A stretch of 64,000 bases of DNA from Theristus sp. LFF4_11 (taxonomy: Eukaryota > Nematoda > Chromadorea > Monhysterida > Xyalidae). The notes below the pieces were generated by a model. It worked only from the letters and a program-made list of their open reading frames with translations. It was not told the DNA's origin and ran no database searches. The DNA is taken from assembly GCA_030248135.1 (NCBI GenBank), contig JASANC010004863.1:48833-112832 (forward strand). Reading direction: 5' to 3'. A program made the position numbers and the translations under genes. Shown piece after piece: positions 1-64,000 of this stretch (positions are counted from its first letter, which is position 1; each line of letters opens with the position of its first letter).

Positions 1-1934
1 TGGTGCCGAGTGCAATGATCACGATTTTAACGATCATTGGACTTTTCACGCCTGCTAGCCACGATAGAACAAGAACGGAAAAGGTAAAGATAATGACCGT
101 GACAATTGAAAAAGACGATGACACCTTGGAAGTATGTACGTTGATTGAGCGGTTCTTCAGCTTACTACAGTCGAACTCACTAAAATGTGGAATCAGCTGA
201 TTGGTCGACCGAGCGGAGGCTGCTCACACTCCGCACCGTTCTTTTTTGGTGGATTTGGATTTTATTGAAACGTGTTTCTTTTGAATGAGTGTGAATTTCC
301 AGCACCGCTTTCATGCTAAAAATAAACTCAAAGGGTTGGAGAACTGCGAAATTAATTTTTTTTTTATTCAACAGCTCAAAATGCATTTTTTACTGACGAC
401 GACGACGACGACGTCGTCGCTTAATTTTTACGTGTGAACTGAAAGACAAAAGCCTGAAATGAATGCGCTGTGTAGCCAGCTGAAGGGGGTTTCACTCCTA
501 GCTGACCGATCGACATGCGTCCGCAATTAAAAAAAAATGCGTTTTGACTTCGCGGACGACGACGACACGACGACGACTTTGCTTTCATTTTTCATTTTTT
601 CGTTTTCAAGTTGTTTTTGGTAAGCTGCTGTGTTCATTTACTTGGTGCACGCAGCAAACCATGCACAGCTCACTCCTTTCAGGCTTTTATTTTCCAGTCC
701 ACACGCAAAAATTAAGCGACGACGTCGTCGTCGTCATTAAACAAAAAATACATTTTGAGTTAAGCTGTGGAATAAAAATTTTCTAAATTTCGCGGTCTCT
801 AACGTTTGAGTTTATTTTTAGCACAAAAAGGGTGCTGGAAATTCATAAAAACACGTTTCAATAAAATCCAAATCCACGAAAAAAGAACGGTGCGGAGTGT
901 GAGCAGTCTCCGCTCGGTCGACCAATCAGCTAATTCCACATTTTAGTGAGTTCGACTGTAGACGTATTTATTTTAGTATTTTGCATTGACTCTGTCCACA
1001 AAGACGATACGTTTAATAAACCATTCAAAACAAAAACAATCAGTGAGAATTTTTGAACCATACAATGAGGAGTAATTCAGCTGAGACAAAGTCTAAAGTC
1101 AACAAGGTGATTGACGCTAACGAACGTCAAAACAGTAGTTCTGACTGAAAGTTATTCATTGTTTCGTAAATTGTTCATTCCAAAATCACAGGTCACACTC
1201 GGTCTGACGGCACTGCTGGCAATGGCAGTCATGCTGATTGGCGTCACGGCGACCTTACCCAAGAACTCGGCGCAGTTTCCTAAACTCGGTTGGAAACAAC
1301 TTTTGCGCGAATCATGATTCTGTTCAAATGTTTTTTACTATGTTCTTTGTTAAGGTAAATTCATCATCCTCGAGATGTCCGTGATTGCCGTTGGCACGGT
1401 CGTCTCGGCTGCACTGATGTGGCTGCATGTCACTGCGAGAAACGGCAATCGATGCGTTCGTACGGTGATGAAAAAACTGGGATTCTTTGAGATAAACAAG
1501 AGCAAGGTTTGCGGTTATATGTTTTCGTTTTGATCGACAGGACAAAAAAACATAATGTTAAAAACGATTTTTTATATCTTATAGTTCAAATTTAGGCTAT
1601 TTGTCGCTCAGTGAAGCCGATACAATCATCATTGCAGCGTGAAAAACTCTCGAGGTTGTTACAAAGTGAATTGGTTAGTTGACGAAATAAAAACGGTTTT
1701 CTCTTACGAGTTAACAATTCTGATAATCAACATGGCCCAATGATAAACTTGCTTTAGTCTTTGCTGCTTGACCTGCTGACTGACGCGACTCTTTCGGTTC
1801 AAAGAGCAATCGACAGAAATGAAACAGATGCCACGATTGATCAGGCGTGCAAGGAGTTCGTGCACTACTTGGACGTGTCCATGCTGGCGGCGTTCATGGG
1901 CGGCAACTTTGTGCTGATAATGGTTTTCATTTAA
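1..1934 (+). CDS. Pentameric (Cys-loop) ligand-gated ion channel, cation type, 3' part
   Basis: This is the membrane-domain end of a neurotransmitter-gated channel subunit; the ligand-binding domain lies before the window. Exons: 1-83, 1192-1288, 1355-1506 and 1758-1934. All junction phases agree (0, 1, 0). The first exon holds M1 and the M1-M2 linker ending in TEK. M2 reads VTLGLTALLAMAVMLIGV, with Glu at -1', Lys at 0' and Leu at 9'. That is the pattern of nicotinic or 5-HT3-like cation channels, not the PAR motif of anion channels. M3 is in exon 3 (FIILEMSVIAVGTVVSAAL). The M3-M4 loop is short, and M4 ends at the carboxyl terminus (MLAAFMGGNFVLIMVFI, then stop). An AATAAA signal overlaps the stop codon. 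The first intron holds a foldback transposon. The exact subunit class cannot be assigned without the extracellular domain. Confidence 0.85.
168..958. mobile_element. Foldback MITE, pogo-like ends, TA target duplication
   Basis: The element is a near-complete palindrome of 791 bp inside the channel intron. It begins CAGTCGAACTC and ends GAGTTCGACTG, and each end is flanked by TA (166-167 and 959-960). The long arms include GAC/GTC trinucleotide runs near 395-418 and 718-737. TA duplication and CAGT-type ends fit the pogo/Tigger branch of Tc1/mariner elements; this is an inference because no transposase is present. Shorter relatives lie at 5388-5577 and 6213-6377. Confidence 0.85.
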
Positions 1935-2152
1935 TAAACTCTTGACTGCCTAGTTACAAACATTACTTATTTGTTTATATGGTTTATGCATAAACTACCA
2001 CACAAACCGATGAATATATTGAACATTGGCGCGTGTACGTATGTGCAAAACATGTAAATAATGCTCACGTGAAGCAACATTAACCTGACAATATATTGTG
2101 AATGACAATTTGATTTTCAAAATGAGGAAAATAACACCTTATTCACAGTAGC

Positions 2153-2388
2153 TATTGTGGATTTATTCAAACGTGTCCGGACTAAAATGACGTCATTTGC
2201 TTTAAAAACGCTCGTTTGTCAAAGTACAGGCACTGAAATGTCAGTTTGGTGTACTGATTCGACATTCACCGTTTGTTTACGGGAAGAAATCGGCTAAACG
2301 GAAAATCTGGTTTGCCGTGAACGGCAAGCGCTTGTTTGGCGGCACATGACGTCATTTTAGTGGGACACGTTTAAAAAATAGTTCATAC
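2153..2388. mobile_element. MITE family B copy 1 (CRE-containing inverted ends)
   Basis: A repeat of about 235 bp, also found at about 13084-13321 and 50438-50678. Its arms are inverted: TTCAAACGTGTCC...ACTAAAATGACGTCAT on the left, and the reverse complement, ending GGGACACGTTTAAA, on the right. Each arm carries the palindrome TGACGTCA. No coding capacity. Confidence 0.8.
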
Positions 2389-2395
2389 GTAAATA

Positions 2396-2657
2396 CCGTA
2401 AAGTCTTGCATATAAGGTCTCCTTATATAAATTTGAAAATCAAAAATTTCTGAAAAAAGTGGAATTTTGTGTGACAACCTTATAAGTGGGAGGAGGTCTT
2501 ATAAAGCGAAGATTAGGAATTCCGGGCCTTATAAACGGGGTGGGATTTCGATCAAGTTAAAAATTTGAATTTTTTGATTTTCCGCCGTGTGACACTCCGC
2601 CCACTTTTGGGCGGGGGTCTTATAAGTGGGAGGAACCTTATATGCAAGACTTTACGG
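2396..2657. mobile_element. MITE family C copy 1, TA duplication
   Basis: A 262-bp element with inverted ends CCGTAAAGTCTTGCATATAAGG, flanked by TA on both sides (2394-2395 and 2658-2659). A second copy lies at 14362-14624. Internal short motifs CTTATAAGTGGGAGG repeat. The TA flanks suggest mobilisation by a Tc1/mariner-type transposase. Confidence 0.85.
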
Positions 2658-3488
2658 TAACTCCTGCTTTGCTGTGGTGAGCACGATTGTTTGTAAAACT
2701 GTAAAGCTACTGTAAATACATGACTTATTAAGAAGTGCAGTTTTGCAGGGGATGTTTTTCATCAATGTCGCGTGAAAATAAAAGTGTAAATTTCATTTTT
2801 TTTTAAATAGTGTCATTGCTGCCAGTACATGTATCTCAACATTTGCTCAACAAACACTTTTTACGCATGAACGTTTGAATGCGCGAGACGAGAAAAATTT
2901 AAAATTGTTAATTGACGAGATTACACGCAAAAAGTGTCCGAAGTCGTGCCCTGTTGCGTGTCCCGTGTAGTGTCCTATCCCACTCGTTGTCCCGACCCGA
3001 AAATAAAAATTTATTCATTTATCTCATTTTCCGGGGCACCACACGGCTCGGGACACGCGACCGGACACGTCACCGGGCACGAGCTCGGACATTTTCTAGC
3101 GTGTATCATTTTGTTGTCGTTTCTTCTCTTTTTGTGGATTTTTTTGTGCTCGCATGCTGACTAAAACTATAGTTTTACACTATATTATATACTACATCGA
3201 TGCAGAGCAAGAAGTGATGATTTTTCCAGACGACGACATGTTTTTTTACGTTTCCTCCAAAACGCATCTCAAATTGTTAAGCCAAAAACAACCAGTTGAT
3301 ATGAAAGTCCATTTCTATAAAAAAGAACTCACGCAAAGCAGAAAAACCTACTGTTGTACATATTTTGCACGTACAATATGTTTGCTTAAAGCTGTCACTT
3401 TTTTCGTAAAATACAGATTGGGATTGGAGTGCCAATAACACTTATTTAGCGGACAACTGGGGTGTTTTGTTTTGCGTAGGGTCGCAAA

Positions 3489-5181
3489 ATGTCAACAATA
3501 CGGCCCCAAGTTGTCGTTGTACTCGTCCTGGTGTCATTAATCGCCATCGCGAAAGCGCCTCCTCCCGAAGGCAAGGGCAAACCGCCGCCGAAAGTGAAGG
3601 GGCTTGCGAAGGTAATTGAAAAAGGGGCGCTGAAAAAAAGTAATTTCAACAGTTTTTACCAGTAGAGTTGGAGTGCAGTTGTTGTTTTTTGTTTCGTTTT
3701 CGTTTTTTGGGTGAACTGCTCGGATTGATTTCAATTGTTATAAGCGTCTCTATAAACGTCGGTGTGTCCGCTAGCTAGAGGACGGTCGCGGTTAACCACT
3801 CCCAGGAGGCATTATTGGCCCCGCCTCGCCGCCTGAGGTGTACCGTTCTTGACCACCAAAACGTACGATACGTGTTCTACTGGACTCCAAAAGGCTGCTG
3901 CTGCTGCCGTGTTCGTTCTGTTACTTCGAAGAAAAGGGAAACACTTCCGCAAAACTGTCACGCGCCGGGCGCCATTATTTTCTGCCGTCCCACTCGTTAT
4001 TTATTTCCAGACGCACTTCAAACAAAAATCTGCGCCGCCGTTTGCGCAACGTCAACAGGTGACCAGAGGACGAGTACGCCGCGGCAACAAACAGTTTCAG
4101 ACAATGGCCGAGGACTTGGTCACGAGTCTGCAGTCACTGATGTTGAAGTACTTGAAATGCGCCGGAAAAGTGGTGAGCCGTTGTTGTGGTGGCGTGGCTT
4201 TTTATTTGTTTTACAATGCTTTCTTGACTTTATTTCTCATGGATGTTTTGCGGGTTTCGTTTGAAACCAAAAAAAATATACCGCAGTGGTGAAGAGGTCC
4301 AACTGAAACCTGCACTGAATAAATCGTTCCGTCCGGAAGGGTACATATGCATGTCCCCGTACAAGTTGCCAAGCTCGCCATTTCAGTGTGATGTGATTTT
4401 AAAAAGAAACAACTGTTTTTTTGTGTCATTTTTCATGACTTTTAGAATTGAATTTTGTTTCAGTCTCGATCGCAGCGAATCGTCGACACGCCGTTCAAGT
4501 TTGGCGACGTCATCCCGTCTGAGCAGGCCATGCGCAAACTGGTGCGACAGGCGTGCTCCGAAAAACAACAAGGTGCACAAAAATTTTGCAACAAAATCAA
4601 CAAAACATCATGTTTGTTTCGTTATCACGCTAAATACGCCAATATCCATTTCAAAATTCATCCCATATGCCAAAATTTATGTTGGTGCTCTGTCTGCCAT
4701 TTGGTTTTTTTCTGAAATTTTTGAACTTTTACAATGGACTTTGGCGTGGGATGAATTCTGGTGTTGAGTTTGGCATGGAATAAAATTTGGAATGGATTTT
4801 CGCTTTTTTTGTGCGTGCACGCTGAAAAAATCTGGTATTCCAGTTTCAGTTTCCATTTCCGTATCCATTTCAGTTTCCGTTTGCCGTAATTTTTTGAGCG
4901 GACCGTAAATTTTTCAGTAATAGTATCGGACCATTTCTGAGCACTAGACTCGCGGTGTAGAAAAGTGCAGCAGCGAAAAATTTCGGAAACGGAAACGCTT
5001 GTAGAAACAAAAACGAAATGGAAATGGAATTTTTTGAATCATGTGCATGCTGAAAATAGAACAACGTGTTCATGAACAATTTCATTTTCATATCATTACG
5101 CCATTATTAAAACCCGTTCACAGTTTATGACAAGTTTCAGGTCGTAGCGGCAGTCGAGCCCAAGGTCAAGGCCAAGGTCGA

Positions 5182-5213
<32 letters not shown>

Positions 5214-8200
5214 CCAAGGTCGTGGCAGAGGGCGTGGTGGTCGAGGACGACGCCGACGTCAGGTGATCAACGGAGATTTCAGCGGCGCCGAATTCTGGGA
5301 TCGAAATGAACCGATCTACGTGGCGTTGACGGATGAGGCAAACAGGTTGCACACTCGACATTGGTGTTCTTGCTTCTGCTTGACATGCAGTCGAACTCTA
5401 AATCTGCGGATCTAATCTAAGGGATTCTGCGTGATCTAAATTGTAGGTTGTGATCAAGTGATGCGTGCTTTCTGCGCAGAACTTGCTGTATGGGCGGAGT
5501 TTGGTTTGCACAGAAAACATATACATCACGTGATCACTAACCAATCAGCTGATTCCGCGTAATTTGGAGTTCGACTGTACACGATGATATTGTGGCTTGT
5601 TTGCGACTGATATTTAGTATGTGCAATATGCTGAGAAAACAATGAGTAACAAGGAGCATATATTGATGCTCCTTTATTGACATGCAAATATTGTGGAAGA
5701 AGGGGCACTTTTGCGAAACATTTCACAAGTGAACTTTGTCCGCAATATCCTGCTAAAAAAGTGTCCTCCGAACAAGTATCCGTTGTCCTGTTTACCGTGG
5801 TGTCGAGCGCAGTGCCCGTGCCCCGCTGATAAAAATGGCCCAAGACGCTTAGTGTGGCGTTGCGAATTTCCGGGATACCGCGCGGAACAAGACACCGGAC
5901 ACCCGTTTGGATGGCTACTGTTCGGGGTCGGACATCTTTCGCTAGCGTGAAGGTGCATCATCGTCGGTTGCTCGTTGGTTTTTTTTAAACTGCTTTTCCG
6001 CGCAAAACCTAACGTTATTGGTTGTTGTTGCAGTGTTGTTCTTGTTACAGTCATCCGGACTTCCCGCGTTGGATCAAATCGATGAGCGACTATTTTCGAA
6101 AGTACTCCTGCATCGACTTTCAAATGACGCAAACACCACCAGCCAGCACGCAATACATACAGGTGGTCGTGGAGCAGACCGCACAGGGGTGAGTGTCATA
6201 TGTACAGTAGTACAGTTGAACTCTAAATTATAGGGAATCAGCTGACTGGTTGGTGATTACAGTATGCATGCTTTCTGTGTTGGCATTGCTGTGGGCGAGT
6301 AGTTCGCCTGCACAGAAAACAAGCATCACGCGACCACCAACCAATCAGCTGATTTCCTATAATTTAGAGTTCCACTGTATGTCGATGAACATGGCTTTTG
6401 TCACTGAACAGTGAAAATGGCAACTTCCGGATTCAAACAACTGAAGAAGTGGGTGTTGCAACTAATGTGTTTGGCAAATTTTAGTGCTTATTCTTTTTTT
6501 CCACACGCGAGAAACCTTGAAAATTGCCATTTTCGGGGTTTTGCCAGGAATAGTTGGTCAAATAACACGCGCGTAGGCAGAAATTGCCATTTATTCGACG
6601 CACACGATTGGTAAAAGCGGGCAACTTTTTTCCCAGTGGTCGCTGAGGTAATTATTGATTGAACGGACAAAAAACTGAATTTCCGGTCACTTATAGTAGT
6701 ATAGTAGTGTATAAACTTCTGGCCCGAGTTAAAAAAATGCTTGAGCCAGGAGTTTATCACTTTTGAATACGGTATGTGTGTTTTGTTAAACATCTTGCTC
6801 GAGTTGATTGCTGTTACTGTTGATATTAAATTAAATACGGTGTGTTTTTATTTTGTCAAACTTCTGGCCCGGCTATTACATTTGCGTGATATTAATTTTC
6901 GATCATGTGTGACTTCTGGCCCTTCTGTGCAAGCCAGAACTTTTGTAGTTATAAGGCCAGAAGTTTCACAAGAACGCTCGCGCCGGCTACGGTCATAATA
7001 GGCGTGAATTGTATGTTACGTGTCATCTGAGCACCCGGCTATTACATTTGCGTGATATTAATTTTCGATCATGTGTGACTTGTTAAACTTCTGGCCCTTC
7101 TGTGCAAGCCAGAACTTTTGTTGTTATAGGGCCAGGTAAGTTTCACAAGAACGCTCGCGCCGGCTACGGTCATAATAGGCGTGAATTGTATGTTACGGTC
7201 ATCTGAGCAAAACCCCTCCAGAAACATTTCGAATACGGTATGTGTGACTACGGTCATGTGAAACGTCTAGCCTCAGAGCAATTCTGTCATGGGGAAGTAA
7301 ATTATTAAGTGTCTGCACGCAATAAAATGTTACAATTAAAGATAAAATTGTGGCCTGTGCACTCACGTTTAATAGAACACAAATCGGACCGAGCTAAAGT
7401 TCTGGCCTCAACGTATTTTCACTGGTTGAAAGCCAGAACTTTACAATTTCTGCATTGTCACATGACACTATTCCAAGAAAGACAAGAAAAAGTTCGAATA
7501 TGTAACATCAGCAGCATGGACTTGAACCATGCAATTCAAGTTCGAACTTTTTCTTGCCTCACCTGGCGTGCGAACCACTGCACCACAGAGGCCCTAACTG
7601 TCTGCAATAAAATATTGACCAAGTGTCAGTGCAAGTTTAATATTTACCTGGCTAAACATACAGAGAACCGGCTTGCGTGCTGTTGATATCGAAATATTCA
7701 TCAAAACAACATACGACTGCACAAAAAACTGCACAACAGAGAATCGGAATGATTGAAACACAAAGAAATGCACAACAGAAAACCTGAATGATTGAAAAAT
7801 GGTAGAATTGCTTCAAAGTCGTTGTTGTTTCTTTTTCTCTTCAAAAACAACTACTCTGCAGTAAAATAAGAATCCAACACCAACAAACGTGTGATTTTCA
7901 ATGAATCCATCAAATCGAGCGATAATGAAAACTTATTTTTGGAGGTGACACAGACACACACACACAAAACTCCTGACTCGAGCATTTTTTTAACTCGGGC
8001 CAGAAGTATGACCGTAGCCGGCGCGAGCGTTCTTGTGAAACTTCTGGCCCTATAACAACAAAAGTTCTGGCTTGCACAGAAGTTTAACAAGTCTCACATG
8101 CTCGAAAATTAATATCACGCAAATGTTATAGCCGGGCCAGAAGTTTAACAAAATAAAAACACACCGTATTTAATATCAATAGTAACAGCGATAAACTCGT

Positions 8201-11200
8201 CCAAGAAGTTTAACAAAACAAACATACCGTATTCGAAAGCAACAAACTCCTGGCTCAAGCATTTTTTTAACTCGGGCCAGAAGTTTATACACCACTATAC
8301 TACTCTTATATTCCAATCATCTTAAAATAGCGCTCGCATAATCATGTTTGTTCATGTTGCGTACAGTTGCGCCTCGTGGCTGGGCAAGGACCGTCGGTAC
8401 GCAAACGGCGCTCAGTCGCTCTGGCTGTCGAAGGGTGGATGCGATTATGTGAGTGAAAAATTGCACTGGAGTTACAGTACTCGCGAATATCGTTATTCTT
8501 GAAACCACCAGCTAAAAAGCTCTCCAGATGGTGTCTGAACACACGTGCAGACGAATCACTTGTGTAGTGGCCCTAACTACAGAATTCAATTTCAAGAGAA
8601 TAATAGAGCGGTGTACAAACTTCTGGCCCGAGTTAAAAAAATTTCATGCTCGAGCCAGGAGTTTATGAATATCACTGTTATTGTGAATCAATATCACGGT
8701 GAATCGATCTTGCCGACCGCCTTAAAAACAAACCATCCAAACAAAAGCAACAAAACGAAACTTTTTGTCAACAAGCCTTTTACACAAGAAGTTACACAAC
8801 ACCTTTTAAACCAAGCCAACACGCCTCGGCTTAAGGCCGGGAAAAAATAGTCGCCGTAATTGACATTATTTTATTTTTTTTTAATTCAAAATCGGTACTG
8901 AAAAGAAAAAGCAAAAATACACATAAAAGTCAGCCTATTTATACCCATGAGCGCCGTATCCTTTACACATAATAACCAGTTTGCGCGCAACCAAAAATTT
9001 CGAAGGCACTTTTTGCATTTTTTTGAACAAACATTAACTTATTAACATCGTCGTTACAACAAACATTATCGTAAGTAATTGCCCATATCATTACACTACG
9101 ATTATGTCGCAGAGGCCGCTCCCTCCTCATACTATACGTTTCTTATGAATTAGAAAAAACTATCTCTCCTTCTTCCTTTTATCTGAGGGACAAAAACAGA
9201 AACGTTACAGCTGCCCCGTTAAAAAGTGTCGACCCAACGCTTCAAGACCACGCTTCCTTTCCTCAGTGTGGTATGCGGTTTTTCCTATATGGGTTCAACG
9301 AAACGGCTCTATCAACAAAAAACTTCGAATGCAAACGAACTACTCCGCGTCAAAATACTGGCGTATCCAGTACAGCATGTGCTGGAAAATGCGGTTGTTG
9401 TGATGTGCTCGACGGAACATGTATTGGTACAAGTACATCGGGAACAATTCCTGCGATGTGCCGTGTAGTTGCAGTTGAGGCTTGATGTCGCCCCATGTCG
9501 CCTCAATCGTCCGCGTGTGCACTGACAGATCGTTCTGGTCGACGAAATTGACACGGTGATTCATCCCACTCATGCCCGTACGTGTTCTGAAAACAACTAT
9601 ACTGTACAGTACATCCGTGCTTGTCATCGCAATCAATACATACGCGGTAGGTGTGTACGATTCGGCGCCACAGAAGTAACAACATTCTCGCCATGTTGCT
9701 GCTTTTGGTGTCGGGACGTCGTATATGAGGTCCGGCAGATCTCGCAGGTCACCAGCTGAAGTGAGACACACAGCCAATTTCTGGCGCGTGAAATTCTTGT
9801 GGTCATCACCACGGCCACAGACGTCGCAACACTGTTGAAAGTTGGAAAAAACCTGTGCAACAGCGAGAATACTGTGCGGCTGAAATCGTTCACGTTATCA
9901 AGAAGATCGAAATGAAAATTTCCGATTTAAGAGTCGGTTTTTGATAGCCATTATATACCGCTGCGAATGTGCCGAAATTTCATCCACACCGAACGAGAAA
10001 TTGCCCACAGCAGCCAGTGGGGGTCTGTAAAGCAAAAACTGTGCACCTTGTTGTTGTTGAATTGAGTTTGATCCATGCCAATGAGAAATATTGTCCACAG
10101 CAACCTGTGGGGGTCTGTCAAGCAAAAAATTGGGCGCCTTGTTGTTGTTAAATTGAGTTTGATCCACACCCACAACGATGAGAAATTGCCCACAGCAGCC
10201 AGTGGGGGTCTTTCGAGCAAAAATTATACAGCACGTTGTTGTTCAATTGAATTATGAGACAGATACACACCGAACGAGAAATTGCCCACAGCAGCCAGTG
10301 GGGGTCTGTAAAGCAAAAACTGTGCACCTTGTTGTTGTTGAATTGAGTTTGATCCATGCCAATGAGAAATATTGTCCACAGCAGCCTGTGGGGGTCTGTC
10401 AAGCAAAAAATTGGGCGCCTTGTTGTTGTTCAATTGAGTTTGATCCACACCCACAACGATGAGAAATTGCCCACAGCAGCCTTTTGGAAATCTGTCAAGC
10501 AAACATGATTTGCACATTTGATGCACACCGAGGTCTGTCAATCAAAAATATTGTCTCACGTTGAGTTTATCTGATTGATGTATGTGCCGTTATGAGAATT
10601 GATGAACAAATTTGACAAATTGATTGCGCAAAAACCAATATTGCTCACTGATGAATGCTTGGCAACTGTTTTGTTGACGCACTGAAGAGTTGCAGGTTAC
10701 ATAAAATCGTCACGCAAAATATGATAGCAGAACGTCTCACAAGGCGAGTGGCAGTAAGATCGTAATGAGACGCAAAACGTGTGCTACCGTAATCCATATA
10801 TAGCGTTACACATTATGATTTTTCGCTATTTGATGGATGGGATAGTTTACTTTAGAACGAGCAATGCACATGTTGGTTGGTGGTCAGTGCACTAAGATAG
10901 TGTTGAGACTCAAAGCAAGCTTAACCACAAGCTCAAATATCAAAATTTAAAATAAAAAACTCCGTGAAAAATCTAACCTATTTTAGTTACGCTAAAATAG
11001 GAAAGCGCCATTTATTTTTACCACGGATCGGTTGCGGCACATGCTCGGGCACATCAGTATTCGAACGTCTTGTTTAGCGTGCTGGCTGACGTGGTCGCGT
11101 CTGGCGTCAGTGTTGTTGCCAGCTGTCCATCATACAGTACGCCAGTAATTTCCTGTAATTAATCACCCAATAATTCCCCGTTTAGTATGACACGGTCGTT

Positions 11201-14200
11201 CACGAGTTCCTGCACGCGTTGGGCATCTTCCACGAGCACTCGCGCACCGACAACGCGCAGCACATCACGCTGTTCACGGAGAACATCCTCGACTACGGCG
11301 TCTCGCAGTTTCGCAATTGCGCCACGGAGGGCTGCGACCTCGTTGGGCCGTACGACCTGGGATCCGTGATGCACTACGCACGGGTGCGGATGGGTTGGGA
11401 CTGGTTTTGGGAATGGTTGGGAATTAGGACTCTTTTTTAAGAATGGATTGGCATTGGGACTGGTTTTGAGAATGGTTTGGCATTGGGATTGCTTTGGGAC
11501 TGGTGTGGCACTGGTTTAATTACTCTTCTCGTTACAAAAATCATCACCACAACAAAGATTGAACCATCTGGACGCCGATACCAACCATACTCGGTCGCCC
11601 GCCGGGTTTTCTTCCGGAATCGGTGTCGTTTCGCGTGTTTTCAATCGCTGAAATTGGCATTTCAGTTCTTTTTATTTTATTTTCAGAGCGGCTTTGCGAA
11701 AGACAACGATCGCGGCGCGTTCACGACGAAAGACGCGTCGCTCGCAGACACGCCCGGCATGACCGCCGATCTGTCGTTCCTCGATTTGAAACGCGTCAAT
11801 TTGGCCTATTGCAGTGGTATTATTTTGAGCGTTTCAGAAAGTTTTTTTTTCGTACAAGAGCTTCACGCGCTCCGAGAAAGGCCCCCACACGACGACGGCG
11901 CGCCTCAAATTTGAACCGCCGCGCATTCGAGTAATCGTTTTCCGATGTGCCTAGCCTGCAAACGTATTGAGTCTCGAAGCAAAGGCAACGATAATGCACG
12001 TGTCGCTTTCTCATGGTGTCCTGAAAGACAACTGATTTCAATCAAGTTGCATTTCTTTATCATTTGTCTGAAGATTGGTCATTTTATTTCCGCAACAATC
12101 CAAGCACCCTCGTGGCCTGGTGGTAGAGCGTTGGACTATTACCAGTGCGTTCGGGGAATCGAGCCCCGTCGAGGGGTGTATAGGCACTTAATGACAGAGA
12201 AAACTCGACGGCGTTGTTGTACGCTTCTCTGGGTTGATTAGCCCTGGCTAAACACATCGCTTAAAAATTCCAACAAAACAAAACAAATAAAGTGTGTCGC
12301 TCTCAAAAACACACTGGCAACACTGGCATTAACGCATGCATGTGGAATTTTTGGTTGCCCTTTCGGCCAGTGTGTTTGTTCTCTTCTGCCAAACAGATGG
12401 TGAAGTCAGGATTCCATTGTTCATCGTGCGACAGAAATCAAGATTTCGACATTGACAGAAACAATCTACAGTATACTCTCGCAGGCATCTGTGCGAACGA
12501 CAACGCGTGCGGTCCGGTCGGCTACCGTAATCCGGCCTCGTGCCAGAAGTGCATTTGTCCGGCGGGCAATGGCGACGACGGCACCTGCAATGATCCGGTG
12601 CTCGGTTCGGTCTTGGTTTTTTACAAATTTATTTACCAGTACACTGAACTTCTGAATAGTTAGCATTTCAATGTTGACCTTTTTTCAATCTAAAATCCAT
12701 ATTGTGAGTTTCGTGGCTGGTCGGATCACATTGAACAGTCACGCATCATTAATGTTACAAAAGTGAGACTAGAACGCTTATTGTTGCCGATTATGCAGAG
12801 CGCGTGTGCGGCGGTCAATTGGTGGCGACGGCCGAATGGAAGGAATGGACGGTGAAGCGGAGCCGGAACGCGCCGAACGCAGATGACTGTGTCGTCGCGA
12901 TCAAGGTCGTTTGCAAACGCTCGTTTGGTTTTATGTATTTTGCAATTCCATCCAGTATCCAAGCTTTTCGGTACATGTAGGTATCATGTAATGCTACGGG
13001 CCACTATAGATATTAAAAAAGAAATATACGTTCATTGAGAAAAACAGGTGAGAAATAACTGAATGTGAACATTTCCAGATAGGTATTGTGGATTTATTCA
13101 AACGTGTCCGGGCTAAAATGACGTCATTTGCTTTGAAAATGCCCGTTTGTCAAAGTACAGGCACTAAAATGTCAGTTTGGTGTGACTGTTTCGACATTCA
13201 CCATTTGTTTACGATAAGAAATCGGCTAAACGGAAAGCCTGGTTTGCTTTGAACGGCATGCGCATGTTTGGCGGCACATGACGTCATTTCAGTGGGACAC
13301 GTTTAAAAAGATATGTCATACAATGATATATTTTTCGTCAGTTTGAATTGTGTTCTCAATATTTTGATCAAGATAACGGGACAAAACAACTTAGAATCCA
13401 AGCGGTGGCAAGGTGGAATTCAAGGTCGATGGTCTGTCGTTGTACGACGATGGCGGATCATCGCGTTGTCTGTATGAAAGCATCGAAGTTCGCACCGAGA
13501 AATTCGCACTGGCTGCCCCGGTGTACGTGTTTTTTATTGTTTTTTTTGTCGCTAATTGTGTAAGAGTTGCAAAATATTCAAGATTCTTAAAAATTGGAGA
13601 CATTTGATATTCGTTCTTTTACGCTTTTTTGATCCGTTGCAGTTCTTTCGGGCTTCTGTGGAGCCGCTTGAGACAAATTCAAAAAAAAAACTCAAACAGA
13701 TACTTCTTTTCATCAGCTACTGCGGTGATATCGGCACGAAAAACTGGGTGTCCGTATTCGACCGCTTGATGGTGTTCTACCGGGTACGCCACAATTTCGA
13801 CGGCACCAAAACATTCTACTATCGTGCGATTTCGGACACCGGTACGTCACGCACACTGCATATAACTGCTTTGAATTGTTATTGTGTGTCTAGTTTTCCG
13901 TCGTGTGTGCATGTGAACATAAAAACACACACAACACAATCAATATTCAGATGCGACCACACCCACGAAAACGACATCAACGACGACGACGACGACGACG
14001 ACGACGACAACAACAAGAGCTCCAATAACGGCTCCGTCTGGTACATATGCAATTTCGTTTTGTCATTTTGCCGAATGGTGTGTCACTTTGGGTAACTTTG
14101 TGACACAAAGTTTGTGACACTTTAACTGCTTTGCGTTTGTGTGTTGCTCTGCGACCCTGACACACGCAAACACAAAAAAACAAGAACGCAGTCAGCAAAC

Positions 14201-15302
14201 AGTGCGCACTGAATGTTTTGCGGAGTATTAATTGAAAAGCGATTTCACGACGTTTTTTCGTTTATTCTGGAAGAATTCTGTGCGGTTCAACCTTGGGGAA
14301 ACGGTGGTCAACAACAGTTCGTACAAAGTTTCCGTACAAACAACCCGAGACACCAAGAATACCGTAAAGTCTTGCATATAAGGTCTCCTTACATAAATTT
14401 GAACATCAAAAATTTCTGAAAAAAGTGGAATTTTGTGTGACAGCCTTATAAGTGGGAGGAAGTCTTATAAAGCGAAAATTAGGAAGTCCGGGTCTTATAA
14501 ACGGAGTGAAGTTTCGAACAAATCAAAATTTTGAATTTTTTTGGTTTCCCGCCGTGTGACACTCCGCCCACTTTTGGGTGGGGGTCTTATAAGTGGGAGG
14601 AACCTTATATGCAAGACTTTACGGTATCAGTAATCTGACGCGATGTTATGGCAAGAAAAACTCCGTGCAGGTGCCTGTCCGGCCGGCTTCTTCCACTGTC
14701 CGAACGGCATCCGCACGACCGTCTACTGCGACACGGCCATGTGCGTCGGCAGCAACTGCATCAACAACCAGTGGCTGTGCGACGGCTGGGACGACTGCGT
14801 CGGCACGCCCGCCCTCGACGAACAGCAATACTCGATTCGTAGGCTCTTTTTCGCTCGATATACATTTGCTGAATTGATGAGCACAAAGCACGGGCGAAAC
14901 TGGGCAAATTTTGGTCAAAATGTTACAGTGACACAAATTTTCAGAGCAGAGTAGTGGTAGAAATTTAGTGGTGTGGTAGTAAAGTGAAACAAATGTTTTA
15001 CTCTTTAACTTTGTTTGGGTCAAAAAAATGGATTTCGGTTGAAAAGCCTCAACATTTTTCAGCCGTTTTTTCTGTTCTCCTCATTCTGGAATTACGTGTT
15101 TTCACTCATCATTCGGTGCCACCCTGTACACATGCGCATTGTTGCCAGTTTTCCTTCTGTTTTCACCAGTTCTCTCTGCTTGTCTGCAGCGTGCGCTGAC
15201 GGTTTCTTTCGATGCACGTCCAGTTGCCAGTGTTTGCCGACGCCATTCAAATGCGATGGAGTGCCCGACTGTCCTGCCGGCGAAGACGAGAGAAATTGCT
15301 GA
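3489..15302 (+). CDS. Secreted astacin (M12A) zinc metalloprotease with EGF-like, CUB, Thr-rich linker and two LDLa modules
   Basis: Predicted extracellular zinc endopeptidase of 654 aa. Exons: 3489-3611, 4011-4172, 4464-4572, 5141-5345, 6051-6188, 11078-11144, 11186-11383, 11687-11816, 12485-12604, 12799-12905, 13413-13522, 13717-13841, 13951-14040, 14671-14838, 15190-15302. All phases join. Order: signal peptide (VVVVLVLVSLIAIAKA); basic propeptide with a GQ/RG-rich tract (exon 4); astacin domain beginning FWDRNEPIYVAL; zinc motif HEFLHALGIFHEHSR with catalytic Glu (exon 7); Met-turn SVMHY; EGF-like exon with CQKCICP; CUB starting CGGQLVATAEW; Thr-rich linker from (ACG)n; LDLa-like module; second LDLa ending CPAGEDERNC. 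Introns hold MITEs, a Merlin relic and a SINE. Exon 6 is the least certain: it fits by phase and splice sites but not by a strong motif. Nematode NAS and tolloid-like proteases are the nearest architectures known to me. Confidence 0.88.
5388..5577. mobile_element. Short MITE of the CAGTCGAACTC family
   Basis: A 190-bp element with ends CAGTCGAACTC and GAGTTCGACTG, in the intron after astacin exon 4. The subterminal block CCAATCAGCTGATT is shared with the 168-958 and 6213-6377 copies. TA is present on the right flank only; the left flank has decayed to TG. Confidence 0.75.
6213..6377. mobile_element. Short MITE of the CAGTCGAACTC family, TA duplication
   Basis: A 165-bp copy with ends CAGTTGAACTC and GAGTTCCACTG, flanked by TA on both sides. 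The subterminal block AATCAGCTGA is present on both arms. It lies 25 bp downstream of astacin exon 5. Confidence 0.8.
6700..8310. repeat. Composite foldback repeat (CTTCTGGCCC family)
   Basis: The block around 6865-7015 (CGGCTATTACATTTGCGTGA through GCGTGAATTGTATGTTACG) is directly duplicated at about 7033-7200. Parts of both recur in inverted orientation at 7985-8300. Each arm ends with CTTCTGGCCCGAGTTAAAAAAA and AGTTTAT. A detached fragment lies at 8615-8668. The interior has a smaller inverted repeat (7483-7557; AGTTCGAA / TTCGAACT). No ORF of note. Confidence 0.7.
9340..9900 (-). pseudogene. Merlin / ISXO2-like transposase relic
   Basis: The minus strand carries the C-terminal part of an ISXO2-like DDE transposase. 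It reads MNHRVNFVDQ, then HTRTIEATWGDIKPQL, then YLYQYMFRRAH. This matches the family pattern of an Asn-His-containing block, H-T-x-x-I-E-x-x-W and a terminal Y-x-x-x-x-x-R. The N-terminal part is out of frame near 9750-9890, and the first catalytic Asp regions are not recognisable. It is a dead fragment within the large astacin intron. Confidence 0.7.
9960..10540. repeat. Tandem/higher-order repeat, GAGAAATTGCCCACAGCAGCC units
   Basis: At least five units of roughly 90-115 bp share GAGAAAT(A)TTG(C)CCACAGCAGCC, GGGGGTCTGT, AGCAAAAA and TTGTTGTTGAATTGAGTTTGATCCA. Units alternate in two subtypes, so a higher-order period of about 290 bp appears (compare 9985-10170 with 10270-10460). The open frames across this block come from the repeat and do not look like a gene. 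Confidence 0.85.
12106..12295 (+). mobile_element. tRNA-derived SINE, copy 1
   Basis: The 5' part reads like a tRNA: a D-arm/box A region GTGGCCTGGTGGTAGAGCG, then a T-arm CGGGG-AATCGAG-CCCCG that serves as box B. An unrelated body (AAAACTCGACGG, TACGCTTCTCTGGGTT) and an A-rich tail with AACAAAACAAAAC follow. A truncated second copy lies at about 24150-24310. It sits in the astacin intron between exons 8 and 9. Confidence 0.75.
13084..13321. mobile_element. MITE family B copy 2
   Basis: Second copy of the repeat described at 2153-2388, in the astacin intron before exon 11. Both TGACGTCA-containing arms are preserved. Confidence 0.8.
14362..14624. mobile_element. MITE family C copy 2, TA duplication
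   Basis: A 263-bp copy closely matching 2396-2657, with the same CCGTAAAGTCTTGCATATAAGG ends and TA on both flanks. It ends only 46 bp before astacin exon 14. Confidence 0.85.
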
Positions 15303-15584
15303 ACTAAAAAATTCACGAAGTTCATGATTAATGGAGACCAGCCGCTGGAAAAGAAAACTTGCAAAGAATTTTATTCCAATACATACATATGTGATCCAAT
15401 AATAATGCTTCATTTGTATCAAATTGTATTTTTTTTTGTCGAAGGCAAAATCTAATGATGCCACGTTACCATCATTACCGTATGTTTTATGCGCACACAA
15501 AAGATTTCATGTTTTTTTCACGGACTGCTTGTCTCGTTGTCACACTCTCACGAGTTATATGCGCGGTGGGACAATAATGGCCGA

Positions 15585-15720
15585 CACTAAGGGTGCGGGG
15601 TCAACTCCGGCCAACGCATTTCTGGCCCACACATTAGCGTCCCGACATTTCCGGCCCGCCCAGTAATCAGTGCTTCCTTCGCTGTTTTTCGTTACGGACA
15701 ACGAAAATGAACGAAACTAC
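15585..15720. repeat. GGCC minisatellite element, short copy
   Basis: It contains GCGGGGTCAACTCCGGCC, then imperfect units of CATTTCCGGCCC and CATTAGCGTCCCGA, then the tail AATCAGTGCTTCCTTCGCTG. The same head, unit and tail organisation occurs at 48640-48860 and, inverted, around 49540-49740. Confidence 0.75.
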
Positions 15721-16097
15721 ACACTAAACTGTACTCCCCAGTCCCTTGTAATCGTCGTTGATGTTAAAATGTATTTGTGAAATCTTTTCGTTGAACCAAA
15801 TCCTAAAAACAAGCCGCTTCGAACGACAGGGAATGGAAAATGTGGAAGACACGTTTACCTTGCTTACTCCTTCCCTCTTATTCCAAACTTTCTACGGTAT
15901 CATGTCGTCAGCGATATTACGGCAGGAAGCAAAAGGTCTCGTTCTTTTTCATCTGTTTGCGGGATAGGAATTTCTTCATTGAAAGAAGCGTTTGGATTTG
16001 CATTATTGACACATTTAGTGTATGTAATACAATACAATATAGCAATACAACAGTGTGCGAGCACAATATTACACGATTGACACAACGTTATTCCAGG

Positions 16098-16558
16098 TGT
16101 TCCACAAATGGACGGATACGCCAAACAAGGTCGCCGCCAAACGCAACGCGCCAAACATCAACAATCGAAACCGAACTCTCAACGCTGCTCGTTGGTGGCC
16201 CGAGTTTGGTGAGCACGCGTCCCGTCCCGGTGCCGTCGTCTGAATTTTCTTCACCAAATGAGCGTTTTTCAGGGCCAGCCACTCGTCCAGTTGTCGAGTG
16301 CGCTCAGCGCCGCTGAGAAGCTGCTCGAAAAGAATGTGCGCGAGGAAAAGCTCGAACAGAGGTGCAAGCAGTTCGTGTGTGTTCATGTTGGACGTGTTCA
16401 CGTTGGTGGCATTCGCGTGCGGCAACGTTGTCGCCATTTTGTTGTTCGTCTTTGGACTTTTCTTTTTTCGATCTCAATTTCTCACTATAAAAAAACTACG
16501 TGTCTGCTGCTGGACAAAATCTCTGGGTTTTTCTTTCTTGCGCTTTGGACAGATGTAA
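16098..16558. other. Unresolved coding-like island
   Basis: A GC-richer block that looks coding, but I cannot fix its strand. On the plus strand there are good splice signals (TTCCAG at 16097; GTGAGC at 16209; TTTTCAG at 16272). Joining ATG 16108-16208 to 16273-16558 gives a 128-aa basic protein with one membrane segment near VAFACGNVVAILLFVFGLFFF. Another plus frame across the same junction reads LVQLSSALSAAEKLLEK and is also open. On the minus strand an uninterrupted 122-codon ORF (16437-16069) starts in a good context (AAAATGGCG). It lies between the convergent astacin and nucleobindin genes. Confidence 0.3.
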
Positions 16559-18344
16559 AAATTTTGACGAAGAAAGGTGGCACCAAATCTGTGTGTGATA
16601 CTGCTGGCTTTGAAAATAAAATTTGTATGAACAATCAATGTTTGACCGTTGACGCACAGTAATGACAAAAACCAACATTAGTTTCAAACAAACATACAGG
16701 CACACTGCACACACACACACGATGGGATATTTCTCTGTGCGTGCTCTGTTTGCTGGTGTGTTTGTCAGTGACCTGTGGAACATCGAACTCAAAAGCAAGT
16801 TCCCAAGAAGACGCAAACTAATATTTGCACTGTTTCTTTAAACCTGCCACGTTTTTAGCAAATACCGAGCCCGCGAAAGAAGAACGAACAAGCTCGGTTG
16901 GGAAAGAAGTCATAAATGGAGTCTTTGATTCCAACCAAATCTGATCCCAGTTCATTCTTTGCAGCCGAAACTTTTGTCTGCTCTGGTTTACGCGAAAAAA
17001 GTGACAGGTCTAAACAAACATACCGTATATGAGAATAAATAGACCACAGAAACCAGCATCACAATTGCAGATCAACTTGATATCGCAAAAAATCCTATCA
17101 TCAGCAAAAAACGTTGAGATGGAAAAAAACAAAAATCAATGTCAACATTTAGCGAATAGCTCCATGAAAAAAGTAGAAAAAACAAAAGTATCTCAGTCAC
17201 AAAAAGGTAGAAAATACAGATGGCCTGTGAAAAATTGTTCGCCCATCTCCACCAACATCAACTGGCTACCACCAAAAACCAAATTACCAAACCAGCTGAG
17301 CAACGAACACAAAAGCACACAACTACGCTAAATCGGCCGTGTAACAAATGGCGAAATTTGCCAACTTTTAATGTGAAATTAGAAATGTATAAATTTTCCA
17401 TGCTGAAGGTGAAACAACAAGGAAAGTAGCGAGAATGTTCTGCAGAACAATTTTGTTCATGAAAGCACGCTGTAAACGCATGAAAAAAGTATGTGAGGAA
17501 GTAGAAACGTCCAGCAAAAAAGTTCTAATGAACAAACATCATTCAAAAACCATAAACTGTAAAACGAAAAGGTTAAGCCGAGTGATTCACAACATTTTTG
17601 GCGTTGATTGCTCACCAAAGCCTTGAAATGTGGTATCACAAGTGTTATCTTCGCAATAAAACTGCTGCCCGACGGCACAGTTACAAACAGAATACAGTAC
17701 CTAAAAGCTTGAAGACAAAGAGAAACACTAAGTATACATGCTGTACTGAGCCACAAAGAAAGAAAAAACAACACGAAAATATCATGTCATCGAAATAAAC
17801 AAAATGCAGTTTGATACGCGCGAATGTTTGATTAAAACACCATACTGTTTTGATCTTCGGTATTTCGTGTAAGAACATGCAAAAAAGATAAAAGTGTCAA
17901 ATCATCACATTGCGGTGTTACCACGTATACAAGAAGCAGACACACAAGCGAAAGAATAAGTAAATAGCTATCGCAACGAAAACATCAGGGCGTGGAAAAC
18001 TGCGGGTGGTTCAGTTCACATAACACATCTAAATCTTCTTCACAGTTAACGTTCACCCGATCATGTCGGAAGGGGTAGTTGTTCTAATCCACATTAACCA
18101 TTTTCACCCAAATTAAAAAAAAACTACCAGCTTGCGATGTAACTCAAAAAGAAAGAGCACAACAACACACAACATCGGTACAGGGTGTTTATTGGAACGT
18201 GTCACTCGGTCAAAACGTCACACATTTCGACCGTACGCTTGTTTTACTCTCGGTGTCAAAAAACACATCTAAGACGTTTCAAAAAATCCCAGTTTTTTTT
18301 CGAGTGACATATTCCGCATAGCCAGACAAAAGATCACAATAAGC

Positions 18345-18374
18345 TCAAGCATGTGGCGGCACATGTCCTTGCCC

Positions 18375-18414
<40 letters not shown>

Positions 18415-21400
18415 CCAGCATTATGACCAGGCGGCGGAGGCTGCTGACCGCCCTGCGGAGGCAACTGTCCCGCACCGTGAGGCGGCATTTGACCTGCATG
18501 CGGCGGTAACTGTGCCGCGCCATGCGGCGGCATCTGACCGCCATGCTGCGGCGGTAACTGTCCGGCGCCATGCGGCGGCATCTGACCGCCATGCTGCGGC
18601 GGTAACTGTGCCGCGCCATGCGGCGGCATCTGACCGCCATGCTGCGGCGGTAACTGTCCGGCGCCATGCGGCGGCATCTGATGGCCTTGACCGCCCATTT
18701 GTTGATGACCACCCGGCGGCGGTGGGTGACCGCCCTGTTGGCCCGCTTGCTGTTGCATGTGCGGCGGCATTTGCCCGCCGCCTTGCGCGAATTGGTCAGG
18801 GTGCGGGGGCTGAAAAAACAACAGACAAACATTGAGGAGACAACAACAACGCACGTCACCACGACTACCATGATACAGTGTGACCGGTATTTTCAAACAT
18901 TAAAACAACCAACTGTAAACTAACGTGAAAACAGGAAACGAAAAACAGACAAACAAGAAGTGCGGGATAAAAGGGCGGTAGTCGGTTAAAAAGGGTAAAA
19001 CATGCAGAACGTTCTATTTCAATCAACCGAATGCTACCCCACAGAGGCTCCCAAGCGGTGGAAGAACCCCCTCTCACGAGATGCTGCTGCTGGCCCACGT
19101 GACCAATCGGAGGCATTTGTTGACCACCCTGTTGCATCATGTGAGGCGGCGGGTGTTGAAACGGTTGCTGACCGTTATGGGCGGGCGCGGGCAGCCGCAC
19201 ACCGCTGCCCGACTGTTGCGGGCCTTGTTTTTGACCCGCTTGCGGCGGTGCTTGCTGCAGGTGCTGCGGAGGGGGCATTTGATGCATCGGCCCACCGCCC
19301 TGCTGGTGGTGGTATGGTGGCAGTTGACCCTGCGGGTGACCCTGGCCCTGCTGAATGTGCGGCGGTACCCCACCACCAGCCTGTTGGTGGTATGGTGGCG
19401 GTTGACCGTGTGAGCCTTGTTGCATGTGCGGCGGTACACCACCACCGTGAGGGGGCATCATGTGCGGCGGAGGTGGATGCTGCGGGAAACTGACGTTATT
19501 CTGGAAAATGGAAAACGGAAACTGCCGTTGTTGACCCTGGAAAAATGATGGTGAGGAGAGTAACACAAGAGTCACAAGAAAACGAAAAAAAAATACGAAC
19601 AAAAATGTCGTGCGAAATGTGTGGCATGCTGCTACATGCTGGAACATACCATGCAATCTAACAAACAAAGAGACGTAAACAAAGATCAAATAATTCGTGC
19701 AAACATGAAAAGCAAATGAGACCTGTAAAGTGCCCTGGGATAAAGAAATCGCGGCTGCAAGTGCCAGCATGGGATGACACCAATCTTCTTCCACCACAAT
19801 CTAGCACTTTTGCAAAACAACACAAACACACACAGTGACACAAAAACGCTGTCACATTTTGCAAGCGATGTGTGCCCGTATGCACGATCTGAAGACTAGA
19901 TGACGTTTCTGGCAAGATAAAACGCATCAGAAAATAACCAAAAGAATGTTTCCATGATATGTAGAGCGCACAGACGAATCATAAAGAAACAGGGTTAAAG
20001 CGGAAACACCATTTAGTTTTTCGTCCGTACGCACAAACGTCGTTCTAAATCCCGTACGCAAACTAATCGTGTCCGTAATGCATTAAGATAGCACACACGA
20101 CACGATTTCTAAATCGCGTGGCCATTTTTTACGTGTCGTGTCCGTGCGTACGCACAAAAAACTAATTGCTAAACGCGCCTTTAATGAATCTTCCCACCAT
20201 GCGCGCAAACCAACGTGATAATACAGGTGATCGAGAACTCGGAACTTCAAGAATAACCGAAACACCGGTTTCACTGAAGAACCGCGAAATGTCAATGGTA
20301 AGACATGACAAAATGAACCGACAACCAATCAAATGAAAAAACCAAAACAAATCGAAGAACCAAAACCACAACGGAATTATGACGGCCGCTCGCTCACAAT
20401 TTGATTCGGATGCACAGCGGCCTGCTGCTGCGGCACCTGAGGGGGCATGCCGCCCTGTTGCGGGTGGCCACCGGCGGCGGCGCCCTGCGGATGCGTCATC
20501 TGATCGTACGGCATCTCCCAGCCCATCTGTTGCGCGTACGCCTGCTCGAACGCTCGCAGCTCCTCCGGCGTGTACTGGTCGCCCTGCTTTAATGCGCAGT
20601 AGAGTGAACGCTTTTTTGGTGAATGGCACCGTTGGATTGGTCAGCCGCGAACATGCTGTGATCATGATAACGACAGTGCAAGTAATAGTTTTTGATTGAC
20701 AGTGCAAACGATAGTGATTTTTAAAAAACGGCATGTTTGATACCAATGTAAAGCGGCATTCATGAAGCAGTATTTAGTGACGCATAGCTATGCGACACTA
20801 AACACTGCTTCACGAATGCCCCATAACGGTGTCAACAAGTTCACCGGCAGTGAAAGTGAAAACGTTTTGTTCTTGGTTCAAACTTGCACCACATAGTTAA
20901 TGACAGGTGGGTGTGAGTATTATGTAACTGCTGCAATTACAGCGATAATTGTCATTGAATTCATAGTTATACTATACTAATGTTCTGGATCTCTCGCGTG
21001 AACGTCTTCACGAGGACCATGATACTTTTTTCTATTTTCCGAATTATCATTCTCCACAACCAACCTGCTGATCGAGCGTCTCCCAGCCCTGCTCATTCTG
21101 GAACTCCTGCGTCTGTGCGTCCTTCATGAATTCGTCCAACGAAACCATGCGATCCTTGTTCTTGTCCATCTCCTTCATCACGTGCTCACGCATTCGTTCC
21201 ATCTCTTCCTCGCTGGAAAAACAGAAGTTATACCTATTTATTAAAATCAATGAAAAACGTATAAAATTTACAAAATTGAGTGAACACAGTTCTGTTTGGG
21301 CCACAGGAATCCCGGCTCTATTCTGTCTCGCTTAGGGTTGCCACGAGACATGTCTCGTCTCGTCATTTGTCTCGCTCGGACCCATTTTTGCTGTATCGTG

Positions 21401-24400
21401 TATCGTCTCGTCTCGCCAAATTCTCAAAATAGGCGTATCGTGTATCGTCTCGTACAATGACTTTGCGTATCGTGTATCGTCTCGTCTCGTGACTTTGCGT
21501 ATCGTGTATCGTCTCGTCTCGCCAAATTCCTGTCTCGCGGCAACGGCATGTCGTGTGAAAATGTTCATCTTTCTGTGTGTTACCTACCATTGAGCAAAAG
21601 GAAATGGTTGTCATTCTGGTCAGAAACATAGAAATTCCGAGACGACTAGATACGAAAAATTTTATTGTTTTTTTGGATTTTCTCATGGCACTTGCATGTA
21701 CTTCATCACGTGACGGTCTCAGGGATTTCTAGTAACAAACGTAAAGAAAGCAGTAGAGTATATCAGATTCCACAGCAGAGACATGATTCCAAATAAAAAT
21801 GGCACATTGTGGATGTCAGTGGGTACTGCTAAATGATTATGCATAAATATGGCAGATTTTTATTGTTTTGTGCTATTAAAAAAACAATGAAAACAATAAT
21901 AATTCGTGAAACATGATCAAATCAGAGCAAACGAATCAAATCATGAAATCAGAGCAAACGTTCAGACAAACTAGAAACACACGTTCCTTTCTGAGGCACA
22001 AATTGGAAATAAATTCAGCTTATTCAGCAAAACAGCACAAAAAGAAAAATTGCAAAACTCGCAAACACAAAAAACAAATACACAGTGAAATGTGAAAACG
22101 TAATCTGCCAAGGTTTTTTCATGTTTAGTTTGAAAAATACACAGTTGCTGACCGACACCGAAATTTGAATAAATAACACCACAAAAGCAACGCAGAAAAT
22201 AAAAAGCAAAGAAAGGTAAAAGGTTATTTCATTTCAAAACAACCGAAGCAGAACAGTAATAAATACCAAAAATTCTGTTACTAAAGCAGTCACAAGACAC
22301 GCGTAAAAAATCATAAAATAACGGTTGGTCCAAACCGTTGTTCGTTCGCAATTTGACTCAACAGTCAATGTCGTTTTTCTAAAGAGTGTGAAGTATTATA
22401 AGCACCCACCACTGACAGTATGAGCGCCAATCACAGGTCGCAGCTCATTCATCGTGAATCAAAAACTACTGGCTGGTTCACTGCTATTGTTTTCTAACCG
22501 ATCCAGAACAAATTAGCACTGCATCACTCCGTCAATGGTGCCCTCCGTTAGATCTCGCCGTCCGAGATGAAACACGAAAAAGTACTACTGTAAAACACAC
22601 GATTTTCAAATCATAATGCAATTTAGCACTTTGTGATTTCCGAACACAAACATCAAAAAAATTTGACTGCTTTTTTTGATTGCTTTGTTCTTACAGTTCC
22701 TCTTCTTCGTCTGTGACCCAGCCCGGCTCTTCGAATTCGCTGTCGCTGACATCCTCATTGTCTCCTTCGTCGTCAGTCGCACTGGCAGGCGGTAACTCCT
22801 GTTCCTCAAACATCAGTGACGACTTGTTGGCTGACGATTTTAGTTTTTTAACGTCTGCGGCTGGCAGAAGCGAATATCGAAAATTCACTGCTTGCACGTT
22901 GGCATTGATGAATGCCAACATCTCAGCATTTATTCCGCTCAGACGTGAACGATGCGGACTGTATAGCAAACCTGCACGACTGAAAAGCCTCTCGCTGGCC
23001 ACATTATCATTGACTGCATCTTCATTATTTGCGAGCGGTGCGTTGGTTGGAGTGCAGCCGACAATTTCGGCTTTCGTCGAAATGATCGTGATTTTCTTGG
23101 ACTTCATGATAGCTTTCGTGGCTGCGTTCGCCTTCATGGACGTGTTTGACGAACTGAACGCGGCGGGAACAGACGCATAGTTTTGATTTGATTGTTGTTG
23201 CTGTTGTTTCTGTTTCCGTGAGTTTTTCTGGTTTTTCTCCTGTGTGAGTTTTTGTTGTTGTTTTTTTGCTTTCGCGTGTCTTTTTGTGTGTGGCAATCAA
23301 TTGCGGAGTAAATAAATGTGTGCGCTTTGATACCTCAGGCATTATTTCCAAAAAAATTCACAAATTACTTGTCTCGTCTCGTATCGTCTCTTTATTTGTC
23401 TCGCTCGGACCAATTTTTGCTGTCTCGTGTATCGTCTCGTCTCGTGACCCTGCGTATCGTGTATCGTCTCGTCTCGTGACCTTGCGTATCGTGTATCGTC
23501 TCGTATCGTCAAAAATCCAAAAATGCTGTATCGTGTATCGGCTCGTACAATGACTTTGCGTATCGCGTATCGTCTCGTCTCGCCAAATTCCTGTCTCGCG
23601 GCAACCCTAGTCTCGCTCGCTCAAATAACGATCATAGCACAAACTTTCCTAATCGCCAAAACAACGAAACCCAAACATTTTTGTGGAAGTCACTAAGAAA
23701 ACGTTGTTCCCTTTTCTGATAAGCTTGGCAGTGGTAACATCGTGCTCATAACCAACCACTGTTACACAACTGATGAATTTAGTGGCATTACATAACATAA
23801 CATTTCAACTTTTGCTATTATAAAAAATGAATTCACTAAAATTCACCGTTCGCGCGGGTCGTAATTTCCCTCGGACGTGTTGTAGACCTTGTCCAACTCT
23901 GAGTTAAACAACGACTCCAGCTCCTGTTCGTCCCAGAGGCCGTTGCCGTCGAGGTCGTGCAAATGGAAAAACGTGCGCGGGTCGAACGTGTTCGGGTCCA
24001 TGTGGTCCGTGTTCTCCCAGACCTGCGCGGCAATATTATTGTGGTGGGGTTTGCCGATTGACAGCAAGAAACACCACTTTTTCGCCGGAAACATTTTGAA
24101 TCGGGACGGGTGTGAATGTGAATTCGGCGCAATGGCCTCGAATGAAGTTACGTGGACTCGATGTCTGTGCGTTCGGGGGGATCGAGCCCCGTCGACGGGT
24201 GTATGGCAGAAAAAACTCGACGGGCTTTCTACTCATTGGCGTTCTGTACGCTTCTCTGGGTTTGGACCGACTCAAAACATTGCCTAAAATCCGCAACAAC
24301 ACCAACAAATTCAAATGCGACCCAATCAGCTGATCGGCTTTTGCGTATTGGAGAAAAAAACGGTAATCAAGCAGCCTGATTTGTACTAGCAACCACTTAA

Positions 24401-26965
24401 CGACTGATTTGTCGTTTTTTGTGCAACATTCCACGCACACCTCTTCCAGCTGTTCCTTGCCGCCGGGGTGTTTCACTGGTTTGTGGTTCTTCTGCTTCGC
24501 TTTCTGCTGTTCATACTCTTTTTCGGCTCGTCTCCTTTCCATTTCATCTAATTTTGCTAGTTTGTGCTAAAAAACATCAGCGCACATAATCGTTATTTCA
24601 ATTATTTCGCAATAATTTCTTTAATAATATAGCATAAGATGAAAGTTTATCATTCAAACAAAACTTTATTTTATCAGACAGATTTCCGAAAACGCGCGAA
24701 CCTTTCGTTCGACCTCCTTTTTCATTTCGTATTGTTTGAAGTCATCCTTGCGTTGCTTGTCGAGGTCGTCCAAATCGGCGACCGTCTAAAACAAAACAAA
24801 AAAAACCTGTAGAGACATTTCATTCACTACTTTTTGCAATATTCCATTTGGTTTCGTCCAAAAAAGCGATTGATCGAAAAATGAGGTATCCAATGTTTAA
24901 CTGGCTGTGTAACCCAAAACAAAAGTACCCAATAGTGGCTATGTGGCCAGCATTGCTGGTCTGGGAACTGGATTTTTCCTTCTGCATATGCCTGCCACTT
25001 ACAATGTGTCGAATAAAATCAACCAATCAATTAATCAACCGAACTTGGTGGTACCCCAAGGAACCGATTTCTGAGCAATTTTTCCAACTTTACAACAATT
25101 TACCCACTCTGTTTTAGTTACGTCAACCTGAACCACATTTACTCAAAAAAACTCATCCAAACTTTCTTCTTTTTGATAAACCAGACGAAGCAACCGCCAC
25201 CGACCTTTTGTATCAGTTTCTTCAGATCCTCCCTTCCGAACGCCGCCAAATCACCGCTGTCGATGTGCTGAAAGATTTATTGCACAAAACAATCAGCATT
25301 GTCAAAATGCCAAAAGAATGGAAGCTGTTCAGCTGAAAACTTGACAAAGCATGATGATTGGCTGTACTATCGAACACTGGTCTGGTCCATTCAATTCGCA
25401 ACCACAACCAATCAGCTGATCGCCCAGCAGCTTCTGGTTGTTGTATAAACAGTAAAATGGAAGGGATAAAGCATGTGACCATACCCAGAATGAAAAAACA
25501 ATCAATCATCAATGATATGTCGTCTCATTCTCAACCAAACACTCACACCAGACAAAAAGCCAAACCAGACTTCGGTGGTGAAATGACAGACCAACCTGTA
25601 AATGACCGTCGAAATCGACGTTATGCGAGCCGCCGTCCACTTGAATCTGCTTCTGAATCGCCTCCTTTAGCCTTTCGATTTCTTTCATTTTCGCCTCGTT
25701 CAGTTTCGATCGAATTTCCGGGCCTAACTGATCGACGTGACTCGCAATTTTACCTTGCTGAAATTGTGAAAAAAACCGGCGGCATATTTTTGCGATGTTT
25801 TTTGCTCATATTATTTCCGGAGAACGACTGTTTCGCAATGTTATAGAAAAATGGAGTTGAACAGTTATGCATTCCTCAGAAAGTTCGATATTTTCTAACT
25901 GATCGTATATCGACCATCACCAAACTATACTGAACTGTGGACAGCTACTTGGAGAGTGAGACCAAATGCTCAAATCCTCAACTATTTGACAGAAAAGTAA
26001 CAACTAGAACAAACCAAACCGGAAGAAACGCATTTGCCGAAACTAAAGGACGAGAAATTTTTACCACAACTCGCTTGGCAACCTGCCATGTAGCTGGTGT
26101 GTTCACCACCGCCTACTTACTTTCTCACAATGGATAAAGCCACAAACGACTGGCTTGGCTTGCCTACTCATGGTGTCTTACACTTCTCTGGTATTATGCC
26201 GTGCACTGCAGAATAAAACTGACTGACTGACTGACGACAACAATATCACCATGTTCTCAGATCTCATCTCGTTTTCGCAACAAAGACTTCGAAAACAGTC
26301 TCGACCAGACCACCGCACGTATAATGTGTACGGATGGATTGCTTGTGACATCGTGCAACATTACTCTGTCTATAATTTAGTGCGCTGTTTTGTGTTCAGA
26401 CCAGGACTTCACCTTGATATCATCTTCGGGTAACTCCTTGAGCTTTTTCTGGAACTCGTCGTCGCCCTCGAGGATTTTCACGACCTCCATCAAATATTTT
26501 TCGTACGACAAATTGAGCATCTGCAATAATGAAAACGGGTTACAAAGATGAAAAATGGAATGAACGAACAATAAGATGACTATTAAAAACAAAAACATGT
26601 CATCTTCTGCGTTTGTTTGTTTGCACACGAAACGAAAAATAAAACTTGCAACTTCTTTTTCTCCTTCAGAGAAAATTTTATAGAACTTCAAGAGAATAGA
26701 AAAAACGTTTGGTGGTGCATCGATAGTTCGGTCTCTGTCTGACACTAGCAAAAGTTCAAAATGAACAAAAAAGGAGCGAAGAATCCGAGCAAAACAAATC
26801 AAACCAACAAAAACGTCAAAAAAACCGCACCGCTTGCTCCGCCTCCGGCGTTGGTGTCGTTGGCGGCTTTCGTCCAGGTGGCGCATTTTTTCGTGGCGGC
26901 GGCGCCACTACGAGAACCAACGCCAATGCACCCGTCAACGCGATGCACGTTAAGATTCTGGTCAT
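18345..26965 (-). CDS. Nucleobindin (EF-hand Ca2+-binding secretory/Golgi protein) with expanded C-terminus
   Basis: Nucleobindin binds calcium in the Golgi and secretory pathway. Eleven exons, in coding order: 26965-26831, 26520-26413, 25757-25596, 25267-25205, 24785-24702, 24566-24441, 24022-23847, 21212-21065, 20583-20398, 19536-19078, 18809-18345; about 703 aa. All phases join. It has a signal peptide (ILTCIALTGALALVLVVA), then the conserved LSYEKYLMEVVKILE block and a basic/acidic coiled helix. EF-hand 1 is DLDGNGLWDEQE and EF-hand 2 DKNKDRMVSLDE, separated by the acidic helix EEEMERMREHVMKEMD. Human NUCB1/2 are about 420-460 aa. The excess is two exons (about 307 aa) rich in Pro, Gln, Gly, His and Met, with 16-residue tandem repeats and a run of about 13 Gln. 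Exon 1 donor choice (GTGCGG at 26830) was set by phase. Introns contain a hAT element, a SINE and a palindrome. Confidence 0.93.
18405..18700 (-). repeat. In-frame 48-bp coding minisatellite in nucleobindin
   Basis: Units of about 48 bp encode GGQMPPHGA(G/A)QLPPQH, repeated about four times with alternating G/A at one site; shorter variants stand on either side. Next to it, at 18373-18415, a CAA-type run encodes about 13 Gln. The repeat length is a multiple of three, so copy-number change would keep the reading frame. Confidence 0.9.
20025..20170. repeat. Small inverted-repeat element in nucleobindin intron
   Basis: The left arm TTTAGTTTTTCGTCCGTACG and the right arm CGTGCGTACGCACAAAAAACTA are near reverse complements around a centre rich in GTCCGTAATG/ACACGACACG. 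This fits a MITE of about 145 bp; target duplication unclear. Confidence 0.5.
20755..20820. repeat. 66-bp near-perfect palindrome
   Basis: Two 33-bp arms meet with no spacer (centre GCATAG/CTATGC). Comparing them gives three mismatches. It lies in the intron between nucleobindin exons 8 and 9. With no loop it does not look like a microRNA precursor; a minimal foldback element is more likely. Confidence 0.85.
21333..23609 (-). mobile_element. hAT DNA transposon, internally deleted, 8-bp target duplication
   Basis: A 2277-bp element in the nucleobindin intron between exons 7 and 8. Ends are TAGGGTTGCCACGAGACA and TGTCTCGCGGCAACCCTA. The 8-bp duplication GTCTCGCT is perfect (21325-21332 and 23610-23617). 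Both subterminal regions are dense in CGTATCGTGTATCGTCTCGT repeats, likely transposase-binding arrays. A minus-strand ORF (23296-22691) carries the hAT C-terminal dimerisation signature ASERLFSRAGLLYSPHRSRL followed by an acidic tail ending DEEEEL. The N-terminal catalytic part is missing, so the copy is non-autonomous. Confidence 0.9.
22691..23296 (-). pseudogene. hAT transposase C-terminal fragment
   Basis: A 201-codon ORF inside the hAT element. The first 60 residues are Lys/Gln-rich low complexity. The middle holds the hAT dimerisation motif (NDNVASERLFSRAG...SRLSGINAEMLAFINANVQ), and the last 40 residues are acidic. The RNase-H-like DDE core is absent, so it cannot act as a transposase alone. 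It may be only the last exon of an ancestral gene. Confidence 0.8.
24150..24310 (+). mobile_element. tRNA-derived SINE, copy 2 (5' truncated)
   Basis: It shares the T-arm segment GGATCGAGCCCCGTCGA and the body AAAACTCGACGG...TACGCTTCTCTGGGTTTG with the 12106-12295 copy. The box A region is missing or diverged. It lies in a nucleobindin intron. A more distant relative may be the stretch 26085-26235, which shares TACTCATGGTGTCTTACACTT-like sequence and ends in (ACTG)n. Confidence 0.65.
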
Positions 26966-27143
26966 TTTTCTTGTTGGCTCGAGTTTTATGTTTACTGAAG
27001 AAAAAAAAGAACAAAGGTTGCGTCCAGTACCGAAGACGAGGGGGGGTGGGGGGGTACACCCCCCCCCAGAGCACCCGAGACCTCCGCGTGGGGGGGGTGG
27101 GGGGGGTCACGCGACACCCACCCCCCAAAACCTGACACTGGAC

Positions 27144-28949
27144 TAGGGTTAGGGGGAAAAAAATCCGGATTTTTTTTTAAATTAAAAAAAAATTAAAAAA
27201 AAAAATTTTTTTTTACAAGTTAGGTTTGTTCGAAGCGTCTCGTCGAGCTGAGTTCATCTAGACTATTTTCAGAACGATCCGGAAAACTATAAGAGCGAAA
27301 ATCGTGTTTTATTGAAATTATGTCCATTTCATAGAGGGAAAGTTGCATTTTCAACAGTAAAACAGGACAATTTTCGACGTGTACTTGAATATTGAACCGT
27401 TCTTAGTTGTTCCTCTTTAGAAAATTACCAAAATTTGACTGTGTTCAAAAATTCCTGTTTGCTGTAGCTAAGTCGGCAACCCCTGTCGACCCGGTCGCCC
27501 CCCCCAAGACACTTACTTTCAGGTTCAACCAGCTATGCTATCTGCCACATGGCGAGAGCCCACTCTTCAAATCATCGTATCGAAAACACGTACCATGATT
27601 TCGCGATCACGTTGCGGGCAACTGACAGACGCAAGTTTAACACATTAGTTTAGCTCAGCACGCAATCAATCAATCAATCAATCAATCAATTTTATTTGTA
27701 TGCCTCACGGCCAGTTCACATCAACACATTCACAAAACTTCCATTATGCAAAACAAACACAATTGATGTCACAAAAAAAACCTAAAGAAACACAAGATTA
27801 TTGATGAACTTGGTGAATGCATGAATGAAAGCAAGCAAAAAGTCGATGCAAACGAATGGGCAGATGACTGCCCGGGTATTCACACAAAGAAACAAAATCC
27901 ACAAAATAAAACCAACCGTCGACAGTCAGAAACAATTGAATGTTAAAAAAACGCGCAAACACAATTGAAGCTTGAGAGAAGAAATAAATAAAATAGCGCG
28001 ATCACGAACCGACAACATCAGACAGCGCACAACGGCCACGATTGACATTCAGGCACGATTAAATTAAGCAAGAGAAAGCAAAATATACACGGCACAGTTG
28101 CTTTTCTTTTCTTCATCGCAGTTTTTCTCTCTTGTTTTTTTTCTCTTTTTTTTCTTTTTTTTTCTTTTTTGTTTTTTTTTTGTTATTTTTTTTTGTTCAT
28201 GGGCTTTTGTTTTTCCTGTGCCATCCCAAATACAGCTAACAGCAAGTGATGAGCAACAGCAAGCAAGTAACAGTGCTAGTTAACAAAAAGAATACCCTGA
28301 ACACAAAAGCCACAAGAGCACACAGAAAAAACGCGAGATAAAAAGAGCTGTGACATGGACACACACTTGCACCAGATACAAGAAAAAAGAAAACAACACG
28401 AAACGTCGCACAAAAGAGCACTTGTGATTCAAAACAAAAACGCAATTTTTAACATGTGGCCATGTTATCGGGTATCTGAAAAACGGTCGTGTGATGTGGT
28501 ATTAACCAACATCTCCGCTCCAATTGTTTAACAATATATCGCACAACTCCATTGTAGACCTATAACATACGCCAATCAACAAAATATCATGTTCATCTCA
28601 TGGCCTACCGACTGAAAAAACATGTTCTAAGTTGCAAGAAAACGATTTCTGAAACGATATTTCAATTCAGTTAAGTCATTTCAACGCTAAAAATTGACTC
28701 TAGAAGTCATCCAAATCGAAAAACATGGAGTACGTCGGTCAATGACCAAGACTGTACCTAAGCACACAAAGAAGTTGGGAAGAAAATTTGGTTTGAACTT
28801 TCAAAAAATTATGCCATAAATCGAATTTTCAGAGCAAAGTAGAAGAAAAATTTTTCAAATTTTTTTTTAAGTTTGAAAAAAAAATCCAAATTTTTTTTTA
28901 AACGAAAAAAAAATAAAAAAAATTTTTTTTTTCAAAGCCCCTAACCCTA
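27144..28949. mobile_element. hAT-like MITE with telomere-like ends, copy 1, 8-bp duplication
   Basis: It begins TAGGGTTAGGGG and ends CCCCTAACCCTA, flanked by the perfect 8-bp duplication CACTGGAC (27136-27143 and 28950-28957). Subterminal regions are long A/T homopolymer blocks. Without its nested 780-bp insertion it is about 1026 bp, matching the 1033-bp copy at 33321-34353. No coding capacity. Confidence 0.9.
27666..28439 (-). mobile_element. Nested retroposon with (TTGA)n tail
   Basis: This insertion interrupts the 27144 MITE where the sister copy reads CACGCAAGTTTTAAC. It is flanked by the duplication ACGCAA (27660-27665 and 28440-28445). The left edge is a (TCAA)n run, which on the minus strand is a (TTGA)n 3' tail. 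A tetranucleotide tail plus target duplication suggests a LINE-mobilised SINE. A T-rich stretch lies at 28098-28200. No ORF of substance. Confidence 0.7.
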
Positions 28950-29087
28950 CACTGGACCATCCACACCCCCCCCCTCAAAATTTGCTAGACACCCCCCCAC
29001 CCCCCCCCTAGATGGACCTAAGTAACAGTGACACCCCCCAAAAATTTTCTCGGACCACCCAAAAATCATGAATTTTTGCTCAAAAAC

Positions 29088-29431
29088 ATAGTTGTTCTAG
29101 GGGGGGGGGCCGGGGGGGCCCCGGCCCCCCCCAAAAAATTTTCGAATCTATCTCTATCAAACAGGTTTTTTCGGCTCAGCTATTATCTATCTAAAAAAAA
29201 TTCTCAGCCAGCTATCTATCTGAAAATTTTTGTCTTCGAAGACATAAAATAAGTCAATTTTTGACCAAAATTGACCATTTTTGCTCGTAATTCTTGAAAA
29301 TTTTGCTAATTTTAGGTAAAATACGCGTTTATACTTGATTTTTAGTGTATTTTTAGCATTATTTTGCTGTTTTTATAGCTTTTTAGCGTTTTAGCTATCT
29401 ATCTATCAAATTTCAAAATTTTGACCGGCCC
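29088..29431. mobile_element. Truncated G/C-tract MITE (CATAGTTGTTCTAG family)
   Basis: It starts CATAGTTGTTCTAG followed by a G run, a C run and the ATCTATCT-rich body seen in the complete copy at 62564-63022. Similarity stops after TTTGACCGGCCC, so the right end is lost. Confidence 0.8.
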
Positions 29432-29879
29432 AAAGTCTGATTTTGATCTTCTTAGATTTCTCAGTTTGCCCGGGAATTGAATTGATTTTTGTTTTAGTTT
29501 AGTTTTGATATGTTCTTCTTGTAATTTCAAGATTTTGCGAATTTAGCGTTTTTTTCAATTTGCGAAAATCTCTGGGTGGGGTGGGGGCGGGAGGGGGGGT
29601 GAGGGGGGGGGGGGTGTGAGAGGGGGGGGGGGGGTGGGGAGGGGGCGGCAATTTGAGGGGGCGGCGAAATTTGTGAGGGGGGGGCGGGAAGGGTTACCAA
29701 GAGAAAAACACAGATGTAAAGATTTTCCTGCGTTTGTTGAGAAACAACAAAATTATGCAGGACAGCAAACGTCAAAGCAAAAGCAAAAATTACGGTATTT
29801 TTGGAATTGAGATGAGATTGCACGTGAGGGGGGGGCGATCGTGTTTTTGGGAGGGGGGGGGGGAGTAGGTGTGAGAGGG

Positions 29880-30617
29880 GGGAGGGGTGGGTTGGGGTTG
29901 AAATTTTTTTTTTTTTGTTGTTTTTTGGATTTTTTTTAAAAAAATTGATTTTTTTTTTCGAAATTCGATTTGGATATTTTGAAGTAATTTTTTTTGTGTG
30001 TTGTATGTTTTTGTATTTTGAGAGTTCGGATTTGAGAGAGAATTTTGGGATATTACGATTGATGAAGTTTTTGTTTGGGGTGAGATGATGATTTTGTTGA
30101 TTGGGTGTTGGTCTACATGGAGTGTGCGATATTTGTTAACTTTGAGCGGGATGTTGGTTTCACTCCACGACGTTTTTGATACCCGATAATGTGTTAAGGT
30201 GCTGAGCTACTACGTGTACTGGGCCCCGATCGGATTGGTGTTTTCGATACGATGATTTGAGATGGCTCTCGCCTGGGCAGAGCATGCGGTTGACCGAAAG
30301 TAGTTGCGAGGGCGACTGGCTTTGCCTACTTAGCTAAACCAAAGCCAAGAATTTTTGAACACAGTCTGTTTTGGTAATTTTCTAAAGAGGACCTAAGACG
30401 GTTCTATTCAAGGTGAAAATTGCCCTGTTTTATGTTGAAATGCAACTTTCCCTCTATGAAATGGACATAATTTCAATAACACGATTTTCGTTATAGTTTC
30501 CGGATCTTCTGAAAATATCTAGATGACTCAGCCGACGAGAGTTCGACGAACCTTTGTAATTTTTTTTTAAAAAATTTTTTTTTTTAAAAAATCGGATTTT
30601 TTCCCCTAACCCTAGGG
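29880..30617 (-). mobile_element. Degraded hAT-like MITE with telomere-like end, reversed
   Basis: Reverse-complement match to the 33321-34353 family, ending CCCCTAACCCTA at 30604-30615. Many small deletions distinguish it from the two intact copies. A 95-bp G-rich spacer separates it from the plus-oriented copy starting near 30710, so together they form an inverted pair. Confidence 0.65.
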
Positions 30618-30709
30618 AGGGGGGTACAGGTTCTGCCCGTGCCGGGCAGGATTTTGGCGGGGGGTGTGCCCCCAGAAATTTTCTACATAGTGCCCGGCGT
30701 GGGGGGGGT

Positions 30710-31465
30710 AGGGTTGGGGAAAATCCGGTTTTTTTTTTTTTTTTTTTGTTTCAAGTTCGGTTTCAATCGAAGTTCGTTGTAGCTGAGTTCTCTAATTTTC
30801 AGCCCAATCCGGAAACTCTAAGAGCGAAAGTCGTGAGGTTCCTTATTGAACTTAGTCCATTTCCTAGAGGGAAAGTTGCCTTTTCAACAGTAAAACAGTG
30901 AAATTTTCACGTGTCCTTGAATATTGACAGCTTTGTTGAAGTGGTTCCTCTTTGAAACATTACCAAATTTGACTGTGTTCGAATTCCGTTTTGTAGCAAG
31001 TCGAAGGGTTCGCACACACTCTGCTCAGATCTCGTATCGAAACCGCGAGGGATCACGTTGCGGGAATGCAGCTCCAGCTTAACCGTTAGTTTAGCTCAGC
31101 ACGCTAGTTTTAACATTGGCCATTTATCGGGTCTGCGGTCGTGTGATGTGGTATTACCAACATCTCCGCTCAATTGTTTAACATTTCGCACCCATTGTGA
31201 CCTATTACGCCAATCACAAGATTCTGTTCTCCATGGCCTACCTGAAAACTGTTCTGTTGCAAGAAAACATTTCTGACGATATTTCAATTCAGTTATCTTT
31301 CAAGAAATTGATCGAGTCTCCAAATCGATGGACTGCTGTGATTTCCGCAAAGAGTTGGGAGAAATTGGTTTGATTTCTTTCATATCGAATTTTCGAGCAA
31401 AGTAGAGAAATTTTCATTTTTTGTTTGAAAATCCAATTTTTTTAAACGAAATAAATTTTTCAAGC
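30710..31465 (+). mobile_element. Degraded hAT-like MITE copy, plus orientation
   Basis: It begins TAGGGTTGGGGAAAATCCGG and follows the 33321-34353 family along most of its length. It has numerous short gaps, especially in homopolymer runs, and no clear right terminus. Confidence 0.65.
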
Positions 31466-32967
31466 CGGGGGGTGTCCGTCCTGTGACACCCCCGAGCCCC
31501 GACGACACCTCCCGTTCGTCTCTTCATTGCGTTAGGTTGTGACTGCTTGGTCGTTACCCTCGAGCGCGTCGGAACCAAGAGAAAAAGAGTTGATGACCAA
31601 CAGCGGCAAAACAACCGCGCAGAGCAAACAACAAAACAACAGCAAACCAAAGCAAAGCAAAAAAACTGCACTCGTGGCAGTGCTCCTAGTTGTGGCAGAG
31701 TGAGCAGTTGCCTGATGCATCAAGCAACGCGCGCCGCGTGTCAATTGCCACGTTGAATGTGACACAACAAATACAATCAGCGAATAATGAAAACTTCACG
31801 TCAAATAAAACAACTTTCAACTTTCAATTCAACTTTTTTAACCTGTTTTTTTATATTTGTTTTTCTAGTCTGTTCGGTAAAACACGAATAAAATCGCTGA
31901 CCACATTTTCGCAGCAATAATTTACTGCAATACTGCATTTAGCTTCGCATTGCAGAGCATTGTAAAACTTAGTTTTTTCTTCATACAAACTGGTTTTGCT
32001 TGTTTTTTTTGGAAATAAGACGGTTTATTAGTATCGCAACATTTCTTTCGTTTCATTTCCGCAACGCTTCATTATGATATGCACCTGCCCCGCATCCGCA
32101 TTGCTCATTGCTCATGATCCACTGGCGCGCGTGCACACACTCCGCGCTCAACAAAAACTCGCTCAAAACGCAGTTATTTTCATTCCTACTTTCTTAAAAA
32201 GGCTTGGCTTAGGTAAGGATTAGGTTAGGAACAGTTTTTACTTAAGATTAGGCTTAGGTTTGGTTTTTAGGTTTAGGTCCGTTTTAGCAATGTCCGAGAA
32301 CATCCAATTGTGGAGCGTGAGTTAACTGGAGCGTAATATCATAAAACGTGCCAACCTTTCATTTCACATTATTATTATTAGAGAATATTAATAATATTAA
32401 TATTATTTTGTTCTTTATTTGTGACAACTATTTGTTCTGGTGGTAAAAAACTCGCCTCCAATGGGTGATCGTAGAAACTTTCAACAAGAAAACTGTGGAA
32501 AAAATGATGAAAGAAAGAAGAAAAAGTGATCGACGAATGGGAATGTTTGAACACTGAACAGTTTCATGTGCGGTAAAACCGGAAAAGTGGCGTTCTGATT
32601 GCTAGTCCTTTGTTTCCAAATGCAATCCGCTGGTTGATTGGCTACTTGTTAAAAGCATCCGAATAATTTTGTGGCTCGCTCAATACAATATCAATGTTTT
32701 ATATAAATTGGCTTGCCAAAAACGCATTTAAAGAATAATGAAAACACAACACACACACACGGACACACCGCCCGCCCACCCCACCAATTCAAATGCGCGG
32801 GCATGGGCATCACCTGACAGGACAAGTTGCTAAATAACATGCGAAACGTTTCCCGGATGAAACTAGGAGTTCGTTCACGCTGAATGGGTGGATGGATGAT
32901 CATCGAGTCGCCGCCAGTCGCCACTACAGAGGATCATACAAATTTGCGTGTTATGTTCATTATGTTT

Positions 32968-34766
32968 CAGGGTTGGTAAAAAACCTGTTTTTACATTGCC
33001 AGGAAAAAACGGTTTTTTCCGTTTTAAAACCGTTTTAAAACCAAAAAACCGAATGTTTCCCAGCTCCCAAAATTTCCAAAACTTGGCCCCTTGAACTCAA
33101 AACAGGAAATACATCAAAATTAGTATTTTTGAGCAACGTAGAACGCTATGTTGTCGGGGATACAACGTACCCAATTTGCTATTTTTTGCTACCCAATGCT
33201 ACCCAATTTTTTGTTTCAAATATTCAAATGAAATCAATTTCGCTTTTATTCGTTTCCGAACAGCACGTTCAATAAATTGAAAACGACGACTGAACAGTGA
33301 CCGTGTTGGTGTGGTGTGGGTAGGGTTAGGGGAAAAAAATCCGGATTTTTTTTTTAAATTAAAAAAAAATTAAAAAAATTTTTTTTTTACAAGTTAGGTT
33401 CGTTCGAAGCGTCTCGTCGAGCTGAGTTCATCTAGACTATTTTCAGAACGATCCGGGAAACTATAAGAGCGAAAATCGTGTTTTATTGAAATTATGTCCA
33501 TTTCATAGAGGGAAAGTTGCATTTTCAACAGTAAAACAGGGCAATTTTTCACGTGTACTTGAATATTGAACCGTTCTTAGTGGTTCCTCTTTAGAAAATC
33601 ACCAAAATTTGACTGTGTTCAAAAATTCCTGTTTGCTGTAGCTAAGTAGGCAACCCCTGTCGACCCGGTCGCCCCCCCCCCCCAGACACTTACTTTCAGG
33701 TTCAACCAGCTATGCTATCTGCCACATGGCGAGAGCCCACTCTTCAAATCATCGTATCGAAAACACGTACCATGATTTCGCGATCACGTTGCGGGCAACT
33801 GACAGACGCAAGTTTAACACGTTAGTTTGGCTCAGCACGCAAGTTTTAACATGTGGCCATGTTATCGGGTATCTGAAAAACGGTCGTGTGATGTGGTATT
33901 AACCAACATCTCCGCTCAAATTGTTTAACAATATATCGCACAACTCCATTGTAGACCTATAACATACGCCAATCAACAAGATATCATGTTCATCTCATGG
34001 CCTACCGACTGAAAAACATGTTCTAAGTTGCAAGAAAACGATTTCTGAAACGATATTTCAATTCAGTTAAGTCATTTCAACGCTAAAAATTGACTCTAGA
34101 AGTCATCCAAATCGAAAAACATGGAGTACGTCGGTCAAAATGACCAAATAATGACATTTACCTGAGCACACAAAGAAGTTGGGAAGAAAATTTGGTTTGA
34201 ACTTTCAAAAAATTATGCCATAAATCGAATTTTCAGAGCAAAGTGGAAGAAAAATTTTTCAAATTTTTTTTTAAGTTTGAAAAAAAAATCCAAATTTTTT
34301 TTTTTAACGAAAAAAAATAAAAATAAAAATTTTTTTCAAAGCCCCTAACCCTAGGTGTGGGGAGCGGGGACGAGATTTACAGAACTGCAAAGTGAAACCG
34401 GTAGCGGAAGGCGTTTGAAAAATAACATCTAATTTCAGTTACCGTTTCAATCGATAACGTCGTCAGTCAGTTTGCATCTGCTTTTAGTTTAGCAGTCACC
34501 TTGTCTTCATCGTATTTCACTTGACCCATGAAACAAAAGCTTCTGCAAAATGATGCTTCACCAGTTCAGTTCGACACAGTTCACTGCACCGTTTTTTCAA
34601 AAATATAATTTTACATTTTATCAATCAAACGAAGAATTGTAATTTTTGACCACGTAATTTGAAAATTTTTAAGATAAAAACCAGTTCTTTATTTTTCCAG
34701 GAAAAAACTGAAAAAAAACGGTTTTAAAACGGAAAAGAAACTGTTTTTTTCCTGTGCCAACCCTTG
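32968..34766. mobile_element. Outer hAT-like element hosting a nested MITE
   Basis: The left end CAGGGTTGG is followed by AAAACCGTTTTAAAACC. The right end has AACGGTTTTAAAACGG and finishes CCAACCCTTG. The arms are inverted and flank the 33321-34353 MITE. I see no convincing 8-bp target duplication, so the limits are tentative. Confidence 0.55.
33321..34353. mobile_element. hAT-like MITE with telomere-like ends, copy 2, 8-bp duplication
   Basis: A 1033-bp element with TAGGGTTAGGGG and CCCCTAACCCTA ends, flanked by the perfect 8-bp duplication GGTGTGGG (33313-33320 and 34354-34361). It is nearly identical to the 27144 copy outside the nested insertion there. Confidence 0.92.
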
Positions 34767-34986
34767 TTCCATGTGTAAATGCGCGTTTTATGAACAGCGT
34801 CGTTTGTAACAAAATGAAATTGAACCTGAAAAGCATAAAAAAACGTGTTCGCAGGTTGTTGACCATTTGCTTTTCGCTTCATTCGTGTTCAAGCACGACC
34901 GCCGCGACTACCGTTTCAATTTCGCTGTTTTGGCATTCCAAAATTGTGAACGATTTACTGTACTACTGCTGGTGGTTTTTCGAACA

Positions 34987-37252
34987 ATGACAAGTGCCGT
35001 CGCCGCCGGTGTTTCGGATGAGGAAATTCAAAAATACACATTCGATCAAGATGAATCAACTAAGGTTTCACAGCTAGACTATTTAACAAATACAAAAAAC
35101 TATTGCATTTGCAATTCAATTTTAAAACCCTCTTACACCACGAGCTTTCCCCACTTTGAATGAAGCTAAGATTTCCACATCATGCATGTTGTACAGTTTT
35201 ATTAACCCATAACGTCGATAGGCAGTGTCAATAAAGCAGCACATCACAGTTAAACAAACAACATAACATGCTGCTGTTTTCACATATACTTTTGTTTTCT
35301 ATGTTTCAGGGCTTCTTCATGCAGCAAACAATGATGCGCATCAAAGATCCACGGAAATCGGTCGAATTTTACACGAAGGTGCTCGGGATGACGTTAGTGT
35401 CTCGTTTTTTGCAGTTTTAGCGTTACATTTTTTTGTTTTCTGGTTTTTTCGTCTCCTTCCAGACGAAATTAACAGATTATCTTTGTTAAAAGGAATAATT
35501 TGTTCAAGAAAACGTCGAAAATGATTTTTTAGTCAAACACGTTTCAACTAAAAATGTACGTTGCTTCATTTCCGATCAAAAGACACCAGTCGTTTGCTTT
35601 TGATGACACTTTTTATGATTCTAAAGACAATGTTCTGAGAACCAAAAAACCAACAGTCCCAGTTTGAAATTGCTTTTTCTTCAGTTTACTCGACAAACTC
35701 GATTTCCCGGAGATGAAATTCACGCTGTACTTTGTGGCGTACGCTGACAAAACGAAACAGCCGACGGATCGAGCCGCACGACGACAGTGGGCGCTTTCGC
35801 AGCCTGGCTCCGTCGAGCTGACGCAGTCTGTGAAAACGGTTTTTTAGTTTGCGCGTTCACCTTGCTTCCACCGTTGCGTGTCCAAAGTGACTATCAGAAG
35901 AGAAGTTGAGAAAAATACTGGCCTATTGACCGACTGACGCGAACTGATTTTCTCAGCCGCATTCTGAAGATCGTCGGAAGTCTTCCGTTTTTGCAGTGTC
36001 AATTTTTGTGCATTTTTTCAATGAACGTTCCTGATAATGTGGAGTCTTCCGTTTTTGCAGTGTCATTTTTTGTGCATTTTTTCAATGAACGTTCCTGATA
36101 ATCTGGCTTCTGACACGTCTTGCAATAATCATCAGTGAGCTTTCTCGTTTCTCGACATTCGGCATTGGATTTGACGCCACAATTACACAAAATCTTTAGC
36201 TCATTAAACACCGTTTTTCATTTGCGTTCAGGCAAAACCGCAGCGGGCATTACAAGCAGGCATGATGAACCACATAATGTGATTTGTAATCGACGCTTCA
36301 GTTTGGTCTGCACGCAGGTTAGAAACGTAGTTTTAGTGGCCATTTTTACGAAAATCAACTGTTTTTTCAGCAATTGGGGCACCGAGAACGATCCTGATCA
36401 ACGTTATCACAATGGAAATGACAAACCACAAGGATATGGTTGGTTTTTTGTTTCGCTTCCTAACTTTGGTTAACTTTGGTCACTGGTTGTGTGAGAAAAT
36501 AATTATGATCAACACAGTTGAAACGACAATTCTCAATTATCGTATCTATCAGTTCTGTTGTGCGGAACCTTTTTTGATATTTTTTGAACCTGTTTTAGAA
36601 AGAGATCAGGAAGTATCAAGAAAACTTTTGTACCCGCATCCCTCAGTTACATTTGCTCACAAAAGAACAACGCTGAATGGAATGTCAGTCGCTGTTGCTG
36701 CAAAAGCCAGATGAAAAATAGCTTTTGATTCCGGTTTAAAAACTCGCAGGTCACATTGGAATCGCGGTGCCCGACGTCTACGCGGCTTGCGAACGTTTTG
36801 AGAAGCTCAACGTTGAGTTTGTCAAAAAGCCGGACGGCGGTTGGTGCGGGCTGTACTTTGTTGTTTTGGCTTTTGGAATTCTCAGCGTTGTTAAATAAGA
36901 TTTAAGATCAGATACCTGGTTGCGGACACTACTTGGTTTTTTTTCACGAGAAATCTGCCCGAACTCAATTTGGTTTTGAAGCAGCTGCGTATTCATTTCC
37001 CGTTGGTTTTGCACGTTGATAAAAACGTTGCTGTGTTTTCATTTGCATCGTCCGTTACCTACTATTTGTTTTCAAACGTTTAATTCTCAAATCATTGTAA
37101 AAATATTGACTGACTGACTATTTAAAAACATTTATAAATACCGACAAAAATCAAAAACAAACAATTCAGGCAAGATGAAGGGACTTGCGTTTATCAAAGA
37201 CCCGGACGGATACTGGATCGAGATTTTCAATCCAAACAAAGTTGCCTGTTGA
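34987..37252 (+). CDS. GLO1: Lactoylglutathione lyase (glyoxalase I)
   Basis: Converts the hemithioacetal of methylglyoxal and glutathione to S-lactoylglutathione in the cytosol, detoxifying a glycolytic by-product. Exons: 34987-35064, 35310-35392, 35685-35825, 36371-36438, 36750-36839, 37170-37252. All phases join to 180 aa (human 184). Conserved blocks: [11 protein letters not shown] near the start; [61 protein letters not shown] at the end (split over two exons). The four metal/catalytic positions of the human enzyme (Gln34, Glu100, His127, Glu173) correspond to Gln in MQQTM, Glu in VELTH, His in GHIGI and Glu in YWIEI. The start at 34987 fits the family length. It looks fully functional. 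Confidence 0.96.
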
Positions 37253-38129
37253 ACAGAACACAACGTTTCATCGTGTGGTGTTCGTCATGGCTGATTACCA
37301 ATATATGATAGTCGAAAACTTTTTGCTGCTCACCAAAATAATGCTTTTTTCTGCTGATTATTACGGCTGACCGACACGATTTCGGGTATACTTAGTGTTC
37401 TCCATGATAATAATGGGTGATATTGCTTCTTTCTTTTGGTATTCTTGAAAGTATGAAAATAATTAATGTCATTGGTTTGAAAACCGCAAAATGAAACCAG
37501 AAAAATTTTCGACTTGAACGCTTTTATCAGCTCACTGACAATCAACCAATAAACCAACAACTATTTCCACCTTACAGCAGTATTGCGTCAGCTAAGATCC
37601 GTTGAACAACTAAAGTACGCAACGTTTAAAAAATAGAAAAGATACTGTACAGTTCAGAATATGCAATACCAGAAAAAAATACTTGGAGGTCAGCGACTAG
37701 AGGACAGATCAAACATCAAGGTTTCTTGAATCGTTGAAAAATGAACGCAGTGATGGTTTTTGCTAGCTGGACTTGTGCTCCACGCCACGAAAAGGCGCAA
37801 GTGTAAGCAGGTGCAAGCAAGTTGTGTAAGAAAGACAAGAAAGTGAAGAAAACCAAAACAGACACACCCCTTATTTTGCCCAGCCCTCGCCTTACTTGAT
37901 AAGTCAGTTTTAATGTGACACCAGATTCCACTGTGCGCATGTCTTCTCAAATAAAACCAGATTCAAATGAGCTGCTAGTGAGAAACAAGCCAATTGTTGT
38001 TGCCGTCGAGTGCAATGTGCGAAACGGATGCTGTCGATTTTTCATTTTTCAATCAATTTAGTGGTCACGGCCCGTTGAGTTTGAGAAATTTAAATTAAAT
38101 TATTTGCGTTGAGGTGACGAGCGTGGTGC
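37253..38129. other. Intergenic between convergent genes
   Basis: Short gap between glyoxalase I (+) and the orphan secreted protein (-). No exon or repeat family recognised. Confidence 0.5.
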
Positions 38130-39999
38130 TCAGATGCAACGATGCGATGGGTGCACTTTGCGGCCGTTTGGTGCCACCCACCAAGGTGACGAATGATGAT
38201 GGCGACCGGCCGGGGTGGCCGCCGGCGTCGGCTCCTTGTCGCAGACGTCGAATGTCACACTGAGACAGGCCATCTCGTTTGTATAAATCAGCCATGGAAG
38301 GTATTTATTTCTGAAAAAACAAGAGAAAACGTCGCTAGGGTTTTCGCTTTGTCACTGTGGTTTAACGCGGTTCTTTTTTGCCTCTTCGCTAAATTCTTTT
38401 TGATGTATCTCGGTGTCCTGCACCCATTGCCTTGAAACTGAAGACACAACATTTTGTGTACATTGTCTTCCTCAAAATGTTCTTTTATTCGAAAAAAATC
38501 CGATTTCATTTGAGAAGCATAATTTCAAAAATTAACTCACTTATGCCATAAATCTTTCTGATACTGAATATACCAGTCGCGGAATTTCTCAAAATGACCG
38601 TTACTGACGTCCCACGTTACTCGACGCTCTTCTAGCTCTTCGTTCCAAATCCTGAATATCTCTGCTTCCTTCGTTTGTTTTTTATCTTTTTGTTCGTCCG
38701 TCGCGTTGTGCGCCAACGCGAATTTCGCTATCACAGTGCCCTAAATTTAGCGATAAAGTGCAAGAAAGTGAACGAACAATTGAGAGGCAACCGCCCGCTT
38801 CAACGACAAAGATACGACGACGTTCACCAACATATCCTAATTGCTGCAGTGATTCGAATGCTTTCTTGTAGCTGCCAAGCTCTTCGCCCGCCCTCTCTAG
38901 TGCGTCGAAACGACAATTTTGGTCTTCGTCAAACGCCTGCCAGTCATTAAAGCAGAATTCCTTTTCCAGCTGGTATCTGCCCGGTTCGTCGGGACATTTT
39001 AGTCCTTTGAATTGGTTGACCAGGCGTTCTTGATGTTTGCTGATCTCCACTTCTTCGGCTGCATTTTCGATCTTTGTCAACTGGTTACAAATATCGCAGT
39101 AATAGCTGAAAAGAACAGTTTCTACAAACAACTGCGAAATGAAATTTAGTTTCTGTAGCATTGCAAATTGTTTACAACTAAAAAAATTAAGTTCCATTTC
39201 GAGAAAGTGGTAACGAAAACTGCTCAAAGCGAAAACTACTGCTTTACTTGCCATCCATTTCCATAGCCTCCACAGCCGTTGTTTGTGGCGTTTTGGCATT
39301 TCAATTGAGAGAATTCTTCGAGATTAATCCATCGATATTCAGCTCGACCAAAAAAGCTGGCTGGCACATGAGCGATGGAGTTTTTAATCTGGAGTTTCAA
39401 TTTTCTTTGTTTCAATTGCAATTTTTTTAAAACAAGTTTGAAGCAGAAATCAAAACTAACTTCAACCACAAATCGAATTGTGAAACATCCAGGCAATTTT
39501 ATAACTTTTGGTTGAATTTGTACTGTGGAGACGTCTATTCTGATGTGCTCATTGGTTTGTGCACGAACACCTAAAACAGTTAGTTTTTCTGCAACATCTT
39601 TTATCACTAAAAGCGCGTTAAGAAACCACCACGTGGAACGCTAATGAACATGATTGAACAATTCGAGTCCGATAAGAGTATAAATTGCAGAAACAAACTT
39701 GTCACACTTACCACACGTGGAGTCCGCAGAACCCGGAATCATCCAAAGATCTTGATATTCACATTTGTTTCCCGGCTTTGGTCGGAAGTTCGGACGAACA
39801 TGACCTGTTCTGCCGGAGAGTCGATCTCGACATTTCTGGTCGAGAATATCGCATCCTTCTGCAGAAATACATAATCAGCATGGCCGTATATGCTAACAGA
39901 GTATGTGAAAAAGCATAAATATAAGAAAAAAATACCAGGTAGTTGTGATTGCGCGCACTGAAACAATAATATTGACAGCAATAACCGCCGCGGCGTCAT
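38130..39999 (-). CDS. Unrecognised secreted cysteine-containing protein
   Basis: I do not recognise the family. Seven exons in coding order: 39999-39936, 39858-39712, 39606-39461, 39388-39252, 39105-38832, 38740-38541, 38310-38130; about 382 aa. It opens with a signal peptide (RRLLLSILLFQCAQSQ). Cys motifs follow: EGCDILDQKC early; LPGCFTIRF in exon 3; LKCQNATNNGCGGYGNG joined to CYYCDICNQL across exons 4-5, giving a compact Cys cluster; LKCPDEPG; EFCFNDW; and VTFDVCDKEP near the end. NAT sites suggest N-glycosylation. The middle and late parts are helical and charged. The exon 4-5 intron must use a GC donor (GCAAGT) to keep phase, and this adds a Cys. The final exon ends in a His/Pro-rich tail. 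A secreted or lumenal role is inferred from the signal peptide only. Confidence 0.75.
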
Positions 40000-42430
40000 A
40001 CCGAGAACTATTCCTTGGATTTGCATGTGGTACTGTGTATCAACGAGAGCAGCTAGTGCTCTCGAGGAACCAACTGTATACAATGCAGTCAGCTGAGAAT
40101 CATTAGTCACTGCAAAATCACCCGTGTTTCTGAAAAGTGGAAAAATTGAATGTCTGCCCGATGATTGAGTGCCAATTCGTCACATCGAAAACTGAAGTTT
40201 TCGCGTAAAAAATTGCGCACTTTTAAAAATGCAGAAGTTAACGTTGTATTTCCATAAAATCATATAAATTTACGTTTGGTTTGGTTGGGTTGGGTTACAA
40301 TATCGGAAAATATCGCCGGCACTTATTTTCCATGCAACCTACGTTTATGCAAAAAGAAAGTTTTTAATGGTCCGTTGAAAGTTAACATGGAAAATGTACA
40401 TGTACACTATCGAGTTTCAATTTGTTACGTCAAATGTACAGTAGAGTTCACGCACTGCTTTTGTTAAAAGTTTTCCAATCACAAAACTGCTGACGTGCGT
40501 GTGCGTTGGTTAAGCAAATCAATCAGTGCAGTAGTGAACGCGAGCGTGCTATGATGGTGCAAGGAATTTTTAAGAACATCAAGAAATATTTTCTCATTGA
40601 TGTATTATTTTGCAGTGTGAGTTATTACCACTTTTTTCGCATGCTGCAAAAAACTGTTGCTGAATTGGAGGGACAAGAATATAAATAGCATCATATGCAA
40701 AATAGTCTACTGTAAATAGTCTGTAAAAAATAGTCAACGTGATTGTGATGATGTGTAACAACATCATGAACGTTTTACTTAACATTGAACACATATAACA
40801 CATGTACCTGTGCAGCAAATTCAAAAATAAGCAAGACCAGTCTATCGCGGATGCTTCAAGTGTTGTGTCTGCAAGGTCTTTCAGTCTTGTTTTGGTGGGC
40901 GTTTGCACTAAGCGCGGTTTTTTTCATTTGCCACGGAGAGCTTGGCAATTATGAAACTTCATGTAATGTGTATTTAAAGCAACCGACAAAAATACGTGAT
41001 CATGACGTCGCATGAAAAAGAGGCAGATAAAAAAGAAAGACAGATGTTGTTCTTCTGGCGCATATGTTTGTTTCAATTGATTTGACAAACTACACCTCTC
41101 ATATTTTTCGCCGAATTCATGGCATTGAAAAACTACTTATAAATGTTTAGATTATGCGTATTCATTGATCTTGAAGAACATCAAAAACGACAGACAGCGA
41201 AAACTTTGAACAATGAATGACTCGGTGTGCACTGGAAAAAATATCCATGGATAATGCTGAACTTTCTGTTTCGTTCGAAACGTGTGTTCTGTTATATTGT
41301 CAAAACTTAAAATGTTTCCTTTAAAACGTGTTGTTGCGCCCACACAAGTTTTTATATTTGAATGCCTGTTCAGTTTACGAAATTAACAACTTGTCAGAGC
41401 AAGTAAAGATTGTTGCAGTGGTGAACAAAATTGCTTGGCATACAGCGCGAACCTGTCGACTTTAGCCAGGTACAAAATCGTATTAAAGCAAACAAAAAGA
41501 TGAATAAACAATAAAGCATGATTAAAAGAGTTTTTATGTTTTTTTTAAATGCCCCCACTAACTGATATTCTGTGGCAACTTTTGGCAATGAACTTAAGAT
41601 TTTAATTTTCGGAAATAAATGACTGGATATAGTCGTCTCGCCAGCAATGTGGTCAACCGAGCCAACCTCGCCACACGCCAAAAGTGTCTTTTCAAACACA
41701 AATTATCTGCGTTACTATTCATGTCCATTCCTGGAAATAGTATACGTTGAACGTGAGACTAACAATGATAAAAACGACCATTAACGCGTCAGTCGATAAT
41801 AGGGGACGGGTGACAAAAATATGCGTTTTTGAAATATTAATACCGTGTGTGTGCGTTCTTAAACGGTGGACTGTGTACAGGGGGATTCAAAAGCACGTAG
41901 GTAGCTTGAACTTTTGTATTAAATTAACTTGGAACACTATTCAATAAGGAATTTTAATTTTCAAAAATTCAATTCAAAATTCAATAGAGAAATATCACTT
42001 CTCGGCTGCAAATTCAAAAAAAAATCTGAACAATTGGGATTGTCTTTTGTTATGCTGGATGTTATGTCTGGCTGAAACATCAGCAAAACAGTGGGTACAC
42101 ACAGTACATACCAGACGCGGGGCACAGTTGTCCACAACAGTACTGTACTGCTGCTTGTGTGTTGTTGTATTGCAACTGGTGCATGTTTAACCCTGTTTTA
42201 TTAGCTAAACTACTTTTCTCTTTAACTAAACTTTTTTCTTTTAGTTTACACACAGAGTTTTGTCGAGTTTCTTACTAAACTACTCTTTTCTGTCTTGCTA
42301 AACCATTGTTTTCTGCTTCGCCATTAGTCCATATATAACTGAACTATCCCAGTAGTCTAACATCCTTTGCTTTTTATTTTCTTGGTTCAACTAGCTCAGT
42401 TTTGATCTTTGTTTATGCTGGTAGTTGGCT
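40000..42430. other. Intergenic, nothing recognised
   Basis: Upstream of the orphan secreted gene. Open frames here are short and AT-rich, with no domain or splice structure that I can support. Confidence 0.4.
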
Positions 42431-42435
42431 CGATT

Positions 42436-44494
42436 ATGGTATCCAGCGACGAAAGCTCCGCTGCATCGCTCCATACGGCTGAAGATGGTCGTACCACTAG
42501 GAAACGAAAACGAGCGACCGACAACGACGTAAGTGACCATACAAACAACGCCTCGGTTTTTCCTTTTTTCTACCATAACCCCATAATTTTGAGTGAGTTA
42601 GGGCTGTAATTTTAAGCTGCTTACAGTGATACGCTGATGACCTTGGTACACCTGTACCGAAGGATGGCTTTTGCCATGGGTGGCCGTAAGAAGATTCAAA
42701 ACCTGTACGTAACTTAATCAGCCGAAACAGGTTAGGTAAGTAAGTTTGAGTTTAGAAATATAGTTGGGTGGGCTCCCATTTTGCAAGATAGTTAATGCAC
42801 TTTTTCTTGTGGTTTCGCCTGGTGATAAGCGCATAACGCGGACCTGATGTTCCACATTCCTCTTTAAACAGTCTGGCCTGGTTGCATTCAACGCTACGTT
42901 GACAGCAACTGAAAACCATGTTGAAAAGAAATTATGATAGTTAAAAGTCTTCAGTGTTTTTTTGGCTTATTTCGTTTTTTGCCAACGTGCTTTTGAACGA
43001 CCCTGTGTGTTCATGTGTCAGTTACAACATATCTACATCGCATAACATCACCAAGACGTTAATGTGTGAGTAGTTTGCAATTATTTGCGTATTTTCGTCT
43101 CGTTGCTTGTGTGACCATCGTTCTTACAGTCTGAAGCAAATAAAAGTTATCGCAGTTATTGAAAATCATGTTCACGATTTGTAACGTTTGTGATGTGTGA
43201 ACGATGTGTTATGATTGTCAGATCACTGTACGTGCATGAATGAATGTTCCACTGTTTTGTACGTGTTCTGCATGTCTTATTCTTGATTTACGAACCGCAA
43301 ACAGCGAACTTGTATTGTATACACTCGCAAAACACCGGATCCCTTGTGGCTTTATTGCCCGGGATGGTTGTTTTGTGAGATTTTACTACCTAGGTTCGCT
43401 GATGTTTTGCCCAGACTATAAGATCTGTCTGTGGTAAAACACCTTCGGCAGTTCTGCCTGGTGTCCGTCGCACTGACGAGCCAGGGGGCACCGCGGTATG
43501 CGTCTACCTGGCGAAACCGCAAACAGCGAACTTGTATTGTATACACTCGCAAAACACCGGGTCCCTTGTGGCTTTATTGCCCGGGATGGTTGTTTTGTGA
43601 GATTTTACTACCTAGGTTCGCTGATGTTTTGCCCAGACTATAAGATCTGTCTGTGGTAAAACACCTTCGGCAGTTCTGCCTGGTGTCCGTCGCACTGACG
43701 AGCCAGGGGGCACCGCGGTATGCGTCTACCTGGCGAAACCGCAAACAGCGAACTTGTATTGTATACACTCGCAAAACACCGGGTCCCTTGTGGCTTTATT
43801 GCCCGGGATGGTTGTTTTGTGAGATTTTACTACCTAGGTTCGCTGATGTTTTGCCCAGACTATAAGATCTGTCTGTGGTAAAACACCTTCGGCAGTTCTG
43901 CCTGGTGTCCGTCGCACTGACGAGCCAGGGGGCACCGCGGTAAGCGTCTACCTGGCGAAACCGCAAACAGCGAACTTGTATTGTATACACTCGCAAAACA
44001 CCGGGTCCCTTGTGGCTTTATTGCCCGGGATGGTTGTTTTGTGAGATTTTACTACCTAGGTTCGCTGATGTTTTGCCCAGACTATAAGATCTGTCTGTGG
44101 TAAAACACCTTCGGCAGTTCTGCCTGGTGTCCGTCGCACTGACGAGCCAGGGGGCACCGCGGTATGCGTCTACCTGGCGAAACCGCAAACAGCGAACTTG
44201 TATTACATGACCAACGAAGAATCAAACGATAGAGCACGGCTTGGTTGGTGCTTAAAATATATTGTGAAACGGTTTTTTTTAATTTCGTTGAAACACATCA
44301 CAACAGCGAACATGATTGGGCCTTCATCATATGCTTTCCAGCAGTTTTTTCCGTTACATGACGAACACACAGGGACCATAATTTTTTAATTTCTGCAGAC
44401 ACAGTTTCAATAATGACAAGTGTATACCAGAGAAAGCCCTGGTCTGGGTACAAGTTAGCGGCAGCCACAAGGGACGAGAGGGAAAACTTAATTA
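42436..44494 (+). other. Candidate exons of an unknown gene
   Basis: Three stretches have exon-like borders: one ending 42528 before GTAAGT, 42627-42685 (TTACAG before, GTAAGA after) and 44399-44494 (CTGCAG before, GTAAGT after). The first is open in two frames. One, from ATG 42436, encodes a Ser/Glu then KRKR-rich segment but does not phase with the second exon. The other, from ATG 42485, phases through all three and gives MVVPLGNENERPTT, DTLMTLVHLYRRM and YQRKPWSGYKLAAATRDEREN. No following exon was found; a hAT element begins 430 bp later. The 222-bp satellite lies in the last intron. No family recognised. Confidence 0.25.
43296..44207. repeat. 222-bp satellite array, about 4.1 copies
   Basis: A unit beginning AAACCGCAAACAGCGAACTTG repeats at exactly 222 bp (anchors such as TGGTAAAACACCTTCGGCAG at 43433, 43655, 43877 and 44099). 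Copies differ by only a few bases (for example GGATCCC/GGGTCCC and GTATGCG/GTAAGCG), so the array is young or homogenised. The unit contains GCCAGG...CCTGGC, able to form a hairpin. Identical short ORFs on both strands follow from the repetition and are not genes. Confidence 0.97.
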
Positions 44495-45204
44495 GTAAGT
44501 AGTATCACCTTAATAACTGATGACGTCTTGCATTGTGTTGCTGTGAGACTTTTGGTTTATTGTTTAACTCGATGAAAAACTGCAATTAATGCCAATTTTT
44601 GCCAAGTTTGCCAATCAGGTATTTTCAAATAGCTGGAAATGTATCAAAGATAATTATGCGTTGTTTCTGGTGCTTGCTTGAGTTGACTAAATGCTTGTAT
44701 GTGCATCACGTGCTATGTCGCTTTTCCGCGCGGTTTCCACTAGCATCTTGCACATACATTTCGTATGGGCCAATTTTTGAACTTTTTTGAATGGACAACT
44801 TGGAAATTTTTATTGACGAACATGTACCAACTGCCGGTATCTCCTTGATCTGCTGTTTGTTAGTGTACTGCTGATCTACTGATCTATAGATACTTGTGTA
44901 TTGCGCGTGTGTTGCATCAGCTGTACTAGAGTTGCCACGGTAGGCCTTTTTTGGTCACGGTACGGTTTACGGTTTGAGACGCAATTTTTTTCACGGTTTC
45001 GGTACGGTACGGTAAATTGAAAAGCTCAACGGTACGGTTTTCGGTACGGTTTGAAAAATTTTAAATCGCACGGTACGGTTTCGGTACGGTTACCGTGGAT
45101 TTTGAATTTACACGAGCGGTAAACCGTATTTTTACGGTTTGAAAATTAAAAAGTTTTAAAATGCACTGTGCTTCACTTTTTGTTTCTCTCTGTGCTATTT
45201 TGTT

Positions 45205-45528
45205 GTGTTGTATGTCGCCGTTCTCGTTCAGTCAGACAAGCAATGGAAGCGGCAGTGGGACAAAAACAAAACACAAACTTACACCATCTTACTGCCAGAA
45301 GCTGCTACACCGGGAACAGCTCGTCCGGCTCCGGCTCAACATCACCGAAGACACGCACAAAAAGCGTCCGCAAGTGCAGCCACGGCAACGTCAGACTCTG
45401 ACTCAGAAACCGAATCGGAGTTCGAATCCGATACCGACTCCGATTCGGCTTCTGAAGAGGATGATAGCGGCGGTTATGTTGGAGATTGGAACATTGACAT
45501 AGAGGCTGATTCAGATGTTGACGACTAA
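45205..45528 (+). pseudogene. Acidic-tailed ORF inside hAT element (transposase remnant)
   Basis: About 107 codons. The first part is basic (KQWKRQWDKNKTQ), the middle Ala/Pro-rich, and the last 50 residues are acidic, ending DSDVDD before the stop. The layout parallels the acidic C-terminus of the other hAT ORF here, but the SERLFS-type signature is missing. Taken alone it could pass for a small nuclear protein; its location entirely within the TIR-bounded element argues against that. Confidence 0.55.
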
Positions 45529-45769
45529 ATGAGTGACGTCGTCAATCGTCATGCAAAACGGCCAAGCCAATGACCACCCTTTGTTTTCGTTTTCAGATCA
45601 GAACATGTTGTTTTCAACCACCATTTTTAGGCAGTTTGCCCAGTCAGGATTTCATCAAAAAGACGTTATGAAATTATGGTTTTTCAACTTGAGCCCTTTC
45701 GCATGACGCCAACAAAAGAAACAAAAGTAAACAAGCGTAAACAACAGTTTTTTGTAATAATTTAATCTC

Positions 45770-46330
45770 GAGAACCCGCTCGATTTTTTAGTGCTTTTCA
45801 AACGTTTCAAATGTTTGTTTCAAGCTTTTCGATTAGGTGTCAATTCTATGTCAAAGATGATTCTTTTATAACTCTGTTTCGCTAATTTTGCAATCGTTGA
45901 CAATTTTTTTAAACTATTTGAATTTGCTGCCCCCGTTTGTTCTCGGTTAGTTAAGTTAAACTTGGTTAAAGTGAAGTCGTTCCCGTTAGACTTTTTCTGC
46001 GTGACATAAACTTGTTTAAACGTGACTTAATTGTTTGACAACTTCATTTTTCAAAGTCGCTAAGTTTGACCCGAAGAGGCCCCTTTATTTTTTTATTTTA
46101 CAGAACTGGCCGGGAATCGATACCCGTTTATTTGCACAATCCCATTTGTGTTTTTTATGCCCGCTTTTGCACAAAAATGTTTTTTAAACAATATTATTTC
46201 AGTTTCTACTGTTTAAAAATTGCAAATTTGTGTTCACCAAAATTTTGCTTTTTGAAAATCACAGAATTTTAGTTAAAATCTTGTAAAAACTGCTGTTTGT
46301 TTAGTGTTCTCACAGTCACAATCGATCTTC
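45770..46330. repeat. Dispersed repeat family F, copy within hAT
   Basis: Shares CTCGAGAACCCGCTC, CGTTTCAAATGTTTG, AATCGATACCCGTTTATTTGCACAATC and CACAGAATTTTAGTTAAAATC with 53861-54300; the second half recurs again at 54560-54890. No ORF with domain character. Confidence 0.75.
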
Positions 46331-48639
46331 ATGACCTGTTTTATTGTCATTAATTATTAATTAGCGCGTGTTTTATTTTAGTTTTTTAGTATACACCAAA
46401 AAAAACTAAAAAAAGTAATGTGAAAGCCGTTGATTTTTACAACGGCACAAAAAAACAAATAAAATTTTTATGTATCCGTGGGACATGCAACCTATATGAT
46501 ACCAACGAAAAATCAAACGCACGCCACGCCACACACAGCGCACGCACACAAAAAAAGCTTGGTCAAACCGTCAATTTTGGAAAAAATACGACGGTTTCGG
46601 TACGGTTTGCCAAAATTTTGCCACGGTACGGTCAACGGTACGGTAATTGTATTTTGATGACGGTACGGTTTTCGGTACGGTTTGGAAATTTTAAAATCGC
46701 ACGGTACGGTCACGGTACGGTACGGTAAAACCGTACCGCCCGTATTTTTACGGTTTTTACGGTTACCGTGGCAACTATAAGCTGTACAAACGCTGTTAGG
46801 AGAATCCCATGCTATTTTTTTGGTTTTTATGACTACCGAGTGTATCTAATACACTATCCGCAGGTTTTTTCACTGAAGCATACATTTATTTGACAAATGC
46901 CGAAGACTACAACACACCTCCATTGAACATGACTGGCAGTAAAGCTGATTCAAAATCATTTTGCAAGAAAATGAAGCGGAATAAACAATACAACCCGACT
47001 AGGACACGAAACATGAACACAATACACGTCTGTAAGATAATTCAAACGTAATGTCGCTGAAGACAAGGCCCTGTTGACGCTTTTGGACAATCAAGGAGCG
47101 CAGTTTCGAAGGGAGACGGTTACCAGGCATTTTCGGTTTGAATCGATTTAAAATCGCTCTCACTAACAACCGTTTGTATACTGTATAAATAAAAAAGTCA
47201 CTACTCACTACACACATAAAAACAAAGACCTTAGCAGGGCTTATTATCATAGCGTTTGTACGGCTGATGCAACACACTCGGAATACATAACACACACGCA
47301 CATGCGTGCGCAGTGTTCCAACACTTTTGCTCGCCATTGTACATACATACTCCATTCTTATTTTATTTTTATCAACACTTTTTTCATTTACAAACAATAA
47401 GCTACGTCATTCCTTACCTTAAATGCTGTCCAAGTTACATGTTGTACGTGTAACGCAATACACACAAGGCAAATATCAAGTAATTTGAACAGTTTGAGAT
47501 TTCTGATCGATGGATCTTTTGCTACGCAGAAATCCGCAAATACGATCCGGGCATACATACAAGTGACAGCAAAATGAAATTTTTATCAAACAACCCCTCT
47601 CAAGCTCGTTATGATTGTTCAAAGAATTTTATCAAGATTTCAAAGTAAGCCCTCATACCCGCATACCATTTGCATATTTCAAAATTGTTATGTGCACCTG
47701 ATCTCAGGACCTTTTTAAAATGACGAACCGACCATCGACTGATGTACATGTAATCCGATAGTCGTGGTGGACGTCTTTCTTGCAGAATGTATCAAACTTG
47801 GAAAGCAGAATAAAGTCTCTTTTTTATTTACAGATATAACATGCTTTGGTTACGGAAAAACAAACATTTTTTATCACTGGAAAGCTTTTAAAGCGACTGA
47901 AAATGTTACTAGTAAAACTTCCTGTCCTCGCCCTGTATTCGGTAGTGATTCCGCGGCTTCTGTTTCACTTTTCATCTGAGCCCTCCACTGCTTAACCTTA
48001 GCGTCAATATCTTAACGTCTTCACGTCTACCGTGAAGTCCTGTTAACGTGAATTCTACCCGTATGTATGGATTCAATAGTGCAGATGAATACAATGCCAA
48101 ACATATTTTTTTGCGATAGAAAACGTCGTTTGTGCCATTGCAATTTGTAATTGGAAGTGGTTGATCTTTTTAAATAGAAATAGCATTAACCGTGAATGTT
48201 TTAACCGTAAAACCATTTTCAGATTCAGATTTCACTAATGACAAGTAAAATAAAGTAACGAAAACGAGATATTACTGTATTGTGCATCTTTTCATTCTTA
48301 TCCGTGGGTGGATGCGCAAATTGTAATTTCCCAATAGATTGCAGGACCGAGTTTCAGGGTACAGTACATAAGATACATACATGTACATCGACATGCAATT
48401 CACCATTGATGTCGCGTCGAATTTCTTACGCTTCAAAGGTGAACTGGCTGATTGAACTCGTTGAAATGCACTTTTCAATTGCAATGCGCACAGCGGTTTT
48501 CAATGTCTACTCGGTGCTAAGCAATAAGCATATCGAACCACATTTTGAAAACGACCGCGTCTTGTTGCTTCTAAGTTTGTTGAGAGGAAGTGCACTCGTA
48601 TTGGACGTACTTGTACATGTATTGTATTTTCGGTGCGGG

Positions 48640-48860
48640 GTCAACTCCGGCCCACGCATTTCCGGCCCACGCATTAGCGTCCCGACATTTCCGGCCCACC
48701 CATTACCGGCCCACCCATTACCGTCCCATCCATTACCGGCCCGACATTTCCGGCCCACTCATTTCCGGCCCACTCATTTCCGGCCCGCCCATTACCGGCC
48801 CAGCCCAATAATCAGTTCTTCCTTCGCTGTATTTCGCTACGGACAACGAAAATAAACTGA
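48640..48860 (+). repeat. GGCC minisatellite element, long copy
   Basis: The head GCGGGGTCAACTCCGGCC is followed by about nine units of 17-20 bp (CCATTACCGGCCCA or CATTTCCGGCCCA), then the tail CCCAATAATCAGTTCTTCCTTCGCTG. Related copies lie at 15585-15720 and, inverted, at 49540-49740. Confidence 0.85.
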
Positions 48861-49253
48861 AACTGCACTCTAAACTGTATTACCTGCTCACCGACATGCT
48901 TTTAACAAAAATATTTAAATTTTTCATTTTGGTTTTAGTTTTCATTTCGCTCCGATTTGTTCCTGACATTGGATAAAATGTCTCAGTTTGAATTGCGTCG
49001 ATGAATCAGTTATGTTTTTATTTATTGCTTTGTTCCGATTGATTTAGCACTTTCAATTTTAATGACAACAACACATGGGTCGACAAAAATAAGAGCTTTC
49101 GAACCTCGCTGACGCGCTGAGTTCGAATTTTGTATTGAACACAGAGCCAAATTCAATCATTTTAATCCTTAAAATAAGCAAAAACTTTTATGAAAATTGC
49201 GCCTCTAACCAAATTTGGACATGTGGATCAGTGGATCGGATCCACAACCAGGT

Positions 49254-49432
49254 TGTGTTTCTTAATCCTAATCATTCCTAATCCTAAACCTATTCCTAAG
49301 CCAAGCCTTTTTGATAAGGTGAAAATGATCAATTTGGTTTTTGACTTTTTTCTTTCCTGTGTTATAGGGCAGGGGCAACGCTACAGCACATGCACATCTC
49401 TTAATAATGATGCATCACAAAAAAAATCCGAT
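49254..49432. repeat. Dispersed 170-bp repeat family G, copy 1
   Basis: Shares CCTAAGCCAAGCCTTTTTGATAAGG, AAAATGATCAATTT and GTGTTATAGGGCAGGGGC and ends near AATGATGCATCACA. A second copy at 54395-54551 interrupts another repeat there. Confidence 0.8.
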
Positions 49433-49539
49433 TGAAAAAAGAATTAAAAAAATCGAACCCCTAGTTCAATGTGTAACCGCCTGATAAATGTGATTTTCCT
49501 AATGAAATATAGCAGTGGGAGGTAGTTGAAGTCACTGAA

Positions 49540-49740
49540 GCGAATTATTGGGCTGGGCCGGTAATGGGTGGGCCGGAAATGAGTGGGCCGGAAATGCGTG
49601 GGACGCAAATGAACGGGGCCGGTAATGGGTGGGCCGGAAATGGGTGGGCCGGAAATGAGTGGGCCGGAAATGTTGGGCCGGAAATGCGTGGGCCGGAAAT
49701 AACGGGACGCAAATGAACGCACGCCTGTATTTTCTGTTTG
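49540..49740 (-). repeat. GGCC minisatellite element, inverted copy
   Basis: Reverse orientation of the 48640 element: GGGCTGGGCCGGTAATGGG followed by about nine units of GTGGGCCGGAAATGGGTG type. It lies about 0.7 kb from the plus copy and so forms a long inverted pair. Confidence 0.85.
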
Positions 49741-50437
49741 TTCTGTGACCCCATGCATTTGCAGACGTGGAAAGTAATATTAGTTCCATGCTTGATGCGG
49801 CAATTCAAAAGCGCGCAACTGCTTCACCGGTATTCAAGAAGACACTCCGGTTACTTCACCAATTTTGAATTCCCGCACCAAAAATGAAACTGCCTTTTCA
49901 TCTATGCGGGCATCTAAACAGAATCAAAAGAAGTGATTATAATACATTGTACAATATGTTAAATCAGGTTCATTGCTACATAGACGGGTATACATTTGTT
50001 TTGTATTCGACTAGCCGATTTTGGGTAATTTAATTTTTTTCATTTTTGGCAGCTCATAATATGAAAAAAAAAGTATCACAATCATAATTTTGGCTACCAG
50101 AAAACAGATAGATTTTAAAAAGCATCGAAGGTTTGCATAATCTTAGGTCTGTTTATGCCTGACGTATGCAGACGTACATCGACGTACGTCAGGTATGAAC
50201 GCTAGCATAATAACACAGGACCTAAAGTGACGTGACGTGCCGTACATGCATACGTGTGTACGAACGGTAGTATGCAATAACACGGGACCCAAACTGACGT
50301 GACGTGACGTGGCGTGCCGTGCCGTGCCGGATGCGCATACATACGTCTCGTGTAAACGGGCCTTCTTGCAGTCTGCTTGAAAGAAACATGTTATCGAGAT
50401 CGGTTCACCAAATCTCAGCAAACTATCAATTTATTAC

Positions 50438-50678
50438 TATTGTGGATTTATTCAAACGTGTCCCGACTAAAATGACGTCATTTGCTTTAAAAACGCCCGT
50501 TTGTCAAAGTACAGGCACTGAAATGCCAGTTTGGTTTGACTGATTCGATGTTCATCACTTGTTTGCTGGAAGAAATCGGCTATAAACGGAAAGTCTGGTT
50601 TGCAGTGAACGGCAAGCGCATGTTTGGCGGCACATGACGTCATTTCAGTGGGACAGGTTTAAAAAATAAGTCATAGTA
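50438..50678. mobile_element. MITE family B copy 3
   Basis: Third copy of the repeat at 2153-2388, again with TGACGTCA in each inverted arm and the flank TATTGTGGATTTATTC on the left. Confidence 0.8.
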
Positions 50679-53476
50679 ACACGGAAGCTGTCTTATTTTT
50701 GAAGTGTCCGCCCACCTGAATTTGACAGGTTCTTTACGTCTCTTCCTGCACTTCCAACGACAAAAACATTTTGCATGTTTATGAGAAACACAATTGCTAA
50801 AACGTCTAATATCCATCCAAAATACACCGTTTATTATTCCTGTCGTTCCGCGAATGTCAAGCGTTTGCTTTCTGATGTCCATCTTGTGTGTGCCAACAGT
50901 TACGCATAGTATCCAGTCCACACCGTAATCGGTTTCGACACGATGGTAGCTTGTTTATACAATTAGCCTGAAATTAGCCTGAAATTGTTAATTAGTTTGA
51001 AAAAATGGTCCGTCCCCGTCCGTCAAGACACATAATATGGATTTTTTCCGTTCTTTAAAATGAGACTTACAATTAATTAAAATTTCAGACTGTTAAAATG
51101 AATTGTAACACAACGAGTACGGTAGATAGCCGCGCAGTACAAGCAAGCTTGAACAGAGTTTTGACAGCGGATTGTACTTTTTCTGTCGCTTCCAACGATA
51201 TTATGCGCACAACTTATCGAAATGTCGTTTTCTTTTATTCGTTATTATGTCGGCTTTTTGTTGTTTTTGTTTCCAGCTTGAAATATCTGATCATGTATCT
51301 GTAGAAATGTTCATATATGACATCGAAAAAGTTCCGCACACCCGTGAGAGCAATTGAAGTGTTCCGTGTTCGGTCAATTTTCTCTTCGGTAATTTACCTT
51401 TCGGGAGAGACATTCGCGGTGAAGAAAAAGAACCAAATTCCTTGTTTTTTTTCTGCACCAATTTTCGTCACATTTTTTCGGAGACCAAAAAATTCGGTCA
51501 CGTTTCAGGCGTTTCTAAAAGCTGCTTCGTTTTTTATTTCCGGCAAAATTAATGTTGCTTGAAATTATATAGTGGCACGTCTTGACGATAAAACGCACTC
51601 AGAAGAACATTGTCTTTCTGAATTACAATTGTATGCGTTTTCTGAGAAACAGGCGAATATTTTTGAATCCTGCATCAAATGTCGTTTTTTTGAATCTGTT
51701 CATATGTTTTAGGGCCTTCTTTCCTCCAAGGTGCAATACCAAATACGACTTCAAGATAAAACTAACGGCCAAAACGTAGAATAATGGGAAACGGAGCGAA
51801 GCGTGGAAAAAAGCGTGGAAACTTTATTTTAGAGACGAAAAACCGTTAAGCCGTGAAACCTCTTCACGTGCATGCATATACATAGTTTTCGTTTTTTGGC
51901 AAACTAGAAATTTTCAGGATGTTCGATGTTTTAGACGTGAGCAAGATGGGAGGTCAAAAATGGCTAACGCCGTTTTAATTAAGTCGTTTTCCTTTCTCCC
52001 TTTTTATCAAGGCATTTCTTTTTGATGATCTTTGCGGAAACTTTACTGTTGTTGTCATTTCTTGAAAAAGAAAAATTGTTTTTTTTTCATCGAATTACAG
52101 TTTTTGTGTCATTAATCAATTAAGCAACACATTACTGGCGTCGACATGTGCACTGTACTTTCTAAACACGGAATGTGTGTACAGGTACGGGATATTTTTG
52201 TGTGCGCTAATTATTCTTATTGGTCCGCTCATCGTTTTTAAAATGTCAATTTAATTGAAAACTCAATATCACACAGTGCTGACATGTGTGGGCGTCCATA
52301 CCATAACAAACGAGCTTATTCCGGGGTAATAATAAAAGTTCAGCCACATATTTCATTTGTTTACGTTTATGTACGGAATGGCCGATTAAACATGGCAGCT
52401 TTTTTCAGGGTGCAAGGAGTGCGCGAAATTTTGAAAGAAAGAAAATAGACGTTCAGAAACCCAATTGTGCGTCAAATTTGATGTGTTTTTAAGCGAATTT
52501 GATTCTTTCGTGCTATTCTGTTCATTCTTTCGCACTTGCACACATTATTGGAAATGATCTTGGCATTCCTGAAAAAGACAACTCCTAGTCTGCGACTGAT
52601 CCCGCCTTGAGGGACTGCCTTATTTATTAGGCCATGCTGTACCTTGATCACAATGTATGATGACCTCCAAAAAGCGCACTTTGTCGCTTTGTCATCTGTC
52701 AGCTGTTCGCTTTAATAAATTCTTTATTTACAAAAACAAGCACTGGTGAGAATTTTCTCGGCTTGAAAAAGTAGAAAGAAAGTGAAACCGCTTAACATAT
52801 AATTAAACTGGGATTTCAATTGAATCCGCCCGTTTTCAGAAAGAAACAAAAGCGTAGAGTGTCCGCTAGATCAACGAGCAAGTAGTCTGCTTGCTTGCAT
52901 TATTGTTCATAAAGTCAAATGTGGAGTTTATTTCAGGTTGTTTGATAAAAATGCTCAGTTGCATGTCATTTTATTTATTTACATTTATCATTGTACATTA
53001 ATTTTATTGTTCAAAGTACATATGTGCAAAGTTATTATACAAAGTATGTTTATTGTTTGTCACTTATTTAATATTTGGCCGATGTGCCCATTCGCCTAAA
53101 AGATGGTTGAAAAGGTCATCTCTTTTTAAAGCATCATATTCATTCTTTTGCACCTGTTTATGGGACCGCACTTCGAATGCTGACGGCAAATTGTTTTTTT
53201 TTAGAAAATGGAAGATATGTACCTATCCGAGCAGGATTTTTGTCCGTACCATTTTACTGTTTGACATCTGATTGTTTGAAACTAGCAGTGGCTACACGGG
53301 TGATGGCACATGTGCTGATTGATTTACACACTGTAGATACATGTCATTTGGCGCGTTGTTTCACATTTAGCTCGAATAAAAAAAACCTCCTCCAGGGTTC
53401 TCCAAGCAAGAAAAGGCGACGCACTAGACGTCATTTGCACACAACGTTCGAACGCAAAACAGAAAAATAATAAAAA

Positions 53477-56400
53477 ATGGTCTCGACACGTCAACTCTGC
53501 GGTGGTGTCAGCGTGCTGGTGGCAGTGTACGTGGCCACGCTAATGGTCATTGTCACCGCAGAAACATCGGATAATCAAGTATCTCAATCTGAACATCGCA
53601 AGGTTTGGGTCTGCTATTATCGGTCGTTCTGCTGTTATTTAGTTTATTACTAGCAGTTGACCCGTGCCTACGGCCCGGGTAAATTATGTTTGCGATTTTG
53701 TTAACAGCAAGGTGCGCACCCGCGGATTTGTCGACATTTGTTTGCTTCTGTTTTCCTGAAACGGGAAACGTGTTGATTTTTTTAACCAAGGCTTTCAAGC
53801 ATTTAAATTCGTTGATACCGTTTACTGTTTGGGCAAGCGTTCTGCTTTTGTTTTTATCTCGAGAACCCGCTCAATTTTTAAAAGTGCTTTTCAAACGTTT
53901 CAAATGTTTGTTTTCAAGCTTTTCGATTCGGTGTCAATTCTATGTCAAAAATGATTCTTTTATAACTCTGTTTCGCTGATTTTGCAATCGCTGAGAAATT
54001 TTTTTTCTAAACTAATTGAATTTGCAGCTCACATTTGTTCTCTGTTAGTTAAGTTAAACTCGGTTAAAGGCAAGACGTCGTTCCCGTTAATTTTTTCAGA
54101 ACTGGCCGGAATCGATACCCGTTTATTTGCACAATCCCATTTGTGTTTTTCATAGTAAGCCCGCTTTTTGCACAAAAATGTTTTTAAATAATATGATTCC
54201 AGTTTCTGCTGTTTCAAAATTGCAAATTTGTATTCACAATTTTGCTTTTTGAAAGTCACAGAATTTTAGTTAAAATCTTGTAAAAACTACAGTTTGTTTA
54301 GTTTTTTCTGATTTTTTCTTGTTGACTGAAATGATTTGTATACATTCTTAAAAGTGGTTTCCTTGATTTCTGATCAGAGGTTGCTTGCAATGAGTCGTTG
54401 TGGGTTCCTAATCCTAAACCCAATCCTAAGCCAAGCCTTTTTGATAAGGTGAAAATGATCAATTTAGTTTTTGCATTTTTTCTTTCCTGTGTTATAGGGC
54501 AGGGGCCACCGCTACTGCACATGCACCTCTTTTAATAATGATGCATCACAGACTGGAAATTGTCCAAACGTGACTTGATTGTTTGACAATTTCATTTTTC
54601 AAAATCGCTAAGTTTGACCAAAAGAGGCCCGATTATTTTTTTATTTTACAGAACCTGGCCGAAATCGATACCCGTTTATTTGCACAATCTCATTTGTGTT
54701 TTTTATAGTAAGCCCGCTTTTGCACAAAAATATTTTTTAAACAATACGATTTCAGTTTCGGCTGTTTCAAAATTGCAAATTTGTGTTCACCACAATTTTG
54801 CTTTTTGAAAATCACAAAATTTTGGTTAAAATCTTGTAACAACTGCTGTTTGTTTTGTGCTGTCACAATCGATCTTCATGACCTGTTTCAATTTGCTTTG
54901 ATCCAATGTTCCGCATCAACGTTACCCGTGTATTTGTTCAGAAAAAATATGGGATTCAATTATTATTCACAGGAAAACAAATTTTGTAAGAAAAAAAGCA
55001 ATAGCCGATTTCGTTACTGTTGATTTTTCAAAGTCGCAAATTCGTTTTATTGGGAGACCCGCTTTTCCAATTCTTGCTATCGATCATAATCGGATGTGCC
55101 GTCCATTCTGTGAGATGATCGCTTCTTTAGAGCAATTCGTTCCCGCTCATTATAATCTCATCTTTTTACATCACAACTACCAACCAACCTGACCATTGCG
55201 ACGTAACGTTGAGGAAAGAACTGAATGAATCATGATGACTCGTTGTTGAAAACCAAAAGAGAGAAAATGATTCGCATAGAAAAAATTGTTAAAAAGTGAC
55301 AGCAACATTTGGATTTCGCTACCTTAAATAGCAAAAAGTTGGACAGACAGACAGACGGACAGACAAAGTAATATTTTAGTATAGTAGATGAATCGGGAGC
55401 ACTGATTGGATTATTGGTCAGTCAAGTACAGTATGTTTATTTAATCCTGCCACTTTTTTAGAAGCACACAAAGCACGTGAAATAGAAATAACGCGATCGG
55501 AGTGTCGCAAGGAGTTTTAGTAATTTAGCCACAATTGTAGAGCTGTGATTTCCACCCAACACCGACATTGTATATACCGTATTCGTTCTTCTTAATTCAA
55601 AGTTTCGCTCGCATGCTCTGTGTTCTGCGGAAAAAAGTGACAGGTTTAAACAAACATTCTTTACGAAAAATATTTTGTCAACAAACGTCACCAAAAAATA
55701 ATTGTGCCTGAAATGAAACCTAGAATATTACAACCTTGTGGCATTTTTGTGGGGTCACGCCGTTCTAGTTCCAGTTCGTTCGGGTTCGGGATGTCCTAGG
55801 GGACATGTGACAGAGGACTCCAACCCGGCTCAAATTCCTTGCTGAAAAAAGGCGAATCCTTCGTGTTTTTAGGTCAACGCGCCAATGAAACGCTTCTATT
55901 CATGGCACAACGAACACCCCGCGGAGAAACGATTTTATTCGTGGAATCAACCGGCGCAGAAGAAGTTCTACTCGTGGAACCAGCCCGCTAAAAAGTTCTA
56001 TTCTTGGAACCAGCACCCGAGCAAGTGCGTTTACCCCACCTCCCTCCCTCCTTCCAGGTGTACCCCGTTTATAAGTCCCCCCCGCCCTAGAAGGAACGAA
56101 GAATAATGGGCATGTATATGCAGATGTTCGAGCACTTATCGATTCACATGCACAAATCAGTGCAAAAACCACTTTTGGCTAAAAAATAGTAAATTTTGCT
56201 AAATAATTTTTTTGCTGTTGAAAATTGAAGTGCATCTCATGTTCACGAGTATGTGCATTATTTGTCATGCGTGAAACCAAACAATTCAAACTTTGACGAT
56301 GAACGGTTTTTCCACTCTTCAGTCCGTTCCTGCTGTGCATTTTGCAAGGACGTACCAGAAAATTGCATTTTTTTCAAAATTTTTGTGTTGTTTGGCCATA

Positions 56401-56740
56401 TAAGGATGCCTGACATCAAGACTTCTTAGTATTTGACCCATTACATGCATGTTGAACCAAGCATGCATGCTATTTATTCGTTTCAGGAAACGCGCTGGCT
56501 ACCAATAGTGAGTTTATGTAACTGTGTGTGTGTGTGTGTGTGTGTTTGTTTGTTTTCAGTCCTTCTTCAGTACTTTTTCTAATTAACTTTGGTGTTTGTT
56601 TTTTCATCGGAATTAACAAAATCATGTTGAATGTGGCGTATATTTTCTATTTTATCCATAGATATTATCCAAAAAAAATCTAATTTTTCAGCCGCCCATT
56701 CATTTCATACGGCAAGAGGAGCACCGGCAACGAGGATTAA
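53477..56740 (+). CDS. Neuropeptide precursor with four FYSW peptides and one amidated peptide
   Basis: A secreted peptide precursor of 115 aa in four exons: 53477-53602, 55873-56024, 56487-56507 (21-nt microexon) and 56692-56740. Phases 0, 2 and 2 all agree. The N-terminus is a signal peptide (GGVSVLVAVYVATLMVIVTA). Exon 2 encodes four repeats cut by dibasic sites: FYSWHNEHPAE-KR, FYSWNQPAQ-KK, FYSWNQPA-KK and FYSWNQHPS-KKR. The microexon and last exon join to AGYQYRPFISYG-KR followed by STGNED and stop. Gly before KR predicts an amidated AGYQYRPFISY peptide. F-x-S-W resembles the kinin core FxSWG-amide, but here Asn or His replaces Gly and no amidation signal follows. The first intron (2.27 kb) is filled with repeats. 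I know no family with this combination. AATAAA occurs near 57183. Confidence 0.85.
53650..55395. mobile_element. Repeat element complex in neuropeptide intron 1
   Basis: It starts near GCAGTTGACCCGTGCCTACGGCCCGGG and ends with a GACAGACAGACGGACAGACAAAG run, then TATTTTAGTATAGTAG. It contains family F sequence twice (53861-54300 and 54560-54890), with the family G repeat inserted between (54395-54551). The element class is not determined; there is no transposase or reverse transcriptase signature. Confidence 0.6.
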
Positions 56741-57895
56741 AAGAAAACATTGAACCTCTGTCAAAAAATATGATTTTTTTTATCAAAAACGTTGTACCAA
56801 AATGCTCGTATTTCCCAGTAGAATCTTGAAAGGCGCGCTTTTGCATTCCTATTATTCCGATCAAGTTCAGATCTTTTTTCAGAACTTTTTATGCATTTTT
56901 ATTTTCTAATTTTAAAGTTTTAGGAAGTGCTGCAGATGAATTGCTGTTAAGTCAAGCACAATTGATCTCTTGTTATGAGTTTTGTATTTGCAAATTTACC
57001 TATTGTTTATTTCTCCATTTTTATTTTGCCACAAGCACAAGGCTCTGTTCGTTGCTGTGGCCGAAACAAATGATGGATGTGGAAAACCAGGTGAAACATG
57101 TTCACATGCCCATCTGTCATATTTGAATTTTTGCTTCGAACCTCTCACTTCTCATCACTGTACAAAAAAAACAGAGAACCAAAATAAAGTATTATCGATT
57201 GATAGGCATTCAGCTTTCATGCGAACAAAATGAAAATAAAGGCTCTCCGCGTTGCGTCGGTTGCAGAAGCGCAGTCATTTTTGTACAATGTATACATTCA
57301 CTTTTTTTCTGAAGTTAAACACATGACAGAAAATCATCTAAACTCGGGTATAAAAACATTGAAATCTGGCAGAATGCATGCCTACGCTGTGTGTTATATT
57401 TTCCGGAAATTAACTGAAACTAACAAATGTACGTACATGTATGTATGCAAACATGTACATGTAGTGTTTTGTGTTCGTGAAAAGGAACCGCAAGTTTGAC
57501 ATTATGCATGCCAAATAAACCGAAAAACAATTCAGAAAAACACACCAGAACAACAGAGGCAGCTTTTTTTCCAAACAGAAAAACACACTGCATGCTCACG
57601 CGCAAAGCTCTTGTGATATCGTAGTTTCATCTTGTTTTTATTTGAGCTATTGCACATGTATGTACAATATATCTCTCACTTTTTCCGATTCTAAATTTCC
57701 CTTGCGGCTATTTCGTCTCATCGCAACACTTTCCATGTCTTATCTATCGACAAACAATCGTTTAGTTATCTATATATACACTATTTCTCAGTTAGTGGCC
57801 GGAAAATGTCAAGGAAAAGTTCAGGAAAGATTTCATTCGCATTCATTTGGAAAAACAGGGCAATTATGCCACACGGAAACTGAAAGCGTGAAATT
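56741..57895. other. Neuropeptide 3' region and spacer
   Basis: AT-rich sequence with a (GT)n run nearby at 56524-56545 in the preceding intron and AATAAA near 57183. No further exon seen. Confidence 0.5.
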
Positions 57896-58758
57896 ATGAT
57901 CAGACGCCAAGACGACGACGAGCACTTCAAACTGAGCCGTTCCACTGGAGGCGACAAACTGACGATGAAAAACGGCTGGGCTATCGGGTGAGTGGAAGAG
58001 TGCATGGTAGCATTGTTTGTTTTTTAATTGGTAAGGTACTAGTCATTTGGTGCTTGTCTTCGTCAGTTTTTCTTTCTGTGAAGCTGATTAGCGGTGTGAT
58101 ACTGTGATCGTCGATCGGTGTGTTCCTTTCGAAAAAGAAGTTTTCAAGCTAGCAAGAAACCCAAGACACGGCTGAATATTTTTTTTGCTTGTACCGCCAG
58201 TGCCAGAGACACACTGCTTCGCGGTTTTCGCACTGTTTTGGGTGTCTTTTCGAAATGATAACACCGGACCTTTAGGATATCTCCACCTAGCGAGCAAATT
58301 GTGTCCCCCGCACTTGCGGTGCCGCGGTGGCAGTCCGCTGCGCAGAACGCAGAAGAATACCGACGACAAAGAAGAAATCAGTGTGCGCATGAACAACACA
58401 GAAAATCCAGCGTGAACAAATCGCAAGCAACAATTGCAATTGCAGGTCATTCGCCAACAGCAACGCAGAGCAGCGGAGCTTCGTGCGCGCGCACGAGACG
58501 ATCGTCTGCGAGCATAAGGTGCACTACGACGAAACAAACCACCACAACAGCAACAACGACAACAACGACGGCATGGACAAACGCGCGCGCTGCCACTGCA
58601 GCCGGACGCTACGTCGCGCGGGTGCACGCTGCTGCTCGGTGCTCTGCGCGCTGTCGGAGGCCGGCTCGTTGTGGGTGATCTGCGCGCTGTTGATCTCGCT
58701 GAGCATTCTCGTGTGCAGCTCCGTTGGACTGGTCATGATGCTGTTGAATGTGTTTTAA
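57896..58758 (+). CDS. Small single-pass membrane protein, unknown
   Basis: Two exons, 57896-57987 and 58446-58758, joined in phase 2 through GTGAGT and TTGCAG; 134 aa. The N-terminal half is hydrophilic (MIRRQDDDEHFKLSRS, then an Asn/His/Asp-rich part). A basic Cys-rich stretch (RARCHCSRTLRRAGARCC) precedes one hydrophobic segment (LWVICALLISLSILVCSSVGL) that ends four residues from the C-terminus at NVF. The Cys next to the membrane could be palmitoylated. The positive-inside rule predicts a cytosolic N-terminus, as in a tail-anchored protein; this is inference. No family recognised. Confidence 0.65.
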
Positions 58759-59243
58759 GATCATATGCAGGCGGTCAAACGCGGAAACTGTGCGCTCGTG
58801 GAGTACGGTATTTATCGGAGTCGGTCTCGACGCGATCTTGTGCCTGCCACCGGGACCGGAGAGGTTTTCTGGAGGGTGGTGAAGCGAATGTGAGTGCACA
58901 TCGGAACGTTTTTTGCAATTGGTGTTGATAATTATCAAGGGATGTCAACGCCCAGATCGTGCCGAGACCGAATACGGTAGATACCGGACTCCGTTGTTTG
59001 ACAGACTTTCGCATTTTGCATTTGGCCATCGCCATAGTCATTTAGTAAGTTTGAACTAGTGGATTACAATAATTTGCTATCAGCGAAAATCAGCTTCGAT
59101 TATCCCTGTTGATGTTTCCGACCTTTTGCCTCAGACATCGCCAATTCTTGTATAACGATTATTTCTATATGACGCTTTATTTCCTATCTCGAGTTTCGAA
59201 CGTGTATCTTGAAAATAAAAGAATTATTTCCAACAGCGATTAG

Positions 59244-62218
59244 TCACGCGAAATACTTTCTCGCAAGGAACGGCTGTTGTTCAGTTGGTGTTAGCGTTCT
59301 GAAGTGAACCAATCTGGTCTCCGGTTGAAACACCACCGACAAAGTCGGTCCAGACACCCGGTCATCATTCGTTGAACGTTCGCTTTCGTCACAATTCGAC
59401 GAAACAACTCCAGAACAAGCGTTTTGTGGAGCACTTTCCAACATCTCAGACACCACTGTAAGCACACGGTCGAGAAAGTTCATGCAGACGTTTGCGGCCC
59501 AGAAATTCTGAAATTAAGAAGAAACTTTTCCATTTTAAACGTTCAAAGGATGCGGTGCACGGTGTTAAAATAGACACAGAAACACCCACAGGGTACAAGA
59601 TAGCCAGAGAAGATCGATTCGATTAATTTGCTGCCAATTTTCGACTGCAACGAATCTGCGGGCCAGGAAACAATTAACAAATCTGAATGTCACAAAAAAC
59701 ACATTTTTCAAACCTGTTGCGCTGGCAACTGCGAGACTCGCAATCGATCCAGCTTCTTGACGACGCCGTCGTCGTCGCGATAGCCGGCCACGATCTGGTC
59801 GATGCCGACTAGAAACGACTGTAGCCACCATTTTATCGACTTGAATCGGTGGAAGTTGTCCAGCTGAGTAAAAAAAAACTTTCGAATCAACCTTCCTGCC
59901 TAAATCGCTCGTTACCTTTGAAAATAACCACTCGCTAAGTGGATGCGCTGACAAAAAATTCTGATTAGCTGCCCGCTTCTAAGTACTCTAATTCTAAATC
60001 CATAATAATTATATGTTTGTAAGATCGTGTCAAGACCAAGGTGACCATGCGGTTTTGTGAGGAGCAATGTTTGACAACATTTTGACTGCGCTTCGGTCCA
60101 GGTCAGCTCAGTGATGATTTACTTGGAAAGGCACTTTTGACTTTCTGAACAGCATTGTGGTTTCAGTAAACTAAACTCCTTGTCGTAAGATAATGAAATC
60201 TTCGCGCAACACGCTTGTGTGTCTGTCTGTCTGTGATTACACACAGTGATCACCTGTCTCTGATTGTCCACCAGCCTGCTCGTTTTCAACTCCACCAGTT
60301 TGCCGTTATTTCGATCAACACAATCCACCTCAGCCGCATACAACAGACGACGTGCGTTCAATTTCGAGCGAAACACAACGCAGCATTGCTCGTTCGCGCT
60401 CACAACGTGCGCTCCTTTCAGACGATCATCGACGTCAACAGACTCCTGGGTGCGTGCTTGAACGAATCGTTGCATTTTTTGCACTCAAATCGCGGACTGT
60501 TTTCAGTTATTTATCAGATATGCAACATGACGTATAATTAACAACCTATCAGCGGACCAACCAATCAGCGCGGAGAACTGTTCATGACTAACCAATCAAC
60601 GCTGAGAATTGTTATGACCAGCCAATCAGCTAGTTGCATATATTAGCGAGTTAGACTGTAGGAACAGAAGAGAAATTGCCATAAATAGCGACACGCCAAT
60701 CACTTAAACCACCACCAAAACAAAAGCAAGTCGTGTGCAAAGAAAGTCTCCCAGGTTTCGGTATGCGTATACGGCACGTCATGTCAGTTGTCGTGTTATG
60801 CCACGCTACCGTCCATCTAAATGTGCCAATGACGTACGTCATCATACGTCACCATGCATTTGCGCTCACCTCATCGCGTTCGCCACTGCAACCAGCCTGT
60901 TCGGTCATGTACCGCTCGAACTTGTATCCGTAATACATGAATCGCAGTTGTTGCACGTCGTCGACGGAAGCGTTTCGTCGCTTCTGAGCGTCCGTCTCAC
61001 GCTCTCGCAGGAAAATCACACCGTCATACGACGTCGCCTCGAACATCCAGTCCTCTCTGAGCAGTGTAACAAATTTATTTTTTTGAAAAATTAGATTTTA
61101 TGGTTTGATCGGTGAAAGCGAATGTCAAACCTGATTATGTCAATGATTGCGGGACCAAAATAAAAGATCATAGCTAGAATTTATTTGTCTCAAATTTTAA
61201 AACAAAAAGCCTGTTGCTGACAGAAAGTAACTTTCTCAAAACAAAAAAAACCACTAACCGTTGTTGGAATGGTGCGCCAGCAATGCGCGTCAGAAGGCCA
61301 CGGAAGCACACAATGTCCGCACCGTAGAAACCTGCGGTTTTTTGTTCGAATTAAAGTGCTCGCCTGAGAAGACAGCGCACTCTCGCAGTCTCTTATAGCA
61401 CAGTAATGTTGCATGCACATATTACACACACAAACACACAGGCACACACACAATTGACGCGACGTGTGCGCACGCGTTTGCTTGTTGAGTGCGCTTTTTG
61501 TGCAACACCCATTTTCAAGCGCACGGAAGAGTGATGTCGATTGGTCAGGCGGGGACCGAAACTTAAAAAAACAGCAAAAAACTCCCGAACGGTCTTGCAA
61601 CAACAGCACCCTCGCAAACATCAAGATCCGACCACCAACACCAACTGTCTTTCGTGCTTTGTTGCGCCGTCTGTTTCGTTGTCATTTTATGCCACTGCAA
61701 CAGCTCCTCAATCGGACCGACCGTAGCGCTCGACGCGCGCTGTCGCGCAAATTCCTCCGCCGAAAATCCAACGTTCAAATCGAAATTTGGCGGCAAACTT
61801 GATTTTGGTTCAAAATCTCTCAAATACAGATCACAGTAGCAGCGCGAATGATTGTTGTCGTTTGACACTACGATCGGCGACACATTACGCTGAGAGTCGA
61901 GTTTGTAAGCGCCAACCTGCAAAACAAAAACATTCTTCTCGTTTTTTTCAGTTCTGCGACTAAATTTTGTAAATATGCGCACAAATTCGAAAATCAGTTT
62001 CATGCTAAAAATTTGGCAAATGGAAAATGATTCCGGCCTGTGAGACACCACAGGATTTACATCGTATGAAAAGGTGAAAAAAGAGCACGGAAACGAACAA
62101 AACCAAAAAAGAGACTGCAAAGATCGGACTTTTCAATGAAACGTAGCCAGACCTGAGTGGGCTGCGCAAACGCTGGAAACGCGCCGTCGTAAATGTCCGG
62201 TCGCGTGGACAGCTCCAT
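59244..62218 (-). CDS. DXO: Decapping and exoribonuclease protein, DXO/Rai1 family
   Basis: Quality-control nuclease that removes incomplete or NAD caps from RNA 5' ends and degrades the RNA. Exons in coding order: 62218-62153, 61916-61646, 61331-61259, 61056-60870, 60445-60254, 59863-59714, 59507-59244. All phases join to 400 aa (human 396). Landmarks: YKLDSQRNVSPIV near the start; FYGADIVCFRGLLTRI; YYGYKFERYM (Glu192 equivalent); AAEVDCVDRNN (Glu234 and Asp236); KLVELKTSRL (Glu253 and Lys255); IKWWLQSFLVGI (Gln280); VAGYRDDDGVV; then NFWAANVCMNFLDRVL. All active-site residues known from mammalian DXO are kept, so the enzyme should be active. The last 60 residues are Ser/Glu-rich. A reverse AATAAA lies near 59176. 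Confidence 0.96.
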
Positions 62219-62563
62219 TTTTGTTATGTTCGTTCAACCTTTTTTGAAGGAAAGAAGTTACTTTCCAGTTGTAAACTGCCAGAAATATGTCAGCCAATAA
62301 TGACATTGATTGGACTAAATGCGCCGTTTGAAAATTCATCCCGTGTGTCGGCTCAACTTTATTGGTCAACCATAGTAAAACAAATTACAGTGAAGATATC
62401 AACGTGAACAATTATGAACAAGATATGTTGTGGAAACTCAAAAGTGAGAAAAGGTTATCAAAAAAATCAGAAGTAACCTCTAACAGCTGACTTTTGACTG
62501 CAATAAATAAAACATCTAGCTGCTCCACGAAATCCAATGAAGTCGATTATTACAACAGTAGCT

Positions 62564-63022
62564 CATAGTTGTTCTAGGGGGGGGCCTGGGGGGGGGGGCG
62601 GCCCCCCCCCCAAAAAATTTTCGAATCTATCTCTATCAAACAGGTTTTTTCGGCTCAGCTATTATCTATCTAAAAAAAATTCTCAGCCAGCTATCTATCT
62701 GAAAATTTTTGTCTTCGAAGACATAAAATGAGTTAATTTTTGACCAAAATTAACTATTTTTGCTCGTAATTCTTGAAAATTTTGCTAATTTTAGGTAAAA
62801 TACGCGTTTATACTTGATTTTTAGTGTATTTTTAGCATTATTTTGCTGTTTTTATAGCTTTTTTTGCGTTTTAGCTATCTATCTATCAAATTTCAAAATT
62901 TTGACCGGCCCCCCCCCCCGCGGCCCCCCCAAAATTTTCCAGCTATCTATCTATCTAGAAAATTTGCTCCAGCTATCTATATCGGCCCCCCCCCCCAACC
63001 CCTCGGCTCTGGAACAACTATG
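62564..63022. mobile_element. MITE with G/C homopolymer tracts, 8-bp target duplication
   Basis: A 459-bp element with ends CATAGTTGTTCTAG and CTGGAACAACTATG, flanked by the perfect 8-bp duplication CAGTAGCT (62556-62563 and 63023-63030). Runs of G and C sit just inside the ends, and ATCTATCT-rich blocks fill the body. Eight-bp duplication suggests hAT mobilisation. A truncated copy lies at 29088-29431. Confidence 0.9.
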
Positions 63023-63274
63023 CAGTAGCTACCTAAATTTATGACCTGGAATCCTTGGAAGAAAACAGTCCTAAGAACAATAACAACAACCAATCACAGT
63101 TCAATCGATAACAACAAAGCACCATCGTTTGGAAGTACAGACTTGTGTTTTCTGAGCTGAAGGCAATCACAAGACAAAGGTGAAAACTCAAACAAAAACA
63201 AGAAAACACAAAAGAACAATTAATCATACATTGCAGAAAGCATTTGGATTCAGAACAAAAAATCACACCGGCCG

Positions 63275-63776
63275 TCACACCAAAAATCTCTCATGCAACA
63301 ATTCGAACACGCGTTCATTCACGACCATCATGATTGCGCCGCCGGGCGCCAGTCGCATCACCTTCGGGACGAACCCTTTGTAGAGCGCCCAAAAGCTGCA
63401 AACATTAAAAACAACACTCTTAAAATTGACACTCGCTCAATGTAATCAAACGATTCTAAAAGCCGATTACCCAAATGATTTCAATCAGATTCACTGTCGC
63501 TTTTTTCTTTGACCGTAACTTCACGCAAAGTCCACTCAACCTTCAACCAATCAGGCGAACCTGTGCAAAATGAAAAAAACCACCGCAAACTTGCCCCTCC
63601 TCCATTCGAACGGTGTTCAACGTTCGAATGCACGTGTGATATTTTCGGACGCCCGCCGGTTGCGGCCCTTGAATGCGACTTTTCGCCACGTCAAATGGCG
63701 TGTTCGCCAGGCACGCCACGAAACCGCCAGCGAAACCGAGCGAAAACTGCCACACGAACGGGCGCTTGTTGGTGCC
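63275..63776 (-). CDS. SLC25A21: Mitochondrial 2-oxodicarboxylate carrier, C-terminal two exons
   Basis: Inner-membrane carrier that exchanges 2-oxoadipate and 2-oxoglutarate. Only the last two exons are in the window: 63776-63595 and 63395-63275; the rest lies beyond 64000. The third mitochondrial-carrier signature is present as PFDVAKSRIQG (P-x-D-x-x-K), in the context NTPFDVAKSRIQGPQP that is specific to the ODC branch. The last exon reads ALYKGFVPKVMRLAPGGAIM and ends shortly after, as in the human protein. The junction keeps phase only if the intron starts with GC (GCAAGT at 63594), which gives EEGFWALYKG and matches the family. The final helix is intact. Confidence 0.93.
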
Positions 63777-64000
63777 CTGTTCAAGATGCAGCTTAGTGTG
63801 TCTGTGAGCGCTCGGGATGAGCCAACCAAATCGCCATTGCTTCTTTCAAAACCGATGTGTCTTCAGATTTTTTTGCACTGCATGCAAAACAGGCTTCAGG
63901 CTTATAGGCTCATAGGCTTCTCGGGATTTATTTACCTAACACCCCCCCCCCTTAGTATTTGCCTGCGGCCTAAATTCGCCGATTTAGCACGCAAGTGGGC

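Follow-up and report, generated by a model that had tools for sequence, protein, structure and literature searches.

Within a 64,000-nucleotide stretch of the nematode Theristus sp. LFF4_11 (the window; positions are window positions unless a contig is named), one locus spells the tetrapeptide FYSW four times between paired basic residues and continues into a peptide followed by an amidation signal. A sequence-only reading took it for a possible new neuropeptide family, with the FYSW units as free-acid relatives of kinins or an unrelated convergence. The locus raises two questions: is it a gene, and from which family of precursors does it come?

Structure of the FYSW precursor gene

The window gene lies on the + strand and consists of four coding exons of 126, 152, 21 and 49 nt, with GT-AG borders at three of three introns. 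Exon 1 (53477..53602) carries the start codon and the leader MVSTRQLCGGVSVLVAVYVATLMVIVTA, and ends in phase 0 with AAG before the donor gtttgg. Exon 2 (55873..56024; acceptor tttttag, donor gtgcgt) encodes four FYSW peptides preceded by KR, KR, KK and KK, all on the + strand and all expected from the translation as free acids: FYSWHNEHPAE (55894..55926), FYSWNQPAQ (55933..55959), FYSWNQPA (55966..55989) and FYSWNQHPS (55996..56022). A 21-nt microexon (56487..56507, +; acceptor tttcag, donor gtgagt) finishes the KKR site and adds AGYQ plus two bases of the next Y, so that the amidated peptide is indeed split as had been claimed. Exon 4 (56692..56740, +; acceptor tttcag) supplies the remainder of AGYQYRPFISY, a GKR consisting of the amidation Gly and KR, the tail STGNED and the stop.

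Joined, the exons translate in frame to a precursor of 115 amino acids with a stop codon only at its end, laid out as MVSTRQLCGGVSVLVAVYVATLMVIVTAETSDNQVSQSEHRKVNAPMKR-FYSWHNEHPAE-KR-FYSWNQPAQ-KK-FYSWNQPA-KK-FYSWNQHPS-KKR-AGYQYRPFISY-GKR-STGNED, in which runs of at least two basic residues occur seven times. Because AGYQYRPFISY is directly followed by GKR, an amidated product is predicted, whereas none of the four FYSW copies has a Gly after W-x. In-phase joining, tandem peptides at KR/KK sites, one amidation-ready peptide and FYSW copies devoid of the amidation Gly had all been proposed, and the translation bears each of them out. A visible signal peptide had been claimed too, and of this a hydrophobic leader stands: the nine-residue hydropathy mean of MVSTRQLCGGVSVLVAVYVATLMVIVTA exceeds 1.7 for segments starting at residues 7-22, and we call the leader signal-like on hydropathy only. 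Intron 1 also holds two direct repeats, at 54087-54326 and 54640-54882, that are 80-85% similar to each other.

The DNA of the repeats varies more than the peptides do. Across the four FYSW cores all differences are synonymous (TTC/TTT, TAT/TAC, TCA/TCG/TCT), and two FYSW units have just 67% and 80% DNA identity to the reference unit. The exons are also richer in GC (50-53%) than the introns (29-40%). In the 159-Mb assembly FYSWNQ is spelled at six sites, three in the window gene and three on contig C400, which is a second haplotype copy with 97.5% identity across 7.2 kb. C400 ends before exon 1, and over exons 2-4, which the comparison covers, 0 of 222 bases differ; in the 1411 columns around them there are 43 substitutions and 57 gap columns, part of the latter being an alignment-edge effect. 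When the exon mask was slid along the 7.1-kb alignment, it was free of differences at 916 of 6281 offsets, so haplotype identity of exons 2-4 taken alone is no more than supportive. C400 further carries about 1 kb (1385-2450), in the position of window 62563-63044, with matches at several sites 27-34 kb into the window (33321-34353, 27133-27665 and 28440-28956); it is a dispersed repeat in which the haplotypes differ.

That the repeats merely sit in a chance open frame is very improbable: exon 1 is without a second copy and many mask placements are equally free of haplotype differences, but four in-phase exons with canonical splice sites follow a signal-like leader, seven basic sites frame like peptides, the cores vary only synonymously and GC shifts at the exons. 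We consider it confirmed that this is a real four-exon peptide precursor gene, its exon joining being predicted from DNA.

Elsewhere the window contains an LDL-receptor class A domain (15009-15299, +) and a mitochondrial carrier protein fragment (63546-63845, -), both over the Pfam cut-off, an EF-hand-like fragment (21050-21331, -) under it and a hAT transposase dimerisation-like fragment (22694-23296, -) just under it. Short tandem units, FRPTHFRP and ISGPPISGPP, lie in open frames of opposite orientation at about 48600-48830 (+) and 49450-49780 (-). An Rfam search of the window gave no match. In the genome as a whole there are 84 matches to Col_cuticle_N, the N-terminal family of nematode cuticle collagens. 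Two of these loci were read and both have a cuticle-collagen N-terminus with downstream Gly-X-Y blocks; on these grounds the sequence is taken as nematode. Searches of the genome run without a positive control gave no match to the SL1 family RF00198, to the exact SL1 22-mer, to pectate lyase PF03211 or to an NLP-15b peptide pattern. Across 14 control genomes 7tm_1 was also without a match, so these genomes contain no useful animal control.

Comparison with kinins and other nematode precursors

The window gene has the traits of an NLP-class precursor, namely a leader that is signal-like by hydropathy only, basic sites, and short peptides that are repeated or amidated. It shares with kinins (leucokinins) an aromatic F-Y-S-W core and several like copies between dibasic sites in a secreted precursor, here four copies at KR/KK behind the hydrophobic leader. 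Unlike kinins, it has no Gly after W-x, places the core at the N-terminus of the peptide and encodes an additional amidated PFISY peptide. The C-terminal FX1X2WX3amide that defines kinins is found in 0 of the 4 FYSW copies; lacking the amidation Gly, they do not make the window gene a kinin gene by the defining motif.

Two catalogued nematode peptides have a similar core. The accessible text of PMC7913504 gives C. elegans NLP-43 as KQFYAWAamide and terms it kinin-like, with a non-canonical precursor. NLP-43 and the window gene are both nematode precursors with an F-Y-(A/S)-W core, although NLP-43 is amidated C-terminally and the window copies are extended free acids, a comparison made with the NLP-43 peptide and not its precursor. 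A KQFYAWA-type peptide is absent from the window gene, and 0 of 24 QFYAW spellings in the genome read KQFYAWAG. For nlp-97, the accessible part of PMC8764417 gives the motif NPYSW, places it in clades 8, 9, 10 and 12 and reports it missing from C. elegans. Compared by motif only, nlp-97 shares Y-S-W with the window gene, but NPYSW itself is absent from the precursor, and with serine spelled TCN it occurs in the genome in one spelling, outside any peptide-like context.

Pfam and PDB searches with the window precursor returned weak matches only, with best E values of 0.058 and 0.53, and we attribute these to chance. Likewise, two matches in an IMG/VR pattern scan were each a lone FYSWNQP outside dibasic framing and were set aside as chance. 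The amidated YRPFISY peptide presumably resembles sulfakinin (NLP-12) or SIFamide; we considered an origin from either and rejected it.

Kinin-type precursors and candidate receptors in the same genome

The genome was scanned for kinin-type peptides with the pattern F-x-x-W-x-G-K-(R/S). It occurs at 47 places, against 28 + 28 = 56 for the reversed pattern used as a control, which means that the total is not above chance. The signal lies instead in a cluster: 13 of the 47 places fall on one contig, C3035. Among the 34 places off this contig, 23 were read and none has repeated, basic-framed copies; the 11 left unread are locus L056 and ten places to which no locus was assigned. On C694 a single FYAWEGKR spelling was rejected, as it has neither repeats nor a dibasic site directly in front.

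C3035:18308-27547 (L061-L067) holds two genes on the same strand, separated by 6.4 kb if the short model of the first is used. In that model gene A has exons 18308-18660 and 18966-19071 and codes for six copies, four of FYAWS-amide and two of FYPWS-amide, with Gly-stop after the final one; alternatively, the last exon of gene A may be 22090-22225. Gene B is modelled with three coding exons (25520-25833, 25941-26176, 27312-27547) and would yield FYSWEGD-amide, RAPMSAY-amide, RAPMRAY-amide and nine KFYSWA-amide copies, again with Gly-stop after the last, and with acidic spacers present. According to the accessible text of PMC7913504, the non-insect kinin motif is FX1X2WX3amide. That motif, as W-x-Gly-basic, is found in six gene A and nine gene B copies, with S or A at X3 in FYAWS, FYPWS and KFYSWA, and these peptides resemble C. 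elegans NLP-43 (KQFYAWAamide). Judged by their predicted products, genes A and B look like a pair of canonical kinin-type precursors, and we regard this pair as a weightier result than the window gene itself.

Receptors were sought with an approximate sequence of the Drosophila leucokinin receptor. Two class-A GPCR loci, L068 (C826:86741-87175) and L069 (C839:23229-23636), came top of 69 matches to this approximate query, at 113.6 and 108.5 bits with the next at 64.2. They are 63% identical to each other on TM1-4, where they have 43-44% identity to the approximate leucokinin receptor versus 34-35% to human NPY1R; between these two reference sequences identity is 39%. C826 has 18 of 30 residues in common with the approximate leucokinin receptor in TM7 and 15 of 35 in TM6. 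Among PDB chains, C826 matches NPY1R best over TM1-4 (92.3 bits) and the neuromedin-K receptor best over TM6-7 (49.3 bits). A third locus, on C192, has 42% identity to the approximate leucokinin receptor along a shorter segment. C826 and C839 are plausible candidates for kinin receptors.

Descent and possible working of the window gene

Although they lie on different contigs, the window gene and gene B both have FYSW immediately after a dibasic site, and both pair it with an amidated P-x-x-(S/A)-Y peptide. In gene B the first FYSW copy is C-terminally extended (FYSWEGD-GKR) and adjoins RAPMSAY-GKR and RAPMRAY-GKR, which resemble YRPFISY-GKR of the window gene. The two differ in that KFYSWA occurs amidated nine times in gene B, which also has acidic spacers and is modelled with three coding exons, while the window gene has no amidated FYSW and four coding exons. 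Local alignment of the mature parts scored 109 against gene B, a value reached by 0 of 500 shuffles that kept K/R positions (maximum 73), by 0 of 23 core permutations and by 0 of 2000 random cores. The alignment with gene A scored 78, which one of 500 shuffles equalled or passed. A local BLASTP E-value for gene B was set aside because it is inflated by repeats and composition correction was off. The similarity to gene B rests on one tetrapeptide and its dibasic framing, and the P-x-x-(S/A)-Y likeness is weak alone, since 1756 of 200000 random 7-mers were as good.

From these resemblances we infer, as reasonably probable, that the window gene shares descent with the C3035 genes. Our preferred reading, held with moderate confidence, is that it is a nematode neuropeptide precursor and, most likely, a paralogue that has diverged from the kinin-type (nlp-43-like) precursors of the same genome. 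Of the two relationships originally offered for the FYSW units, that of kinin relatives is now better supported than convergence, because multi-copy amidated FYSWA, FYAWS and FYPWS precursors exist in this genome.

Convergence keeps some ground nonetheless. We judge it rather unlikely that the gene belongs to an unrelated nematode nlp family, new or catalogued, for example a form of nlp-97, that has come to FYSW independently. When the mature part of the window precursor was searched for across the genome at protein level, with eight first-look candidates scored, neither gene A nor gene B appeared at E values up to 10, and this search provides no statistical link to gene B; the window core is N-terminal and unamidated; and nlp-97 has, in the accessible part of PMC8764417, a motif with YSW in common. 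What speaks against convergence is the exact FYSW after dibasic sites in both genes, each coupled to an amidated P-x-x-(S/A)-Y, and, for nlp-97, the missing NPYSW in the precursor and the unpeptide-like setting of the sole genomic NPYSW found.

Neuropeptides are generally made by leader-directed secretion, convertase cleavage, trimming and amidation, and the activity of kinins resides in their amidated C-terminal core. By this route the leader would bring the window precursor into the secretory pathway, presumably of neurons, a prohormone convertase would cleave at KR, KK and KKR, a carboxypeptidase would remove the basic residues, and the Gly of RPFISY-G-KR would be converted to an amide. The end products would be four short free acids starting with FYSW and one amidated AGYQYRPFISY. 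The kinin-type paralogues would present an FYSW, FYAW or FYPW core at an amidated C-terminus, whereas the window gene would present it at the N-terminus of an extended peptide. Since the core is N-terminal and has no Gly after it, ordinary kinin agonism is not expected of the FYSW products; these may bind another receptor, act differently, or be antagonists or by-products. The amidated PFISY peptide appears to be the likeliest classical ligand of the gene.

It is improbable, to our minds, that this peptide is the sole functional product of a kinin-family precursor whose FYSW units are relic spacers. The amidation site is found on the PFISY peptide only, which suits such a reading, as does the general knowledge that kinins act as C-terminal amides, but the core is exact in four of four copies with synonymous changes only, unlike a decaying spacer.

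A more ambitious version of the paralogue reading, which we put forward tentatively as a possibility well short of even, is that this nematode keeps a complete kinin system made up of two FX1X2WX3amide precursors and the receptor pair C826 and C839. The window gene would then be a third, neofunctionalised kinin-family ligand gene. Its FYSW cores would have left the amidated C-terminal position for a free N-terminal one and would now be recognised by another receptor or counteract the kinin receptor, and its amidated PFISY peptide would be a relative of the RAPMSAY-type peptides in gene B.

In the searchable literature, which excludes supplements and most subscription papers, FYSWNQPA, FYSWNQ, RPFISY, PFISYamide and FISYamide were not found, nor was FYSW in a nematode context. 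Strings of the type FISYG, ISYamide, PFISY and FYSWamide matched only a cockroach leucokinin and a growth-factor antibody, and for FYSWA, FYAWS, FYPWS, KFYSW, FYAWA and RAPMSAY a leucokinin review was, by title, the only neuropeptide match. The original claim of a new neuropeptide family goes beyond the evidence. With nlp-43 and nlp-97 compared by motif, the gene looks like a diverged offshoot within a kinin-like/nlp-43-like set of nematode precursors, with novelty that reaches as far as the searchable literature.

The accessible text of a 2021 review states that multi-copy kinin-type genes have not been identified in nematodes, and also mentions leucokinin immunoreactivity in Ascaris neurons, the source of which is not known. 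Two neighbouring multi-copy FX1X2WX3amide precursors, together with a diverged relative in the window, would bridge NLP-43 and the kinins of arthropods and molluscs. They provide a defined set of ligands for the candidate receptors C826 and C839, namely KFYSWAamide, APFYAWSamide, FYSWNQPA and AGYQYRPFISYamide. Taken together, the C3035 and window genes would make it testable whether the kinin system was lost in nematodes or was reduced in some lineages only.
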